From Clostridium frigidicarnis (GTDB lineage: Bacteria; Bacillota; Clostridia; Clostridiales; Clostridiaceae), in the NCBI RefSeq assembly GCF_900111985.1, contig NZ_FOKI01000008.1, forward strand, positions 119,380 to 183,379: 64,000 nucleotides of DNA, in the 5' to 3' direction. Each line of letters starts with the position of its first letter. Positions within the stretch are counted from its first letter, which is position 1. Of this stretch, positions 1 to 64,000 are shown in pieces. The notes under the pieces were generated by a model. It ran no database searches. It saw only the letters and a program-made list of their open reading frames with translations, and was not told the origin of the DNA. The translations under genes and the position numbers were made by a program.

Positions 1-109
1 TACTTTCTTGGATACAAAATATATCTGCATCTACTTCTTTGAAGTAATCTAAAAATCCTTTTGTTACACAAGCTCTAATCCCATTGACATTCCATGATAT
101 TAATTTCAT
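1..109 (-). CDS. exoA: Exodeoxyribonuclease III, N-terminal fragment
   Basis: The first 36 residues of a minus-strand gene that runs off the left edge. They begin [13 protein letters not shown] and reach FCIQES, which are the first conserved blocks of the exonuclease III/AP endonuclease family. The Asn of WNVNG and the Glu of QES belong to the metal-binding active site. The family removes abasic sites and trims 3' ends in base excision repair. The ATG is preceded by AGGAG at about 7 bases. The remainder lies outside the window, so integrity cannot be judged. Confidence 0.88.
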
Positions 110-310
110 AACTCTCTCCTCCCTGACTATATGTTTATATACTTTAGATTATATCCTATATGTATTAAGCTTCACAACTTATGTAAATATTTTCATAGAA
201 ATTTCTACTTTTTTAAACTTTTATTCATTATTATTTAATATAATCTTATATTGATTTTATTTATTAGTTAAAGTAATATAAATATAAAATATTTTTTCTT
301 TTTTATATGT

Positions 311-339
311 AAATACTTTTTATATTGTATAAAGTATTT
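311..339. promoter_or_regulatory. Inverted repeat upstream of the UPF0303 gene, possible operator
   Basis: Near-perfect inverted repeat with arms AAATACTTT and AAAGTATTT flanking a TATA-TTG-TATA centre, about 40 bases before the next start codon and overlapping where its promoter should lie. It may be a binding site for a dimeric repressor. The regulator is not identifiable, and in such AT-rich DNA a chance palindrome is possible. Confidence 0.3.
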
Positions 340-377
340 AATAAAGAGAAGAAGTGCATTAATCACCGGGAGGCTTT

Positions 378-851
378 ATGGAAACTTTAGAGTATAAACT
401 AAGAATAATAGAAGCAGATGAAAGAGAGCTTATTTTCAAGGAATTTACTAATGAAACAGCCTTGGATATTGGACTAAAACTTATTGAAAAAGGCAGAAGT
501 TTAGATAAGCCTATTACTATAGACATATCTAAAAATGGTCATGAAATTTTTCATTACTCCTTTGATGGTACCTCTCCTGACAACGATAGTTGGATTACTA
601 GAAAAAATAATATTGTAAATAGATTTTATAAAAGTTCTCTTTATATTGGTTTAAAACTTAAAATATCCAATAAAACTTTAGAAGAGAAATATTTGCTTTC
701 ACCTAATGAATATGCCCCTTATGGTGGAGCATTTCCTTTAACTTTAGAAAATGTAGGAGTTATAGGTACAATTACAGTATCCGGACTTGCTCAAGAAGAT
801 GATCATAATTTAGTAGTAGATACTATTAGAGAGTATTTGCTTGGTCATTAA
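378..851 (+). CDS. UPF0303 / HbpS-like (GlcG-fold) heme-degrading domain protein
   Basis: A 157-residue cytoplasmic protein that matches the COG4702/UPF0303 family over its whole length. Visible family features are the central [13 protein letters not shown] block, the [10 protein letters not shown] block and the [11 protein letters not shown] block near the C terminus. The fold is related to HbpS and GlcG, where relatives bind heme. The biochemical role of UPF0303 members is not settled, so heme binding is only a family-based suggestion. The ATG follows a good GGGAGG site at 6 bases. It is one of the few plus-strand genes, with its own terminator directly after the stop, so it is probably monocistronic. 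Confidence 0.85.
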
Positions 852-856
852 GGGGT

Positions 857-925
857 AAGTGAGGCCTAATCAACATAAACTAGCTGTTTGTCAGATAGTT
901 TACTCTCGCTTAGACCTCACTTTTC
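857..925 (+). terminator. Long hairpin terminator after the UPF0303 gene
   Basis: Outer stem AAGTGAGGCCTAA pairs with TTAGACCTCACTT (with G-U pairs), and inside it AAACTAGCTG pairs with CAGATAGTTT. A T-rich tail (TTTTCTTT) follows on the plus strand. Part of the right half recurs at about 1042-1062. Confidence 0.75.
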
Positions 926-1209
926 TTTAAAGAATTCTTTATATTAAAAAAATGCCCTTTAAAATTTTAACAGATATAATATTTTTTACTAAGAATACTT
1001 ATAATTTATCTGATGACTATCAAATGAGAATTCGTTCTATGTGATAGTTTACTAACGCTTATCATTCTATTATTGTTATGAGAATCTTCATATGAAATAA
1101 AACTTAATGTAAAGTGTAGTTAATTTTTCTAAGTAACGTAAAGAAAATTTTCCTTAATTGTCACTTCTCAATTATCAATTAATATAGCATCTTCACTTTT
1201 ACTCTAAGA
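926..1209. other. Intergenic, contains a partial copy of the preceding hairpin element
   Basis: No coding sequence seen. GATAGTTTACT-(A/C)-(A/T)-CGCTTA at about 1042-1062 matches the right arm of the hairpin at 893-912, and it has its own partner (GACTATCA near 1015-1024). This looks like a second, diverged member of a small hairpin repeat family. Confidence 0.4.
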
Positions 1210-1244
1210 AAACTTGATTGATAATTTCTCACTTAAACAAGTTT
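1210..1244 (-). terminator. Weak hairpin at the end of the ECF transporter operon
   Basis: AAACTTG pairs with CAAGTTT across a 20-base loop, overlapping the stop of the S-component gene. TTTTCTT follows on the minus strand. A plausible but weak intrinsic terminator. Confidence 0.35.
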
Positions 1245-1947
1245 ATCGTTCCATTAATCCATACTTTACTTTTACTCGTTGAAGCTTACTTCCCCATGAG
1301 TCTGATAATAAATATAAAAATATAACTGTGCATAATCCATGGGTAAAATCAAACCAAAAACTTGATATGTATAATGAGCCAAATGCCTTCCATGAAAACT
1401 CATTAATAAATCCTGTTGCAGCCCAAATGTTCATTATCCACCCAAAGAAAAATCCACATAACATTCCAAATGTACATAACTTCCACTTTTCATTTAAAAA
1501 ATTATGTTTAGATAAAATTCCTGCAATAAAACCTATTGCACCCCAACAAAACATTTGCCAAGGTGTCCATGGCCCTTGTCCAAAAAATAAATTTGAAGAT
1601 ATTGCAGCTACAGCCCCAGTTACAAATCCTGCTTCTGGACCAAAAACCATAGCAGTAATAATAATAATAGCTGATGTAGGCTTAAAGCTTGGTATGGGAG
1701 CAAAAGCTACTCTCCCAATACACGCTATAGCAGCCATTATTGCTAGAGGTATCCATTCTCTTGCTTTTGGCTTTTTCATTTCATACATCATTAAAAATGG
1801 TATCATTGCAAGGACAATAAATATTACACTTATTACACCATAATTTCTATTATCAACTATAGTATAAATCATTAAAGTAACTGGAAATATAATTGTTATA
1901 AACAATGCAGCTAATTTTATTCTTTTACTTCTATTGCTGATTTGCAT
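1243..1947 (-). CDS. ECF transporter S component (probable cobalamin-specific)
   Basis: A 234-residue protein with about six hydrophobic helices, the size and pattern of a substrate-binding S component of an energy-coupling factor transporter. The central stretch GRVAFAPIPSFKP and FFGQGPWTPWQMF is typical of one S-component family. Nothing in the sequence alone proves the substrate. Cobalamin is inferred because the operon lies downstream of a B12 riboswitch and includes DUF4430 proteins. It is the last gene of the operon. Its ATG lies 31 bases inside the ATPase gene, preceded by AAGGATG, so translation is likely coupled. Alternatives are another tetrapyrrole or a cobalamin precursor. Confidence 0.8.
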   Translation of the reverse strand: MQISNRSKRIKLAALFITIIFPVTLMIYTIVDNRNYGVISVIFIVLAMIPFLMMYEMKKPKAREWIPLAIMAAIACIGRVAFAPIPSFKPTSAIIIITAMVFGPEAGFVTGAVAAISSNLFFGQGPWTPWQMFCWGAIGFIAGILSKHNFLNEKWKLCTFGMLCGFFFGWIMNIWAATGFINEFSWKAFGSLYISSFWFDFTHGLCTVIFLYLLSDSWGSKLQRVKVKYGLMER

Positions 1948-3605
1948 ATATCTATCACATCCTTACATGTAACTGCATTGACATTAATATGCCTTGCCAT
2001 TCTATTGGCTGCAGTTGTATAAAATCTATTATTTGCAAAAAAAGTTTTTGGCGCTCCTTCTGATACAATATTGCCATCAAAGAACAATGCACATCTATCA
2101 GAGTATATTGCACTAAACTCTATATCATGGGTTACCATTATAATTGTAATCCCTTGTTTTTTTAAACCTATTAATATGTTCCCAAGCTCTTCTCTTGCAT
2201 AAATATCTAGTCCCTTTGTAGGTTCATCTAAAAGAATTATTTTAGGCTTTAATAACATTATTTTAGCCATTGCAGCCTTTTGCATCTCTCCACCACTTAA
2301 ATCATAAGGATGTTGATCTAAAAAGGTATCTATATCAAATATTTTTGATATTTCTATAACATTCTCTAAAGCCTCTTTTTTATCTATATTAGAATTATAA
2401 TATACATCTAAAAGATCTTCTCTTAATGTATTAAATAGAAATAAACTTTCAGGGTTTTGAGGCAAAACTGCCATGTTTTCTTTAAATAAAGAACCATTCT
2501 TATATTTTTTTATATCTATGCCATTTACTAAAACCTTTCCCTTTAAAGGCTTTTTTTCATAAGATATAACTGAAAGGGTTGTTGTTTTTCCTGCTCCATT
2601 CCCGCCAAGTATGCAATATATTTCTCCTTTTGATACTTTTAATGAAACATTTCTTAATACGGGTTCCTGATTTTTATCATACTTAAACCACACATCTTTA
2701 AGTTCAATGACAGAGTTTTCATGGTTCTTTAAAGTACTTTTATCTATTGTTGCAGTTATCTCATTAAGTGTATTTATATTTATAAAGTTATCTATCCAAG
2801 CTCTACCCTCTTTTACTGTTAGTGGACACTTGTTTCCAACTTGTATTTCTTTATATATTCTTGTTGGAGTTGGCAACGAATTAAACATTGAATGTTTTGT
2901 TTCAATTAATTCTCTTACTACACTTTGGCATGTATCAAAACATAAAATCTCTGAATTATCCATAACCAATATCCTGTCAGCCAACGAAAATACCTCTTCT
3001 AATTCATGCTCCGTCATTATAATGGTTGTTCCAAGCTCTTTATTTATCTTTGTTATAGTGTGAATAAAATCTCTTGATGCTATAGGATCTAGCTGTGATG
3101 TTGGTTCATCCAATATAATAACTTTAGGTTCCATCACCATTATTGATGCTAAATTTAATAATTGCTTTTGCCCTCCTGATAATTCACTTGTGTTTTTTCT
3201 AAACCATCCTTGTATTCCAAAAAAACTTGCCATTTCTGCAACTTTTCTTCTTATGGTTTCTGTATCAACGCCCATATTTTCTAATCCAAAAGCTAGTTCA
3301 TGCCAAACTTTATCCGTAACTATTTGAGCATTACAATCCTGCATTACATATCCTATTTCAGAAGCTGTTGTAACCTCTCTATGGAGATTTAAATCTATTC
3401 CACAATATTTAATTATGCCAGACCTATTTCCATGGGGAGTTATTTCTGGTTTCATATGTTTTAATAAAGTTGTTTTTCCACATCCCGATTTTCCACATAC
3501 TAATATAAACTCTCCTTCATTGATTTCTATGTTTATATTGCTTAACACCTTTCTATTTTGTTTAGGATATGAAAAATTGAGTTTTTCTATTTTAATGATT
3601 TCCAT
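1917..3605 (-). CDS. ECF transporter ATPase with two fused ABC domains
   Basis: A 562-residue protein with two complete ABC ATPase domains. Domain 1 (about residues 3-240) has Walker A GKSGCGKTT, signature LSGGQKQ and Walker B VIILDEPTSQLD. Domain 2 (about 300-540) has Walker A GGNGAGKTT, signature LSGGEMQ and Walker B IILLDEPTKGLD. Fused A-A' ATPases power ECF-type vitamin and metal importers. All catalytic motifs are intact in both halves. It starts 19 bases inside the end of the T-component gene, with GGAGG 7 bases before the ATG, and overlaps the S component by 31 bases. This arrangement suggests one dedicated ECF module and not a shared one. Confidence 0.92.
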   Translation of the reverse strand: MEIIKIEKLNFSYPKQNRKVLSNINIEINEGEFILVCGKSGCGKTTLLKHMKPEITPHGNRSGIIKYCGIDLNLHREVTTASEIGYVMQDCNAQIVTDKVWHELAFGLENMGVDTETIRRKVAEMASFFGIQGWFRKNTSELSGGQKQLLNLASIMVMEPKVIILDEPTSQLDPIASRDFIHTITKINKELGTTIIMTEHELEEVFSLADRILVMDNSEILCFDTCQSVVRELIETKHSMFNSLPTPTRIYKEIQVGNKCPLTVKEGRAWIDNFININTLNEITATIDKSTLKNHENSVIELKDVWFKYDKNQEPVLRNVSLKVSKGEIYCILGGNGAGKTTTLSVISYEKKPLKGKVLVNGIDIKKYKNGSLFKENMAVLPQNPESLFLFNTLREDLLDVYYNSNIDKKEALENVIEISKIFDIDTFLDQHPYDLSGGEMQKAAMAKIMLLKPKIILLDEPTKGLDIYAREELGNILIGLKKQGITIIMVTHDIEFSAIYSDRCALFFDGNIVSEGAPKTFFANNRFYTTAANRMARHINVNAVTCKDVIDICKSAIEVKE

Positions 3606-4465
3606 TTTATTGCCTCCATAATCTCTAAAAAAATAGGTGTTGTGTTTAATACTAAAAATGTAGTATATATAAAAATTGCCTTTATACTAAAGTTTATTTT
3701 TGCTACTCTTGGATAAAAAGATAATTTTCCAAAACCTAAACCATATCCAATAAAACATACTATAAAGCATATAATTATGAAAATTAACATAATAAAATCT
3801 TGTCTGTTAAAAATGAAAATTGAAAAGGTAGTTCTTTTTTTTACTCCATATCCTCTAGCCCTCATTGAATCTGATGTTTCAACACCTTCCTCTAGTGCCC
3901 ATGTAACCAATATAGATAATATTCTCATAGAACCTTTTATTCTAGCTATTAAATTTCCACTAGTACAATCAAACCCTATTGTTCTTTGTGCTGCTGCTAT
4001 AATTTTTGTTTGATTTATAAGCTTTGGTATTAATTTCAAAGTCATACTTATCATCAATGCAATAGATGGTATAAACTTTCCAAAAATATATATTACCTCA
4101 TCAGATGTTATTATAGTGTTATAACAACTAAACCACATTATAACCGATAGCATCATTGCAGCAGACATTATTCCGTATTTTATTGACTCATATGTTATAG
4201 GGTTTCCCCTAAAATAAAATAATAAAGTTGCTCCCCTATGAGTAAATATAGGATTAGCTAATGCTATGAATATAAACATTGGAATACCAAATAGAATGTT
4301 AAGTTTTAATGCTTTTTCTCCATTTATAAGTAGCGCATATATTATAGAACTAATAAGAGATATACCTACAAATATTGGATGCATAAAAAGCATTGAAAAA
4401 ATTAATATAATGGTAAAGTACGAAAAACTAACTATTGGATGATAATTTGAAAATGCTTTTTCCAT
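3587..4465 (-). CDS. ECF transporter transmembrane T component (CbiQ/EcfT family)
   Basis: A membrane protein of about 292 residues with five or six hydrophobic segments and a cytoplasmic region carrying the EcfT coupling motif (MRARGYG). The T component links the ATPases to the S component. I chose the ATG at 4465 over an upstream in-frame codon because AAGGAA lies 6 bases before it and because it forms a TAATG overlap with the stop of the lipoprotein gene. That overlap indicates translational coupling between the DUF4430 lipoprotein and the transporter, which is the best evidence that they act together. Confidence 0.88.
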   Translation of the reverse strand: MEKAFSNYHPIVSFSYFTIILIFSMLFMHPIFVGISLISSIIYALLINGEKALKLNILFGIPMFIFIALANPIFTHRGATLLFYFRGNPITYESIKYGIMSAAMMLSVIMWFSCYNTIITSDEVIYIFGKFIPSIALMISMTLKLIPKLINQTKIIAAAQRTIGFDCTSGNLIARIKGSMRILSILVTWALEEGVETSDSMRARGYGVKKRTTFSIFIFNRQDFIMLIFIIICFIVCFIGYGLGFGKLSFYPRVAKINFSIKAIFIYTTFLVLNTTPIFLEIMEAIKWKSLK

Positions 4466-5217
4466 TACTTTTCCTTCTCTCTTATATCTTCTCCTAGCCA
4501 ATGCTGTCCAAGGTCCTCCCCTAAATCACAGGTATAATTCCATTGAATAACATCTCCTGGTTTAACTTTATATGATCCACATCCATAGTTTGGATACCAA
4601 TCATTTACACAATACATCCATCCACTCCATCTTCCACCGTCAAATTCATATAAGTTATCAATACCTTGAATATATATAGTAGTTGCGACACCATTATACT
4701 CCATATGTATCTTTTTACTTTTAACAATTCTTTGAAGAATATCATATACAGTATCTCCCTTTTTAATTTTCATAGTAGTAACTGGTAAAATAACTCCATC
4801 TGAAGGTAAATGACTAAATTCAGGTTTCTTATTTACTCCTGTATTTATAGCTGTATCACATCTAATTGTAATTGTACATGTGTTATCATCAGATGATTTT
4901 TTAGATTCATCATTTGATTTAGAGTTACTTGTACTATTTTTTTTAGATGATGTTTTCTTATTTTTAGAATTTGATGTTTCCTTTGCAGGTGATTTATCCT
5001 CAGTAGAGTTGTCTACAGATTCTTTCTCTGACTCACCTTCACCAGAACTATTTTCTTCAACATTACTCTTATCTGAATCTGCATTTGTTGAATCACTAGC
5101 TACATCAGAACTTTCTGGTACATTAAGCTCTGGTATTTCTACTTTATTTAAACCGCATCCAACAAATGAAAACATAAATATAACTATCAATAAAACATTG
5201 ACTATTTTCTTTTTCAC
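4465..5217 (-). CDS. DUF4430 (transcobalamin-like C-terminal domain) lipoprotein
   Basis: A 250-residue protein starting with GTG. An N-terminal hydrophobic segment ends in the lipobox FVGC, so the protein should be a lipoprotein on the outer face of the membrane. Residues about 28-110 form a low-complexity Ser/Asp/Glu/Lys/Asn linker. Residues about 112-245 are a DUF4430 domain with the hallmark GWMYCVND, the preceding GGRWSG and the closing KPGDVIQWNYT strand. DUF4430 corresponds to the beta domain of intrinsic factor and transcobalamin. Its stop codon overlaps the EcfT start. The likely role is the membrane-proximal cobalamin receptor that feeds the ECF S component. Ligand identity is inferred from domain and context. 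Confidence 0.85.
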   Translation of the reverse strand: MKKKIVNVLLIVIFMFSFVGCGLNKVEIPELNVPESSDVASDSTNADSDKSNVEENSSGEGESEKESVDNSTEDKSPAKETSNSKNKKTSSKKNSTSNSKSNDESKKSSDDNTCTITIRCDTAINTGVNKKPEFSHLPSDGVILPVTTMKIKKGDTVYDILQRIVKSKKIHMEYNGVATTIYIQGIDNLYEFDGGRWSGWMYCVNDWYPNYGCGSYKVKPGDVIQWNYTCDLGEDLGQHWLGEDIREKEK

Positions 5218-5321
5218 TTATATCACTCCCAATTTTTCATTCAATTCATTTCATTACCAATACTCTAACTTATTATAATTTAAAAGATAATCAGCAAACT
5301 TTAAATTAAGCTTTTCAAAAT

Positions 5322-5357
5322 TTCAGATTAAGTTTATTTAAACAAACTTAATCTGAA
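5322..5357. terminator. Hairpin between the giant surface-protein gene and the lipoprotein gene
   Basis: Perfect 14-bp stem TTCAGATTAAGTTT / AAACTTAATCTGAA, extended by AAGC/GCTT outside it. The tail on the minus strand (ATTTTGAAAAG) is not a strong U-tract. It could reduce, but not abolish, transcription from the giant gene into the transporter genes, or it could mark a separate promoter downstream. Confidence 0.5.
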
Positions 5358-5413
5358 GCTTTGAATCACTTAATTAATTGATAAACGCTAAACATTACCA
5401 ATAAATAATCACA

Positions 5414-8400
5414 TTATTTTTTCTTTTTCATAAACAATACAATACCTATATTAGAAATTAAAGTTAAACCTACGAGCCCTCCTATTGCCTTATTCATATT
5501 GCTACTATAAAGATTTTTAAATTCACCTATAGCTTCTCTTAAATCTCCATTATTTTCTTTTAAAGCATCTATCATTTCCTTGTCATAATTAATATCCTCT
5601 GAAGATTCTTCATCTGAATCTTCATCCTCATCTTCATCTTCCCCATTTGAATCCTCAGAATTTACACTATTTGAGCTACCTCTATTTATATTTTTTAAGC
5701 CCTTTCTATTAGAATTACTTCCACTATCCTCACTATTAGAATTAGTATTAGACTCTTTATTGATATTGTCGTTATCATTTACTTCTACATTGTTGTCATC
5801 TTTATTATCATTATCTGGTTTATTTTCGGTAGATGGCTTGTCTTCTTTATCTATTTCTATAATGCTATATAAAGAAAAATCTTTAGTTTTAAATACTACA
5901 TTCTTACCATCCACTTTAAAATCAAGTTCTTTTACACTTCCATCTTCAAACAGTTTTACTACTTTTATTATTTTATTATCCTTAATAACATAATCCTCTG
6001 GTAATGTTATAGATACACTTACATAATCCTTAGGCTCTATTACTTTACCATCAGCTTCTATTTTAATGTCATATAAAGAAATAAGATTAGAGGTACTGTT
6101 AATTTTGCTTAATATTTGTTTTGCACTTGTATACTTTGACTCATCATCTTTTATTATATTTTTTACATTTAATATACTGTTTTCTGGTAAAATTCCTTTG
6201 TTGAAATTAACTTTTATGTTATTGTCATTATTTTTTATCTCTAAATTTTCTGAAGGTCTTTTCTTTAAATTCTTTACAGCATCATCAAGTTCGTTCAAAT
6301 AATCTTCCATTGTTTTAAAATACTTTTTAAGTTTATCTTTATTTGTTTCTTTTTCTATGTCTTTTTCATTTGCTCCCATATATTTTTCCATCTTTTGGAT
6401 TACAGTTTTTAACTTATTATGACTTTCCTCAGTATAATCTACATCTTTATATTCTTTTACTTCTTTTAAACAATCTTTTAATTCTTTAAGTTTATTTGAA
6501 CATTTAACTTTTATTTCTTCTTCTAATCCATTAATTGCTTTATCAATATCATTTATATATTTTTCTATCTTTTCTAATGTTTTATCTAAACCTTTTAAAT
6601 CTCCATTGTCTATTTCTTTTTGTAACTTATCTAAATCTTTTTCAGCATCCTTAACTAAATCTTTTAATTTTTTAAAACTGTCTTTTGTATAATCACTTTC
6701 TTTATACTCATTTCCACTTTTTATTTTATCTTTTAAAGTTTTAATTTTTTTATTACATTGCTCTTTCATTTCTTCTTTATTTTTACTCTCTGAAGATACG
6801 TCACTCATATCATATAGTTTCTTTTTACCTTCACAAAATCTTTTATAAGCTACTAATGTATATAAAGATTGTTCTGTTGCCATTCCATTAGGTACATTTT
6901 TAGGATGTTCAAATGCTCCATTACTATTTTTATATTCCATAACGGTTGATAATAAATCTCCATTTTCTTTTACAAATCCGTTTTCTTTATCCATTATATC
7001 TTTACCTAAAGCTGTTAATGCAACTATTACTTGAGCAGGACTTTGAACATTTTCTCCTGACCAATCTGATTTATATCCTCCATTATCAAGCTGAATTTTA
7101 GATAGTATTTTTAATGATGAATCTACTGCATTTTTTACATCACTACGATGAGTATAATTTGATAAAGCTTGTAAAGTCATTGCTGTCATATCCACATCTG
7201 CATTCTTTGCATTTTCAAATAATGAAAATCCACCATCTTTTGTTTTATATTTCATTATTTCTTTTATTAAACTCTCTCTAGTATTTATTGCATTTTTTGG
7301 TTCTGAATATTCATTTGTATCTAAAGCTATTAATGCAAAAACTGGTCCGTTTAATCCTTGTTTATTTACGTCTTCGTAGTTAAATAAAATATTTATTAAA
7401 TTATATCCTCCAACATTAGTAGGATCTTTTCCTATAGATGTTACTGCCAATATTATTCTTTCTAAATCTGTAACTTTTCTAAAATTACCCTTTTGTTTTT
7501 GTACTTCTTTTTCAACACTTTCATAATATTTTTCATAATAACCACTAGGCACACTATATCCACTTCTTGCAAGACCCAATATATACCATTCATTTGAATA
7601 TGTTGGATTTGGGCAACTTTTTAATATCCATTTAGAAGCACCATCAATAGCTTCATCAACATTAACACTTGGCATTACTGGTTTTTCTTCTATTTTCTCT
7701 ATTGCATCATCTATAGAACTTATTTTCTTTTCAATATTCTTTATAAATTCTTTTAATTTATCATTATCAACTTTGTTTATATCTTTATCTATATCCTGTG
7801 ATTCTTTTTCTCCTTCTTCTATAGCATCCTTTAAATTTTTAAATGTTTCTTCTGTGTATTTTTCTTCTTCAAATTCCTTTGCTGATTTTATTTTTTCTTT
7901 TAAATCATTTAACTTTTCTTCACATTGTTTTTTTAAATCTTCGCTGTTTTTTTCTAAATTACTTATACTATTATCTATATTTCTTATAGCTTTTTCTAAA
8001 GTTTCTAGTAAATCTGTTAACTGTTTTTTATTATAAGAATCTATTTCTTCTCCTACTTTATCCATTTCTTTTTTTCCATTATCAATAGACTCTTGCAATA
8101 CTTTAAAAGTTTCTGCTGTATAGTTTTCTTTATTATATTTTTCTGCTTTCTTAATTGAATCTTTAAGTAAATTAATTCTATTAAAACATTGCTTTTTAAG
8201 CTTATTGTTATTTTTTTCCAAATCACTTATAGCTTTATCTATATCTTTTATGTTATTTTTAACTGTTTCTAGCAAACTTTTTAATTTTTCATCACTTAAA
8301 TCTTTTATTGTTTCTTTATCTATATTTCCTACTGTCTCTTCTCCTTTAGATATTGCTTCTTGTAAAGCTTTGAAGCTATCTTCTGTGTAAGTTACTTTAA

Positions 8401-11400
8401 CATATCTTTTCCCTTCAATTATTTTATTTTCAAGTACTTTAATCTTATCTAAGCATTGAGTTTTTAAATCTTTGTTTTCATTATCTTCTTTAACTAATGC
8501 TTTTATAGCATTATCAATTTCTTTTATATGCTTTTCAAAATTACGTGATAATGCTGATAATTCTTCATCTAGCTCGGGTACCCATGTACCTGAATCTCCT
8601 TCTTTTGCAATAGCATTAGCAATAGCAATAATGTTTTTAGTTATTAAATTAGATTTACTATTATAATTCTTAGCTAATGTAGTTGACATCATTCTTCCTA
8701 TTTCTTCATCTGATGGTATGTCAGCTTCTGCACTTTTTATTACTTTTTTTAAATCATTAAAAGATTCACTAGTGTAATCTTCTTCTTTATATTTCTTTGC
8801 CTCTTTTACCTTATCTCTAAGATTAAATATCGTATCTACACAATCTATATCTTGTCCAAAAGCTTTACAAGTATAATAAATTCTAACTACATCTCCATCT
8901 TTTAATGTTCTTCCAGCCATTCCAACATTAGGCCTTGACCCATTAAGACTATACATCCATCCACTTAAATAACCATGATCAAACTCCCCAAGCCATTCTC
9001 CATCAACTTTCATGGAAGCTAAATAAAAATTGTCTCGTATCTCTCCAGTTTTTTTATACTTTATATTTTTTTCTTTTAAAATTCTATCTAAAACTACAGA
9101 TGTAAGTTCTCCATGTTTTATATTTACTTCTGTTGGTGCCATAATATCAGGTTGTCCAAGCACTCTTCTTTCTATAGAAAATGTAACTTTTTCAACTTTA
9201 GTTTGTACCTCTAAAGCTTTAATAGCATTCTCTATTGATTCAATGCTAAGTTGAATTTTATCTATTAAGCTTTGTAATTCTTTCGTGTCTAAATTCTTTA
9301 ACTTATCTTCATATATATTAGCTGATATTACCTTAGCATTTGCTATTGCATCTTTTAATGAATTGAAACTATTTTCTGTATAATCTTCTTTGTTATATTG
9401 TTTTCCTTTTTCTATTTCTTGTTTAAGTGATTTAGCTTCTTCCAAGCATTTATTCTTTAATTCAATATTAGTTTCTTTTAAACTATTTATAACAGCATCT
9501 ATATCATCTTTGTTTTCCCCAACTGTTTTTATTAAACTTTGTAATTCATCTGTACTTAGATTTTTTAATCTATCATCATTTATATTACTTATTGTTTTTT
9601 CGCCATTTATTATTGCACCTTCTAATGCTTTGAAACTATCTTCTGTATAATTTTGTATTTTATATTTTTTTCCTTCTTCTATTTTTTGTTTAAGTGATTT
9701 AGCCTTTTCTAGACATTGATTCTTTAATTCAATACTAGTTTCTTTTAAATTATTTATAGCATTCCCTATACCTTCTATGTTTTCTTCAGCTGTTTTTATT
9801 AAACTTTGCAATTGCTCTTTATTTAAATTTTCTATTTTATCTTCTTCTAAATCGCCTAATGTTTTTTCACCATTTGCTATTGTATCTTTTAACACTTTAA
9901 AACTATCTTCTGTATAATTGTCTTTATTATATTTTTTCCCTTCTTCTATTTTTTGTTTAAGTGATTTAGCTTCTTCTATACATTGTTTCTTTAATTCAGT
10001 ATTAGTTTCTTTTAAATTATTTATAGCTTTATCTATATTTCCTAGATTATTTTCAAATGCATCTAAGAGATTTTGTAACTCATCCTTGCTTAAATCTTTT
10101 ATTTTGTCTTCATCTGTATCACTTATTGTTTTTTCACTATTTGTTATTGCATCTTTTAATAAATTAAAACTATCCTCTGTATAATCTTCTTCTTTATAAG
10201 TTTTTCTTTCTTTAATCTTCTCCCTAAGTGTTTGAAGATATTTTATACATTGGTCTTTTAACTCATTGTCAGCCATATTTACTTTAACTAAATCTTTTAT
10301 AGCATTTTCAATTTCTTCTATATGGTCATCAAACTTCTTTGCTAAATCTGTTAATTCTTTATCTTCATCAATTTTTGAGTCAAAACCCTGCTTGCCTTCA
10401 TGTGTCATCATTTCATTTATTTTTTCATCAGATACTATATCTGCTTTTGAACTTTCTGCTGCTTTAACTAAAGCCTCAAAAGATCTATTGGTATAATCTA
10501 CCTCATTATATTCTTCTGTTTTTTTTATAGTTTCTTTAAGTTTTTCCATGTTATCTAAACAATCTATATCCTGTCCACAGCCTCTACATGTATAATAAAC
10601 TCTAACTACATCACCACTTTTTACTGTTTTTTCTTTAATTTCATCATCAAGTATTAACATATTTTTTTCAACTTTTGCATTACTTCTTAATCCATTAATG
10701 CTATGCATCCAACCACAATATCCGTTGTACTTACCTTGGTCAACAAATCCATTTATATTAGGGGCTTTAATCCTAATATAACCTTCATCAGAATATCTTA
10801 ATTTTATATCTTCCTCTTCTAAAACTCTCTCTAAAACTTCAGATACAGTTTCCCCTTCATTTATATTTACTTCTGTTGGAGATATAATATCTGGTTGTCC
10901 AAGTGTCCTTATTTCTACTGAAAAAGTAATTTTTGCTTCTTCAGATTTTGCATTTAAAGATTTTATAGCATTATCTATTGATAATATACTTACTTCAAGT
11001 TTTTCTATTAAGTCCTGTATATCTTCAGCACTTAATTTTTCTATTTCATCTTCTTTTATATTCCCTATTATTTCGTTACTATTTGTTATTACTTCAGTTA
11101 ATGCCGTGAAACTATCTTCTGTATAATCTTTTTTATTATAGTTTTCTGCTTTTTTTATTATTTCTTTGAATTCTTCAAGTTTTTCTGAGCATTGTTTTTT
11201 TAGCTCATTCTTATTTTCTTCCAAATTACTTTGTTTGTTTTTTTCTAATTTGCTTATAGCTGAATTTATATCTTCTTTAATCTTTTCAGAATCATTTATT
11301 AAACTTTGTAACTCTTCTTCACTTGAATTTTCTATGGCATCATTTTCTAACTTACTTGCTATTTCTTTACCTTTTGTTATTGCTTCAGTTAATGCACTGA

Positions 11401-12802
11401 AACTATCTTTTGTATAATCTCCTTCCTTATAGTTTTCCGCTTCCGTTATTTTTTCTTTAAGTGATTGAGCTTTTTCTGAGCATTGTTTTTTTATCTCATC
11501 CTTATTTTCTTCTAAATTATTTTCAGCATTATCTATATTTTTTATATTTTCTTCAGCTGTTTCTATTAAATCTTTATTTTCCTCATCACTTAAGTTTTCC
11601 TGTTTACTTTCTATATTATCTTTAGTTTCTTCTCCTTTGCTTATTGCACTTTCTAATAAATTAAAACTATCTTCTGTATAATTTTCTTTATTATAATCTT
11701 TTGCTTTATTTATCTTATTTTTAAGAAATGTACTAGTATATAAATATTGAATTTTCAAATCTATATTTTCATTAATATCACTAGTTTCTTCACAGCTCAT
11801 ATCATATAATTTATTTTTTCCATCAGCAAATCTATCATATGATACCAACCCATACATGGTTTGTTCTGTAGCCATTGAATTTATTGTTCCCTTTGGATAC
11901 TCAAATCCTCCATTTTCATTTTGATAAGTCATAACATAAGATAATAAGTTTCCATCTTTCTTTACAAATCCATTAGATGAATCTAGTATATCTTTTCCTA
12001 AAGCTGTTAATGCAACTATTACCTGTGCAGAACTTTGTACATTTTCCCCTGACCACTCTGACTTGTATCCTCCGTTATCTAATTGATTTTCAGATAACAC
12101 TTTTAATGATGATTCTACAACTTCTTTAACCTCTTCATTATCCATATAATTTGATAATGCTTGTAATGTTATTGCTGTCATATCTACATCTGCATTTTTA
12201 GAATTTTTAAATAATGAAAATCCTCCATCCTCTGTTTTAAACTCTAATATACTTTTTATTAAACTTTCTCTAGTATTTACTGCATTTTTGGGTTCTTTAT
12301 ATTTTTTTGAATCTAATGCTAATAATGCAAACACAGGTCCATTTAAGCCTTGTTTTGTTATGTTTTCATAGTTCCATAATTTATCTATTAAATTATATTC
12401 TCTAACACTTGTAGGATCTTTTCCAATAGAATTTAATGCTAGAATTATTCTTTCTAAATCTGTTACCTTTGAAAACTCTCCATCCTCATCATTTACTTCT
12501 TTAACTACACTGTTATAATAATTTTCATAGTATTCATCAAGCAGTTTAATTCCTGCTCTAGAAAGGCCCATTATACACCATTCTTTTCCATATGTTAAAT
12601 CTTTATCTTGATTAATCATATATTGAGCAGTATTACTTATTGCTTCTTTTATATTAATCTGCGAGTTTTCCAAAACTATTGATGAATTTATAGAATTTTT
12701 TTTACTTTCTACTTGTGCAAAAGCAGTTGAAAAATTAGTAAAAATAAATACTATAGTCATAATAAAAGCAATTAAACTCTTACTTTTAGAAAGTTTTTTC
12801 AT
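5414..12802 (-). CDS. Giant membrane-anchored transcobalamin/intrinsic-factor-like surface protein
   Basis: 2462 residues. Approximate layout: signal peptide 1-30 (ends STAFAQ); alpha/alpha barrel 50-335; three FIVAR-like repeats; DUF4430 domain 622-750; five FIVAR-like repeats; DUF4430 domain 1205-1321; four FIVAR-like repeats; second alpha/alpha barrel 1712-2000; two FIVAR-like repeats; a beta-rich domain 2186-2314; an Asn/Ser/Asp/Glu-rich stretch; and one transmembrane helix followed by KKKK at the end. No LPXTG was seen, so it should be membrane- and not wall-anchored. Barrels carry DGGFSLF, DNGGYKS and ATEQ motifs. The DUF4430 domains carry GWMHSING and GWMYSLNG. Barrel plus DUF4430 is the intrinsic factor/transcobalamin domain pair. 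Most FIVAR-like repeats open with a lone cysteine. It begins ATG after GGGGG and lies behind a cobalamin riboswitch and terminator. I infer B12 capture at the cell surface. Which domains bind is unknown. Confidence 0.85.
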   Translation of the reverse strand: MKKLSKSKSLIAFIMTIVFIFTNFSTAFAQVESKKNSINSSIVLENSQINIKEAISNTAQYMINQDKDLTYGKEWCIMGLSRAGIKLLDEYYENYYNSVVKEVNDEDGEFSKVTDLERIILALNSIGKDPTSVREYNLIDKLWNYENITKQGLNGPVFALLALDSKKYKEPKNAVNTRESLIKSILEFKTEDGGFSLFKNSKNADVDMTAITLQALSNYMDNEEVKEVVESSLKVLSENQLDNGGYKSEWSGENVQSSAQVIVALTALGKDILDSSNGFVKKDGNLLSYVMTYQNENGGFEYPKGTINSMATEQTMYGLVSYDRFADGKNKLYDMSCEETSDINENIDLKIQYLYTSTFLKNKINKAKDYNKENYTEDSFNLLESAISKGEETKDNIESKQENLSDEENKDLIETAEENIKNIDNAENNLEENKDEIKKQCSEKAQSLKEKITEAENYKEGDYTKDSFSALTEAITKGKEIASKLENDAIENSSEEELQSLINDSEKIKEDINSAISKLEKNKQSNLEENKNELKKQCSEKLEEFKEIIKKAENYNKKDYTEDSFTALTEVITNSNEIIGNIKEDEIEKLSAEDIQDLIEKLEVSILSIDNAIKSLNAKSEEAKITFSVEIRTLGQPDIISPTEVNINEGETVSEVLERVLEEEDIKLRYSDEGYIRIKAPNINGFVDQGKYNGYCGWMHSINGLRSNAKVEKNMLILDDEIKEKTVKSGDVVRVYYTCRGCGQDIDCLDNMEKLKETIKKTEEYNEVDYTNRSFEALVKAAESSKADIVSDEKINEMMTHEGKQGFDSKIDEDKELTDLAKKFDDHIEEIENAIKDLVKVNMADNELKDQCIKYLQTLREKIKERKTYKEEDYTEDSFNLLKDAITNSEKTISDTDEDKIKDLSKDELQNLLDAFENNLGNIDKAINNLKETNTELKKQCIEEAKSLKQKIEEGKKYNKDNYTEDSFKVLKDTIANGEKTLGDLEEDKIENLNKEQLQSLIKTAEENIEGIGNAINNLKETSIELKNQCLEKAKSLKQKIEEGKKYKIQNYTEDSFKALEGAIINGEKTISNINDDRLKNLSTDELQSLIKTVGENKDDIDAVINSLKETNIELKNKCLEEAKSLKQEIEKGKQYNKEDYTENSFNSLKDAIANAKVISANIYEDKLKNLDTKELQSLIDKIQLSIESIENAIKALEVQTKVEKVTFSIERRVLGQPDIMAPTEVNIKHGELTSVVLDRILKEKNIKYKKTGEIRDNFYLASMKVDGEWLGEFDHGYLSGWMYSLNGSRPNVGMAGRTLKDGDVVRIYYTCKAFGQDIDCVDTIFNLRDKVKEAKKYKEEDYTSESFNDLKKVIKSAEADIPSDEEIGRMMSTTLAKNYNSKSNLITKNIIAIANAIAKEGDSGTWVPELDEELSALSRNFEKHIKEIDNAIKALVKEDNENKDLKTQCLDKIKVLENKIIEGKRYVKVTYTEDSFKALQEAISKGEETVGNIDKETIKDLSDEKLKSLLETVKNNIKDIDKAISDLEKNNNKLKKQCFNRINLLKDSIKKAEKYNKENYTAETFKVLQESIDNGKKEMDKVGEEIDSYNKKQLTDLLETLEKAIRNIDNSISNLEKNSEDLKKQCEEKLNDLKEKIKSAKEFEEEKYTEETFKNLKDAIEEGEKESQDIDKDINKVDNDKLKEFIKNIEKKISSIDDAIEKIEEKPVMPSVNVDEAIDGASKWILKSCPNPTYSNEWYILGLARSGYSVPSGYYEKYYESVEKEVQKQKGNFRKVTDLERIILAVTSIGKDPTNVGGYNLINILFNYEDVNKQGLNGPVFALIALDTNEYSEPKNAINTRESLIKEIMKYKTKDGGFSLFENAKNADVDMTAMTLQALSNYTHRSDVKNAVDSSLKILSKIQLDNGGYKSDWSGENVQSPAQVIVALTALGKDIMDKENGFVKENGDLLSTVMEYKNSNGAFEHPKNVPNGMATEQSLYTLVAYKRFCEGKKKLYDMSDVSSESKNKEEMKEQCNKKIKTLKDKIKSGNEYKESDYTKDSFKKLKDLVKDAEKDLDKLQKEIDNGDLKGLDKTLEKIEKYINDIDKAINGLEEEIKVKCSNKLKELKDCLKEVKEYKDVDYTEESHNKLKTVIQKMEKYMGANEKDIEKETNKDKLKKYFKTMEDYLNELDDAVKNLKKRPSENLEIKNNDNNIKVNFNKGILPENSILNVKNIIKDDESKYTSAKQILSKINSTSNLISLYDIKIEADGKVIEPKDYVSVSITLPEDYVIKDNKIIKVVKLFEDGSVKELDFKVDGKNVVFKTKDFSLYSIIEIDKEDKPSTENKPDNDNKDDNNVEVNDNDNINKESNTNSNSEDSGSNSNRKGLKNINRGSSNSVNSEDSNGEDEDEDEDSDEESSEDINYDKEMIDALKENNGDLREAIGEFKNLYSSNMNKAIGGLVGLTLISNIGIVLFMKKKK

Positions 12803-12837
12803 ACTTTTTCCCCCTTTTTATTCAGTGAAAAAAGAAC

Positions 12838-12872
12838 AATAAAAAAGAAACCTGTAGCTAATAAGGTTTCTT
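12838..12872 (-). terminator. Riboswitch-linked intrinsic terminator (expression platform 1)
   Basis: AAGAAACCT pairs with AGGTTTCTT, followed by a run of T on the minus strand. It lies between the aptamer and the start of the giant gene. Almost the same sequence follows the second riboswitch. This indicates B12-dependent transcription termination. Confidence 0.85.
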
Positions 12873-12914
12873 GGGTATAAAATTAATATATTAAAAATAT
12901 ACATTAATTTTATA

Positions 12915-13077
12915 CTCATCATTCCTCACCGAAAGATAAATATTTTATCATCATCAGGTTTCCTGACTTAAAGTTTCATATCTACTCCCTTTCCTTCCCA
13001 AAATAAATTCAGTGGTAATAAAGGTTTTGTAACTTTTACAGTAGAGTGAGCTGTTGTGGATTTTCACCACATTCCCT
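12915..13077 (-). promoter_or_regulatory. Cobalamin (B12) riboswitch 1
   Basis: Read on the minus strand it contains the conserved cobalamin aptamer blocks in order: GGGAATGTGGTGAAAATCC, ACAGC, CACTGTA-like pairing, TACCACTGA, GGGAAGG, the B12 box AGTCAGGAAACCTG (about 12953-12969), and TCGGTGAGGAATGATGAG. A terminator hairpin follows, so bound cobalamin should switch off the giant surface-protein gene and, by read-through, the ECF operon. Confidence 0.93.
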
Positions 13078-13097
13078 TAACTGATAATATTATGTAT

Positions 13098-13134
13098 AAA
13101 AAGCATTCTAAAATTTAATTCTAGAATGCTTTTA
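13098..13134 (-). terminator. Terminator after the tandem-barrel gene
   Basis: AAAAGCATTCTA pairs with TAGAATGCTTTT, with T-rich flanks. It separates the 632-residue gene from riboswitch 1, so the two riboswitch units are independent transcripts. Confidence 0.75.
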
Positions 13135-13200
13135 TTTTTTTACACATTCTAAATATGTTTTCTATAATAAGACTATATTTTTGTGTAATTGTTATGAATT

Positions 13201-15099
13201 TTATCTCATATCATATAACTTACTTTGATTATTAATAAATCTATCATATGCTACTAGTGTATACATAGCTTGTTCTGTAGCCATTGAATTTACTGTTCCC
13301 TTTGGATGTTCAAATCCTCCATTTTTATTTTGATAAGTCATAACATAAGATAATAAATTTCCATCTTTCTTTACAAATCCATTAGATGGATCCAGTATAT
13401 CTTTTCCTAAAGCTGTTAATGCTACTATTACTTGTGCAGGACTTTGTACATTTTCTCCTGACCATTCTGACTTATATCCTCCGTTATCTAATTGATTTTT
13501 AGATAACACTTTTAATGATGATTCTACAACTTCTTTAACTTCTTCATTATCCATATAATTTGATAATGCTTGTAATGTCATTGCTGTCATATCTACATCT
13601 GCATTTTTAGAATTTTTAAATAATGAAAATCCTCCATCCTCTGTTTTAAACTCTAAGATACTTTTCATTAAACTTTCTCTAGTATTTACTGCATTTTTGG
13701 GTTCTTCATATTTTTTTGAATCTAATGCTAATAATGCAAACACAGGTCCATTTAAGCCTTGTTTTGTTATGTTTTCATAGTTCCATAATTTATCTATTAA
13801 ATTATATTCTCTAACACTTGTAGGATCTTTTCCAATAGAATTTAATGCTAGAATTATTCTTTCTAAATCTGTTACCTTTGAAAACTCTCCATCCTCATCA
13901 TTTACTTCTTCAACTACACTGTTGTAATAATTTTCATAGTATCCATCAGGTATCTTAATTCCTGATCTAGAAAGCCCTATAGTATACCATTCTTTACCAC
14001 ATTTTAATTCTGCACAATCCTTAACCATATATTGTGCAGTTTTATTTATTGCATCTTTTACATCAATACTAGGATTACTAGTTTTTTCATCATTCATATC
14101 ATATAGTTTATTTTTTTTATTAATAAATCTATCATATGATACTAATGTATACATAGCTTGTTCTGTAGCCATTGAATTTACTGTTCCCTTTGGATGTTCA
14201 AATCCTCCATTTTTATCTTGATAAGTTATAACATAAGACAATAAGTTTCCATCTTTCTTTACAAATCCATTAGATGGATCCATTATGTCTTTTCCTAAAG
14301 CTGTTAATGCTACTATTACTTGTGCAGGACTTTGTACATTTTCTCCTGACCACTCTGACTTATATCCTCCGTTATCTAATTGATTCTTAGATAAAACTTT
14401 TAATGATGATTCTACAACTTTTTTAACCTCTTCATTATCCATATAATTTGATAATGCTTGTAATGTCATTGCTGTCATATCTACATCAGCATTTTTAGAA
14501 TTTTTAAATAATGAAAATCCTCCATCTTCTGTTTTAAATTCTAAGACATTCTTTATTAAACTTTCTCTAGTATTTACTGCATTTTTGGGTTCTTCATATT
14601 TTTTTGAATCTAATGCTAATAATGCAAATACAGGCCCATTTAATCCTTGTTTTGTTATGTTTTCATAATTCCACAAAAGACCTATTAAATTATAATCTCC
14701 AATCTTTTCAGGATTTTTTCCAATTGAATTTAATGCTAAAATTATTCTTTCTAAATCTGTTACCTTTGAAAAATCCCCCTCCTCATAACTTACTTCTTCA
14801 ACTACACTTTTATAATAATTTTCATAATATCCATCTGATACTTTAATTCCTGCTCTAGAAAGCCCTATAGCATACCACTCTCTGCCATATTTTAACTCTG
14901 CACAATCTTTAAGCATATATTGTGAAGTTTTATTTATTGCTTCTTTTAAATCAATGTTAGAACTTCTTGAAATTGCTGATAAATTAGTATTATTTGTTTT
15001 ATTTTCAACTTTTGCAAAAGCAGTTGAAAAATTAGTGAAAATAAATACTATGGAAATAATTAAAGCAATTAAACTATTGTTTTTAAAAGTTTTTTTCAC
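13201..15099 (-). CDS. Secreted tandem alpha/alpha-barrel (prenyltransferase-repeat) protein
   Basis: A 632-residue protein with a GTG start and GGGGG site, a signal peptide ending STAFAK, and two consecutive barrels (about 50-335 and 345-630), each with TDLERIILAL, DGGFSLF, DNGGYKS and NSMATEQAMY. The family name in databases is prenyltransferase/squalene oxidase repeat. However, the barrel of intrinsic factor and transcobalamin has the same fold, and the DUF4430 gene immediately upstream (34 bases apart, same riboswitch) supplies the matching second domain. No anchor is visible, so it should be released or bound by partners. It is nearly identical to the barrels of the giant protein. Enzymatic prenyltransferase activity is unlikely for a secreted protein. 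Confidence 0.82.
   Translation of the reverse strand: MKKTFKNNSLIALIISIVFIFTNFSTAFAKVENKTNNTNLSAISRSSNIDLKEAINKTSQYMLKDCAELKYGREWYAIGLSRAGIKVSDGYYENYYKSVVEEVSYEEGDFSKVTDLERIILALNSIGKNPEKIGDYNLIGLLWNYENITKQGLNGPVFALLALDSKKYEEPKNAVNTRESLIKNVLEFKTEDGGFSLFKNSKNADVDMTAMTLQALSNYMDNEEVKKVVESSLKVLSKNQLDNGGYKSEWSGENVQSPAQVIVALTALGKDIMDPSNGFVKKDGNLLSYVITYQDKNGGFEHPKGTVNSMATEQAMYTLVSYDRFINKKNKLYDMNDEKTSNPSIDVKDAINKTAQYMVKDCAELKCGKEWYTIGLSRSGIKIPDGYYENYYNSVVEEVNDEDGEFSKVTDLERIILALNSIGKDPTSVREYNLIDKLWNYENITKQGLNGPVFALLALDSKKYEEPKNAVNTRESLMKSILEFKTEDGGFSLFKNSKNADVDMTAMTLQALSNYMDNEEVKEVVESSLKVLSKNQLDNGGYKSEWSGENVQSPAQVIVALTALGKDILDPSNGFVKKDGNLLSYVMTYQNKNGGFEHPKGTVNSMATEQAMYTLVAYDRFINNQSKLYDMR
13204..14980. 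repeat. Tandem duplicated barrel modules, also shared with the giant gene
   Basis: The two barrel-coding halves (about 13204-14080 and 14104-14980) are alike at nucleotide level over long stretches. Both resemble 11800-12650 in the first barrel of the giant gene, while the second barrel of the giant gene (6800-7670) is clearly more diverged. This indicates recent duplication or gene conversion within the locus. Confidence 0.8.
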
Positions 15100-15133
15100 T
15101 ATTCTGCCCCCTTTTTGTTCAGTAAAAAATTCA

Positions 15134-15856
15134 CTATTTATTTTTCAAATTATTTATATCATTATCTATGGATTTTATATGCTGTTCCATTTTATTTGAT
15201 AATACTTTTAAATCAGCATCTCCTTTGCCTAATTTAGTTGACATGCCTTTTCCTATTTCTTCATTTGATAACATATTTGCTTCAGCTTCAGCTATAGAAG
15301 ATTTTAAATTTTCAAATGTTTCTTTTGTATAATTTTCTTCTTTATAATTTTTACCTTGACTTATTTTTTCTCTTAATGCAAAAATTTTATCTACACAATC
15401 TACATCTTGTCCAAATTCTTTAGCTGTGTAGTGTATTCTTACTACATCACCATCATGTAAATTATATCCACTCATACCAACACCAGGTTTAGAACCGTTT
15501 ACACTATACATCCAACCACTTAAAAATCCATGATCAAATTCTCCAAGCCATTGTCCATCTACCTTTATTTTAGATAAATAAAATGAGTTAATTATATCAC
15601 CTGTGCTTTTATATTTTATTCCAGAATCTTTTAGAACTCTGTCTAAAACTACAGATGTAGGTTCACCTTGTTCTATGGATAACTCTTTCATTGGTATTAT
15701 ATCCAGCTGTCCAATTACTCTTCTCTCTACAGAGAATTTTACTTTTGCAGGTTGTCCACTTGCGCCCATAGCAAATGCTGTTGAACCATTTGTAAACACA
15801 ATTATCATTGCTATAATTAATGCCAACAACCTACTTTTCTTAAAAATTTTGTTCAT
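15134..15856 (-). CDS. Secreted DUF4430 protein with a C-terminal FIVAR-like repeat
   Basis: A 240-residue protein with a signal peptide of about 30 residues ending STAFA. A DUF4430 domain at about 36-150 contains GEFDHGFLSGWMYSVNG and the closing GDVVRIHYT strand. One FIVAR-like repeat (about 155-238) ends SIDNDINNLKNK just before the stop, with no anchor. It closely matches the second DUF4430 and following repeat of the giant protein. It is the first gene after riboswitch 2, with AGGGGG before the ATG. Together with the next gene it amounts to the two halves of an intrinsic-factor-like protein encoded separately. Cobalamin binding is inferred, not shown. Confidence 0.85.
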   Translation of the reverse strand: MNKIFKKSRLLALIIAMIIVFTNGSTAFAMGASGQPAKVKFSVERRVIGQLDIIPMKELSIEQGEPTSVVLDRVLKDSGIKYKSTGDIINSFYLSKIKVDGQWLGEFDHGFLSGWMYSVNGSKPGVGMSGYNLHDGDVVRIHYTAKEFGQDVDCVDKIFALREKISQGKNYKEENYTKETFENLKSSIAEAEANMLSNEEIGKGMSTKLGKGDADLKVLSNKMEQHIKSIDNDINNLKNK

Positions 15857-15895
15857 TTTTCTTTCCCCCTTTTTTTATTTAGTGAGAAAATAACA

Positions 15896-15928
15896 ATAAA
15901 AAAAGAAACCTATTTAGTAAGGTTTCTT
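15896..15928 (-). terminator. Riboswitch-linked intrinsic terminator (expression platform 2)
   Basis: AAGAAACC pairs with GGTTTCTT, followed by seven T on the minus strand. It lies between riboswitch 2 and the DUF4430 gene and is nearly the same as platform 1. Confidence 0.85.
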
Positions 15929-15972
15929 GGGTATAATACTAAAGCATACAAATAAAAGCATACCTTAATGTT

Positions 15973-16138
15973 ATACTCATCATTCCCCACCGAAAGACAA
16001 ATATTCTATTACCGGCAGGTCTCCTGACTTAAAGTTTCATACCTAATCCCTTTCCTTCCCAAAATCATTCAGTGGTAATAAAGGTTTCGTAACTTTTACA
16101 GTAGAGTGAGCTGTTGTGGATTTTCACCACATTCCCTT
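15973..16138 (-). promoter_or_regulatory. Cobalamin (B12) riboswitch 2
   Basis: Conserved blocks on the minus strand: GGGAATGTGGTGAAAATCC, ACAGC, TACCACTGA, GGGAAGGAAAGGGA, the canonical B12 box AGTCAGGAGACCTGCC (about 16013-16029) and TCGGTGGGGAATGATGAG. It is a close paralogue of riboswitch 1, including the downstream terminator, so the control region was duplicated together with the signal-peptide region. It controls the DUF4430 and tandem-barrel genes. Confidence 0.95.
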
Positions 16139-16310
16139 TTAATACATAGCTATAACCGATAATATTTAGATTATTTTGTTCATTCTTATAATATACCAAT
16201 AGATTTTTTATGTCAATATATAGAATTATTTTAAGATAATTGATAGACAAAATAATTTTGTAACTAAATTTGTAACATAACCCTTAAGCAATCTAGAATT
16301 TACTGACATT

Positions 16311-16451
16311 TTATTTTGTTGCTTTTTCCCAAGCAATCATAACAAAATTCTTGCCTGTTTCTTCTTTCATTATTTCTTCACATTTTTTTATTGTCTCTTT
16401 TTCTTTTTCACCTATATTTGCTATTGAATAGCTATCTTTAAAATTTTCCAT
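16311..16451 (-). CDS. Small hypothetical protein, 46 residues
   Basis: An ORF that starts MENFKDSYSIANIGEKEKE and ends MIAWEKATK. It has a strong AGGAGGAAGA site before the ATG. It is charged, with no signal peptide or membrane helix, and has one Cys. It lies between the siderophore operon terminator and riboswitch 2. The clean ribosome site and protein-like composition support a real gene. I do not recognise a function. Confidence 0.55.
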   Translation of the reverse strand: MENFKDSYSIANIGEKEKETIKKCEEIMKEETGKNFVMIAWEKATK

Positions 16452-16547
16452 TCTTCTTCCTCCTTTTTTAAGTTTATTATATTTTCTCCATTTGAATATA
16501 AATATATTCCTACATAAAAACTAAGATTTACATAACCTAAAAAATTA

Positions 16548-16590
16548 AACACTACCTACATTATTAAATTTTAATAGTATAGATAGTGTT
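16548..16590 (-). terminator. Terminator of the siderophore transporter operon
   Basis: AACACTATCTA and its partner TAGGTAGTGTT close a long AT-rich stem. TTTAATTTTTT follows on the minus strand, about 80 bases after the binding-protein stop. Confidence 0.7.
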
Positions 16591-16668
16591 TCTTTTAAAT
16601 AGAATGAATCTTTATTCTTGCGGTAACTATTAGATAAAATTCTAATACTTAAGATACAAATATAAAAA

Positions 16669-17616
16669 TTATTTTATTGCATTGCTTATTTCCTTTATCA
16701 TGTTATTTGTTGCCGTAATACCACTTCCTCCTAAGTACCAAGTTTCTGGAGTAAGGTATATTATTTTATTGTTTGTATATGCATTAGTACCCTTTACTAT
16801 ATCTTTTTCTATTACATCTTTAGCACTTTCTTGATTATTTCCAACTATAACCCCTTTATCAATTACAAATAAATAGCCAGGATTTTTATCTAATAGATAT
16901 TCATATGTTATATTTTGTCCATGCTTAGCGTCGCTAATTTTATCATCTGCTAAATTAAAACCAAACTCATCGTATATAGTTGTAAATCTAGATCCTTGCC
17001 CAAATACACTAATAGTTCCTTCATTAACCATTGCTACTAAAGCATTTTTATTTTCTCTTTTTATCTGTTCATTTAACTCTTTAACTTCTTTATCTATATT
17101 CTCTAGCTGATTTTTTGCAAAATCTTCTTTTTCAAAAATACTACCCAATATGTTTACATTTTTCTTAAGCGAACCAAAATGATCATTTTTTTCTGTTCCT
17201 AATCCTATGGTTGGTGCTATTTTAGATAGTTCATCATAATATTTCTCTTGTCTACCCTCTATTATTATTAAATCTGGTTTAAGCTCATTTATTTTTTCTA
17301 AGCTAAACTCTAATAACGCACCAAGATCTGTATATTTATCATCCTTAAACTTTTCTAAGTAATTTGGGATACTGGATTTTGGTAATCCTACTATATCTAT
17401 CCCCATATTATCTAATATATCTACGCTGCCATAATCTAAAACAACAACTCTTTTAGGATTTTTAGGTACCGTAGTTTCTCCATATCTATGGGTTATATTA
17501 ATTGTACTTTCCTTACTTGTAGTATTTTCATTACTGGTTTTATTCTTTATAAAATATGTTGCTCCTAATAATATAACTATAATAGCTATAACAATTGTTC
17601 CTATTTTTTTATTCAT
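16669..17616 (-). CDS. yclQ: Siderophore ABC transporter substrate-binding protein (YclQ/FatB-like)
   Basis: A 315-residue periplasmic-binding-type protein of the iron-siderophore group, with the class III fold pattern: RVVVLDYGSVDIL near residue 55, KPDLIIIEGRQEKYYDEL, and a C-terminal half with NKIIYLTPETWYL. It is the fourth gene of a yclN-yclO-yclP-yclQ order, matching the petrobactin-type importer of Bacillus subtilis. The N-terminal hydrophobic segment (about 5-22) is not followed by a lipobox cysteine, which is unusual. The protein would stay attached by an uncleaved signal anchor. The actual siderophore is not known. Confidence 0.88.
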   Translation of the reverse strand: MNKKIGTIVIAIIVILLGATYFIKNKTSNENTTSKESTINITHRYGETTVPKNPKRVVVLDYGSVDILDNMGIDIVGLPKSSIPNYLEKFKDDKYTDLGALLEFSLEKINELKPDLIIIEGRQEKYYDELSKIAPTIGLGTEKNDHFGSLKKNVNILGSIFEKEDFAKNQLENIDKEVKELNEQIKRENKNALVAMVNEGTISVFGQGSRFTTIYDEFGFNLADDKISDAKHGQNITYEYLLDKNPGYLFVIDKGVIVGNNQESAKDVIEKDIVKGTNAYTNNKIIYLTPETWYLGGSGITATNNMIKEISNAIK

Positions 17617-18402
17617 TTAAATCTCTCTCCTCTTACAGTATTCATTACAAAAATATACACATATTTTGTTTCCATTAATATTTTTTATATCAAAGTCAAT
17701 TTCATAAATTTCTTCCAATAATTCTTTGTTTATTATTGAATCAGTATCTGAGTTTTTTATAAGTTTACCATCTTTAAGTATTACTATATTATCTGAATAG
17801 CATGATGCAAAATTAATATCATGCATCACTATTACAACAGTTTTTTGTAATTCATCTACAAGATTTCTTAATACTTTCATCATTTGAACAGAATGTTTCA
17901 TATCTAAATTGTTTAATGGTTCATCTAAAAGAATATATTCTGTATTTTGAGCTATAACCATAGCTATATAAGCTCTTTGTCTTTGTCCACCACTTAATTC
18001 ATCTAGATATTTATTTTCAATATCCTTAATTTTCATATATTCAATTGCTTTGTTTACATGTATTTTGTCCTCCTTTGTTAACTTTCCTTCACAATGGGGG
18101 TAGCGACCAAATTCAACTAATTCCTTTATTGTTAATCTTATATTTATATTGTTAGATTGCTTCAAAATAGCTACCTTTTTTGCAAATTCTTTGCTATCCC
18201 ATTCCTTCATCTCTTTTCCATCAATTAATACTTGTCCCCAATCTCTTTCTAGGATTGGTGCTATCATTGATAATAATGTACTTTTCCCTGCCCCATTAGG
18301 TCCAATTAATGATGTTATTTTACCTCTTTCAATATTGAAAGACACATTGTCTACAACATTTTTGTTTCCATATTGTTTTGTTAGATTTTTTATTTCAATC
18401 AT
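17617..18402 (-). CDS. yclP: Siderophore ABC transporter ATP-binding protein
   Basis: A 261-residue ABC ATPase with Walker A GPNGAGKST (about residue 34), signature LSGGQRQRAYIAM, Walker B YILLDEPLNNLD and the switch His in MHDINFA. It belongs to the FepC/FhuC-type group that powers ferric siderophore import. Its ATG overlaps the stop of the second permease gene (ATGA). Its end directly abuts the binding-protein gene. All nucleotide-binding motifs are intact. Confidence 0.92.
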   Translation of the reverse strand: MIEIKNLTKQYGNKNVVDNVSFNIERGKITSLIGPNGAGKSTLLSMIAPILERDWGQVLIDGKEMKEWDSKEFAKKVAILKQSNNINIRLTIKELVEFGRYPHCEGKLTKEDKIHVNKAIEYMKIKDIENKYLDELSGGQRQRAYIAMVIAQNTEYILLDEPLNNLDMKHSVQMMKVLRNLVDELQKTVVIVMHDINFASCYSDNIVILKDGKLIKNSDTDSIINKELLEEIYEIDFDIKNINGNKICVYFCNEYCKRREI

Positions 18403-19349
18403 CTCTTGTTCTCCTTTAGTAAAAGATATATAAAATAAATTCCTCCAATAAAGTTTATTATTATACTTACTGTACTATTGTAATTTAAAATTCTTTCTAC
18501 AAAAAACTGCCCTCCAACTAAGGCTATTATGCTTATTAGCATTGCTCCTAATATTAAATAACTATGCTTAAATGTCTTAAACATTTCATAGGAAACATTA
18601 ACTACTATTAACCCTAAAAATGTTATAGAACCGACTAAAGCAGTAGAAATAGATACCAATACTGAAACTACTAATAATATTTTTTTTGAAAGTTTATTGT
18701 AGTCAATTCCTAAGTTTATAGATGTATCTCTTCCAAGCAACATAACATCTAATTTTTTCAGATCATCATATATAAATGCAAATACTAAAAGCATAATTAT
18801 TACTACTACTAAAAGTATATCTGTATTTACATTAGAAAAACTTGCGAATAATTTTCCTTGTAATGCCTCAAATTCATTTGGATCAATAAGCACTTGCATA
18901 AAAGTAGATAAACTCTTAAATAAAGTTCCTAGTACTGTACCTACTAGTAGAAGAAAGAATATATTGTTTTTCCCATTCTTAAACATTACTTTATACAAAA
19001 TTAGTGTACTTAAAATCATAAGTGTCATAGTAATAATAAAATTCACCTTATGACTAGTCATTACAATACTTGATGCTCCAAAAATAAATACAGCAAGAGT
19101 TTGAAGAAATCCATAGAGAGCATCTAACCCTAAAATGCTTGGAGTTAATATTCTATTATTTGTAATTGTTTGAAATATAATAGAGGAAAATGCTATAGCT
19201 CCTCCTGTTAATATTATTGCCAATACCTTTGGTATTCTCTTGTAAAGGTTGTATTTAAAATTGTTTTCATTTAATCCCTGAAATAAAAACAAAAGTATCA
19301 CAAATATTGCAATAAATAAAAGTATGTATATCTTCTTTTTATCCTTCAT
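18399..19349 (-). CDS. yclO: Siderophore ABC transporter permease (YclO-like)
   Basis: A 316-residue FecCD-family permease with about nine or ten membrane segments. Conserved blocks include RIPKVLAIILTGGAIAFSS near residue 37 and the late GSITFLGLIVVN coupling region. It pairs with the upstream permease to form the heterodimeric channel. The start overlaps the preceding gene by 11 bases, with AGGAGG ahead of the ATG, consistent with coupled translation. Confidence 0.9.
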   Translation of the reverse strand: MKDKKKIYILLFIAIFVILLFLFQGLNENNFKYNLYKRIPKVLAIILTGGAIAFSSIIFQTITNNRILTPSILGLDALYGFLQTLAVFIFGASSIVMTSHKVNFIITMTLMILSTLILYKVMFKNGKNNIFFLLLVGTVLGTLFKSLSTFMQVLIDPNEFEALQGKLFASFSNVNTDILLVVVIIMLLVFAFIYDDLKKLDVMLLGRDTSINLGIDYNKLSKKILLVVSVLVSISTALVGSITFLGLIVVNVSYEMFKTFKHSYLILGAMLISIIALVGGQFFVERILNYNSTVSIIINFIGGIYFIYLLLKENKR

Positions 19350-20292
19350 TTGTAGTCCTCCTAAAAATTAGGTATAGAAAAATAACACTTCCAATAACAC
19401 CTACAGTTAAACTTATAGGTATCTCATATGGAAAAATTATAACTCTACCAACTATGTCACAAGCTAAAACAAAGATAGCTCCAAATAAAGCTGTTATACC
19501 TATATTTTTACTAAGGTTGTCCCCTCTAAAGATAGACACTATATTAGGAACAACAAGTCCAACAAAAGGTATGTTTCCTACTGTTATTAATACCAATGCT
19601 GACATTAATGCCACAAGAGTTACTCCTATGTTTGCAACTTTATTAAAATTAAGTCCTAAATTTTTTGATACATCTTCTCCCATTCCAATTATTGTGAATT
19701 TGTTGGCGTATAAAAATGACACTAGTAAAAGTGGAATTGTTAAAAGTATAATTTCATAATTACCCTTTATAATCATTGAAAAATTCCCCTGTAAGAAAGA
19801 ACTCATATTTTGAATAAGATTATATTTATACGCAAAAAAATCTGTAATTGATCCAATAACGTTTCCAACCATAATTCCTACTAAAGGTATGAAAACAACG
19901 TTCTTAAACTTAATTTTCTTCAAAAGCTTCATAAAAACAAAAGTTCCTAAAAGCGAAAATATAAATGCAGTTAATATTTTCTCCATAGTGGTTGCTGATG
20001 AAAATATCATTATGGATACTAAAACCCCTAATTTAGCGGAATCCATTGTTGCAGCTGTTGTAGGTGATACAAATTTATTATTACTTATTTGTTGCATTAT
20101 AACTCCACTAATACTCATGGCTACGCCTGCAACTATTATACTTAAAAGCCTTGGCAATCTACTGATAGCCATAATATGTATTTTCTCTGTATCTCTATTT
20201 ATTAGATCCATTATTGATATGTCATGTACCCCAATAAATAAAGATATTATAGATAAAACTATAAGTACTGGTAGTAGATATCTTTTTTTCAT
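19339..20292 (-). CDS. yclN: Siderophore ABC transporter permease (YclN-like)
   Basis: A 317-residue FecCD-family permease and the first gene of the operon. The blocks RLPRLLSIIVAGVAMSISG and NKFVSPTTAATMDSAKLG match YclN closely. It has about nine membrane helices. GGGAG precedes the ATG. Two Fur-type boxes lie 49-90 bases upstream of the start, so the operon should be iron-repressed. Confidence 0.9.
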   Translation of the reverse strand: MKKRYLLPVLIVLSIISLFIGVHDISIMDLINRDTEKIHIMAISRLPRLLSIIVAGVAMSISGVIMQQISNNKFVSPTTAATMDSAKLGVLVSIMIFSSATTMEKILTAFIFSLLGTFVFMKLLKKIKFKNVVFIPLVGIMVGNVIGSITDFFAYKYNLIQNMSSFLQGNFSMIIKGNYEIILLTIPLLLVSFLYANKFTIIGMGEDVSKNLGLNFNKVANIGVTLVALMSALVLITVGNIPFVGLVVPNIVSIFRGDNLSKNIGITALFGAIFVLACDIVGRVIIFPYEIPISLTVGVIGSVIFLYLIFRRTTNEG

Positions 20293-20340
20293 CTGTTTCT
20301 CCCTTAATTATTACTACTTATATTCCATTAGAAAAGTTAT

Positions 20341-20382
20341 TGATAACTGTTATCATCTATATAATACTGATAATAGTTATCA
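20341..20382. promoter_or_regulatory. Two Fur boxes upstream of the siderophore operon
   Basis: TGATAACTGTTATCA at 20341-20355 is a perfect 7-1-7 inverted repeat. TGATAATAGTTATCA at 20368-20382 has a single mismatch between its arms. Both match the core Fur box TGATAATNATTATCA. Their starts are 27 bases apart, which suggests two Fur dimers covering the promoter. Confidence 0.85.
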
Positions 20383-20448
20383 TTGTCAATACTTTATTCT
20401 TATTTCATAAAAATAGAGCAGTTAATTTTACTTAACTACTCTAATATA

Positions 20449-20520
20449 AGGCACATTCAAATAAATAACTAATCAAATATCCGTCGCATCTTTGACTTGT
20501 TATTTATTTTCATATGCCTA
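20449..20520. repeat. Hairpin repeat, copy 1 of 3
   Basis: Begins AGGCACATTCAAA and ends ATATGCCT, with inner arms AAATAAATAAC / GTTATTTATTT and a short loop. It folds into one long stem. It shares sequence with 33169-33239 and 36121-36185, including the ATCTTTGA-TTGTTATTT block. It lies just after the C1A peptidase gene and may double as its terminator. Confidence 0.7.
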
Positions 20521-20531
20521 AGTGGTTTTAA

Positions 20532-21320
20532 TTATTCCATTACCCAATAATCAAAAGTATATTTTTGGAAGTATTCATAAGGCATATAAAAATATCCTCC
20601 CTCACCCCATGAACACCCCCATGAATTCCTTATAATTAAATATCCAGATGGTTGAGATTTCCTCCATATAAACTTTTCAATAAAAGTTTTAACTAAATTC
20701 TTACTATCTGCATCCCTATATCCTACTACTAAAACAGCATGCTCTCCTAATTGTGGTTCAGAAGGTAATGGCATAGGTAATTCACCTGTTTTTGCAACTT
20801 TTAGTGACTCCATACTCTCAAATACAGTCATTCCTATTAATACAGGTTTTTTATTATAGTATAAATAGTTTTTAATATCATCTAATGAATTTAAACTTTT
20901 ATATGAATTAATTTTATATTTTTCTGCATTAATCAAAGCTTCCTTAGAGGGCTGTGATCTATAATCTTTATCAGTATAAGGCATGAATTCTTCTTCACAA
21001 ATTCCGTAATTTTTAACTGCTTTACATACATCTCTTATACTTGCTCCTGAATCTTTATTTGTAGTGCCTTCTAAATTTCTTTCCTCATAATATAAGAAAG
21101 CCCTTGAAAGATCTAACCTAGGATTACCAAGCAGCATTACTCTTTCAGCACACCCAGCATTTGCAGTACATGATCCTTCCTTTCCTTGATCACATACTAA
21201 GGGGCATAAACTTCTTATATCTATACCTTGTGGTAAATTTGTATTTGATTGAGTTAATAACTCTAATTTATAATCTCTTTCATCAATCTCATCTTTTCTC
21301 AAATCATAATTTCTATCCAT
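20532..21320 (-). CDS. C1A (papain-family) cysteine peptidase
   Basis: A 262-residue protein whose whole length is a papain-like domain. Catalytic residues are visible: Gln45 and Cys51 in DQGKEGSC, His about 194 in GEHAVLVVGY and Asn about 232 in IIRNSWG, followed by WGEGGYFYMPYEY. There is no signal peptide and almost no propeptide, so it is probably a cytoplasmic peptidase, as in similar clostridial and phage-associated C1A proteins. I start it at 21320 because AAAGGAGG lies 7 bases upstream of this ATG. An upstream in-frame ATG would place the ribosome site inside the gene. It appears monocistronic. Confidence 0.88.
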   Translation of the reverse strand: MDRNYDLRKDEIDERDYKLELLTQSNTNLPQGIDIRSLCPLVCDQGKEGSCTANAGCAERVMLLGNPRLDLSRAFLYYEERNLEGTTNKDSGASIRDVCKAVKNYGICEEEFMPYTDKDYRSQPSKEALINAEKYKINSYKSLNSLDDIKNYLYYNKKPVLIGMTVFESMESLKVAKTGELPMPLPSEPQLGEHAVLVVGYRDADSKNLVKTFIEKFIWRKSQPSGYLIIRNSWGCSWGEGGYFYMPYEYFQKYTFDYWVME

Positions 21321-21710
21321 AAAGGTTTCCTCCTTTGTGTAAAACATAATGCAAGTCCTTATACTCTAATATATTATCTTTTATATAAAACTTCACACTA
21401 TTTCTTGGGAAAAGCACCTTTAAGATATTATTTATTATATTGTTACATTAACTAAAACATTTAGTTTCCTAAAGATTATTTATCACATAATCTATTATAT
21501 TCATTTTTTATCTTATATCATTATATTCTAATTCATATACCAATTGTATTGCCTTTTCAAGCCCTCAAATAGAACAAATCTTAATTATGATGATATTACA
21601 AGTGATAGCCATCATATAAAAATATTTCACTATTATCAATACATTACTTTTCAGTTTATTTGTTTCTAAATAATAAGTACCCTTTTTAAATTGAAAAAAT
21701 AATACATTTG
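21321..21710. other. Intergenic, no gene seen
   Basis: AT-rich DNA that should contain the promoter of the C1A gene and the end of the HD-protein transcript. A weak TATGATG/CATCATA inverted repeat lies near 21586-21616. No conserved RNA or ORF was recognised. Confidence 0.4.
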
Positions 21711-22337
21711 TTATTTATCTAACATACTACAAACTTTTAATCTTAAATATTTCTTAGACTCCTTAAAGTTCAAGCCTCTTCCATTTAGAATACTAAACAT
21801 CTCTTCTTCAATATTTTTATTTTCCTTATAAATGCTGCTTATCTTATCTGCATCTTGTACTATTCTTATTTCAATTCTTCTCATGGAGTTTTTCTCATTA
21901 ATTACTTTCATATTTCCCTTTTTCTTCTTTTCTCCCTCTTTATGGTACATTACTATATCTGATACTAAATCCTTATATGATCCTAATATTTTCCCAACCT
22001 TTTCATCACTTTTTATAAATTCAGCTCCAAGGTAACTATGACTATTATCATTATGAAATTTCTTTATATCATGTACATATGCTCCTAGTATAGTTGCTTT
22101 TATTTCATCCTGACTAAATTTATAACCTATTTTTTCTAATTCAAATATTATTTCTTTTGATATTAAGGCTACTCTTTTCATATGATTATATCTTTTTAAA
22201 ATTCTATCTTCTTTTTTCTTACTCTCTCTTAGCTGAGCCAATACAATAGGATCTAAACTTTTTAATAAATCCTTTAATCCTGTACATCTTTCACTAATAC
22301 CATTAACAATATCATCTATTGAAATCTCACTTCTCAT
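21711..22337 (-). CDS. HD-domain protein
   Basis: A 208-residue cytoplasmic protein with HD-superfamily metal-binding positions in order: RYNHMKRV, GAYVHDIKKFH, MYHKEGEK and VQDADKIS. These are the usual His...HisAsp...Asp pattern of HD phosphohydrolases, many of which act on nucleotides. The substrate cannot be told. AGGAGG precedes the ATG. It lies downstream of the large helicase-nuclease gene but is separated from it by a strong terminator, so it is probably transcribed alone. Confidence 0.75.
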   Translation of the reverse strand: MRSEISIDDIVNGISERCTGLKDLLKSLDPIVLAQLRESKKKEDRILKRYNHMKRVALISKEIIFELEKIGYKFSQDEIKATILGAYVHDIKKFHNDNSHSYLGAEFIKSDEKVGKILGSYKDLVSDIVMYHKEGEKKKKGNMKVINEKNSMRRIEIRIVQDADKISSIYKENKNIEEEMFSILNGRGLNFKESKKYLRLKVCSMLDK

Positions 22338-22481
22338 ATAAGATCTACCTCCTTTGTATTTATCCCACCATTACCATTGATAATCTTCCCCTATAATCAC
22401 TTCTAAATAACTTCATAACATACATAGTTATTCTAAATGAATTCTTCTAAATAAAGCTTCTTTTTAAAGCTTCTTTTTAAA

Positions 22482-22513
22482 AATACCACTAAGTTATTTT
22501 ACTTAGTGGTATT
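22482..22513 (-). terminator. Terminator of the SF1 helicase-nuclease gene
   Basis: A perfect 13-bp stem, AATACCACTAAGT / ACTTAGTGGTATT, with a TTTTTAAAAAG tail on the minus strand, 12 bases after the stop codon. Confidence 0.85.
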
Positions 22514-22524
22514 AATAAAGTTGA

Positions 22525-25500
22525 CTAATTATTGTGTTCTATTTTTAACTTATTTAATTTTTCCCAAACATCTTTCATAGCTTCATCTGGATTTCTATAG
22601 AATTGAAATCCTCTAATCTTAACAAATTCCCAACCAACTCTTTCAAGTTGATTAATTCTTTCCATATCTTCTTGCCACTTTTCTATGCCTTTCCATGTTT
22701 TACTTTCACAATCTATTGCTAATCTATTGTTCTTGCCTTCAACAACTAAATCTATAATATGTTTACCAGCTTTAACTTTCGTGTTAACTATATAGCCTTT
22801 TTCAACTATTTTATTATATATTTCTTCCTCAAAGGAATCTTCAAATATTTTAACTTCATCTTCTTTTATTTCCTCTTTAGGATTTAAGAAATATGATAAT
22901 AAATTATGTCTAACACATGCCGGATTTAAATCATCTAAATCTACTGAATAAAAAAGCCATGCTTGATTTCTAGCTCTACTTACCGCCACATTAAATCTTT
23001 TTTTGTCATCATCTTTTGTTAGAGATGCAAACCTAGCATTATTAGCTACTACCATAGTTAAGAATATCACATCTCTTTCATCCCCTTGGAATGAATATGC
23101 ATCTCCACAAATTATTTTTCTTTTTACAATTTCCTCTTCACCTAGCTCATTTTTAAGAAGTTTTTCTATAAGTTGTCCTTGCTCCTTACCAAGAAGTGAA
23201 ATAACTCCCATGGTCATGTTGTCATACTTAGGATCTTTACAACATTTAACTATTGTATTTACAATAGCTTTGGCTTCTTTAATATTTTCCTTTTTTGTTT
23301 TATGTCTTTCGCCATCTTCTACATGAACACAAACTACTGGGTGCTCAAACCTTTCCCTAGGTGTTGGATATCTTAATGGAATAATCTCATTATTATAGCT
23401 AAACTCATTATTAAATTCTATTATTTCTGGTACACATCTAAAGTGTTCCTTTAACATAAGTTTATCTGGAAATACTCTTAAAGCAGTATTATAAAAGCTT
23501 GTATCCAAATCAAACCATTCTTTATTTGGAACATATTTTAAATATTCATTAATTAATCTTATAACTTCAGTTTTTTCTATTCCTATTTGAGTTGGACTTA
23601 TTTGTTTATCATCTCCAACTATAACGGCTTTTTCACCCCTAAATAAAACTTGAAGTGCAAATATATCACTTTGACTACTTTCATCAAAAATAATTACGTC
23701 AAAAGCCTCTTTGTTTACTTTTATATTCTCAATTACCTTGTTAATAGGCATAATCCAAACAGGAATGGAATTTTTACATTTATCCATTTCTTTCTGCGCT
23801 ATTTTCTTATAATAATTGGCGTACTTACTTGTCCCTTTTCCTATTTTCTTTATTGCTTCCATCCATGCATAAAGACTTCTTTTATTTTCATCGTTTATTC
23901 TAGATATTTGATTAAACCATGTTTGTTTAGAAACAAGTTCTAGAATTAACGTACTTTCTAATTCCTTTTGATTTTTTAACTTATTTTCATAATTTGCTTT
24001 ATTCTCATCACTTAAATCATTCAAAAGATTATTCCATCTAATCCATTTAAATGCGTTAGTAAAACTAGTGTATTTAGATAAATCCTTATTCTCAACCATA
24101 TCTTTCGCAAGATTTGGAAGTGTCTTTTTCAATCTATAAATTGTATTATTAAACTTCTTTGAAATTAAATTTATAGAAATTAGTTTATCTATCTCCTTAT
24201 AAAGATTTTCTAGTTTCTTTATATCAATTTCATTTATTATTTCATGTATATTACTTGTAATCTTGTTTCCGTGAAGTTTTTCTTTAATTTTATTTAAATA
24301 TTTTTTTAATTCCTCATAATTTCTAAGTTCTATTAAATCATTAACTTTATGTTTCAGCTTTTTAATATCACTAAGATTATATAAATCATAATCATCTAGT
24401 TTAAATGGTGTATTTCTTATTAAAGCTGCTAAAGTTATAGCCTTGAATTTATTTATTTTGTTTATTTTATCTAATGCATCTCCCATTGCCCCAATATTTA
24501 AAATACTAGCATCTTCAAACTTTTTTAACTTAAATTCTTTGGAAAAATTATTCCATACTAATAAAAGTTCATTTTCTTTTGAAATTTTATCAATATACTT
24601 TTTAGATAATTTCCATTGTGACTCATTGTTAAGAACCTGTCCATTAATTTTGCAATTTTCAATTATATACTTAACCTTACTATTTTTAAGTTTAAATATC
24701 ATTCCTAGTTTGCCTTTAGAAGACATTTCTTCATAGACTCTTTCAAAATCCGCCTTGATTTCAGCTATATTTCCATTTGGGATTTGCATTTCTGCAAATT
24801 GCAAGTCTTTAGATAGCATTTTTATCTCCTTTATCATAGGAGATACCTTGTTTACAAATTGTCTTGTAAGTTCTTCCACTATTGGAGTTGAATTATGTTC
24901 TTTAAAAAACTTATCATATCCCAAATCCTGTATTTCTAAGAGAGATTTTTCATATATTAAAAGATTACTTAATATATTATCTAAATCAGTATTATTGTCA
25001 TAAGTTAAATCTTCAGTACTTTTTCTTAACTCTTTATATTTTTCACTTAAGGATTTGTATTCTTTTAACACAGTCTTTAATTCATCCAAATCAGGCATTT
25101 TTTCTTTTATTTCAACAATATCCTTAGCTCTTAATAAATCAATCAATGAATTTTCTTTTAATATTTCTACTATTTCTTCAAACTCATCTTCACTTATAGG
25201 CTGAATTTCATAAGGAGAAACTTTATCCTTTATATATCCTAAGCTATCTTCATTTTCTTTTAACCACTTTGCTATGTCTAATTTAGAATATTCTTTTCCC
25301 TTTTCCATTATAGGAGAATTATTTCTTTCCTCATTGTCCTTTAATTTCTCTATTATTTCTTGTTGAGTTTTTCTAGATTTATCTAATTTAAATCTTACTT
25401 CATCAATCTCTTTTTTTAGAGTATTTTTATTTATTGATAAATTATCTGTTATAATTCTTATTGAATTATCCAAATCTTTTAATGCATCTCTATCACTACC

Positions 25501-26757
25501 TAAAAGACTTATACATAAATCTCTTATTTCTCCAGGAATTTTATCTCTTAAAACAGATAATGCTTTTTCTGTTTGACTTGTAACAAGAACTCTTTTTCCA
25601 TGTGCCAATAAATGACATATTAAATTTACAATTGTATGACTTTTTCCTGTTCCAGGAGGTCCTTGTACTACTATTCCACTATTACTACTTAATCTTCTTG
25701 CAATATCTCTTTGATCTTCATTTGCTGGTAAAGGAAATAACAAGTCCTTTCCAACACTTGTCCATTTATCATTTACTTTAATTATATTTTTATTAGTTGA
25801 CGCCACAAGATTAGTAATTACATCTGGAATATCTTTATTGTCATCAATATAATTTATTATATCTTTTAAGTCTTCTATTTGAGTTTTTGTTCCCTTTTTT
25901 CTTACTAATATTATTGGAATATTATATATTTTAGGTTCTTTTGATATGTCTACATTTAATATATCATCATTAAGTATTTTAATATTTTCAACATTTTCCA
26001 TAGGATTTATAATTGAAAGTATCTCTCCTAAAACCTTATAAGTTTCCTCATCTTTACAGTCAACACTTTGAAAAACTTCATTTTCTTTAGATTTTTTAAA
26101 ATCTAAAAGTCTTTGAAATCCTTCCACATATATATTATCTAAATAATCATATTCTATTCTTGAAAATTCTTCGCTTGGAAGAAGAGTAAACTTATTTAAA
26201 ACTCCATCAAAAATTAGTTCCATCTTGTTAGTTATCATAGGATGTAGTATTTGGCTTTCATCTATATTTATAGCTAAAAGTACATCACTAAACAAAATTT
26301 CGTATTCTTCCCCTGAAGCTTTAAAAAGCTGATAGACATCAAATAATTTTGAGTATAATTCATTTGACAATTGTTTTTTAAAATTATTTTTACCAAAAGA
26401 ATCCCAAGCTAATTCAAGGTCTTTATATAATTCTATTATATGCTTTTGTTTTTTTCCCTCATTAGTTATCTCTGGTTTATTTAAAGGATTCTCTAAATCT
26501 AGTTTTAGGTACTCTGATAAAGTAGGATCTATCGTAGGAAAGTCATCTAAAACACTTTTATATACTTCTATCCACTGGTCATCTTCTTTATTCTTATTTA
26601 TTACAATTCCTTTATTAAACTTAGGGTATTTATTTAAAAATATTATGTTTTCACCCTTACCATTGTAATCTTTAATATTATATATTGTCTTTTCATTTAG
26701 CTTTTTTAATGCTAGCATATACTGAAATATATTCTTTATCTTAATGCTCTCTTGCAT
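22525..26757 (-). CDS. Large SF1 (UPF1/DNA2-like) helicase with C-terminal Vsr/MTES_1575-like nuclease domain
   Basis: A 1410-residue protein. Helicase core: Walker A QGPPGTGKSHT at about residue 365, SQTEKAL (motif Ia), DVIIFDESSQSD at about 1024 (motif II), VGDDKQISPTQIG (motif III), SLLGKEQGQLI, SFQGDERDVIFLT (motif V) and NVAVSRARNQAWL (motif VI). A coiled-coil-rich insertion of some 600 residues separates motifs Ia and II. Residues about 1290-1405 look like a PD-(D/E)XK endonuclease of the very-short-patch type (HIIDLVV, then LAIDCESK, then WEFVKIRGFQFYRNPD). Related fusions occur in anti-phage defence (Hhe-like) and in stand-alone clostridial proteins. A defence role is inference. No other defence genes are adjacent. 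Confidence 0.85.
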   Translation of the reverse strand: MQESIKIKNIFQYMLALKKLNEKTIYNIKDYNGKGENIIFLNKYPKFNKGIVINKNKEDDQWIEVYKSVLDDFPTIDPTLSEYLKLDLENPLNKPEITNEGKKQKHIIELYKDLELAWDSFGKNNFKKQLSNELYSKLFDVYQLFKASGEEYEILFSDVLLAINIDESQILHPMITNKMELIFDGVLNKFTLLPSEEFSRIEYDYLDNIYVEGFQRLLDFKKSKENEVFQSVDCKDEETYKVLGEILSIINPMENVENIKILNDDILNVDISKEPKIYNIPIILVRKKGTKTQIEDLKDIINYIDDNKDIPDVITNLVASTNKNIIKVNDKWTSVGKDLLFPLPANEDQRDIARRLSSNSGIVVQGPPGTGKSHTIVNLICHLLAHGKRVLVTSQTEKALSVLRDKIPGEIRDLCISLLGSDRDALKDLDNSIRIITDNLSINKNTLKKEIDEVRFKLDKSRKTQQEIIEKLKDNEERNNSPIMEKGKEYSKLDIAKWLKENEDSLGYIKDKVSPYEIQPISEDEFEEIVEILKENSLIDLLRAKDIVEIKEKMPDLDELKTVLKEYKSLSEKYKELRKSTEDLTYDNNTDLDNILSNLLIYEKSLLEIQDLGYDKFFKEHNSTPIVEELTRQFVNKVSPMIKEIKMLSKDLQFAEMQIPNGNIAEIKADFERVYEEMSSKGKLGMIFKLKNSKVKYIIENCKINGQVLNNESQWKLSKKYIDKISKENELLLVWNNFSKEFKLKKFEDASILNIGAMGDALDKINKINKFKAITLAALIRNTPFKLDDYDLYNLSDIKKLKHKVNDLIELRNYEELKKYLNKIKEKLHGNKITSNIHEIINEIDIKKLENLYKEIDKLISINLISKKFNNTIYRLKKTLPNLAKDMVENKDLSKYTSFTNAFKWIRWNNLLNDLSDENKANYENKLKNQKELESTLILELVSKQTWFNQISRINDENKRSLYAWMEAIKKIGKGTSKYANYYKKIAQKEMDKCKNSIPVWIMPINKVIENIKVNKEAFDVIIFDESSQSDIFALQVLFRGEKAVIVGDDKQISPTQIGIEKTEVIRLINEYLKYVPNKEWFDLDTSFYNTALRVFPDKLMLKEHFRCVPEIIEFNNEFSYNNEIIPLRYPTPRERFEHPVVCVHVEDGERHKTKKENIKEAKAIVNTIVKCCKDPKYDNMTMGVISLLGKEQGQLIEKLLKNELGEEEIVKRKIICGDAYSFQGDERDVIFLTMVVANNARFASLTKDDDKKRFNVAVSRARNQAWLFYSVDLDDLNPACVRHNLLSYFLNPKEEIKEDEVKIFEDSFEEEIYNKIVEKGYIVNTKVKAGKHIIDLVVEGKNNRLAIDCESKTWKGIEKWQEDMERINQLERVGWEFVKIRGFQFYRNPDEAMKDVWEKLNKLKIEHNN

Positions 26758-27234
26758 ATACTTCTCTCCTTAACTGCTTATTTAAACTCTTTGTCTATCA
26801 TTTCTAATACTTACACCTCTAAATTAAGATATACTCATCCATAAATAATTACACCTCATACAGTTGGCCCCTTACTTATCACTGATGACTTGTCCATTGT
26901 TAATTAAATCTAACTTTCCCTTTTTGCTTTTAAATAATCTAATTACTTTTAAAACAAGTTTTCCTAATCTTCAAAATAAAGTAATATATTATTCTTAAAT
27001 AAACATCATTTGAAGCTAGAAAGCACTTTATAAGTTATACATAATAATAAAAACATTTCCAAAACATACATATATAAATAATAATAAAAAATAATATATA
27101 ATGTAATTTTAGTAAATTTTGGATGTTTTTTAATAGACATATTTATTATATCATATGAATATAATAATGTGCTAAAAAATTGCTAATAGTCTTGTAAATT
27201 TTCCTATATTTTGAAATTAATTTTATATAATAAC
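26758..27234. other. Intergenic, no gene seen
   Basis: Very AT-rich DNA between the helicase start and the flavin-reductase terminator. No ORF with a ribosome site and no structured RNA recognised. It presumably holds the helicase promoter. Confidence 0.4.
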
Positions 27235-27278
27235 AATGCCAAATGGAAAGTAATATATATTACTCCCCATTTGGCATT
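27235..27278 (-). terminator. Terminator of the flavin reductase gene
   Basis: AATGCCAAATGG pairs with CCATTTGGCATT, and an inner AGTAATAT/ATATTACT extends the stem. It lies about 55 bases after the stop. Confidence 0.75.
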
Positions 27279-27332
27279 ATAATTTATATGATAGTTCTTC
27301 CTTATAATTCAAAACTCCTACAAATTAAAAGA

Positions 27333-27827
27333 CTATTTTTCGTAGCTATTTACAATTTCACCATAATACATTATGTGATCTCCATCACCGTTATAAAATT
27401 TCTCTTTTATATCCTTTGGTAAGTTATCACTTTTTAAAGGGTCTACATATGATACTTTACACTCGTAATACATATTACAATTATTTATTATAGGTGATTT
27501 TACACTTTTTGAAGATATAAATTCTATATTAGCTTCTTTTTCTTTATCTATATTCCTTCCCGATTTAGTACCACAAATCATTAGTGCATTTTTCATATCA
27601 TCACTATATGGAATACTTATCGTAAAATCTTCCCCCTCATTCATAAATTTATTTGTATATCTTTCTGGTCTTACCATTGCAACAAAGTACGGCTTCCTCC
27701 AACTAAATCCAACATATCCCCATGATATTGTCATTGTATTTATTTTTTCACCTGTTTTACATGTTAAAAAAGCCCCTCTTTTTATTAAATTTTCCATTGC
27801 CATCCCCAAATTGTTGTAAAATTCCAT
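27333..27827 (-). CDS. Flavin reductase-like FMN-binding protein
   Basis: A 164-residue single-domain protein of the flavin reductase-like family. The N-terminal block GAFLTCKTGEKINTMTISWG, the WRKPYFVAMVRPERYT block and FTISIPYSDD are characteristic of the FMN-binding split barrel. Members bind FMN and use NAD(P)H, often passing reduced flavin to a partner, but some have no known partner. There is no partner gene beside it. GGAGGA precedes the ATG. It has its own terminator. Confidence 0.85.
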   Translation of the reverse strand: MEFYNNLGMAMENLIKRGAFLTCKTGEKINTMTISWGYVGFSWRKPYFVAMVRPERYTNKFMNEGEDFTISIPYSDDMKNALMICGTKSGRNIDKEKEANIEFISSKSVKSPIINNCNMYYECKVSYVDPLKSDNLPKDIKEKFYNGDGDHIMYYGEIVNSYEK

Positions 27828-28248
27828 AATTTATTCCTCCTTACAAATTTCTAAATTCTATTATTTATCTGATGTTCTATTATTTAAAAACATTAACTCA
27901 TATTTAGTATTCCTAATAGGACTTTGTACTATTAATACTATGTAAGATTTTTAATAATTTTATGTGTAAATAAATATAATTTTGCATACATGTGTCTTAA
28001 TACGTTAATTATACTATAAAGTTCAATTTATTTCATACTAAAAACTTTTCTATGTTAATTTCCTTTGATAATTTATTAATTGCCACTGAACTTTAGTTTA
28101 CTTTTAAAATTAATTTACATAATATTTTATATGTAAATTAATTTTACCTATGAAAAAATATATTGGATATGCAAAATAAATGACACAAGACTCAAAGGAT
28201 TAAAGCTAGAGAATCCATATTTATTGGCTCTTTTGTAAATGCAGCTAA
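27828..28248. other. Intergenic, no gene seen
   Basis: AT-rich spacer containing the presumed promoter of the flavin reductase gene. No ORF or RNA family recognised. Confidence 0.4.
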
Positions 28249-28282
28249 CTTAAAAGGATACCCAGCTGGGTATCCTTTTAAG
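28249..28282. terminator. Perfect 34-bp palindrome, probable bidirectional terminator
   Basis: Two 17-base arms, CTTAAAAGGATACCCAG and its exact complement, with no unpaired centre. The stem ends in CCTTTTAAG, so T residues lie inside the stem and not after it. It follows the Suv3-like helicase and the tiny ORF after it. Confidence 0.65.
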
Positions 28283-28293
28283 TTCATAATTAA

Positions 28294-28377
28294 TTAAATT
28301 TGTTCAAAGAATCCTTTATCGTAAACTATATTTCCAGATATATCATTAAGAGCATCTTCCTTAAGTTTAATTATCAT
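28294..28377 (-). CDS. Tiny ORF, 27 residues, doubtful
   Basis: Starts MIIKLKEDALND and ends GFFEQI. It lies between the helicase stop and the palindromic terminator, with only a weak ribosome site. It could be a real small peptide or a fragment of a lost gene. It sits just inside a transcript that must extend to the terminator. Confidence 0.25.
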   Translation of the reverse strand: MIIKLKEDALNDISGNIVYDKGFFEQI

Positions 28378-28394
28378 AAAGTTTTCACTTAAAT

Positions 28395-30179
28395 TTATTG
28401 TATGTTTATTAGTAAATAATTTATTATTGTAGCTACTTTTTGTCTTTCCTTATTCACCCACTGATTATCAAAGGATAATTTAAATGCCTTATTAAAAGAA
28501 TAATATAAATTTATTTTTTTATAATAAAGCTCCATTTGTCCTAATGTTTCTCCTCTATATTTAGGCTTCAATATTTCTTGTTTTTCATAAATAAATTTAT
28601 CTTCTATATGTCTTTTTAATTCATTAATAATACTTTCATCTTCTATATCTAAAGGTATCCATAATATTTTCCACTGATCTTCTTCTTTTAATTTGTATTT
28701 TTTTATAATTTCTAATATTTCTATCTTTTCACTTATATCCATTTTTTTATATAATCCATTCGATACAGGTTTCTCACTCCAAATTTTTAATTTATCAATT
28801 AATGAAGCTTCTTTTATTTGTAATATGTCCTCACTTGGACCTAATATAGCTCTCTTTAGAATTGTATCTTTAATATTTAAACCTTCTTTTATAAAATCTA
28901 TATTTCCACCATAAGCACTCACATATCCTTTGTTGTATACACCTTTACGTCCTGCTCTTCCACATATTTGTTTTATTTCTTGAGAGTTTAAAATTCTTAC
29001 TTCTTCCCCATCAAATTTTCTTATATCCATAAATACTATTCTTTGTATTGGTAAATTAACACCCATCCCTATTGCATCCGTTGATATAACTATCTTGCTA
29101 TCTCCTCTTAAAAACTCTTCATATTGATTTCTTCTAACCTCTGGAGGTAAATCACCATATATTAAAGAACAAGAAATTCCTTGCTCTATACAATAACTTG
29201 CAAGTTCCAATACTCTTCGTTTAGAAAAAACAATAAGAGCATCTTTTTCTCTAATATTTTTTAATATAAATGACTTTTCTTCCACTATTAGTGGTATATC
29301 TCTTTTATATTCTTTTAATTCATACTCTTCTTCTAAATCATCTAAGAGTTTTATAATTATGTCCTTTGCATTTAATGCTCCACATATATGAATTTCTTTT
29401 GCATTTAATCCTAATAAAGCCCTTGTCCATGAGGCCCCTCTTCTTGGATCTCCTATCATCTGAATTTCATCAATTACCCCCACATCATATTCTTCTTTTA
29501 AATTAAGTTTTTCTATTGTAGAACATACGTGAGTACTTTCTGGGGTCTTTATTTCCTCTTCTCCAGTTAGTAGACTACACTTTATATTTTCTCCTTTAAG
29601 CTTTTCATAGTTTTCTAATGCTAAAATTCTTAGTGGTGCAAGATATACACCCTTTTTACACTGTTTCAAGCATTCCATAGCTCTATATGTTTTACCCGTA
29701 TTGGTTTCTCCTAAATGCAAATAGAACTTTCTTTTTATTTTTCTTATTTCTGTGTACTCATCCTTTGGATTTTCCTTAAAAATTAATTCTATCTTTTTGT
29801 TTACAGTATTAGGAATATACCTATTTACCAGTACTGAAATTATTCCCGAGGATGTATAACTGTCATAATATAAATCTCTTAATACTAAAAATGAAAACTC
29901 AGTATTATGGGTATTATTGTAATCATTTATTAATTCCTCTGATATATAATCTAACAGATCTTGAAATTTTTCTATTGTATTATCTATTTGAAGAAGTCTT
30001 TTATTATTTTTCGCCTTTTTTATAGCTGTTTTTATTTGAAATAATAAGACCAACTTATTTCTAATCATTTTATCATGGTCATAAAATGATTCTATTTTGC
30101 TATTTCTCACTATCTCATTAATATGATTTAACTGACTTTGTAGCTTTTCATATTCTCTCTCTGCAGCTTTAATTTTCAT
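28395..30179 (-). CDS. Suv3-like DExH-box RNA helicase
   Basis: About 594 residues. Residues about 1-140 are a helical N-terminal region. The helicase core follows: Walker A GETNTGKTYRA at about 160, YLAPLRILALE (Ia), CSTIEKLN, DEIQM (motif II), and then a second RecA domain with VFSKRRVLEL, VISTDAIGMGVNLP and QICGRAGRKG (motif VI). The C-terminal part resembles the Suv3 family. Mitochondrial and bacterial relatives unwind RNA for degradation. I chose the ATG at 30179 because GGAGG lies 8 bases ahead of it. It is probably monocistronic. Confidence 0.85.
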   Translation of the reverse strand: MKIKAAEREYEKLQSQLNHINEIVRNSKIESFYDHDKMIRNKLVLLFQIKTAIKKAKNNKRLLQIDNTIEKFQDLLDYISEELINDYNNTHNTEFSFLVLRDLYYDSYTSSGIISVLVNRYIPNTVNKKIELIFKENPKDEYTEIRKIKRKFYLHLGETNTGKTYRAMECLKQCKKGVYLAPLRILALENYEKLKGENIKCSLLTGEEEIKTPESTHVCSTIEKLNLKEEYDVGVIDEIQMIGDPRRGASWTRALLGLNAKEIHICGALNAKDIIIKLLDDLEEEYELKEYKRDIPLIVEEKSFILKNIREKDALIVFSKRRVLELASYCIEQGISCSLIYGDLPPEVRRNQYEEFLRGDSKIVISTDAIGMGVNLPIQRIVFMDIRKFDGEEVRILNSQEIKQICGRAGRKGVYNKGYVSAYGGNIDFIKEGLNIKDTILKRAILGPSEDILQIKEASLIDKLKIWSEKPVSNGLYKKMDISEKIEILEIIKKYKLKEEDQWKILWIPLDIEDESIINELKRHIEDKFIYEKQEILKPKYRGETLGQMELYYKKINLYYSFNKAFKLSFDNQWVNKERQKVATIINYLLINIQ

Positions 30180-30278
30180 TGACAACTCCTCCTATTAGAT
30201 TGCAACATATATATTCTTTAGTATATGTATTTAATTATTATATATATCTACATACAATCTAGAAAGTTTTTGGTTATA

Positions 30279-31172
30279 TTATAGTCCTTGGAAGTTAAAG
30301 TCTGGTACAAAGCATTGTGAATTTGTGCCATTTTCTTGTATAAATGCATTAGTAACACCTATATCTAATGCATATTGTATTAGCGAATCATAATGTTTAG
30401 GATTTAATGGCTTATTTATTTCACTAAATTCTTTAGCTCTATGCATTGGAGTATATTGATTCATAATACTTATAAAAACCTTATCCTTATATGTTTTATA
30501 TATGTAATCTATAACTTTCTTAGAATCAAATAATAGACCTGGTAACATTAAATGTCGTATTATAACTCCTTTTTTCATTATTCCATTACTATAAAATTTA
30601 GCTTTACCAACTTGATTGTACATCTCTTCTATAGCCTTTGTTGCCACACTAAAATAATCCTTGGCATTAGAATACTTGTTTGCATATTTATTATCAAAAT
30701 ATTTTAAATCAGGTATATATATATCAATAAATCCCTCTAAACTTTTTATTGTTTCTATTGAATCATATCCGTTAGAGTTATATACCACTGGTAATTTCAA
30801 TTTTTTTTTCTTTGCAATTTTTAATGCTTCTATTATTTGAGGAACATAATGAGTTGGTGTTACAAGGTTTATGTTATTAGCTCCTTTAGTTTGTAGCTCT
30901 AAGAATATTTCACTTAACCTTTTAATAGACACCTCCTTACCTTTTCCCTCTTGGCTTATACAATGATTTTGACAAAAAACACACCTTAAATTGCAATTAG
31001 AGAAAAATACTGTTCCTGAACCATTATCTCCTGAAATACATGGTTCCTCCCAAAAATGAAGTTCAGCTCTTGCTATGTTTATTTTACTATCACTATTACA
31101 TGGTCCTTTATGTAAATTTCTATTTATTCCACATTTCCTACCACATAAATTGCAGTTATTTAATATCTCCAT
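30279..31172 (-). CDS. Radical SAM protein (PflA-like activase family)
   Basis: A 297-residue protein. The cluster-binding motif CNLRCVFC (Cx3Cx2C) lies at about residues 59-66, followed by QNHCIS. An N-terminal Cys-rich stretch (CNLCGRKCGINR) is typical of the pyruvate-formate-lyase-activating-enzyme-like group in COG1313. TPTHYVPQI and GYDSIETIKSLEGFIDIYIPDLK are conserved blocks of that group. It should carry a 4Fe-4S cluster and generate a 5'-deoxyadenosyl radical. Its target is unknown, and no glycyl-radical enzyme is adjacent. Confidence 0.85.
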   Translation of the reverse strand: MEILNNCNLCGRKCGINRNLHKGPCNSDSKINIARAELHFWEEPCISGDNGSGTVFFSNCNLRCVFCQNHCISQEGKGKEVSIKRLSEIFLELQTKGANNINLVTPTHYVPQIIEALKIAKKKKLKLPVVYNSNGYDSIETIKSLEGFIDIYIPDLKYFDNKYANKYSNAKDYFSVATKAIEEMYNQVGKAKFYSNGIMKKGVIIRHLMLPGLLFDSKKVIDYIYKTYKDKVFISIMNQYTPMHRAKEFSEINKPLNPKHYDSLIQYALDIGVTNAFIQENGTNSQCFVPDFNFQGL

Positions 31173-31226
31173 ATTATAAACTTCCTCTCTTTACTAAAAA
31201 AATTCACACTATAATTATATTACATC

Positions 31227-31352
31227 TTATATAAATTCTTCTACTGTATCTTTTTCTTCTATAACTCTTTTATTTGCTTCTACAGCTTGCTTTAATACAT
31301 TGTTTATTTCCTTGGAAATTTTCCCAAATAATTCTTCTATATTGTTTACCAT
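31227..31352 (-). CDS. Small ORF, 41 residues, doubtful
   Basis: Starts MVNNIEELFGKISKEI and ends EEKDTVEEFI. It is a charged amphipathic helix-like peptide. Its ATG lies 5 bases beyond the terminator of the DUF3343 gene and has no clear ribosome site, which argues against translation. The composition is protein-like, so it is reported at low confidence. Confidence 0.25.
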   Translation of the reverse strand: MVNNIEELFGKISKEINNVLKQAVEANKRVIEEKDTVEEFI

Positions 31353-31356
31353 TAAT

Positions 31357-31407
31357 AAAAAGACATTAGGCAAATTTGGTTTTACACAAATTCACCTAAT
31401 GTCTTTT
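31357..31407 (-). terminator. Terminator of the YedE selenium module
   Basis: AAAAGACATTAGG pairs perfectly with CCTAATGTCTTTT and directly overlaps the DUF3343 stop. A T-rich end follows on the minus strand. Confidence 0.85.
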
Positions 31408-31648
31408 AAAGTTCATCTTCATATATTAAACTAAAGTTTTTGTTTTCTATTTTAAAGATTTTTTCTACTTCATTAAAAATCAATGAAGACATATCATGAT
31501 CATTAATGTAAAATTTGCATGCCACGTTACAATTTGAGCTTAGTTTTCTTGGTGCTGGAATTAATTGTCCTTTTATTTTATTTTCATCTATTATTCTTGA
31601 AAACTTAATAGCACCTGCATGGTTATAAAATATAGCTATATATTCCAC
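31406..31648 (-). CDS. DUF3343 protein
   Basis: An 80-residue single-domain protein of the DUF3343 family. YIAIFYNHAGAIKF at the start and QLIPAPRKLSSNC are characteristic: other members read AIPTPRxLSxxCG. It starts with GTG overlapping the TAG of the TusA-like gene, so translation is coupled. DUF3343 genes commonly accompany YedE/YedF-type genes in anaerobes, but no activity is established. A role in sulfur or selenium carrier chemistry is inferred from the cluster. Confidence 0.82.
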   Translation of the reverse strand: MEYIAIFYNHAGAIKFSRIIDENKIKGQLIPAPRKLSSNCNVACKFYINDHDMSSLIFNEVEKIFKIENKNFSLIYEDEL

Positions 31649-31851
31649 TATTTCTTAGCCTTTATTGTAAAATACTCTTCATTATCTTCACAAGATGTAC
31701 TATAACCTGAATGATTTAAAAACCTTGTTACATTATCAATGGCTACCTTAGTATCCACTAATATTTCTAATTCATTTGGATTGTTCTTTGTGGCATTTTT
31801 AGTCATAAGAACTGGAGTTGGACATGACATTCCCCTAGCATCTACTTTCAT
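31648..31851 (-). CDS. TusA/YedF-like sulfur (selenium) carrier protein
   Basis: A 67-residue TusA-family protein. The active motif CPTPVL (Cys at about residue 10, CPxP) is intact. The C-terminal half, YSTSCEDNEEYFTIKAKK, is normal for the family. TusA proteins carry persulfide, and relatives next to YedE are associated with selenium metabolism. ATG overlaps the YedE stop as TAATG. It lacks the DsrE-like second domain of full-length YedF; the adjacent DUF3343 protein may take that place. Confidence 0.85.
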   Translation of the reverse strand: MKVDARGMSCPTPVLMTKNATKNNPNELEILVDTKVAIDNVTRFLNHSGYSTSCEDNEEYFTIKAKK

Positions 31852-32933
31852 TATACAGACACATCTCCTTTCATTTTAACTTTAGCTTTTATTTCTATAG
31901 CCATAAAAGATATTACACATAAAAGAACTAAACATATAGCAACTGCTATCATTCCATTAGTTGTTGGTCCTTTAGGACTTGAAGCTAATTTAAAATTATG
32001 GGCAAAAGCTGCTCCTGCTACCATTCCCATAACAGTAATCATAGAATCTCCATTTCCTTCTCCTGATAATATAAGCTGCCTTAAAGGACATCCTCCTAAA
32101 AGTATAGATCCCCAACCTACAACTACCATACCCAAGAAATTCCACAAACCATCAGTATGTGCTATAGGTTGATTTACAAACCCTAAATTAAATGTTCCAA
32201 ATACTAAGTTTAATGCTAAAGCTCCTATAAATATTGCTATAAATCCACTAAATAAATAGGTATCTTTAAACATTATTAAGTCTCTTATTCCTCCAGCAGT
32301 ACATAATCTTGTTTTTTGACATAAAACTCCTACAATTCCTCCTAATACAAGAGAAAACATCAATGGAGCATGTTTAGATCCTGGTCCCTCTGAACTAAAT
32401 AATAAAATTGATGGTACTGCTACCAAAAGTATTATTAAGCATATATTAAGTACTGGAAAACTGTATCCCTCTACTTTAGTAACCTTATAGCTTCTTTTTA
32501 AAGAAAATCCTTTATTTAAAAAGAATATACCTATAATTATTCCTACAGCATATCCTACAAGTCCAAGAATTGCATTTAAATCTCCACCTGCAAGTCTAAA
32601 TATAAGTCTAGTTGGACATCCTAAGAACATTAAAGCTCCAACTAAAATTATAAAGCCTAGTATAAATCTTATAAATGGTGATGATCCCCCTCTAGGGCTA
32701 AATTCTTTAGAAAGCACCCCCATTAAAAATGCTCCTAAAACAATACCTATGATTTCTGGTCTTAAATATTGAACTGTTTCTGCACTATGTAATCCAAAAG
32801 CTCCTGCCATATCTCTTAGAAAACATGCGATACATACTCCCATATTACCTGGATTACCAAAATGAACTAAAAGTACAGATATAATTCCTATTATAAGTCC
32901 AGTTAATATAATTCCTTTATTTTCTTTAAACAA
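31851..32933 (-). CDS. yedE: YedE-family putative selenium transporter
   Basis: A 360-residue membrane protein with about ten helices from two repeats of the YeeE/YedE fold. Conserved cysteine motifs are FLGCPTRL, KTRLCTAGG and LGGCPLRQL. The family moves thiosulfate or related chalcogen species, and the YedE branch is genomically tied to selenium use. It starts with TTG after a GGGGGGG site. It is first in a three-gene coupled operon with the TusA-like and DUF3343 genes. The Sec-type rhodanese at 53-54 kb supports active selenium metabolism in this organism. Confidence 0.85.
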   Translation of the reverse strand: MFKENKGIILTGLIIGIISVLLVHFGNPGNMGVCIACFLRDMAGAFGLHSAETVQYLRPEIIGIVLGAFLMGVLSKEFSPRGGSSPFIRFILGFIILVGALMFLGCPTRLIFRLAGGDLNAILGLVGYAVGIIIGIFFLNKGFSLKRSYKVTKVEGYSFPVLNICLIILLVAVPSILLFSSEGPGSKHAPLMFSLVLGGIVGVLCQKTRLCTAGGIRDLIMFKDTYLFSGFIAIFIGALALNLVFGTFNLGFVNQPIAHTDGLWNFLGMVVVGWGSILLGGCPLRQLILSGEGNGDSMITVMGMVAGAAFAHNFKLASSPKGPTTNGMIAVAICLVLLCVISFMAIEIKAKVKMKGDVSV

Positions 32934-33168
32934 AACTATCCCCCCCTAAGTTTTTAATATTAACGGTTATTCGAGTTAAATATACCATATAATCTATATA
33001 TTGGGAAATAGATGTTCTTTATATAACCATAGAAAAGTATAGATGTTATCAATAAAAGTCTTTTCTTGTATTGATAATAATATTAAATATAATAACAAAA
33101 AATTGTTTTAGGAATCCTAACGTTGTTACAACTTAACTCATAGATAAATCTCATTTGTATTTCTATTA

Positions 33169-33239
33169 AGGCGCATTCAAAAAAATAGAAAGTCAATATA
33201 CATGGTATCTTTGAATTGTTATTTTCTTTCATGTGCCTA
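33169..33239. repeat. Hairpin repeat, copy 2 of 3
   Basis: Starts AGGCGCATTCAAA and ends CATGTGCCTAA. It contains AAGTCAATATACAT and ATCTTTGAATTGTTATTT, matching the copies at 20449-20520 and 36121-36185. It lies in the 570-base spacer between yedE and the DUF4179 gene, which otherwise holds only AT-rich sequence (32934-33168) and the terminator at 33298. Confidence 0.7.
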
Positions 33240-33297
33240 AACATAACCAAAGTCTCACTTATAATAATTTTATACTTTAAATCTATTTATTAAAAAA

Positions 33298-33325
33298 CAG
33301 GACATTCAGCATATGTGAAGTCCTG
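33298..33325 (-). terminator. Terminator of the sigma factor/DUF4179 operon
   Basis: CAGGAC pairs with GTCCTG, with inner TTCA/TGAA. Six T follow on the minus strand. It lies about 180 bases after the DUF4179 stop. Confidence 0.7.
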
Positions 33326-33504
33326 CTTTTATATGATAAGTTTAAAAACATTATATTATTTAACTTTGTATAAACCTTTAAATGCCTATACATAAAAGTT
33401 CAAATAAAATTCATTAATATTACTTAGTGTAACCTAAAATCTCAAGCAAATTTAATGTATGGACTTTATTAAAACTTATATAAATCATTTTATTAAAATT
33501 TAGT

Positions 33505-34863
33505 TTATTTAATATCTACAGTAAAACTTGACTCTTTGTGTATCTTATAATTACAGTCTAGATTTTTAGTTACTTTTAATGTATATTCTTTATCTTCATA
33601 CATTTTTTCTAAACTTAATACATAATACCCGTCTTCAGTTATCTGAGGCATTTTATCTATGTTAATTGCCTCTCCTGTTTCCTTATCCTCAACATATATT
33701 GGCATAAAGCCCATAAGATAAGGATTAGCTGTCTTACAATATATTTTTGTTTCATTATCTAGAAATTCTATTTTATCTATTACTAACTCTCCAGAACTAT
33801 CAAGTTCAAGCTTCTTATCTATACTATTCTTTAAATCATAGCTATTAACCTCATTTATTATATTAACATCTTGTATCATTTCATATGGTATAAAAGTTAT
33901 TGATTTTGTATCCTTATATGGATTAGTAAACTTATTCCCAAAATAACTTAATCCTGAACCCCCAGCTGAACCACTACTATCCTTTGGTAATAGAATTCTA
34001 TCCATATTATCTATTGCCACAAAGGAAATATTTTTTTCTTTTTCTTCATTTGTATTTATTGTTTTGTGATTTCCTTGGATAGATGTATTTATAGGCGTCA
34101 ATATAAGCTTATTAATATTCATACCCTCCTCAATATTATCTAGATTTACATTAATATCTATTTCTTTATAATTTCCTTTAAGTTTTTCATTGGTAACATT
34201 AAATTTAAAATTCCAAGTACCGTTCTCTATACCCCACAACTCTTTTATATTTATCTCAAACTCAAATTCATCTGGTATTTCTACATATCCACCTAAAAAG
34301 ACTTCTTCTTGAAGTTCTTTTGGCATTCCATTTCTAGATACTCTAAAGTTTTCAACACCTATATAAGTTGTTCTGTCATTTAAAAAACTTCCTCTTCCTC
34401 CTGAACTAAATGTAGTTAAATTACCATTTATCTTTAAATCTTTTTCCATAATACGGGGAGCATATTCCATAGGCTCTTTAGTTTCTACTGTATATGCTAA
34501 ACTTATATCTAATCCATCATAAATCACTTCATTTATTGTTACCTTTGTATCATTACTTATCTGACTTTTATTTATTTCAGAAGAATATTTATATGAGTTT
34601 TCATAACTTAATTTTTTAAATATAGATCCTATAAATGGTATATTCTCAGCATAGCTTGGCATTGTTATTCCAAATATACTTATACCTATTATTAAAACAG
34701 CTGCTATAGTGGCTGTTCTTTTTGCTATATAATAATTTTTATACTTTTTAACTGGCAATTTTTCTATGGTTTGGTTTATAAGCTTATCTAAAGTTTCAGG
34801 AATTTTCAAATCATCTTTTTTAACATTATCTTTTAAAATTTTCTCCATTAAATCTTTTTCCAT
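33505..34863 (-). CDS. DUF4179 membrane protein, probable anti-sigma factor
   Basis: A 452-residue protein. The N-terminal ~50 residues are cytoplasmic and charged, followed by one membrane helix (about 48-68, AAVLIIGISIFGITMP) and a long extracytoplasmic region matching DUF4179 (AENIPFIGSIFKKL just after the helix). Proteins of this layout are regularly encoded next to ECF sigma factors and act as, or resemble, transmembrane anti-sigma factors such as RsiV. Here it directly follows a sigma gene by 13 bases. The signal sensed is unknown. Confidence 0.82.
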   Translation of the reverse strand: MEKDLMEKILKDNVKKDDLKIPETLDKLINQTIEKLPVKKYKNYYIAKRTATIAAVLIIGISIFGITMPSYAENIPFIGSIFKKLSYENSYKYSSEINKSQISNDTKVTINEVIYDGLDISLAYTVETKEPMEYAPRIMEKDLKINGNLTTFSSGGRGSFLNDRTTYIGVENFRVSRNGMPKELQEEVFLGGYVEIPDEFEFEINIKELWGIENGTWNFKFNVTNEKLKGNYKEIDINVNLDNIEEGMNINKLILTPINTSIQGNHKTINTNEEKEKNISFVAIDNMDRILLPKDSSGSAGGSGLSYFGNKFTNPYKDTKSITFIPYEMIQDVNIINEVNSYDLKNSIDKKLELDSSGELVIDKIEFLDNETKIYCKTANPYLMGFMPIYVEDKETGEAINIDKMPQITEDGYYVLSLEKMYEDKEYTLKVTKNLDCNYKIHKESSFTVDIK

Positions 34864-34876
34864 AGATAACCCCTCC

Positions 34877-35407
34877 TTAACTTTCTTTTATAATTTCGTA
34901 AAGCTTTTCTTTAGCTCTTGAAATCCTAGATCTCACAGTTCCATGCTTAAGGTTTAGAATTTTCGCAATTTCTTTTTGAGGAATATCTTCATAATAAAAA
35001 AGTAATATAACAATTCTTAAATCTTCATCTAATAAATCAACTGCTTCTCGTATGTCACTACTACAATAACTATCTTCATAAACATTTTCTCTTAATTTTT
35101 CCATAGGTATAACCCTAGTATTTAATTTTATAATATTATTGCATTCATTAATAAGAATCCTTATAATCCATGTTTTAAAATAGTTATCATTTTTTAATGT
35201 ATGAATTTTTTCATATGCCTTTATAATTGTGTTTTGGAATGCATCTTCTATATCATTTTCACTTTTTAATATACCTTTAGCAATTCTGTAAAGTGATACC
35301 TTGTTGTCTTGAATTAAAACTAAAAATGCTTCTTTATCACCTTTTTTTGCTAAAGATATAGTAGATTCCTTCCTAATCTTAGACCTTACTTTAGATCCTA
35401 TTTCCAA
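34877..35407 (-). CDS. ECF-type RNA polymerase sigma factor
   Basis: A 176-residue sigma-70 family protein with regions 2 and 4 only. Region 2 includes DIEDAFQNTIIKAYEKI and YFKTWIIRILINECNNII. Region 4 carries the helix-turn-helix YYEDIPQKEIAKILNLKHG, then TVRSRISRAKEKL. It starts with TTG after GAGGGG. It is co-transcribed with the DUF4179 gene, which likely restrains it. The regulon is unknown, and no autoregulatory promoter was identified. Confidence 0.9.
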   Translation of the reverse strand: MEIGSKVRSKIRKESTISLAKKGDKEAFLVLIQDNKVSLYRIAKGILKSENDIEDAFQNTIIKAYEKIHTLKNDNYFKTWIIRILINECNNIIKLNTRVIPMEKLRENVYEDSYCSSDIREAVDLLDEDLRIVILLFYYEDIPQKEIAKILNLKHGTVRSRISRAKEKLYEIIKES

Positions 35408-35533
35408 ATCATCACCCCTCTTCTCTTATCCCTTAGCTAAGCCATTCATATATTAGACTAATTTTATATGTAAAATGTTCAATTTAAGCAAAAAAAATTA
35501 TTATAATATTTTATAATAATTTTAAAAATAAAA

Positions 35534-35557
35534 AAAGCATCAAAAATATGATGCTTT
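35534..35557 (-). terminator. Terminator of the DUF4250 gene
   Basis: AAAGCATCA pairs with TGATGCTTT, overlapping the stop codon. Seven T follow on the minus strand. Confidence 0.85.
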
Positions 35558-35750
35558 AAGCTACTTTAAATTGATTTAATAATTCATCGTAAACATATCC
35601 TAATTTCATTAATTTTTTAATAATACACTCCGAATTAATGTCATTAAATGTACAAAAATCCCTTAGGGAAGTAAATTCATCTCTTAATTTCATATTGATT
35701 AGACTTAATAAAACATAGGGATCCATTTCCAATAGTCTATCTCTATCCAA
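35556..35750 (-). CDS. DUF4250 protein
   Basis: A 64-residue protein matching the whole DUF4250 family: MDPYVLLSLINMKLRDEF near the start, then a helical segment and LGYVYDELLNQFK at the end. It starts with TTG, with GGAGG ahead of it. The family is small, cytoplasmic and of unknown function, and widespread in clostridia. It has a compact transcript with its own terminator. Upstream it has about 480 bases of AT-rich DNA with two hairpin elements. Confidence 0.85.
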   Translation of the reverse strand: MDRDRLLEMDPYVLLSLINMKLRDEFTSLRDFCTFNDINSECIIKKLMKLGYVYDELLNQFKVA

Positions 35751-36066
35751 AAGATCTTACCTCCTAATATTAAGTAAAGATTAGAATAATCTTTCATATC
35801 AAACTATATTATTGACACAAAAACATATTCTATACTTATCTTAACATTATTTTTTAAAATTTTCAAAGATTTTATTGCAATTTTTTATTTTTATCATATT
35901 TTTTTATTTATAATGATTGGCTAAAGTTTCTATATTATGTTACCACACAAATAATTGTATTAATTTCATGAAAATCGAAGAATTGAGTATTTATTTGGCA
36001 GGTATTTATAATAAAAAATCAAATGGTAAAACTATACAAGTTTAATATACCCTTTAATAATAACTT

Positions 36067-36100
36067 AGGGAGTATGTAATTTTTTTATTACATATTCCCT
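36067..36100. terminator. Hairpin, possible terminator
   Basis: AGGGAGTATGTAAT pairs with ATTACATATTCCCT with one mismatch around a T-rich loop. It has no clear U-tail on either strand. It lies beside hairpin repeat copy 3 downstream of the DUF975 gene. Confidence 0.45.
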
Positions 36101-36120
36101 ATTTATACTTTGTTTTATTT

Positions 36121-36185
36121 AGGCACATTCAAAAACAATAAGTCAATATACATCACATCTTTGACTTGTTATTTTTTATGTACCT
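36121..36185. repeat. Hairpin repeat, copy 3 of 3
   Basis: Starts AGGCACATTCAAA and contains AATAAGTCAATATACATC and ATCTTTGACTTGTTATTT. It ends ATGTACCT. It is the closest copy to the apparent consensus and lies between the DUF975 stop and the hairpin at 36067. Confidence 0.7.
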
Positions 36186-36232
36186 CATGCTTTATAGTCT
36201 TATAAAAATTCTACATACTAATAATTTTAATT

Positions 36233-36913
36233 CTACTTATTTTTTTCATAATCAAATTTAACATCTTCGTAAAATTCAGCTACAATAGTTCTATAATATG
36301 GTGAAAGGAATATACCTCCCACTCCCAAAGTAACAACTGAAAGTATAGCCCATCCTATTAGACTTAACTGTACACAAAACAAATCAAATTTATGCCCCCT
36401 CATCATATCTGAACTTAACTCTATTGCATCTAATGCTGATATATCATCATAATCATTTAATATATAAAAAGTCATTGAATATCTATATATAGCTATTATC
36501 CCTGGTATTATTAAAAGTATGGTAAGAAACATAACAAAGATTGCAATTAATAAATTAGCAAGAAATGCTCTTCCCCATCCATTAAACCCAGTTAAAAATT
36601 GACCAAAAGTTCCTTTTTTCCCTCTTACAATGTTTAAAAAGAAAAAACTAGCACCCTTATATAGTGATCCTATAACTATCATTAATAATATTGATAAAAC
36701 TATTGATGTTATTCCCCGTCCAAAATTATAATCTATGTTTTGTTGAAATTGAAATGAAAATATCTTAATATCAGCCTTTCTAAGCCCATTATTAAAATTT
36801 ATCCCTCCTAATAATGAATAGGTAAGAAAGCTAACTAATATTGCCATAGGCCAATTGTTAGCTAATTTCTTTATTGAATCTTTCTTTAAGTCTGAAGAAT
36901 TCCTAGTATACAT
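36233..36913 (-). CDS. DUF975 family membrane protein
   Basis: About 226 residues with four or five hydrophobic segments. The block LLIIPGIIAIYRYSMTFYIL and the following DDYDDISALDAIELSSDMMRG match DUF975. The C terminus (YYRTIVAEFYEDV) is also typical. I start it at 36913 because AGGAGG lies 7 bases upstream. An in-frame upstream ATG would include the ribosome site in the coding region. Function unknown. It appears monocistronic. Confidence 0.82.
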   Translation of the reverse strand: MYTRNSSDLKKDSIKKLANNWPMAILVSFLTYSLLGGINFNNGLRKADIKIFSFQFQQNIDYNFGRGITSIVLSILLMIVIGSLYKGASFFFLNIVRGKKGTFGQFLTGFNGWGRAFLANLLIAIFVMFLTILLIIPGIIAIYRYSMTFYILNDYDDISALDAIELSSDMMRGHKFDLFCVQLSLIGWAILSVVTLGVGGIFLSPYYRTIVAEFYEDVKFDYEKNK

Positions 36914-37115
36914 ATGATTTCCTCCTAAAAATTTTTTTAGCATAGTACTAATTAGTTTATATTATATAGTTTCATTAATACCATTATATGTATTATATAC
37001 AAGTTATGTACTCTTTTTCAAATTCCAAATACAGATTAATCTTTTGTAATACTTTATTATTCTGCATCATATGTATTTTATATAGAAACATAAAACTATT
37101 TTTAAGGAGATTACT

Positions 37116-37586
37116 ATGAACATATTTTTTCAATTTCTACTAATAATATTTTTAGTTTTAGTTTTGCTAGTCCCTTTCATTGCACCTACATTATTTAATG
37201 TATTAGGAATTTTATTTGTTAAATATATTATTCCTCATGAAATATCTCACTGTAGATTTTCATCAATACTAGTGTTATCCTTTACATTAACTATCTCTGC
37301 ATTGGTTATAGAAATATTTTTAATATTCATTGGATTTAATCATAAAGTAATATCTAATATGCTAAGGAATAACGAATTTTTAGGATTCATAATTAAACTT
37401 TTATCAGAAATTGTAGCTATTTTAATAGGTTATACTTTTTTAAAGTCATATAATCTTACTGATATAACTTTATATAGAACTGGTTTGTTACTTTTTGCTT
37501 TTACTAGCTCAACATTAAATTTAATATTTACTTTCTGTAAAAGCATACTATACGATGATAAAAAAAATAATGATAATTTAGACTGA
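37116..37586 (+). CDS. Hypothetical four-helix membrane protein
   Basis: A 156-residue protein with four predicted membrane helices (about 4-35, 48-72, 88-112 and 122-145) and a short charged tail DDKKNNDNLD. There is a cluster of HEISHCR after the first helix. AAGGAG precedes the ATG. It is a plus-strand gene converging on the GNAT gene, with a 9-base overlap of the 3' ends. I do not recognise a family. Confidence 0.6.
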   Translation: MNIFFQFLLIIFLVLVLLVPFIAPTLFNVLGILFVKYIIPHEISHCRFSSILVLSFTLTISALVIEIFLIFIGFNHKVISNMLRNNEFLGFIIKLLSEIVAILIGYTFLKSYNLTDITLYRTGLLLFAFTSSTLNLIFTFCKSILYDDKKNNDNLD

Positions 37587-38399
37587 TTTACTTCTATTTA
37601 TAATAATTTGATAGGTGTTGATAAGGTGTTTAAAGTTTAATGCATTACTTAAACTAATACTTTTGTTATTATTACAATGAGTTGTCCAAGTTAACACAGA
37701 GTACTCTTGAAATCCTTCATTGATAACATAATTGCATAAAGCTTTACTGAATCCCTTATTTCTATATTGTTCCTTTGTTTTAACACATACAATCTCTGCT
37801 CTAGTAGTTGAAAAAGGAGCTAGCCCCGCTAAAGATATTATTTTATTATTTTCTATTATGGCAAAAAATCTTATTCCTTGCTCCATGGATGCTTTCATGT
37901 GATGCCAATTATAATCAAAGTAATCTTTATCAGCTATTGTTAATTCTCTAGCATTATAAAATTTGTCTTCTTTAAAATCCTCCTTAAAATAGTATTGCAT
38001 TGATAAGGTTTCATTTACTTTTCCATTGAATTCTTTAATAACAGTATTTGCCACATAATCTCTGCAACAATTTACCCATATAGGTTTGTTTTCACTTTCA
38101 TTTAATAAACTATGAAAAAATTCATTTAAATCTATAGTGTTTAATACATCTAAATATACGTTTACACAAAATCTATTATAAGAAACTACTGCAACCCCTT
38201 GTAAAACTCCACTGACATCTTCAAATTTATAAAGTTTTATATTTTTTATCTTATCAGTATAAAATATCTTATTATTTAAATTTTCTACCTTTCCATAAAA
38301 CCACAAATTACAATCCCATATGTCCTTGCTTACATGACCATAGGTATGTTCTTTTAAAAATTTCATTACGCTTTTAATGTTTTTAAATTCTATATACAA
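37578..38399 (-). CDS. GNAT family N-acetyltransferase, two-part
   Basis: 273 residues. The C-terminal half (about 150-265) is a GNAT domain with the acetyl-CoA loop QYRNKGFSKALC and a preceding AGLAPFSTTRAEIVCV strand. The N-terminal half is a second, diverged alpha/beta region like those of GNAT-N-terminal proteins in clostridia. It starts with TTG after GGGGTGG. An ATG 11 codons later is an alternative. Substrate unknown. It ends tail-to-tail with the preceding membrane-protein gene, overlapping by 9 bases. Confidence 0.78.
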   Translation of the reverse strand: MYIEFKNIKSVMKFLKEHTYGHVSKDIWDCNLWFYGKVENLNNKIFYTDKIKNIKLYKFEDVSGVLQGVAVVSYNRFCVNVYLDVLNTIDLNEFFHSLLNESENKPIWVNCCRDYVANTVIKEFNGKVNETLSMQYYFKEDFKEDKFYNARELTIADKDYFDYNWHHMKASMEQGIRFFAIIENNKIISLAGLAPFSTTRAEIVCVKTKEQYRNKGFSKALCNYVINEGFQEYSVLTWTTHCNNNKSISLSNALNFKHLINTYQIIINRSKSV

Positions 38400-38895
38400 T
38401 ACTCCACCCCATTTTACTTTAAATGATCCTTAGATTCATAAGATTTTTCTTAAAAAGAATGTTTTACTTTATTTTGAGTTTTAAAATAACTCATTTGTGC
38501 CTATAGCAATGCTTATGCCTAACTTAAGAATTAGTTTCATAATAATGTTAGACATTGAATAAATTTTTATAAGTTGTACAATTATATAATATACCTATTT
38601 ATGTATCAGGTATATATTTATTTACTCTCTTATGTAATATAATTTATTTTTTATATAGGTTATATTACAATTCTTACATAAGATTAAATAATAATTGATT
38701 TTTATAAGAACATTTATAACTTTAAATATTATTCATATAACATATATAGTTTATTTTATTTCAAAATAGATAAAGACCATGAAATTAAAGTTTAAATCCC
38801 TTAAATTCATGGCCTTATAAAACAAATTTTCTTTCAGATGTTGCTCTTTTCACAAACTAAATTTTTAACACATACCTTATTTTCATATAAAAAAT
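38400..38895. other. Intergenic, includes the probable purine-operon terminator
   Basis: At 38773-38817 AAGACCATGAA pairs with TTCATGGCCTT around an AT-rich loop. TTTATCTATTTT follows on the minus strand, about 80 bases after the purD stop. A second AT-only stem (TGTAATATAA / TTATATTACA) lies at 38633-38669. No gene was seen. Confidence 0.55.
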
Positions 38896-40143
38896 TTATT
38901 TAAATTTCCCTATATCTTTTCTGTAAAACATATCATGGAAATCTATGTGTTCTATTGCAGCATATGCTTTTTTTCTAGACTTATCTATTGTATCATCTAC
39001 AGCTACAACAGATAATACCCTTCCTCCGCTTGTGTATAAAGAATTTTCTTTTAGTATAGCTCCTGCTATAAATACCTTTTCTTTAGGTTTTGTAATTAAT
39101 ATCTTCTTATTTTTTTTATATTGAAGTGGATAGCCACCTGAACATATAACCACGCAGGTTGCTACTTTATTTTTCCATAGGATCTTTGTTTTATGTAAGT
39201 TGCCATCCAACGTATTTTTTATTACTTCATGAAGACTAGTTTCCATAAGACTTAATACTGCCTGTGTTTCAGGATCTCCCATTCTCACATTATATTCTAA
39301 AAGATAAATTCCCTTTTTAGTAATCATTATTCCAAAGAAAATTATCCCCTTAAAATCTATTTTTTCACTTTTTAATCCTTTAAGAGTTGGATACATTATT
39401 TCTTCCTCAAATGACTTGAAAACGTCCTCTGTAACGTATGGATTAGGAGCTATTACTCCCATTCCACCTGTATTCAATCCTTTATCTCCATCTAAAACTT
39501 GTTTATGATCTTTTGCTGAAATAAAAGGTATTATTGTATTACCATCTGTAACTGAAAGAATTGATGCTTCAATCCCTTCTAAAAACTCCTCTATAACAAT
39601 TGTTTTTCCTGCTTTATTTAGAGAGCCTAAAACCATAAAGTCTTCTAATACATATTTTCCTTCTTCATAATTATTGCATATGACAACACCTTTACCCGCT
39701 GCTAACCCATCTGCTTTAATTACTACTGGATATTCACAATTTTTCAAATGTTCAACTGCTCTTTTTATATCATTAAATATTTCATATTCTGCAGTTTTCA
39801 CATTATATTTTTTCATAAATTCTTTTGAATAAGCTTTGCTACCTTCTAAAATAGCCCCTTTTTTACATGGTCCAAATATCTTTAAATTTTCTTTTTCAAA
39901 ATCATCTACGATACCTTTAGTAAGTGGATCTTCTGGTCCTACAACAGTGTAGTATACATCATTATTCTTTGCAAAATTTATTAGTTCTTCTGTAGTTGAA
40001 AGATCTACATTTTCACACTTATCTTCAAGTGCTGTTCCTCCATTACCTGGCGCTACATATACTTTCTCTATTTCTCTATCACTTGCTAATTTCCAGGCTA
40101 TTGCATGTTCTCTTCCCCCACCACCGATAACTAATACTTTCAT
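38896..40143 (-). CDS. purD: Phosphoribosylamine-glycine ligase (GARS)
   Basis: A 415-residue ATP-grasp enzyme that makes GAR from phosphoribosylamine, glycine and ATP, the second step of purine synthesis. Visible motifs: VLVIGGGGREHAIAWKL at the N terminus, VVIKADGLAAGKGVV (ATP-grasp), GLNTGGMGVIAPNP and EYNVRMGDPETQ near the metal site. It has full length for the family. It is the last gene of the purine cluster, 12 bases after purH, with AAGGGGG before the ATG. Confidence 0.97.
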   Translation of the reverse strand: MKVLVIGGGGREHAIAWKLASDREIEKVYVAPGNGGTALEDKCENVDLSTTEELINFAKNNDVYYTVVGPEDPLTKGIVDDFEKENLKIFGPCKKGAILEGSKAYSKEFMKKYNVKTAEYEIFNDIKRAVEHLKNCEYPVVIKADGLAAGKGVVICNNYEEGKYVLEDFMVLGSLNKAGKTIVIEEFLEGIEASILSVTDGNTIIPFISAKDHKQVLDGDKGLNTGGMGVIAPNPYVTEDVFKSFEEEIMYPTLKGLKSEKIDFKGIIFFGIMITKKGIYLLEYNVRMGDPETQAVLSLMETSLHEVIKNTLDGNLHKTKILWKNKVATCVVICSGGYPLQYKKNKKILITKPKEKVFIAGAILKENSLYTSGGRVLSVVAVDDTIDKSRKKAYAAIEHIDFHDMFYRKDIGKFK

Positions 40144-40155
40144 AAAAAATCCCCC

Positions 40156-41664
40156 TTAGTGTTTAAAATGTCTCATAGACGTAAAGACCATAGATATTCC
40201 AAGTTTATTACAAGCTTTAATTGAATCTTCATCATGTATAGATCCACCTGGCTGAATTATAGATTTTATGTTGTATTTACTACATTCTTCAACCACATCT
40301 GAAAATGGAAAATATGCATCTGATGCTAAAACCACTGCATTCTCTCCTCTTTCTAATGCTTCTTTAGCTGCCCATATTCTATTAACTTGTCCTCCCCCTA
40401 TGCCTACTGCCATTTTATTTCTTGATACTACTATAGCATTAGATTTAACGTATTTGCAAACCTTCATTGCAAACCTCAATTCATCAAATTCCTCTTCAGT
40501 TGGGGATTTTTCCGTTACAACCTTTAATTCTTTTACAAATTCTCTATCTTCATTCTGCATAAGTATTCCACCATCAACACTTACAAGGCCATTTTCACCT
40601 TTTGGAGTTTCTAAACATTTTATAATTCTTAAATTTTTCTTTTCTTTTAAGACCTTTAATGCCTCATCTGTAAAATCTGGTGCTGCAACTATTTCTAAAA
40701 AAATCTTATTCATTTCTCTTGCTGTTTTTTCGTCTACAGTTCTATTTAATGCAACTATTCCACCAAATATAGACATTTTATCACATTCATAAGCTTTCAT
40801 ATAGCTATCATATACATCATTTCCTATTGCTACTCCACATGGTGTATTATGCTTTAAGGCACAGCATGCCACTTCATCATGAAATTCACATACAACCTTC
40901 CAAGCTATATCTAAATCTTTTATATTATTGTATGAAAGTTCTTTTCCGCTAAGAATTTCCAACCTATTCATTGCTGAATTTTTCACTGTATCCACATAGT
41001 ATACTGCCTTTTGATGTGGATTTTCTCCATATCTTAAATCTTTAGATTTTTTATATGATAAAGTTAAATACTCTGGATATTCTTCACTATCTTCCATTAA
41101 AAAATTTGCTATACAAGAATCATATGCTCCCATTAGATTAAACACCTTAGAAGCTAAATATTTTCTGGTCTTAAGTGATAAGTTCTCCTGTTCTTCAATT
41201 TCTTTCATTACTACTTTATAATCATTTTTATCAGTTATAACAGTAACTTGTTTAAAGTTTTTAGCAGCAGATCTTATCATAGTTGGTCCGCCAATATCAA
41301 TAAACTCAACCTTTTCATCAAAGGTTAAATCTTCTTTTACCTTTTTAAAGAATGGATAAAGATTTACTATAACATAATCTATTATGTTTATATTATGCTC
41401 TTTAAGAGTAGCCATATGATTTTCGTTATCCCTCAAAGCTAGTATTCCTCCATGAATATTAGGATGAAGAGTTTTTACTCGTCCGTCTAACATTTCAGGA
41501 AAATTGGTTACACTACTTACATCTATAACACTTATTCCATTTTCCTTCAAATATTTAAAGGTTCCTCCAGTGGACACTATTTCAACATTTCTCTCTTCTA
41601 AAAACTTTGCAAATTCTAATATTCCCTCTTTATCATAAAGGCTTATTAAAGCTCTTTTTTTCAT
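40156..41664 (-). CDS. purH: Bifunctional AICAR formyltransferase / IMP cyclohydrolase
   Basis: About 502 residues. The N-terminal MGS-like cyclohydrolase domain is marked by [26 protein letters not shown] and [15 protein letters not shown]. The AICAR formyltransferase domain is marked by [18 protein letters not shown] and the C-terminal SDAYFPFSD. It catalyses the last two steps to IMP. I start it at 41664 because AGGAGG lies 9 bases before that ATG. An upstream in-frame ATG precedes the ribosome site. Confidence 0.97.
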
Positions 41665-41699
41665 ATCTTTGAACCTCCTAAAATTTTTACACATACTAA

Positions 41700-42308
41700 T
41701 TAATCTATTTTTCCATGACCATCTACAATTTTAACTCTTCCTTCTGATATAAGACTTATAGCCTTTGGTAGTAATATGTGTTCTTTTTCTAAAACTCTTT
41801 TTTGAAGACTTTCTTTTGTATCTTCGAAATATACTGGAACCACTTCTTGAAGAAGTATAGCTCCGTGATCTATTTTTTCATTAACAAAATGTACAGTACA
41901 TCCACTTACCTTAACTCCTGACTCTATAGCAGCCTCATGTACTTTAATGCCATACATGCCTTTTCCACAAAAGCTTGGTATTAAGGAAGGATGAATATTT
42001 ATTATTCTATTTTTGAACTCTTTAAGGATGTCTCCTTTTAGGATAGATAAAAAACCAGCCAGTACTATTAAATCTACATTTCCTTTAGTAATCTTCAATA
42101 TTTCATCACAAAGATTTTTCCCATATTTATTCTTATCAAGAACATAAGTTTTAATATCAAACTTCTTTGCCCTTTCAATTCCATAAGCATTTTCACTATC
42201 ACTTATTACCATTTCTATATTTCCATTTATTTTTCCACTATTAACATTATCTATTATTGATTGAAGATTACTTCCACCTCCAGATATAAGTACAGCTATT
42301 TTAAGCAT
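41700..42308 (-). CDS. purN: Phosphoribosylglycinamide formyltransferase (GART)
   Basis: A 202-residue enzyme that formylates GAR using 10-formyl-THF. Motifs: [16 protein letters not shown] at the start, the catalytic [10 protein letters not shown] block, [17 protein letters not shown] and ILLQEVVPV. It has normal length. The ATG lies 13 bases inside purM, behind GGGGAGGAAGG, so the two are probably translationally coupled. Confidence 0.97.
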
Positions 42309-43294
42309 ATTCCTTCCTCCCCTGAGGTTATATATCCAATTTCATAAGATTCTTCTCCACTTTCTCTAAGCGAATCCATCACCTGATTTTTAATACCTTT
42401 ATCTATGCAAATTACAAATCCTATTCCCATATTGAAGGTATTGTACATGTGTTTTTCATCAGCTCCAAGGCTTATTAAGTAATCATAAATTTCATTTCTT
42501 TCATAAGAATTTATATCAATAACAGCAGTTTTTCCCTTTGGAAGCATTCTTGGGATATTTTCTATAAATCCGCCTCCAGTAATATGACTCATTGCCTTTA
42601 TTTCATATTTCTCTAAAAGATTTAATATAGGTTTTACATATATTTTTGTTGGAGTTAATAAATGTTCTCCTAAGGTTTTTCCATTAAACTCCACATTATA
42701 ATCTTTAACTAACTTTCTAACTAATGAATATCCATTAGAATGTATTCCTGATGATTTTAATCCTATTATTATATCTCCATCTTGAACATTTTTTCCATCG
42801 ATTATTTTACTCTTTTCAACTATTCCAACAGTGAATCCTGCTATATCATACTCACCTTCACCATAAAACCCTGGCATTTCAGCAGTTTCTCCTCCAATTA
42901 ATGCAGCTCCACACTTAATACATCCTTCTGATACACCTTTAACTAAATCAGCAGAAACATTAGCATCTAATTTTCCACAAGCGATGTAATCAAGGAAAAA
43001 TAATGGTTTAGCTCCATGACATAAAATATCATTTACACACATTGCAACACAATCTATTCCAACAGTGTCATATTTCTTAGTTTTAAATGCTATTTCAAGC
43101 TTAGTTCCAACTCCATCAGTTCCTGATACTAAAACTGGTTCATTATATCCTTTTGGTAATTCCACCATTCCTGCAAAAGATCCTATACCATTTAAAACTA
43201 AATCCGTCATTGTCTTACCTGCATACTCTTTTATAAGTTGTACTGATTTATAACCTTCTTCTATATTAACTCCTGAATCTTTATAGCTAATCAT
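42296..43294 (-). CDS. purM: Phosphoribosylformylglycinamidine cyclo-ligase (AIR synthetase)
   Basis: A 332-residue enzyme converting FGAM to AIR. Motifs: SYKDSGVNIEEG at the start, VSGTDGVGTKLEIA, GIDCVAMCVNDIL, IGGETAEMPGFY and SHITGGGFIENIPR. I place the start at 43294 because AAGGTG precedes that ATG and because all family alignments begin about here. An extended upstream reading would translate the repeat-rich spacer and is unlikely. Confidence 0.96.
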   Translation of the reverse strand: MISYKDSGVNIEEGYKSVQLIKEYAGKTMTDLVLNGIGSFAGMVELPKGYNEPVLVSGTDGVGTKLEIAFKTKKYDTVGIDCVAMCVNDILCHGAKPLFFLDYIACGKLDANVSADLVKGVSEGCIKCGAALIGGETAEMPGFYGEGEYDIAGFTVGIVEKSKIIDGKNVQDGDIIIGLKSSGIHSNGYSLVRKLVKDYNVEFNGKTLGEHLLTPTKIYVKPILNLLEKYEIKAMSHITGGGFIENIPRMLPKGKTAVIDINSYERNEIYDYLISLGADEKHMYNTFNMGIGFVICIDKGIKNQVMDSLRESGEESYEIGYITSGEEGICLK

Positions 43295-43626
43295 ATATAT
43301 CACACCTTTCATTGAGTTGAAAGTGGAGAATTGAAAATTGAAAATTATGGTTGGTTTTTTGAACAAAATAAAAAGCACCTTTCACTATCAATATTCAACT
43401 TCCACCTCTTATAATCTCTAATTTTTGAACTAACACATGCCTTCAAAACTTATAACTTAAAACCCTTATAGAGCCTTTTTGAACTATTTTTATAATTTAA
43501 AATAGAAAATTACAAATTATAGTTGATTTTTTACATAGAATCTAAAATTTAATTATTAGTTTTTTAAACAAAGTGAAAAACATCCTTCACTCTCAACACT
43601 CCGCTTTCAACTTTCAACTATATTAA
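43295..43626. repeat. AT-rich inverted-repeat element in the purF-purM spacer
   Basis: 332 bases with repeated words such as GTTGAAAGTGGAGAATTG, GAAAATTGAAAATTA and the complement CACTCTCAACACTCCGC, then TTTCAACTTTCAAC. It appears to be one or two long imperfect inverted repeats ending in GTTGAAAGT-like ends. Related sequence occurs at 46340-46545 and 52793-52910. No coding region. Confidence 0.6.
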
Positions 43627-45030
43627 TCAGAACTCCTCAGTTGGAGGTGCTAATGGATATTCTCCATTAAAGCATCCAAGACAAAAACCTCTATGTTTTT
43701 TTAATGATTTTAAAAGCCCCTCCATAGTTATATATTGAAGACTGTCTGCTCCTATGGATTCTTTTATTTCTTCTACATCTTGATTTGCTCCTATGAGCTG
43801 GCTTCTATAAGGTGTGTCTATTCCGAAATAGCATGGATACTTTACTGCTGGTGAAGACACCCTAAAGTGAACTTCTTTAGCCCCTGCTTTTTTCAAAACA
43901 TCAACAAGTCTTTTTGAAGTTGTACCCCTTACTATTGAATCATCAATTACTACAACTCTTTTCCCTTCAATAACATGTTTAAGTGGATTTAACTTTACCC
44001 CTACTAAAGTTTCCCTTAATTCTTGAGAGGGAGCTATAAATGTTCTTCCAACATATTTATTCTTAACAAAACCTATTTCATATGGTATTCCAGATGCCTT
44101 TGAAAAGCCTACTGCTGCTGCTATACCTGAGTCTGGAACTCCAATTACTATATCCGCATCAACTGGACATTCATCATAAAGAATTTCACCTGCTCTTAAT
44201 CTGGATTCATAAACACTTATCCCATCTATAACTGAATCCGGTCTTGCAAAATATATATACTCAAAGGAACATGTTTCACAACTTGTCCTTTCGCAATAGC
44301 TTAAACTTCTTAATCCATTTTCATCTATTATTACTATTTCTCCAGGCTCAACATCTCTTATAAATTCAGCTCCTACAGAATCTAGTGCTGCACTTTCTGA
44401 TGATAAAATAAATGTTTCATTTATTTTACCTATGCAAAGAGGTCTTATGCCATTATGATCTCTAACTCCTATAAGTTGAGTGTCTGTTAAAAGTACAATT
44501 GCAAATGATCCCTTTATTGCTTGCATTGTACTAAATATAGCTTTTTCTATTCCTTTTTTTGCATATCTTGCTATAAGCCCTAGTATAACCTCTGAATCTA
44601 TAGATGTTTGAAATATAAACCCTGAATCTTCTAAAAGTTCTTTTATTACATTTGCATTAGTTAAATTTCCATTATGAGCTATAGACATGCTTCCTAGTTT
44701 CCCTTGAGTTAAAAGTGGTTGGGCATTACATTCACAGCTATCTCCTGATGTAGAATATCTTACATGTCCTATTGCTGCCTCTCCTTTTAACTTGTCCAGT
44801 TTCCCTTTATCTTTAAATACTTCTGTAACAAGTCCCATTCCCTTGGTACATTGTATTTCCTTATTATTTAGAACAGCTATACCACAGCTTTCTTCTCCTC
44901 TATGTTGAAGTGCATATAATCCGTAATAGGTTAATGCAGAAACATCCATACCATCCTTTGAATATGCTCCAAAGACACCACATTCTTCTTTAAATTTATC
45001 CATTTCCATATCAAGTATAGGTGGTCTCAT
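43627..45030 (-). CDS. purF: Amidophosphoribosyltransferase
   Basis: About 467 residues. It commits PRPP to purine synthesis using glutamine. A short propeptide precedes the catalytic Cys of EECGVFGAYSK (Cys17 from the chosen ATG), which becomes the N-terminal nucleophile after cleavage. The glutaminase half is followed by the PRTase half with VVVIDDSIVRGTTSK. Cysteines that could ligate an Fe-S cluster are present (SCETCSF, and the C-terminal GFCLGCF). I chose the ATG at 45030 because AAGGAA lies 9 bases upstream. Confidence 0.97.
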   Translation of the reverse strand: MRPPILDMEMDKFKEECGVFGAYSKDGMDVSALTYYGLYALQHRGEESCGIAVLNNKEIQCTKGMGLVTEVFKDKGKLDKLKGEAAIGHVRYSTSGDSCECNAQPLLTQGKLGSMSIAHNGNLTNANVIKELLEDSGFIFQTSIDSEVILGLIARYAKKGIEKAIFSTMQAIKGSFAIVLLTDTQLIGVRDHNGIRPLCIGKINETFILSSESAALDSVGAEFIRDVEPGEIVIIDENGLRSLSYCERTSCETCSFEYIYFARPDSVIDGISVYESRLRAGEILYDECPVDADIVIGVPDSGIAAAVGFSKASGIPYEIGFVKNKYVGRTFIAPSQELRETLVGVKLNPLKHVIEGKRVVVIDDSIVRGTTSKRLVDVLKKAGAKEVHFRVSSPAVKYPCYFGIDTPYRSQLIGANQDVEEIKESIGADSLQYITMEGLLKSLKKHRGFCLGCFNGEYPLAPPTEEF

Positions 45031-45056
45031 AAAATTCAATTCCTTTCTTATGCAAA

Positions 45057-45758
45057 TTAACTCATTCTATTTAATATTTCTTCGTATGCCCCTTTAACAT
45101 TTCCCATATCTCTTCTAAATCTATCTTTATCTAGTTTTTCATTAGTTTTAGCATCCCAGAATCTACATGTATCTGGAGAAATTTCATCTGCAAGAACTAC
45201 CTCTCCATTATATCTTCCAAACTCTATCTTAAAATCTATAAGATTTATTCCCTGATTTAAGAAAAACTCTTTTAATATTTCATTTATTTTTCTTGTAATT
45301 CCATATATCTTTTCTAATTCATCAAAAGTTGTAGCTCCTATAGCAACAGCATGATAATCATTTATTAGAGGATCTCCTAAATCATCGTTTTTATAGCTTA
45401 TTTCAAGAACTGTTGTTTTAAGCTTTGTCCCCTCTTCAATTCCTAATCTTTTAGCCATACTTCCAGCTGCTACATTTCTTACAATAACCTCCACAGGAAC
45501 TATTTCTACTTTCTTACAAAGTTGTTCTCTATCATTTAATTTTTTTATAAAATGAGTAGGTATTCCTTTACTTTCTAAAAGTTCAAACAATTTTGATGTT
45601 ATTGCATTATTTAATATACCTTTACTTTCTATTTGACCTTTTTTCTCTCCATTAAAAGCTGTAGCATCATCTTTATAATAAACTACCACCTTATCTTCAC
45701 AGTCAGTTCCATATATTTTTTTTGCTTTTCCTTCATATAACATTTCTCTTTTTTCCAT
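45057..45758 (-). CDS. purC: SAICAR synthase
   Basis: About 233 residues. It joins CAIR and aspartate using ATP. Motifs: [12 protein letters not shown] at the start, [41 protein letters not shown] and [13 protein letters not shown]. It has normal length. The ATG at 45758 has GGAGTG 9 bases before it. An in-frame GTG four codons earlier overlaps the ribosome site. It is 26 bases upstream of purF. Confidence 0.97.
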
Positions 45759-45855
45759 AATAAAATTCACTCCATTCGTTATTTTTAAACTTTGTTTATC
45801 TATACTTTTAGGATCATTTAATGATTAGTGTATTCTAAATTAATAATATTCCTAA

Positions 45856-46332
45856 TTAAAATTCAAACTCTTCATTATCTTTTATAAAATTCTTTTTCAT
45901 GTTTTTTCTAAAATCTTTTAAACTATCTTTTAATTGTGGATATTTTATAGAAAGTATTTCTACTGCAAGCATTCCTGCATTATAACTATTATTTATTCCA
46001 ACAGTAGCTACTGGAATAGATTTTGGCATTTGAACTATTGAATATAATGCATCTTGTCCATTTAATGCTGCATTTATTGGAACTCCTATAACTGGCATTG
46101 TTGTATGTGATGCTATTACCCCTGGTAAGTGAGCTGCAAGTCCTGCTCCTGCTATTATCACTTCAAATCCTTCATCTTCAATTTTGTGTAAAGTTTCCAT
46201 AAGTTTTTCTGGTACTCTATGGGCTGATAATATAAAAGCTTTGCTCTCTATATTAAATTCATCTAAAGCTTTTTTAGCTCCCTTCATAACATCTATATCT
46301 GACTTACTACCAAAGAATATTGCTACCTTCAT
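45856..46332 (-). CDS. purE: N5-CAIR mutase, class I
   Basis: A 158-residue class I PurE: FFGSKSDIDVMK at the start, AHRVPEKL, IIAGAGLAAHLPGVIA and PVIGVPINAALNGQDALYS. A class I PurE normally works with PurK. No purK is in this cluster, so PurK may be elsewhere or the enzyme may use CO2 directly. AAAGGAG precedes the ATG. Confidence 0.95.
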   Translation of the reverse strand: MKVAIFFGSKSDIDVMKGAKKALDEFNIESKAFILSAHRVPEKLMETLHKIEDEGFEVIIAGAGLAAHLPGVIASHTTMPVIGVPINAALNGQDALYSIVQMPKSIPVATVGINNSYNAGMLAVEILSIKYPQLKDSLKDFRKNMKKNFIKDNEEFEF

Positions 46333-46339
46333 TATAAAA

Positions 46340-46545
46340 CCACTCCTTTAAATTGAGAATTGACATTTAAAAATTGAAAATATTAATTAAAAACACTGAC
46401 TTTCTAAATATTAAGTTGAAGGTTGAAAGTGATGGTTGAAAATCTCAGCTTTTCTTTAATAACATTTTTTTTAGAAATATTCCTAAGAAGATTTCATCCT
46501 TAACTCTCAACTTTCTACATTTAACTTTCAACTAAAAAGCACTAT
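46340..46545. repeat. AT-rich inverted-repeat element in the purL-purE spacer
   Basis: Contains AAGTTGAAGGTTGAAAGTGA on the left and ACTCTCAACTTTCTACATTT plus AACTTTCAACT on the right. The interior (about 46440-46500: TTTTCTTTAA, ATTTT, TTTAGAAAT) closely matches 52802-52880. This is the same family as the element at 43295-43626. Confidence 0.65.
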
Positions 46546-46585
46546 GTGATTTTAAGTTTTTCTAGGTTTTCCACAAATTCAAAAT

Positions 46586-49500
46586 CTATTTAGTAAAATA
46601 ACTTACTCCTGATTTAAATATCTTTTGATCATAATTTCCTTGTACATTCTTATAAAGACTTTCTCCTATTCTCTCACTATGAGCCATTTTTCCAAGTATT
46701 CTACCGTCAATACTGGTTATTCCTTCTATTCCAAGTACTGATCCATTAGGATTGTATGGCATATCTAAAGTTATATTTCCATTTAAATCCACATATTGAG
46801 TAGCTACCTGTCCATGTTCTATTAATTTTTTAGCCATTTCTTCTGAGCAAACAAATCTACCTTCTCCATGTGATATTGGAATATTATGAACATCTCCAAT
46901 TTCTACTTCGTTAAACCAAGGAGATAATTTTGATACTACTTTAGTCCTTACTATTGAACTCATATGATTACCTATTTTGTTATAAGTTAATGTTGCCATG
47001 TTTTCTTCTATATCTCTTATTTCTCCATAAGGTACAAGACCTAATTTAATAAGACTTTGAAATCCATTGCATATACCTAATATTAATCCATCTCTATTAT
47101 TTAAAAGATTCATTATCTCTTCTTTTATTTTAGGATTTCTAAAAACTGTAGCTATAAATTTACCTGAACCTTCAGGCTCATCTCCTGCACTAAATCCTCC
47201 TGGAAGCATTATTATTTGTGATTTTGAAATCTCTCTTCTAAACTCTTCTATTGATTCTTTAAGTGCATCACCTGTGATATTTTTGAATACAACAGTATTA
47301 ACTTTTGCTCCTTGCTTTTCAAAGGCATATTGAGAGTCATATTCACAGTTCGTTCCTGGGAATACTGGTATAAATACTCTTGGCTTAGCCTTATCTATAA
47401 ATACTGAATATTTCTTATCTTTCTTAAAATATTTATTCTCTATAATTTCATTATTATCTTTTGTCTTAAGTTTAAATACTGTTTCTAATGGCTTCTCATA
47501 TATATTTAAAAGTTCATCTATATCAATGTTAAAGTCTTTATATTCTATAGCCTTAGAATCTTTTATTTCTCCTACTACTGTAATGTCTAAGGAATCTAAG
47601 GCTTTTATAAACTCCTTAGGCATCTCTACTAAAAATGAACCATATTCTTCTCTAAATAACTCTTTTTCTTCTATGCTATCTTCTATTTTTATTCCTAGTT
47701 TATTACCAAAAGCCATGTTACATATTCCTTCCATTATTCCACCATGTCTTAATGCAAAGGATGATATTATTTTTCCTTCATGTATAAGCTTAGTAATAGC
47801 ACTTAAATTCTTCTTAAATTCCTTTATATCTATTATTTCTTCATCATCTTTTTTAGTATTTATTTTAACTATCATATTTCCTGAAGTTTTAAATTCTGGA
47901 CTTATTACATTTTTGACCTTTTCTAATGCTACAGCAAAGGATACTAATGTAGGTGGTACTGTAAGATCTTCAAATGTTCCCGACATTGAATCTTTTCCAC
48001 CTATTGCAGCAATATTTAAACTTTTCTGAGCATAAAATGCTCCTAGTAAGGCTGCAAAAGGCTTACCCCATTTTTCTTTATTCTTTCCTAACTTCTCAAA
48101 ATACTCTTGGAATGTTAAATGAATTTTTTTATAATCTCCTCCCATTGAAACTATTTTTGCAACGCTTTCTATAACTGCATAAAATGCTCCATGAAATGGA
48201 CTAAACACTCCAATATTAGGATTGTACCCATAGGTCATCAATGTGCAATCATAAACCTCTCCATTTAATACTGGAATTTTCCCTGCCATTCCTTCTGATG
48301 GAGTTAATTGATATTTCCCTCCAAATGGCATAAGCACTGATCCTCTTCCTATGGTAGAATCAAACCTTTGACTTAAAGCTTTTTTACTACATATATTTAA
48401 ATCACCTAACATATTTTCTAAAGACTCTTTAAAATTGCCTTTATACATACTGTTTTTAAAGTAATTTCCCTCATTTTTAGGTTCTTTAACTACTACATCT
48501 ATATAACTTTTTGCTCCATTAGAGTTTAAAAAATCTCTAGATAAATCTACTATTGTATTTCTATTAAAAAACATTCTCATTCTGTTTAAATCTGTTACTA
48601 CAGCTACCTTAGTTGCTTCAAGATTTTCCTCTAATGCTAAAGCTATAAATCTTTTGTAATCTTTCTCTTCAATTACAGCTGCCATTCTTTCCTGGGACTC
48701 TGAAATTGCAAGCTCTGTTCCATTTAATCCTTCATATTTTTTAGGAATCACATCTAGATTTATATCAAGACCATCTGCAAGTTCCCCTATTGCCACTGAT
48801 ACCCCACCTGCTCCAAAATCATTACACCTTTTTATCATTTTAGATACATTAGGATTTCTAAAAAATCTTTGAATTTTTCTTTCTACTACCGGATTACCCT
48901 TTTGAACTTCAGAACCACATATATTTATAGACTCCTCTGTGTGTTCCTTTGAAGATCCTGTTGCCCCACCACATCCATCTCTTCCAGTTCTTCCACCTAA
49001 AAGAATAACTATGTCCCCAGATTTTGGTTCTTCTCTTCTTACATTTTCTCTTGGAGTTGCACCTATAACAGCACCTATCTCCATTCTTTTAGCTACAAAT
49101 CCATCGTGATAAACTTCTGAAACCATTCCCGTAGCTAATCCTATCTCATTTCCATATGATGAGTATCCTTTAGCAGCCCTCTTTGTAATAACCCTTTGAG
49201 GAAGTTTTCCTTTGATTGTGTCCTCAATAGATGTTCTTGGGTCTTTACATCCAGTTACCCTCATAGCTTGGTATACATATGATCTTCCTGAAAGGGGATC
49301 TCTTATAGCTCCTCCAAGACAGGTTGCAGCTCCTCCAAAAGGTTCTATCTCTGTTGGATGATTGTGAGTTTCATTTTTAAATAATATTAAATACTCCTCA
49401 ATTCCCTTATTTGTTTCTACATTTGCTTTTATTGTACAGGCATTAATTTCATCACTTTCATCCAAATCATTAAGAATTCCCTTTTTCTTAAGTTCTTTAG

Positions 49501-50326
49501 CTGCTATAGTTGCAATATCCATTAATGTAATATCTCTATCTTTATCATAAACAAAGTCTCTTGACTTCATATATTCTTCTAATGCAATTTTTATAGGTTT
49601 TGATAATTTATTATTTTCAATTTCTATATTTTTTATTGATGTTAAAAATGTTGTATGTCTGCAATGATCTGACCAGTAGGTGTCTATTACTTTGATTTCT
49701 GTTACTGACGGATTTCTTCTCTCATCCTTAAAGTAACTTTGGCAAAGTTTTAAATCTTCTATGGTCATTGCTAATGAAAAGTCTTTGTGAATTGCTTTTA
49801 ATTGTGCTTCATTTAAATCTATAAATTTTTCTATTTTTTCTTCTTGTTTTACATTTATATTTTCTTTTTCTATATCCTCTATATCTAATGATGCTTCTCT
49901 TGAATCAACTGGATTTATGTAGTATTTCTTTATTTCATCTATTGTTTTCTCATTTAAATTTCCATTCAATACTATTATCTTTGAATATTTCACTTCAGGT
50001 TTTATACCCTCTGTTATTAATTCTATACATTCTCTAGCTGCCTCTGCCCTTTGATCATATTGACCTGGAAGATATTCTACTGCAAAATGTTCACATCCGT
50101 TTAACTCTATGCTATCCTCATATAGGTTGTCTACTGTCTTTTCTGATAAAATAGTAAATTTAGCTTTATCTAAAGCATCTTTGTCTACCCCATATATCAC
50201 ATACCTATTTATAATTCTAACTTTATCCAAATTAACACTGAGATTTTCAATAAAATCATTTTTTAACTCATCTGCCTCAACTGTAAAACCATGTTTCTTT
50301 TCAACATAAAAAACCCTTTTATCCAT
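46586..50326 (-). CDS. purL: Phosphoribosylformylglycinamidine synthase, single-chain
   Basis: 1246 residues, the one-polypeptide FGAM synthase. The N-terminal linker region includes DTYWSDHCRHTTF. The two AIR-synthetase-like halves include FKNETHNHPTEIEPFGGAATCLGG and IGRGSVLMPFGGKYQ. The C-terminal glutaminase domain (about 980-1246) has the Cys nucleophile in GICNGFQSLI, preceded by LPGGFSAGDE and followed by SHGEGRF. Clostridia with this form do not need separate PurS and PurQ. It is the first gene of the cluster, behind a leader with hairpins and a palindrome. Confidence 0.96.
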   Translation of the reverse strand: MDKRVFYVEKKHGFTVEADELKNDFIENLSVNLDKVRIINRYVIYGVDKDALDKAKFTILSEKTVDNLYEDSIELNGCEHFAVEYLPGQYDQRAEAARECIELITEGIKPEVKYSKIIVLNGNLNEKTIDEIKKYYINPVDSREASLDIEDIEKENINVKQEEKIEKFIDLNEAQLKAIHKDFSLAMTIEDLKLCQSYFKDERRNPSVTEIKVIDTYWSDHCRHTTFLTSIKNIEIENNKLSKPIKIALEEYMKSRDFVYDKDRDITLMDIATIAAKELKKKGILNDLDESDEINACTIKANVETNKGIEEYLILFKNETHNHPTEIEPFGGAATCLGGAIRDPLSGRSYVYQAMRVTGCKDPRTSIEDTIKGKLPQRVITKRAAKGYSSYGNEIGLATGMVSEVYHDGFVAKRMEIGAVIGATPRENVRREEPKSGDIVILLGGRTGRDGCGGATGSSKEHTEESINICGSEVQKGNPVVERKIQRFFRNPNVSKMIKRCNDFGAGGVSVAIGELADGLDINLDVIPKKYEGLNGTELAISESQERMAAVIEEKDYKRFIALALEENLEATKVAVVTDLNRMRMFFNRNTIVDLSRDFLNSNGAKSYIDVVVKEPKNEGNYFKNSMYKGNFKESLENMLGDLNICSKKALSQRFDSTIGRGSVLMPFGGKYQLTPSEGMAGKIPVLNGEVYDCTLMTYGYNPNIGVFSPFHGAFYAVIESVAKIVSMGGDYKKIHLTFQEYFEKLGKNKEKWGKPFAALLGAFYAQKSLNIAAIGGKDSMSGTFEDLTVPPTLVSFAVALEKVKNVISPEFKTSGNMIVKINTKKDDEEIIDIKEFKKNLSAITKLIHEGKIISSFALRHGGIMEGICNMAFGNKLGIKIEDSIEEKELFREEYGSFLVEMPKEFIKALDSLDITVVGEIKDSKAIEYKDFNIDIDELLNIYEKPLETVFKLKTKDNNEIIENKYFKKDKKYSVFIDKAKPRVFIPVFPGTNCEYDSQYAFEKQGAKVNTVVFKNITGDALKESIEEFRREISKSQIIMLPGGFSAGDEPEGSGKFIATVFRNPKIKEEIMNLLNNRDGLILGICNGFQSLIKLGLVPYGEIRDIEENMATLTYNKIGNHMSSIVRTKVVSKLSPWFNEVEIGDVHNIPISHGEGRFVCSEEMAKKLIEHGQVATQYVDLNGNITLDMPYNPNGSVLGIEGITSIDGRILGKMAHSERIGESLYKNVQGNYDQKIFKSGVSYFTK

Positions 50327-50344
50327 GTTAAACCTCCCACCAAT

Positions 50345-50431
50345 CTAAGAGTTGCTAGGAGATTTTAAATTCTCCTAATCTTAGGTAATATTATTATGTA
50401 ACCATTTGAACATTTAATATTCTAAATGTTC
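50345..50431 (-). promoter_or_regulatory. Structured leader of the purine operon
   Basis: Two hairpins in the purL leader: GAACATTTA / TAAATGTTC at 50408-50431 and a longer stem at 50345-50384 with an AGGAGA/TCTCCT core inside CTAAG/CTTAG. The second stem includes CTCCTA close to the purL ribosome site. I could not match the leader to a guanine or PRPP riboswitch. Function is uncertain. Confidence 0.4.
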
Positions 50432-50493
50432 TTTCTTCACTTATAAGGTAACATACGCCAAGTTTATTGTCAACGTTATTTGTTTATTTTAAT

Positions 50494-50521
50494 TTAATGT
50501 TCGTTATATAACGAACATTAA
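50494..50521. promoter_or_regulatory. 28-bp perfect palindrome, candidate PurR-type operator
   Basis: The arms contain AATGTTCG and CGAACATT around TTATATAA. CGAACATT resembles half of the PurBox recognised by Firmicute PurR. The 8-base gap between half sites is shorter than the spacing known for Bacillus PurR, so the regulator is uncertain. It lies 168 bases upstream of purL, where the promoter should be. Confidence 0.5.
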
Positions 50522-50607
50522 TAAGTTATTCAAATTTTATAATATGTCTTTCATTCTTTTTTCCTATAATATGTTAATTGTCAATAAAACTTTATATGAA
50601 AAATAAC

Positions 50608-50700
50608 CTAAGCATTTCTAAACTATTCTACAAATAATTGAATAGTTATTTTTTATTACTTAGACCTTTTTAAATTATTATTTTTTTATTATATCCCCTC
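50608..50700. repeat. Direct repeat, left copy, flanking the foreign gene
   Basis: CCTAAGCATTTCTAAACT and then TTCTACAAATA match the right copy at 52571 with one difference in 30 bases. After a 20-base indel the similarity continues (GACCTTTTTAA, ATTATTTTTT, ATATC-CCC). The two copies bracket the beta-lactamase-fold/GNAT gene. Confidence 0.7.
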
Positions 50701-50912
50701 TTGCATAATTAAATATTTCAAATCCAATATATCTATATCTCAAACCAGGAAACTTTGTATTTATAATCAAATACTAGATTTTGACTTTGTGCAGTCTTTT
50801 TTGAAGCTTCATTGAACTCATCACAATCCCACAATATTTGTATTATATCGTGCATTAGATTTTTACTTAACTAATATATATAAACAGGAACTTAGCGAGG
50901 AGGTTATATCAG

Positions 50913-52391
50913 ATGGTTAATAAAATAGAATTAAGTGAAGGAATAGATAAATGTGCTAAAGTATGGGGGGCCGCTGGAGCAGTCGCTGTTTATAAAAATG
51001 GTAAATGTTATCACAAGAATTTCTACGGTCTTGCAGATAGAGAGAAAAAGTTACCCATTACAGAGAAAAGTACTTATCTGCTATCTTTTAACAGTCGATT
51101 TTTAATGGGGTTGTGTATCGGGAAGTTAATCGATGATAAAAAGCTTAATCTTATGGATAAGCTGGACAAGTATATTCCTGAATATACTCACGCTTCCGAA
51201 ATTACACTCAAGCAACTTTGCTTAAAGCAGAGTGGCATTCCAGATTTTTTTAACGGTGGAATCATGAAAGTGCAACAGACAGATGATGCATATCAAGCTT
51301 TAAGTGACCAAAAGCGTAACCTTGTAGATCGTAAGATTTTTACGCATCCATGGACATTTGGAGATGCAATTGATTACGTAAACGGAAAAGAACTAACCTG
51401 TATACCAGGAACTGAGCCAACAGACGATCTTGATAACATGACAGAAACGGTTTTCATCCGCGAAGTTATTGAGCGGGCTTCAGGGAAAAACTTGCCAAAC
51501 TATGTGAGGACTGCGATCTTTGCTCCACTCGACATTAGCGGCGAATATTTAAAAGTCAACACAAAACCGTATGCAGTCCATCACATGACTATCTACATGA
51601 ATAGTGAATACGAAGCAGATGTGAAATATACATTCGCAATGAATTATGCTGAGGCTGAGAAATTGCTTGTTACTGTTTTGGAAAAAAAGCTGCTGTCTGA
51701 AAAAGCCTGGAAAGCCATTACTACCACAGCTACTTTTGAGCAGAGCATTGCATTTAATTCTGTGTCTGGATTGCTCAGTGCGCGTGATTTCTGTTATGGT
51801 AATCTCGGTTGGAGTTGTTACCTTTATCTGGATTGGGAAGCGAAGATAGGGCTTCTTCATCTGACCAACAGCGAACTTATTGTACGTTGCGCAAACGGAG
51901 ATAGGTTAAGCCAGTTCCGCAAAGAATTTCGCAAAGAGGCAACCGCGACATTTGTCTATCCCAAAAATACGAAACTGGTTCCTTACGGTAAAACGAACCT
52001 GTGGGATGCAATGGACTTATCCATAGACGATGAACAACTGGAATATATGAGAAATGCGCAGCAGGCCATTTGTATCGCTTATGCATACAAACAGAAGCTG
52101 TTTGTACTCATGGAAGGTATGCGTTCTATCGGCTTGGTGGCATTTAAAATCGATAAGAAGAATGAAAATTACTACATAGAAAGTGTACTAATCGACAAAA
52201 AATATCAGCACCGAGGTTTTGGCAAGATTATGATGATGAAGGGTCTTGAATATTTGAAATCTCAGGGGTGTAAGTATCTTACAATTGGAGTTAACCGCTT
52301 TAACGTTACAGCTCAGAAACTGTACAAATCTGTCGGTTTTAAAGAAAAAACTGTATATGAAGATTTTATTGAAATGGAAACATATCTGTAA
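50913..52391 (+). CDS. Beta-lactamase-fold (serine hydrolase-like) domain fused to a GNAT acetyltransferase
   Basis: 492 residues. Residues about 1-350 resemble class C beta-lactamase/PBP-type serine hydrolases (GAAGAVAVYKNGK, GKLIDDKKLNLMDKLDKYIPEY, TLKQLCLKQSGIPDF, IPGTEP). The catalytic SxxK position reads LSFNSR and the usual YxN region reads DDLDNM, so the hydrolase is probably inactive. Residues about 370-492 are a GNAT domain with the acetyl-CoA loop YQHRGFGK and a C-terminal NVTAQKLYKSVGF. Base composition is clearly richer in G+C than the neighbours, with codons such as CGC, GGC and GCC. Together with the flanking direct repeats, this indicates horizontal acquisition. GAGGAGG precedes the ATG. 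A resistance-like role is possible but not shown. Confidence 0.8.
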   Translation: MVNKIELSEGIDKCAKVWGAAGAVAVYKNGKCYHKNFYGLADREKKLPITEKSTYLLSFNSRFLMGLCIGKLIDDKKLNLMDKLDKYIPEYTHASEITLKQLCLKQSGIPDFFNGGIMKVQQTDDAYQALSDQKRNLVDRKIFTHPWTFGDAIDYVNGKELTCIPGTEPTDDLDNMTETVFIREVIERASGKNLPNYVRTAIFAPLDISGEYLKVNTKPYAVHHMTIYMNSEYEADVKYTFAMNYAEAEKLLVTVLEKKLLSEKAWKAITTTATFEQSIAFNSVSGLLSARDFCYGNLGWSCYLYLDWEAKIGLLHLTNSELIVRCANGDRLSQFRKEFRKEATATFVYPKNTKLVPYGKTNLWDAMDLSIDDEQLEYMRNAQQAICIAYAYKQKLFVLMEGMRSIGLVAFKIDKKNENYYIESVLIDKKYQHRGFGKIMMMKGLEYLKSQGCKYLTIGVNRFNVTAQKLYKSVGFKEKTVYEDFIEMETYL

Positions 52392-52570
52392 TATGCTTTC
52401 TTTTGTGTGAGGAAAACCACTCTTGTGCAGGAGACCCAGGGTAACTTAGCTTTATTAATGGATTCCTAATTATTTAATTGAGTATTCTAATATAATGCGA
52501 CCATAATCTTTTTAATTTTTAAACTTCTACAATTTATGAATAACTAATGAAACTTAATATTAAAAAGTGT

Positions 52571-52660
52571 CCTAAGCATTTCTAAACTGTTCTACAAATA
52601 CTTATTGCTTGGCCTTTTTTAAGTCATTATTTTTTCGCAATATCTTCCCCATGTTATAAA
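52571..52660. repeat. Direct repeat, right copy, flanking the foreign gene
   Basis: Starts CCTAAGCATTTCTAAACT with TTCTACAAATA, then GGCCTTTTTTAAGTCATTAT and ATATCTTCCCC. It is in the same orientation as the copy at 50608. CCTAAGCA can pair with TGCTTGG inside it, so each copy may form a hairpin. Confidence 0.7.
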
Positions 52661-52792
52661 TTTTGCATTGATAAATACGTCTCTATAAAATTATAACATT
52701 TTTCCACATATATTACATTTATGTTTAACAAGCTAAAATCACAAAAATAATTACAGATTAATAATTTACAATTTTGGTTGAAAATTATAGAT

Positions 52793-52910
52793 TTCCAGGA
52801 TAAAAATTTAGGATTGAAAATCTTAGATTTTCTTTAAAAACATTTTATTTTAGAAATCTTTCTAAAAAGAGTTTATCATTAATTTTCAATTCCAGATCGC
52901 TCTTAGCCCT
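52793..52910. repeat. AT-rich inverted-repeat element related to those in the purine operon
   Basis: ATCTTAGATTTTCTTTAAA, then AACATTTTATTTTAGAAAT, CTAAAAAGAGTTTATC and TTTTCAATTCC align with 46440-46530 base by base, with scattered differences. This third location shows the element is not specific to the purine genes. Confidence 0.6.
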
Positions 52911-52953
52911 TATTTCATCAATCTTTTAGACTTTAAAATTTTTATAAAGTAAA

Positions 52954-52995
52954 AAAAGCTATAAAATAAGGCAGAGCCTAAATTTTATAGCTTTT
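52954..52995 (-). terminator. Terminator of the rhodanese operon
   Basis: AAAAGCTATAAAAT pairs with ATTTTATAGCTTTT, with an inner GGC/GCC. Seven T follow on the minus strand. It lies 31 bases after the true rhodanese stop (53026), which supports translation past the UGA at 53152. Confidence 0.9.
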
Positions 52996-53025
52996 ACGTT
53001 TTATATTAGATTTAATATTTGAAAT

Positions 53026-53988
53026 TTATTTTTCCATAGGCATATTAGAATCTCCGCTCCATTCGTAAATAGAACCTTCGTAATTTCTAACTTTATCAAA
53101 GCCAACTGCTCTGAGTATCATGGATGCATATCCAGATCTTATACCCATAGTTCAGTATACTGTAAAGTCATCATCAACAGTAACTCCAGCCTTTTCCTTC
53201 ATAATAGATTTAATTTCATCTGGAGATTTAGGAGTACCATTTTTATTTAAAAGCTCTAACCATTCTATATGAACAGCTCCTTCTATATGTCCTCCTCTTG
53301 GTTCTCCAGCATTTTGAGAACCCTCAAACTCTTTTTTAGTTCTAACATCTATTAATACTTCTTTTCCTAAATTTTCTTCTACTCTTTCTTTTGTAGTATA
53401 GTAAGTCTCATCGTATTCTTTTAAATCAACTATCTCATTTGTTGGAGTTGCTTCAATAGGTTCTTTGCTTACATCATATCCAAGTTCTTTCCAATTTGTA
53501 AGACCACCAGCTAAAATTCTTACATTATCTAATCCTGCCATTTTAAGTTGCCAAACTGCCCTTCCATCTGCTCCTGGTCCTTTAAATGCATCTGAATAAA
53601 AGACAACTAGCTTGTCTTTATTTATTCCTAAGCTTTGAATGGCTTTTTGTAAATCCTCTTTTTTCTTTATAGTTCCCCATCCATCATCTCCTGGTTTTCC
53701 AACCTTATCAGAAAAGTAATGAAGTCCTATACTTACTGCTCCTTTAATATGCTCTTTTTCATATACATCTGGTTTATTACAATCAAGTATTATAATATCG
53801 TTACTTTCAAGTTTCTCTTTAACTTCTGATGGATCAATAAATATATCTTGCTTAGCATAAACTGTATTATCAAATTTTATTTGACTTTCAGAATCATTCT
53901 TAGAAGATGTGTTATTACTTCCACAGCCTGCTAGAATAAACATAGATGCTGCAAGAATTAAAGATCCTAATCTCAAACTTCTTCTCAT
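53026..53988 (-). CDS. Two-domain rhodanese lipoprotein with selenocysteine (UGA) at the active site
   Basis: A 320-residue protein if UGA at 53152-53154 (residue 279) is read as selenocysteine. The signal peptide ends in the lipobox LAGC. Rhodanese domain 1 (about 55-165) has FYSDAFKGPGADGR in place of an active Cys loop. Domain 2 (about 190-320) reaches DDFTVY, then UGA, then TMGIRSGYASMILRAVG and NYEGSIYEWSGD. This is exactly the C-x-x-G-x-R-S active loop and C terminus of thiosulfate sulfurtransferases, with UGA in place of the nucleophile. The frame stays open to a TAA at 53026, just before a terminator. A hairpin follows the UGA. Read conventionally, the protein would end at the catalytic residue. 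It lies 20 bases after the TVP38 gene in one operon. Confidence 0.85.
53113..53146 (-). promoter_or_regulatory. Candidate bacterial SECIS element in the rhodanese mRNA
   Basis: Counting from the UGA, bases 9-14 (GGGUAU) pair with 37-42 (AUACUC). Inside this, UGGAU pairs with AUCCA around the tetraloop AUGC. The apical loop starts 23 bases after the UGA, within the usual distance for bacterial SECIS elements, and contains a G. Fold judged by hand only. Confidence 0.65.
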
Positions 53989-54008
53989 GTAATTCTTCCT
54001 CTCTTTTG

Positions 54009-54686
54009 TTATTTTTTATTTTTATCATTCCATAATTTTTTAACAAGAACAACTAAAACTGAAGCTGCAAAAAGCATAAGTAACCCAAATACAAATTTCT
54101 TGGTTCCTCCAGTAAGTTGTCCACCTATGTATGAATAAACTATAGTAGCAGGTAGTTGTCCAACTCCTGTTGCCCAAAAGAATGACCAAAAACTCATAGT
54201 AGTAAGTCCTGCTGCATAACTCACCAAATCAAATGATATAAATGGTAAGAGCCTAGCTATAAGTATTGCATAGTTACCGTATTTTTCGAAAAAGCTATCT
54301 ATATCCTTTAATGCAAATTTACTTGTAAGCTTTTCTACTGAATCTCTCCCTAAAAATCTAGCTATGTAAAAGCATAATACAGTTCCTGCCATAGCTGATG
54401 CCCATGATAATATTGCACCTTTTACCCATCCAAATATAGCAGCATTAGCAAAAGTTATTAAAAATGCTGGAAGTGGTGCTGCCACGGATTGAAAAATCAT
54501 TAATAAAAATGATACTACTGGAGCCCAAACTCCAAATCCTAAAATATATCCTCTCACCAAATCTATGTCCATATTTCCTAGAATAAATATTGCTTGTTTT
54601 ATATTAGTAGACAAATTAGGTATTAAAAAATAAGCTAATACACAAGCAACAAGTACCCCAACCTTAATCTTCCAAGATTTTTTCAC
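54009..54686 (-). CDS. TVP38/TMEM64 (DedA-like) family membrane protein
   Basis: 225 residues with about six hydrophobic segments. The family core is visible: AAPLPAFLITFANAAIFGWVKG, GTVLCFYIARFLGRD and IARLLPFISFDLVSYAAGLT. It starts with GTG after GAGGAG. It is first in an operon with the rhodanese lipoprotein. TVP38-type proteins next to rhodaneses also occur in other bacteria (for example ydjX/ydjZ and ynjE in E. coli), suggesting a shared, still unknown sulfur or selenium function. No transported substrate is known. Confidence 0.88.
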   Translation of the reverse strand: MKKSWKIKVGVLVACVLAYFLIPNLSTNIKQAIFILGNMDIDLVRGYILGFGVWAPVVSFLLMIFQSVAAPLPAFLITFANAAIFGWVKGAILSWASAMAGTVLCFYIARFLGRDSVEKLTSKFALKDIDSFFEKYGNYAILIARLLPFISFDLVSYAAGLTTMSFWSFFWATGVGQLPATIVYSYIGGQLTGGTKKFVFGLLMLFAASVLVVLVKKLWNDKNKK

Positions 54687-55118
54687 CTGAATTCTCTCCT
54701 CACTTAGTTATTTATAATTTATTAACACTTTCAAATATCGTATTAAATATCTCGATTTGCCCTATTATCACTAGGAATATCTAGATATTAACAAATATTA
54801 ATGTCTAATAAACTCCTTTTGATTCCTTCTATTAATGAATACATCATATAAAAAGTTTCATTTTGTTAACATTTTATTCGATATAATTCTACACGTTTAA
54901 CCATATTGTAATCAATCTATATTGGCATTTTCTATAGTTACTTATTATTCTATAGAAAATACCAATAACGATTAATATACATATTCTCTAAAAAGTTTTA
55001 TTTGTTTGAGTTTTAATTATAGTTTTAGTAATTAATAAAAATAATCAATATAACCACTATTTAAGTAGTATATTGATTTCTTTTATTATTTAGTCTCTGT
55101 TTTAGAATAGTGTTGAAA
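54687..55118. other. Intergenic with two AT-rich hairpins
   Basis: At 54922-54965 ATTTTCTATAG pairs perfectly with CTATAGAAAAT, with outer TTGG/CCAA and no U-tail. At 55043-55078 AATCAATATA pairs with TATTGATT, followed by TTCTTTTATT on the plus strand. The region must hold the promoter of the TVP38-rhodanese operon. No gene seen. Confidence 0.45.
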
Positions 55119-55170
55119 AATAGTATAAAAATAAAGGGTAGTTAACGCCACCCTTTATTTTTATACTATT
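55119..55170 (-). terminator. Strong terminator after the DUF4825 gene
   Basis: A perfect 20-bp stem, AATAGTATAAAAATAAAGGG with its exact complement, followed by TTTTTC on the minus strand. It lies 13 bases after the TAG at 55184 and not after the UGA at 55343, marking the original gene end. Confidence 0.85.
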
Positions 55171-55183
55171 CCAAAGTTATGAA

Positions 55184-55711
55184 CTAATTATTATTAAAAA
55201 AACTTTCAAATGAAGTCTCGTCTTTTAGTAAGTTTTTTAAATCTTCACCATATTTTTTTTCTAATTCTTTTCTATTATATTTATAAGAGTTTTCACCTAC
55301 GTTATCTACATTGAATTCTATAATGTCAGCATTTTGTATAAGTCATAATAATACTACAGCGTTCTTCTCTAAAAGCTCACTAGGTTTTTTGTTGCTCCAA
55401 AAATTATTATAATCATCTGTACCCAAATTTTGATTTGCTTTATAATTAACGATTATTCCATAAGGCTCTTTATCAGTCTGTAAACTAAATCCTTCGTTAT
55501 AATTGTTACCAGGTAACCTGTCTATTATATTTCCTACAGCACTATTATCACCTACATATGAGCCCTTGTATTTTAGCAAATCATCTATTTCAACTTGCGA
55601 AATAGTTTCCATATTTTGATGTGATGTTTTAGTAGAAGTACCCACACAACCTATTAAACTAATTGATACAATTATTATTACAGGAACAAATATTTTGAAT
55701 TTATTTTTCAT
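55184..55711 (-). pseudogene. DUF4825 lipoprotein interrupted by an in-frame UGA
   Basis: A reading frame of 175 codons broken only by UGA at 55343-55345. The start at 55711 has AGGAGG ahead of it. The signal peptide ends in the lipobox LIGC. YKGSYVGDNSAVGNIIDRLP and later NAVVLL match DUF4825. After the UGA the same frame continues LIQNADIIEFNVDNVG, which completes the domain, then a charged tail to TAG just before the terminator. The UGA sits at a hydrophobic or small-residue position in the family, not at a catalytic cysteine, and I saw no convincing SECIS. A nonsense mutation or base-call error is therefore more likely than selenocysteine. The product may be a truncated 122-residue lipoprotein. 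Confidence 0.6.
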
Positions 55712-55973
55712 ATAATCCCTCCTTTTATTTTTTGATGTCATATTTTACAAGTAGAATAATTCAATTGTTCATTACTATATAATTTATTATATAGTAATTA
55801 TATAGTGATATAAATATTGGTTATATTTCTTCAAATTGCTGTGTATAGCATTAATATGTTGAATATGATAAATTCCTTATTTATATTTTCCTTCTTTTAT
55901 ACGTTTATGATCTAGTAAAAGTTTTTGGGCAAATTAACTATATCTCCTATAATTATCAGTACAAAGGATAGAG

Positions 55974-56711
55974 CTATCGAGGTATCATCAAGCCAATTAT
56001 AGGAGCACATATTATTCCCATCTGTGCTGTTATATAAGTTATCCATACAGCTATTCCCTCTAATTTAAAGTTATATCCTAATATATCCGTTGAGGCTATT
56101 ATACAATCTGATATCATAAAAATTATTGCAGCTAGGAATGTATACTTAAATACTCCCCCAACACTTATAAATAAGAACATTGAAAATATGAACATATTTG
56201 TTATTATTGCACCATAAAATATTGCTCCTAATTCTGTTATTTTTTCTTCAGAATACTTTCCTATAAAAGATTTATATTCTAAAATTACTACAGATAAAAA
56301 TATTACTATAGCAACTATCAAATAGTATAATTTAAAAACATCTTCATTTATCATTACACTTATATATGCTAACGCATAATTTATATGTGCTAATGAAAAT
56401 ATAATCATACCCCCAATTAAATTGTTTTTAGTTTTTATAAGCCTACACATTATCAAATCTGCAAAAGATGATAAAATCATTCCTATAAGTACAAACATAG
56501 AATACTTATGAGTCAAATTATTAGAATTCAAAAAAACTATTATTGCAGTAAATGACATAAGAAAACTAATACTTACCTTAATAGGTCTTGGTAACATTCT
56601 TTTAAATTTGTGATTTTTAGGTCTATTAAATGCTATAATAATTCCACTTATAAATAAAATGCATTGAATTACTATAATATACTTAATAGTCTCCAACCCT
56701 AAATTTATCAT
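55974..56711 (-). CDS. YhhN-family (lysoplasmalogenase-like) membrane protein
   Basis: About 245 residues with eight hydrophobic helices. The YhhN family signatures are present: ILSSFADLIMC and the later AAIIFMISDCIIAST, whose acidic residues are proposed catalytic positions, and HINYALAY. Relatives include lysoplasmalogenases that cleave the vinyl-ether bond of lysoplasmalogens, lipids that are common in clostridia. The start at 56711 follows GGGGGTGG closely. Alternative in-frame starts upstream exist. Monocistronic by appearance. Confidence 0.75.
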   Translation of the reverse strand: MINLGLETIKYIIVIQCILFISGIIIAFNRPKNHKFKRMLPRPIKVSISFLMSFTAIIVFLNSNNLTHKYSMFVLIGMILSSFADLIMCRLIKTKNNLIGGMIIFSLAHINYALAYISVMINEDVFKLYYLIVAIVIFLSVVILEYKSFIGKYSEEKITELGAIFYGAIITNMFIFSMFLFISVGGVFKYTFLAAIIFMISDCIIASTDILGYNFKLEGIAVWITYITAQMGIICAPIIGLMIPR

Positions 56712-56826
56712 AACCACCCCCATTACAATCATCTAATATTTTACCATATATTTCATAATTGTATAATACTGATTTTAACCTTTTTCTGTACATATGTTAT
56801 TATTAAAGCTAAAATTAGTTAAAATA

Positions 56827-56869
56827 AAAATGGAATATCTCAAAATTACTTTTCAAGATAATCCATTTT
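56827..56869 (-). terminator. Terminator after the transglycosylase-like gene
   Basis: AAAATGGA and AGATA on one side pair with TATCT and TCCATTTT on the other. A T-rich tail follows on the minus strand. It ends the permease/hypothetical transcript. Confidence 0.7.
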
Positions 56870-56898
56870 ATAATATTTTAATTTCTATATTATATTTA

Positions 56899-57339
56899 TT
56901 ATTTGTTAAGTTCGTAATGAAATATTTTATACCATGATTTTTCTCTTAATATACTTAACGCATATTTCTTAGCTTCTTCATTAGATAATCCCATATCTTT
57001 TTCTGCAATACTAATTAAACACTCCTCTATATTGGAATTTTTTTTATATTTGGATATCAAATATGCTATTGCCTTTATTTTAAGTGATTCTTTATTCATA
57101 TCTTCTTTCTTAAAATCTATTAAATCACTCTCATTGCATAAATTAATTAAACAAGTATCATTTAATTTAACATCTTTTTTTACCATAGATATAACAATAC
57201 TAGGATCAACATTATATTCACTACTGTATTGTTTTATATCATAACTATTATCTACAGGATACAACATCTTATTTCCTATAATATACATTACACTAAACAA
57301 AAATACTATGATTATAATATTAAATATTATCTTCTTCAT
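56899..57339 (-). CDS. Membrane-anchored hypothetical protein with a degenerate transglycosylase-like N terminus
   Basis: 146 residues. One N-terminal membrane helix (about 4-22), then YDIKQYSSEYNVDPSIVISMVKKD. This resembles the first helices of lytic transglycosylase (SLT) domains, where the last two residues would be the catalytic Glu-Ser. Here they are Lys-Asp, and the later SLT motifs are absent. The C-terminal half is helical and charged. It begins 8 bases after the ABC permease gene, so it is probably co-transcribed. Function unknown; a catalytically dead derivative is one reading. Confidence 0.6.
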   Translation of the reverse strand: MKKIIFNIIIIVFLFSVMYIIGNKMLYPVDNSYDIKQYSSEYNVDPSIVISMVKKDVKLNDTCLINLCNESDLIDFKKEDMNKESLKIKAIAYLISKYKKNSNIEECLISIAEKDMGLSNEEAKKYALSILREKSWYKIFHYELNK

Positions 57340-57346
57340 ATTATAA

Positions 57347-59938
57347 TCACTCTATTTCCCTTAATCTCTCTACTATACTATTTTTACTTATAGATTTATA
57401 ACCAATTAATGGAACACTCATCATCAAAATAATATTTACTGCCATAGATATAATTGTTGATATAGCATATATATTAAAATTAAAACTTGAATATATAGGC
57501 ATTACCATTGGTGCTAGTAATGATACTCCAAATCCTAGTGGCAATATTAGGATTAATGATAGTAATGCATAATATATTCCTTCAAATACTATCATCTTTT
57601 TAATTTGCTTCTTGGTCATACCAATAGCTTCAAGCATTGAAAATTCCACTTTTCTTGATAATATCCCTGTTAAGGCTGTATTTATAACATTGAGCATACC
57701 AATAATGGCTAGTACCCCTGATACAATAAGTCCAACTATTATTACAATTTGCTTAAATCTTGATATTCCTTCAATGAAAAAATATTTAGAATTTATATTT
57801 AATTGTCTATTTCCACTACTTGCTACAACTTTAGAAACTATATCATTAGCTTCTTTTAAATTAGTATCTTTCTTTACATTAATTCCAATTTTCTTAATTG
57901 AATTTTCATAATCTTTAAATACATCTTTAAATTTATTTTCCTCTATATTTATAACTTCTAAGTTATTTGTCATCTCGAAATTATCTGAACCTTTTAATGG
58001 TTTTCCTACAACTGCCATTACAGTAAATTCTTCTTTAACTATACTTTCATTGCCTTTATTATCTCTTAAAATAAAGCTTATTGGCACATTATCCCCAGCT
58101 TTAATTACTCCATTATCATTATTTTTATATAAAATTATATAGTTTCCACCTGTAAATTCACTTTCTTTTATCTCTCCATCTATAATCCTTACTCTAGAAA
58201 TTTCATTTTTAAGTTCTTTTTCATTAAGACTTGAAACTTGAGCTCTAATATTCCCATCTTCACTATAGTAAAATCCACAATATCTTTTGGTCGGATCTCC
58301 ATAACCTTTAAACTCTTCTCCTATTTTTCCTTCTGGTAATATTTCTGATGAAAAATCATAGAACTCACCTTCTGTATTAGGAGTTATACCTTCATAATAA
58401 ATAGTTGTTTTGTCAACAAAGTTTAAATTTGATAATTTATCATATAATTCTTTTGTAATTGGTTTATATTCTCCATTGTCTAAATTAGAAATATTATTTT
58501 CAATTTGGAAGTCCCAAACCTCTTGATGATCTGCATGTTTCTTAGGATCTACTCCCATAAAAATATTAACTGCAAATATAAATATAGCTGCACTTATTGA
58601 TATTGATAAAATTGATATACCTACCTTTTTCTTATTTTTCATTATATTAGCCCAGGCCATATTATGAAGTTTTCCACCATTATATCCTTTTTTAATCTTT
58701 TTCTCTGATTTTATAGTACTTACTGTTGAATACTTAACTGCCTCTACTGGAGAAATTTTTTTAGCAATTTTAACTGACTTATTACAACTAATATAAACTG
58801 TAATTAAAGAAAATATAGCTGAGAATATAAATATGAACGGATTGCTATGAACCTTTACTAAACTTCCAAATGCCATCATTTCAAGAATCATTGGGGTTAG
58901 CTTAAATCCTATTAAATATCCCAATACTAATCCTATAGGTATTCCTATAATTGACAATATAAGACCCTGTCTTAGTATTATTTTCTTTATTTGTTTATCT
59001 GTTGTACCAATAGTTTTTAGTAACCCATAGAACCTAATATCTCTAACTACTGAAATATAAAAAATATTATATATAACAAGATAACCACTTAATAAAAGTA
59101 AAAATACAGCTATAGATATTATTAATATAAGATCTAATGGCTTATTCTGTTTAATAAAATCATTTTCTTTATGAAATTTTGGATGTTCTTTATATGAATT
59201 ACTTCCTACATCATTTGCTAGTGCTTTTATTTTATTTTTTGCTTCATCTATGGTAGATTTTTCATTTAAATTTTTTAAAGTAACTAATGCAGTGCCATTA
59301 ATTTTATTACTGTCTATCGGCCTAATAATTTCTTCTATAAATTTTGGAGATACAAATAATGCTGATTTACTAACGCCTCTTGGAACTATAGATTCATAAT
59401 AACCACTTAAAATAAATTGTATATTTCTACTTTCTCCATTTATATCCATTTCCAAATTAATTTTTTCACCTATATCGTATTTAAGATTTAATGAATCTAA
59501 AATCCATGTCGGTGCAATAATCTCTTTACAATTCTTAGGAAAGTTTCCTTCTTTAAGATTTATTCCCATCATATCGTATACTTCTTTGTCATCAGTTCCT
59601 TGTATTATTATATTTTCCTTTGAAATTTCTTTATTTTTAACAGGATTTAAGGTTGCATTTTGTATATATCCTATTTTATCTATATTACTATTTTTCTTTA
59701 AGTTATCATATTGTTCTCTGTTTAAATCTATATATCCATCTGAGTTTACTCCACTAATACTTATAATATCATAAACTTTTTTTGTATTAGAAAAAGTTAT
59801 ACCTACAGTAAATGTTGCAGTAAGTAATACTGTTGTTAAAATTATTGCTATTATTACAAATATATTTCTCATTTTATTAGTAGATAAGCTTCTTCTACTT
59901 ATTTTTTTTACTACTTTACTATTATTATTGTGTAACAC
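57347..59938 (-). CDS. ABC transporter permease with two FtsX domains
   Basis: 863 residues. One N-terminal helix (about 28-50), a large extracellular region, three helices (about 270-400, with FYGLLKTIGTTDKQIKKI), another helix with a second extracellular region, and a final FtsX triplet (about 730-860, with EFSMLEAIGMTKKQIKKM). This is the tandem FtsX/MacB-type layout of exporters and mechanotransmission systems, often for antimicrobial peptides or lipoproteins. It starts with GTG after AGGAGG, 13 bases after its ATPase gene. Substrate unknown. Confidence 0.88.
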   Translation of the reverse strand: MLHNNNSKVVKKISRRSLSTNKMRNIFVIIAIILTTVLLTATFTVGITFSNTKKVYDIISISGVNSDGYIDLNREQYDNLKKNSNIDKIGYIQNATLNPVKNKEISKENIIIQGTDDKEVYDMMGINLKEGNFPKNCKEIIAPTWILDSLNLKYDIGEKINLEMDINGESRNIQFILSGYYESIVPRGVSKSALFVSPKFIEEIIRPIDSNKINGTALVTLKNLNEKSTIDEAKNKIKALANDVGSNSYKEHPKFHKENDFIKQNKPLDLILIISIAVFLLLLSGYLVIYNIFYISVVRDIRFYGLLKTIGTTDKQIKKIILRQGLILSIIGIPIGLVLGYLIGFKLTPMILEMMAFGSLVKVHSNPFIFIFSAIFSLITVYISCNKSVKIAKKISPVEAVKYSTVSTIKSEKKIKKGYNGGKLHNMAWANIMKNKKKVGISILSISISAAIFIFAVNIFMGVDPKKHADHQEVWDFQIENNISNLDNGEYKPITKELYDKLSNLNFVDKTTIYYEGITPNTEGEFYDFSSEILPEGKIGEEFKGYGDPTKRYCGFYYSEDGNIRAQVSSLNEKELKNEISRVRIIDGEIKESEFTGGNYIILYKNNDNGVIKAGDNVPISFILRDNKGNESIVKEEFTVMAVVGKPLKGSDNFEMTNNLEVINIEENKFKDVFKDYENSIKKIGINVKKDTNLKEANDIVSKVVASSGNRQLNINSKYFFIEGISRFKQIVIIVGLIVSGVLAIIGMLNVINTALTGILSRKVEFSMLEAIGMTKKQIKKMIVFEGIYYALLSLILILPLGFGVSLLAPMVMPIYSSFNFNIYAISTIISMAVNIILMMSVPLIGYKSISKNSIVERLREIE

Positions 59939-59951
59939 TCTAAACTTCCTC

Positions 59952-60620
59952 CTACTTATCTACAATTTTACCATCTTCAATTCTTATAACTCTATGTGCC
60001 ATTTGTGCAATTACCTCATCGTGAGTAATCATAATAATTGTTTGATTAAATTTTTCACTTGTAACTTTAAGAAGCCCTAAAACTTCTTGTCCAGTTTTAC
60101 TATCTAGATTTCCTGTTGGCTCGTCTGCAAGTATAATAGATGGTTTGGTAACTAAAGCTCTAGCAATTGCCACACGCTGTTGCTGACCACCTGAAAGATT
60201 ATTAGGTAATCTATCTATTTTATCTTTAAGACCTAGTGTATTAATAATATTATCAACAAACTCTTTATCAATCTGCCCCCCATCAAGTTCTATAGGTAAG
60301 ACTATATTCTCATATACATTTAATATAGGAACAAGATTAAAACTCTGAAATATAAATCCAACATTTCTTCTTCTGAAAATAGTTAAGTCATCACTATTCA
60401 TTAAACATATATCTTTACCTTCTACATATACTTTTCCTTCTGTTGGTATATCAAGTCCTCCTAACATATTAAGCAATGTGCTTTTTCCTGATCCTGATGT
60501 TCCAACTATGGCTATAAACTCGCCTTTTTCAATATATATATTTACATCATCCAATGCCTTTACAAGATTCTCATCTTTACCATAATATTTTTTTACTCCT
60601 TTAGTCTCCAATATACTCAT
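59952..60620 (-). CDS. ABC transporter ATP-binding protein (MacB/LolD type)
   Basis: About 222 residues with Walker A GTSGSGKST, signature LSGGQQQRVAIARAL, Walker B IILADEPTGNLDS and the switch His in MITHDEVIA. The GNLDSKTG stretch is typical of the MacB/LolD/BceA group that partners FtsX permeases. The ATG at 60620 has AAGGAG 9 bases ahead of it; the in-frame ATG just upstream abuts that site. It is transcribed with the permease and lies just downstream of the two-component genes. Confidence 0.93.
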   Translation of the reverse strand: MSILETKGVKKYYGKDENLVKALDDVNIYIEKGEFIAIVGTSGSGKSTLLNMLGGLDIPTEGKVYVEGKDICLMNSDDLTIFRRRNVGFIFQSFNLVPILNVYENIVLPIELDGGQIDKEFVDNIINTLGLKDKIDRLPNNLSGGQQQRVAIARALVTKPSIILADEPTGNLDSKTGQEVLGLLKVTSEKFNQTIIMITHDEVIAQMAHRVIRIEDGKIVDK

Positions 60621-60917
60621 AAAATTCATCTCCTTAATAACTCTCTTGTTTACTACTCTTTAATGGTATCATGTTAAACTTTCTTATGTCCTCTCAGCTT
60701 TGTTATAATAATCAAGATAAATATCACAATTTTGTTATATTTATTTGCTACTAAAAATTATATAATTATGATATTAAAAAAATTCTTTATGATTATGACT
60801 TATAATCTTTATATAAACTTTGCTCAAAATAAACTTAGTCGGTTACAAATTATAATTTTAAAATGGCAATTTGAAGTAAGTGGTCATACTATTAGTGGAA
60901 CTTATTTTAAACATAAT
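60621..60917. other. Intergenic between the two-component genes and the ABC genes, no gene seen
   Basis: AT-rich DNA that should carry the ABC operon promoter, plausibly controlled by the neighbouring response regulator. I could not define a regulator box. Confidence 0.35.
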
Positions 60918-60943
60918 TAAAGGAGGAAAAAATCCCTCCTTTA
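60918..60943 (-). terminator. Terminator of the two-component operon
   Basis: TAAAGGAGG pairs with CCTCCTTTA around an AT loop, 22 bases after the histidine kinase stop. The U-tail on the minus strand is weak. Confidence 0.55.
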
Positions 60944-60965
60944 GGCTGTTTTTTGAAGATTCATT

Positions 60966-62033
60966 CTACATAATACTGTTAGGTAAAAATATTGAAAAGA
61001 TAGACCCTACTCCTTTTCGCGAATTAACCTTAATGTACCCACCTTCCATACTTATTATTTCTCTTGAAAGATAGAGCCCTATACCAACACCATCAATTGT
61101 ACTTACAGACTTAATTCTATAAAAACGCTTAAAAATATTATTTATTTCTTCCTTGTCTATTCCCATGCCTGAGTCCATAATATCTATTTTTGTAAATAGT
61201 TCCCACGACTCAACGCTAATTTTAATATTTCCTCCACTATAAGTATATTTTACTGCATTATCTAAAATATTAAATATAGCTTCGCTTGTCCATTTTGGAT
61301 CATAAAATGCCTTTATACTGTGATGACAATTAACTCTAACAGATATATTTTTCTTTTCAGCCTTTAAATATATACTACTTAAAGCCTGGGCAATAGTTTC
61401 ACTGATCTCATATTCTGTTAAGTTTAATTTTATAATTCCATTTTCAAGCCTAGACATTTTAATTAAAGCTTGTATTAACCATTCAAGTTTATTTATTTGT
61501 GATTTCATGTTATTTAAAAAGATAAGCCTATTACTTTCACTAAGCTTTCTATCAATCAAAGTATCATTATACATTGTTATATTTGCAATAGGAGTTTTTA
61601 TCTGATGAGATATATCTGAAATTAAAGATTTTATACTATTCTTTTCTATTTCATATTTTTCCTCTCTATCTTTCATAACCTCAACTAAATGTTTTAACTT
61701 GTTTTCAGTCTTAGATAATATAGTCTCTTCATTTATTTCAAAAGACAAATCATACTTTTGTAATATTATATTATCAATTACATATATAATTCTTTCTGAA
61801 AACTTTAAAATATCTTTTCTTATATAATAAATGAGTATAGTAATAATTAGTAAAATTATTATTATGAATATCAACGTATGCACTAATATGTTGTTCAATT
61901 CTTTATTAAGATATGGGGCTTGCTTTACAATATATTTTATTTTATATCTTAAAAATAATGAAAATATTATTGCTATAGCTAAAACTAATAAAAAAACTAT
62001 CCTGTATATATGGTCTTTAATAAACTTTTTCAT
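60966..62033 (-). CDS. Sensor histidine kinase, short intramembrane-sensing type
   Basis: 355 residues. Two membrane helices (about 12-34 and 50-72) are separated by a loop of about 15-20 residues, so there is no extracellular sensor domain. The DHp phospho-acceptor is in SDISHQIKTPIANI. The catalytic domain has N-box NILDNAVKYTYSGG, G1 MDSGMGI, and G2 VGIGLYLSREI. Kinases of this layout often sense through a partner ABC transporter, consistent with the FtsX-type genes beside it. The ATG overlaps the regulator stop as TAATG. Confidence 0.9.
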   Translation of the reverse strand: MKKFIKDHIYRIVFLLVLAIAIIFSLFLRYKIKYIVKQAPYLNKELNNILVHTLIFIIIILLIITILIYYIRKDILKFSERIIYVIDNIILQKYDLSFEINEETILSKTENKLKHLVEVMKDREEKYEIEKNSIKSLISDISHQIKTPIANITMYNDTLIDRKLSESNRLIFLNNMKSQINKLEWLIQALIKMSRLENGIIKLNLTEYEISETIAQALSSIYLKAEKKNISVRVNCHHSIKAFYDPKWTSEAIFNILDNAVKYTYSGGNIKISVESWELFTKIDIMDSGMGIDKEEINNIFKRFYRIKSVSTIDGVGIGLYLSREIISMEGGYIKVNSRKGVGSIFSIFLPNSIM

Positions 62034-62722
62034 TATTCCTCACCAGCCCAAACATATCCACTTCCATATACTGTCTTTATATATTTAGGTCTTGATGGAT
62101 TATCTTCTATTTTATTTCTTAATCTATTTATATTAACTGTTAAAACATGTTCTTCTATGAAGTCATCATCATCATATAAGACCTGTAAAAGCTTTTGTCT
62201 TGTTAACACTTTTCCCTTTGATTCTATTAATTTTTTAAAAAGCTTGTACTCTGTAGGTGCTAAGTCTATAGCTTTTCCATTCTTTTGAACTGTCATTTTA
62301 TCTAAATCAATTTTAAACTCATCAACTATAAAATCATTATTTACGTCTTTATTTTTAGATTTAGAATATCTTCTTAATAAAGCAAATACTCTTTCTCTTA
62401 AAATATTTAAATTAAAAGGTTTAGTTATATAATCATCTCCACCAATCCTAAATCCTGTAATTATGTCTAGTTCCATATCACAAGCTGTTAAAAATAAAAT
62501 ACCTGTATCATAATGTTTTCTTATCTCTCTACAAAAATCAAAGCCATTTCCATCTGGAAGATTTACATCTAATATTATTAAATCTATTTCTTTTTTCAAC
62601 AAATTTTCTTTTGCATCTTTTAAAGTATTTGATGATATAACCGTAAATCCATCCATATTAAGATTGAAAGTTATTCCATTATTTAAGGTAATATCATCTT
62701 CTACAATCATTATTGTACTCAT
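62033..62722 (-). CDS. OmpR-family response regulator
   Basis: 229 residues. The receiver domain has an acidic pocket (EDD), phospho-acceptor Asp in IILDVNLPDGNG, and conserved Thr/Lys (FLTACD, ITKPFN). The C-terminal winged helix includes LAPTEYKLFKKLI and TVNINRLRNKIEDNP, ending YGSGYVWA. AAAGGAG precedes the ATG. It probably controls the adjacent ABC transporter. First gene of the two-component pair. Confidence 0.93.
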   Translation of the reverse strand: MSTIMIVEDDITLNNGITFNLNMDGFTVISSNTLKDAKENLLKKEIDLIILDVNLPDGNGFDFCREIRKHYDTGILFLTACDMELDIITGFRIGGDDYITKPFNLNILRERVFALLRRYSKSKNKDVNNDFIVDEFKIDLDKMTVQKNGKAIDLAPTEYKLFKKLIESKGKVLTRQKLLQVLYDDDDFIEEHVLTVNINRLRNKIEDNPSRPKYIKTVYGSGYVWAGEE

Positions 62723-62968
62723 TGAATATTTCTCCTTTCTATAACCAAAACACTATTTAAAGTTCCATAACCTTGCTCTTATTCATAGCAAAATAATCAC
62801 ATACTATATTATTTTATTCGTTATATAATATGTCCTCTTTAATTTTCATATAATTGCATTTTCTTTTATTACAAATCAACTTTTTTCTCTTATTTATTTT
62901 TCTATATAATATTTTATATTTATTCTATGTATAAGCTTCTTATCATTATATATATTTATGTAAAATAT
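62723..62968. other. Intergenic between divergent units, no gene seen
   Basis: Separates the minus-strand regulator gene from the plus-strand GNAT remnant. AT-rich; must contain the regulator promoter. No RNA or ORF recognised. Confidence 0.35.
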
Positions 62969-62997
62969 TTGTAATTTAGTTAAAGTTTCTTTATAAT
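62969..62997 (+). promoter_or_regulatory. Sigma-A-type promoter for the GNAT gene
   Basis: TTGTAA, a 17-base spacer, and a consensus TATAAT at 62992-62997. It lies about 70 bases upstream of the GTG start. Confidence 0.6.
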
Positions 62998-63064
62998 TGA
63001 ATAATAAAACTCCACAAATTAATATGAACTAATTATTCAAACTTAAAATTAAGGGGGGATTGTT

Positions 63065-63639
63065 GTGTTATCACATAAAGGTACAGAAGCAATCAATGCA
63101 GATAGACTCTTACTGCGAAGATTTGAACTTAGTGACGCATATGATATGTTTAAAAACTGGGCAAATGATAGTGAGGTAACAAAATTTTTATCATGGAAAC
63201 CACATAGTAGTATAGAAGTTACTAAAGAAATTCTAGAGAAGTGGGGAAATGAGTATAATAATAATATCTATAATTGGGCTATTGAATTAAAAGAAATAGG
63301 AGAAGTTATTGGCAGCATTTGCATAGTTAAGTTAGATGAAAAAAACTATTCTTGTGAAATAGGGTATTGTACGTCAAGAATATACTGGGGCAAGGGCATA
63401 ATGAGTGAATCACTAAAAGCAGTAATTGACTATTTATTTCTGAAGTAGATTTTAATCGAATTGTTGCAAAACACGACACAAATAATGTTGCATCAGGTAA
63501 GGTAATGCTCAAAAGTGGAATGAAATATGAAGGAACATTAAGACAAGTTGAAATACGTGATAATAAAGAATTTTATGATTTGGCTGTATATGCAATTTTA
63601 AAAAATGATTGGTTAACCAAGAACAATCAATTATCATAA
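63065..63639 (+). pseudogene. GNAT acetyltransferase (RimJ/RimL-like), frameshifted
   Basis: The first frame (63065-63448) starts GTG after AAGGGGGG and encodes NADRLLLRRFELSDAYDMF, WAIELKEIGEVIGSICI and IGYCTSRIYWGKGIMSE, the usual RimJ/RimL-type domain. It stops shortly after VIDYLF. The rest of the domain (SEVDFNRIVAKHDTNNVASG, then VMLKSGMKYEGTLRQ) continues in another frame to a TAA at 63637. One missing T in a T run near 63440 accounts for the shift. It is a recent frameshift or a base-call error in a homopolymer. It lies just before an IS3 element. Confidence 0.75.
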
Positions 63640-63664
63640 TATATGAGTTTAGGGAAGTATAAAA

Positions 63665-63690
63665 TGAAGTGCACCCCAAATGTTAGACAC
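63665..63690. mobile_element. Left terminal inverted repeat of an IS3-family element
   Basis: TGAAGTGCACCCCAAATGTT and then AGACAC resembles the terminal repeats of the IS150-type branch of IS3, and lies 67 bases before the transposase start. The right end is outside the window. Confidence 0.65.
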
Positions 63691-63731
63691 TGAAAATAAG
63701 AAGTGTATAATAAAAAAGGGGTGTATATTTT

Positions 63732-64000
63732 ATGTCCAAAAGAAAAACGTATAGTGGAGAAATAAAACAGAAGGTTATAGAAGATATTAGGAATAATAAT
63801 CTAAGTTTTAGTGATGCAGAAAAAAAGTATGGAATTGCTGACTCAATCATCTCAAGATGGGATCGGATATATCTTGAAGAAGGTGTGGATGGATTATACA
63901 AACAGAGGTGTGGAAGAAAAAAAGGTGGCAGTAATCAAGGATATCCTAAGCAGCTGACTAAACAAGTTGAAGAAGATTTAATCGCTGAAAACCAAAGACT
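63732..64000 (+). CDS. IS3-family transposase OrfA (partial)
   Basis: The first 89 residues start MSKRKTYSGEIKQKVIEDI, with a helix-turn-helix region SFSDAEKKYGIADSIISRW and then a basic stretch RCGRKKGGSN. This is the DNA-binding OrfA of IS3-type (IS150 group) elements. The catalytic OrfB, usually reached by programmed frameshift, lies beyond the right edge. It is the only clear insertion sequence in the window. Confidence 0.85.
   Translation, partial: MSKRKTYSGEIKQKVIEDIRNNNLSFSDAEKKYGIADSIISRWDRIYLEEGVDGLYKQRCGRKKGGSNQGYPKQLTKQVEEDLIAENQR

Follow-up and report, generated by a model that had tools for sequence, protein, structure and literature searches.

To our knowledge, extracellular B12 capture by Gram-positive bacteria has been little explored. 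The locus analyzed here lies in a 64,000-nucleotide stretch of Clostridium frigidicarnis DNA (the window) and raises the question of whether large exported proteins and an ECF importer, encoded behind cobalamin riboswitches, serve the same substrate. Our reading, to which we assign a probability of roughly 80%, is that its two transcription units, each led by a B12 riboswitch, encode a layered system of corrinoid (B12) capture and import. Such a function is likely because of the riboswitches, the predicted carrier-like folds and an importer whose nearest match is a transporter proven to carry B12. The sequence-level basis of this reading comprises the matches to riboswitches, the domain composition, starts that look like export signals, the order of the genes and the similarity of the S component to CbrT. 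All features described below are on the minus strand.

Riboswitch control of the two units

The leader of the first transcription unit contains a cobalamin riboswitch (RF00174; 15997..16175), which was detected by cmscan against Rfam at 104.8 bits (E 3.6e-25) with the full model (1-189) covered. A second RF00174 match is present in the leader of the second unit (12936..13100; 77.6 bits, E 2.2e-17). The comparison of both leaders with the cobalamin covariance model had been named as a possible refutation in an earlier note on this DNA, and both passed the gathering score of 31.5 bits. An Rfam scan of the whole window at the gathering score detected nothing beyond these two matches. The end of the feature, placed at 16138 by the earlier note, was corrected to about 16175. 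The two leaders share 85.5% identity. The CAGGARACCTGCC box, which is conserved in the RF00174 consensus, is intact in riboswitch 1, whereas riboswitch 2 has CAGGAAACCTGATG at the box position and is missing one of the hairpins that the model contains.

The terminators claimed along with the riboswitches were also found, as a hairpin followed by a U-run in each leader. That after riboswitch 1 (15903..15928) is intrinsic-terminator-like and was detected by a terminator scan; that after riboswitch 2 (12845..12872) was read from the sequence and was not listed by the scan. Both stretches folded far better than shuffled sequences, with z scores of -4.5 for the terminator stretch of riboswitch 1 and -5.9 for the stretch of riboswitch 2. 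Taken over the region, the scan did not find more terminators than expected (2 against an expected 2.3), and therefore the terminator claim rests on position and folds. At low intracellular cobalamin, the aptamers would be empty, the terminators would not form and the genes would be read.

Exported barrel and DUF4430 proteins

Extracellular proteins composed of alpha/alpha barrels and DUF4430 domains had been proposed for this locus, and Pfam and our own profiles agree on both domain types. DUF4430 (PF14478) scored above the Pfam cut-off of 23.8 bits in three proteins (72.2, 53.4 and 43.7 bits). The lowest score was that of an exported protein of 240 aa (15134..15856; profile E 2.5e-24), which has DUF4430 at residues 52-145, one FIVAR-like segment and, in our reading, a probable signal peptide at its start; its whole-length homologues were represented by just 10 matches, itself included. 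An exported protein of 632 aa (13201..15099) consists of two alpha/alpha barrels at residues 74-323 and 370-619 (profile E 5e-77 and 5e-80), with Pfam matches to SQHop_cyclase_C (56.5 bits) and Prenyltrans (47.9 bits), and no anchor was seen in it. The other two of the four barrels at the locus occur in a giant exported protein of 2462 aa (5414..12802), in the order barrel (74-323), DUF4430 (636-739), DUF4430 (1217-1312) and barrel (1738-1987), where the DUF4430 at 636-739 is a second, weaker copy found with our own profile. A simple pattern also detected 13 FIVAR-like motifs in this protein, and Pfam listed no FIVAR family there. The earlier note had included a surface-anchored layer. No sorting motif was detected in the giant protein with a simple pattern of LPXTG type, but it has a C-terminal hydrophobic segment (2438-2461) followed by a lysine-rich end, so that the term would mean membrane-anchored in this case.

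The third DUF4430 protein is a predicted lipoprotein of 250 aa (4465..5217; 72.2 bits) with a lipobox-like VGCG and DUF4430 at residues 135-231. Its stop codon TAA (4467-4465) and the ATG of EcfT (4465-4463) have one base in common (4465), which agrees with the overlap noted before. In alignment A6, PF14478 matched 72 of 72 members at E <= 0.001, and tyrosine 182 of the lipoprotein was invariant in 72 of 72 sequences, its own counted.

When the DUF4430 profile was compared with solved chains by sequence only, no B12 carrier was found (the best match, E 0.5, was an unrelated protein), and therefore a fold model was needed. In the comparison of this model with structures, B12 carriers stood well apart from other matches. 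Transcobalamin-like SLBB domains are recognized by a beta-hairpin that is inserted after a helix and has a conserved aromatic residue (PMC1796856, PMC1949818). The DUF4430 model has a helix at 53-63, strands at 68-71 and 78-82 and a tyrosine, Y78, invariant in 72/72; in our reading, these would be the equivalents of the SLBB hairpin and its aromatic residue. The predicted fold of DUF4430 is that of the transcobalamin/intrinsic-factor beta domain. The locus as a whole suggests a likely bacterial function for PF14478, an "unknown" domain. The barrel profile detected no B12 carrier among 35 solved chains at E <= 1, which included terpene cyclases and prenyltransferases as well as macroglobulin and complement. 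The analogy with intrinsic factor drawn by the earlier note stands at the fold level for DUF4430 and, less specifically, for the barrel. We also folded a natural DUF4430-barrel fusion (P0002), in which the domains were confident but their mutual arrangement was not (pTM 0.47).

The importer and its substrate

The ECF module was reported as complete, and EcfT, two ATPase domains (fused) and an S component are all present. EcfT, the transmembrane coupling protein (3587..4465), was identified with profile A7, which matched the solved EcfT chains 5d3m_D (4.5e-23), 4hzu_T and 4huq_T; its start is the ATG at 4465, and a TTG at 4501 is also open. The fused double ATPase EcfAA' (562 aa; 1917..3605) was matched by TIGR04520 in two stretches (372.7 bits, cut-off 315). 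The S component (234 aa; 1243..1947) had a single match at E <= 1 among PDB sequences, 6fnp_A (1.2e-9), and its profile found, among solved chains, 6fnp_A (3.2e-25), then 4hzu_S (1.7e-4) and nothing else at E <= 1. CbrT is the closest solved S chain, far ahead of the only other one matched, and we predict that this protein is a corrinoid importer subunit of CbrT type, in agreement with the cobalamin transporter suggested before; a grouping with transporters of another vitamin, which would have spoken against it, was not observed. The exported barrel and DUF4430 proteins would bind B12 outside the cell, where the two kinds of domain may clasp the corrinoid between them in the manner of the alpha and beta domains in intrinsic factor. 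The corrinoid would then be handed to the DUF4430 lipoprotein at the membrane and from there to S (a putative order), and EcfT-EcfAA' would empty S into the cytoplasm using ATP.

A different possibility is that the system takes up other corrinoids first (cobinamide, other cobamides), which are then finished or remodelled by the cell. The host genome contains CbiD, and a further B12 riboswitch in it precedes cobT, cobA and cobS-type genes, so that the cell could finish corrinoid precursors; in addition, CbrT also carries cobinamide (PMC5997447). However, CbrT binds cobalamin about 4 times tighter (9.2 versus 36 nM, PMC5997447) and no data favor a precursor over B12, so we consider this unlikely, if still a serious contender. 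Other B12 riboswitches in the same genome precede two permease sets of the BtuC family, whose scores are below the curated cut-offs. CbiD was detected in 33 of the 48 S-bearing genomes and did not support (Fisher p 1.0) the 2007 remark that bacteria with such systems usually are without key B12 synthesis enzymes (PMC1796856).

It is much less probable that the DUF4430 and barrel proteins are surface or adhesion proteins with FIVAR-like spacers, directed to sugar or other ligands, and that B12 concerns the ECF transporter alone. The FIVAR-like motifs would fit this idea, as would the SLH (PF00395) and dockerin (PF00404) partners seen in relatives, typical of surface display, and the resemblance of the barrels to many toroid proteins. 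However, the placement of the DUF4430 model with the B12 carriers argues against it, and so does co-occurrence: DUF4430 and CbrT-type S are near-constant genome partners (83/87), and of the 299 genomes sampled from the phylum, 83 contain both. DUF4430-only genes lie <= 200 bases from EcfT in 71 of the 80 named loci (the top-ranking 80 of at least 588), which extend from Desulfosporosinus and Paenibacillus to isolates and metagenome assemblies of gut origin, and no DUF4430 was found in the loci of 39 further S components from the same genomes. The association of DUF4430, barrel and S behind B12 riboswitches across Firmicutes, proposed as a check in the earlier note, is strong.

The control set comprised 45 loci, 5 of them under 15 kb and 5 without S by a stricter profile. 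The first DUF4430 profile missed three of six short DUF4430-like genes in this set; a second profile, built from those six plus L155 and L108, recovered all six and gave no convincing match in the remaining 39 loci. R1 rows with E of 0.0097-0.1 were not counted. In the named set these were L209, L202, L218, L223 and a second L207 site, with which the count would reach 63/80; in other sets, they were a second L144 site, L158 and the controls L258 and L277. L155-L158, fetched for DUF4430 and not S, were excluded from the 57-locus set. L103/L134 and L146/L147 are overlapping DNA with different S genes, and two places occur in both sets (L099 = L159, L103 = L191), so the 57 and 80 loci are not all independent.

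Import of cobalt for B12 synthesis, as by CbiMNQO, is very improbable. B12 riboswitches control cobalt importers too (PMC3766115), and CbiQ (PF02361) matched 15 of 23 aligned EcfT members, the window's EcfT not among them; however, Pfam does not assign S to CbiM (PF01891 17.3 bits, cut-off 23.1), the solved chains it matches are CbrT and, weakly, 4hzu_S, and large outside carriers would be unneeded for cobalt. Least probable of all is that S carries another vitamin (riboflavin, folate) in an incidental neighborhood: Pfam PF07155 is its top curated match, and NCBIfam S models for riboflavin (34 of 39 members) and folate (32 of 39) appeared under threshold, but these scores are far under the cut-offs (27.6 of 99; 21.8 of 60), the match to CbrT surpassed that to the only other solved chain by about 20 orders of magnitude, and no B12 riboswitch was found at E < 0.01 in 39 control loci with a weaker-matching S. 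Both cobalt and other-vitamin transport by S were rejected on Pfam, NCBIfam and solved-chain scores.

Relation to known systems

The preferred reading, B12 capture and import, extends an existing idea. The earlier note knew of no characterized bacterial system of this kind, but B12 scavenging was already proposed, from gene order, by Burroughs et al. in 2007 (PMC1796856) for Gram-positive transcobalamin-like proteins fused to toroids, and as such is not new. That prediction, with toroid plus SLBB proteins, FIVAR in Clostridium and operons with CbiO/CbiQ-like genes, covers the clostridial locus. The word riboswitch has no occurrence in the main text of that paper, and its available text names no S component. 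We found no experimental test of the proposal in the open-access articles searched. The locus ties riboswitches, an importer of proven type and intrinsic-factor-like carriers into one set and makes the 2007 prediction directly testable. The identification of B12 transporters has been called an open problem for numerous gut genomes (PMC6593275).

The closest known importer is ECF-CbrT of Lactobacillus delbrueckii (PDB 6FNP, PMC5997447), to which S is related over 174 residues (3.2e-25); an EcfT sequence found by profile A7 is also part of this entry. There, a single ECF module serves CbrT together with other S components (group II), and a CbrS of this organism is also named in that paper. In contrast, the clostridial S sits with its own EcfT, fused EcfAA', DUF4430 lipoprotein, large exported barrel proteins and B12 riboswitches; neither lipoprotein nor riboswitch occurs in the main text of PMC5997447. 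BtuCDF is also a B12 importer but of a different ABC type, with no ECF parts. BtuG and BtuH of Bacteroides are surface proteins that likewise catch B12 ahead of an importer, in a Gram-negative outer membrane setting with BtuB; the likeness noted here is one of role.

The animal carriers intrinsic factor, haptocorrin and transcobalamin (PDB 2PMV, 4KKI, 2BB5) have the beta domain matched by the DUF4430 model, and their other building block is an alpha/alpha barrel, as in the clostridial proteins. It is conceivable, at somewhat below even odds, that the locus represents a true extracellular B12 relay in Bacillota, in which barrel and DUF4430 halves of secreted and membrane-anchored intrinsic-factor-like proteins, possibly on different chains, close around one corrinoid and pass it to a DUF4430 lipoprotein docking on the CbrT-type S of an ECF importer of its own, with B12 riboswitches turning on all of these together, and that the animal carriers descend from this module and compete with it in the gut. 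Each animal protein is a single chain with one barrel and, after it, one beta domain, and uses receptor endocytosis, whereas the clostridial proteins have repeated domains, which lie on separate chains or are linked through long FIVAR-like spacers, and would serve a membrane importer; in P0002, by our reading, the domain order is reversed. Thus, the clostridial system would work like the animal carriers without being a member of their group, and it bears on the origin of human B12 carriers.

Organization of the locus and identity of the transporter

The system is read on the minus strand and begins with a cobalamin riboswitch (15997-16175), followed by a terminator-like hairpin and then by genes for an exported DUF4430 protein (15134-15856) and an exported two-barrel protein (13201-15099). 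A second cobalamin riboswitch (12936-13100), again with a terminator-like hairpin after it, precedes the gene for an exported protein of 2462 residues (5414-12802) in which two barrels and two DUF4430 domains are accompanied by 13 FIVAR-like motifs; 'FIVAR-like' is our reading of the repeated motif, and the FIVAR family is absent among the Pfam matches. Next come a DUF4430 lipoprotein gene (4465-5217) and the gene for EcfT (3587-4465), the start codon of which overlaps the lipoprotein stop; genes for the fused double ECF ATPase (1917-3605) and the S component (1243-1947) complete the series. Both leaders, described as cobalamin riboswitches in the earlier note, indeed matched Rfam family RF00174 at gathering level, and these were the only such Rfam matches within the 64 kb. 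Signal-peptide-like starts are alike in all three exported proteins, each ending in AFA. The leaders are 85.5% identical to each other in an alignment of 296 bases. Pairwise identities among the four barrels encoded at 13201-15099 and 5414-12802 are 63.6-86.7%, and both comparisons indicate that the two units arose at least partly by duplication of carrier genes together with their riboswitch.

An iron-siderophore-type ABC importer (16669-20292) adjoins the system; among NCBIfam models, SstD fits its binding protein best, with a score (225 bits) under the model's cut-off. A 1410-residue protein with AAA_11/AAA_12 and REase_MTES_1575 domains (22525-26757) is possibly a defence helicase-nuclease.

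A profile of 39 S relatives matched chain 6fnp_A, from ECF-CbrT of Lactobacillus delbrueckii, at 3.2e-25 and one other solved chain, 4hzu_S, at 1.7e-4. However, the best curated Pfam match of the window S is the riboflavin S family. Its CbiM Pfam match is below cut-off, and NCBIfam riboflavin and folate S models match far below theirs. A 70%-identical relative of the window S occurs in 'Clostridiaceae bacterium 14S0207'. Pfam gives no match for the window EcfT, but the profile of its family matches solved EcfT chains at E-values from 4.5e-23 to 6.8e-20; one of these chains is present in entry 6fnp as well. EcfAA' and S are joined in one open frame of 850-1047 residues in loci L202, L209, L222, L223, L228 and L237, and long frames suggest the same fusion in further genomes, G255 and G322 among them.

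Recurrence of the system and a shorter DUF4430-S pair

In the family to which this genome belongs, 116 genomes were searched: 107 have a cobalamin riboswitch, 54 a DUF4430 match and 48 an S relative (E < 1e-20). Sixty regions (≤20 kb) were fetched, and 56 chosen for S were scored together with the window (n = 57). DUF4430 and EcfT were each present in 54/57 loci, and barrels in 50/57; 50/57 loci carried a same-strand cobalamin riboswitch, which lay upstream of S in 49/57. The seven loci without this riboswitch were L105, where the AdoCbl variant RF01482 is found instead, L116, L129, L142, L143 (a 3.4-kb contig), L145 and L147, which overlaps L146, where a cobalamin riboswitch is present. No RF00174 match was detected anywhere in the genomes of L142 (G104) and L145 (G073), though the whole system is present; thus, judging from these genomes, control by a B12 riboswitch is common, not universal. 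In L116, a Clostridiales-2 RNA (RF02937; 13086-13167) directly precedes an EcfT-A-S set of this type; neither DUF4430 nor a barrel nor a cobalamin riboswitch was found in the L116 region.

Model R1, used to score riboswitches in the loci, derives from 18 sites that Rfam had identified, two of them in the window; an Rfam rescan of seven loci confirmed all five with R1 matches and found no riboswitch in the remaining two. The named loci numbered at least 588; in the 80 that matched best, from sources such as Desulfosporosinus, Intestinibacter bartlettii, Lutispora thermophila and many Paenibacillus and Bacillus, we found DUF4430 in 72, EcfT in 74 and barrels in 55. Of these 80 loci, 59 had a riboswitch on the same strand, in 56 of them upstream of S, and 71 had a DUF4430-only gene ≤200 bases from EcfT. 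Co-occurrence across Firmicutes, a check proposed in the earlier note, was strong. For S and DUF4430, in 299 genomes sampled from the phylum, S (E ≤ 1e-20) occurred in 87 and DUF4430 in 91, both in 83, S without DUF4430 in four and DUF4430 without S in eight (Fisher 6e-59, a p-value inflated by shared descent). DUF4430 was found also in the control genomes Lactococcus lactis and Methanosarcina acetivorans. Many barrel-DUF4430 proteins (P0034-P0120; one named source is an uncultured Ruminococcus) bear dockerin domains, and such carriers may therefore be displayed on cellulosome-like scaffolds.

As a control, we analyzed 45 loci around weaker S matches in the same genomes. Six (L244, L259-L263) had a cobalamin riboswitch, located directly before the gene pair in five and 7.1 kb upstream in L262. 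In all six, a short S has a DUF4430-like neighbour; three of these neighbours were detected via the first profile and three in the reading frame adjoining S. A profile of this short DUF4430 kind matched 6/6, a result that is circular for these loci, and found nothing convincing in the other 39, where it is informative; these 39 also had no cobalamin riboswitch below E 0.01. The second, shorter recurring pair, a DUF4430-like protein of 134-167 residues with a small S of 166-195, occurs in L155 (9562-10484), L244, L259-L263 and also L108 (2954-3974), with a riboswitch shortly upstream in L155, L244, L259, L260, L261 and L263. Among solved structures, the Ruminococcus gnavus 'putative metal binding protein' 3u7z is a match to the DUF4430 model and may belong to the short kind.

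B12 economy of the genome

The 4.34-Mb genome, in which the window is G000:C14:119380-183379, has seven RF00174 sites, five outside the window. One of these precedes cobT, cobA and cobS (over NCBIfam cut-offs), one a eut cluster whose EutA and EutB also score over cut-offs, two (G000:C43:116164 and C49:97909; L266, L267) BtuC-family permease sets, and the fifth one further unit. The permeases of both sets score below NCBIfam cut-offs; a BtuC model fits best in one set, and in the other BtuC ranks second to a putative F420-0 permease model. CbiD is present, as are nine B12-binding-domain matches, eight over cut-off. Based on these genes and riboswitch units, synthesis or completion of B12 by the cell is probable, as is its use, and the window's system is probably an extra route. 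Counting the two riboswitch-led BtuC-family sets, as many as three routes of corrinoid import may exist in this genome. Burroughs et al. 2007 (PMC1796856) remark that bacteria with such proteins usually lack B12 synthesis. Over 116 genomes, however, S and CbiD were unlinked (CbiD in 33/48 with S versus 47/68 without, p 1.0), which argues against this remark.

Proposed mechanism and relation to known systems

The evidence in the DNA comprises riboswitch matches, export- or lipid-signal-like starts, domain make-up, gene order and the similarity of S to CbrT; in addition, DUF4430 is predicted to have the beta-domain fold of animal B12 carriers, which sandwich B12 between their alpha and beta domains (as described in PMC1796856). 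Low cobalamin would open expression, barrel and DUF4430 domains would clasp the corrinoid like the alpha and beta domains of the animal carriers, the lipoprotein would pass it to S, and EcfAA' would complete import using ATP.

Burroughs et al. 2007 (PMC1796856) already predicted that transcobalamin-like proteins of Gram-positive bacteria, combined with toroids and FIVAR domains and encoded in operons beside CbiO/CbiQ-like genes, scavenge B12, and they proposed lateral transfer to animals. One UniRef entry name also already reads transcobalamin-like. As far as the open-access literature searched shows, the new points are control by cobalamin riboswitches in different genera, the pairing of a CbrT-type S with an ECF module of its own, the predicted DUF4430 fold match with a clear gap, and co-occurrence measured against controls.
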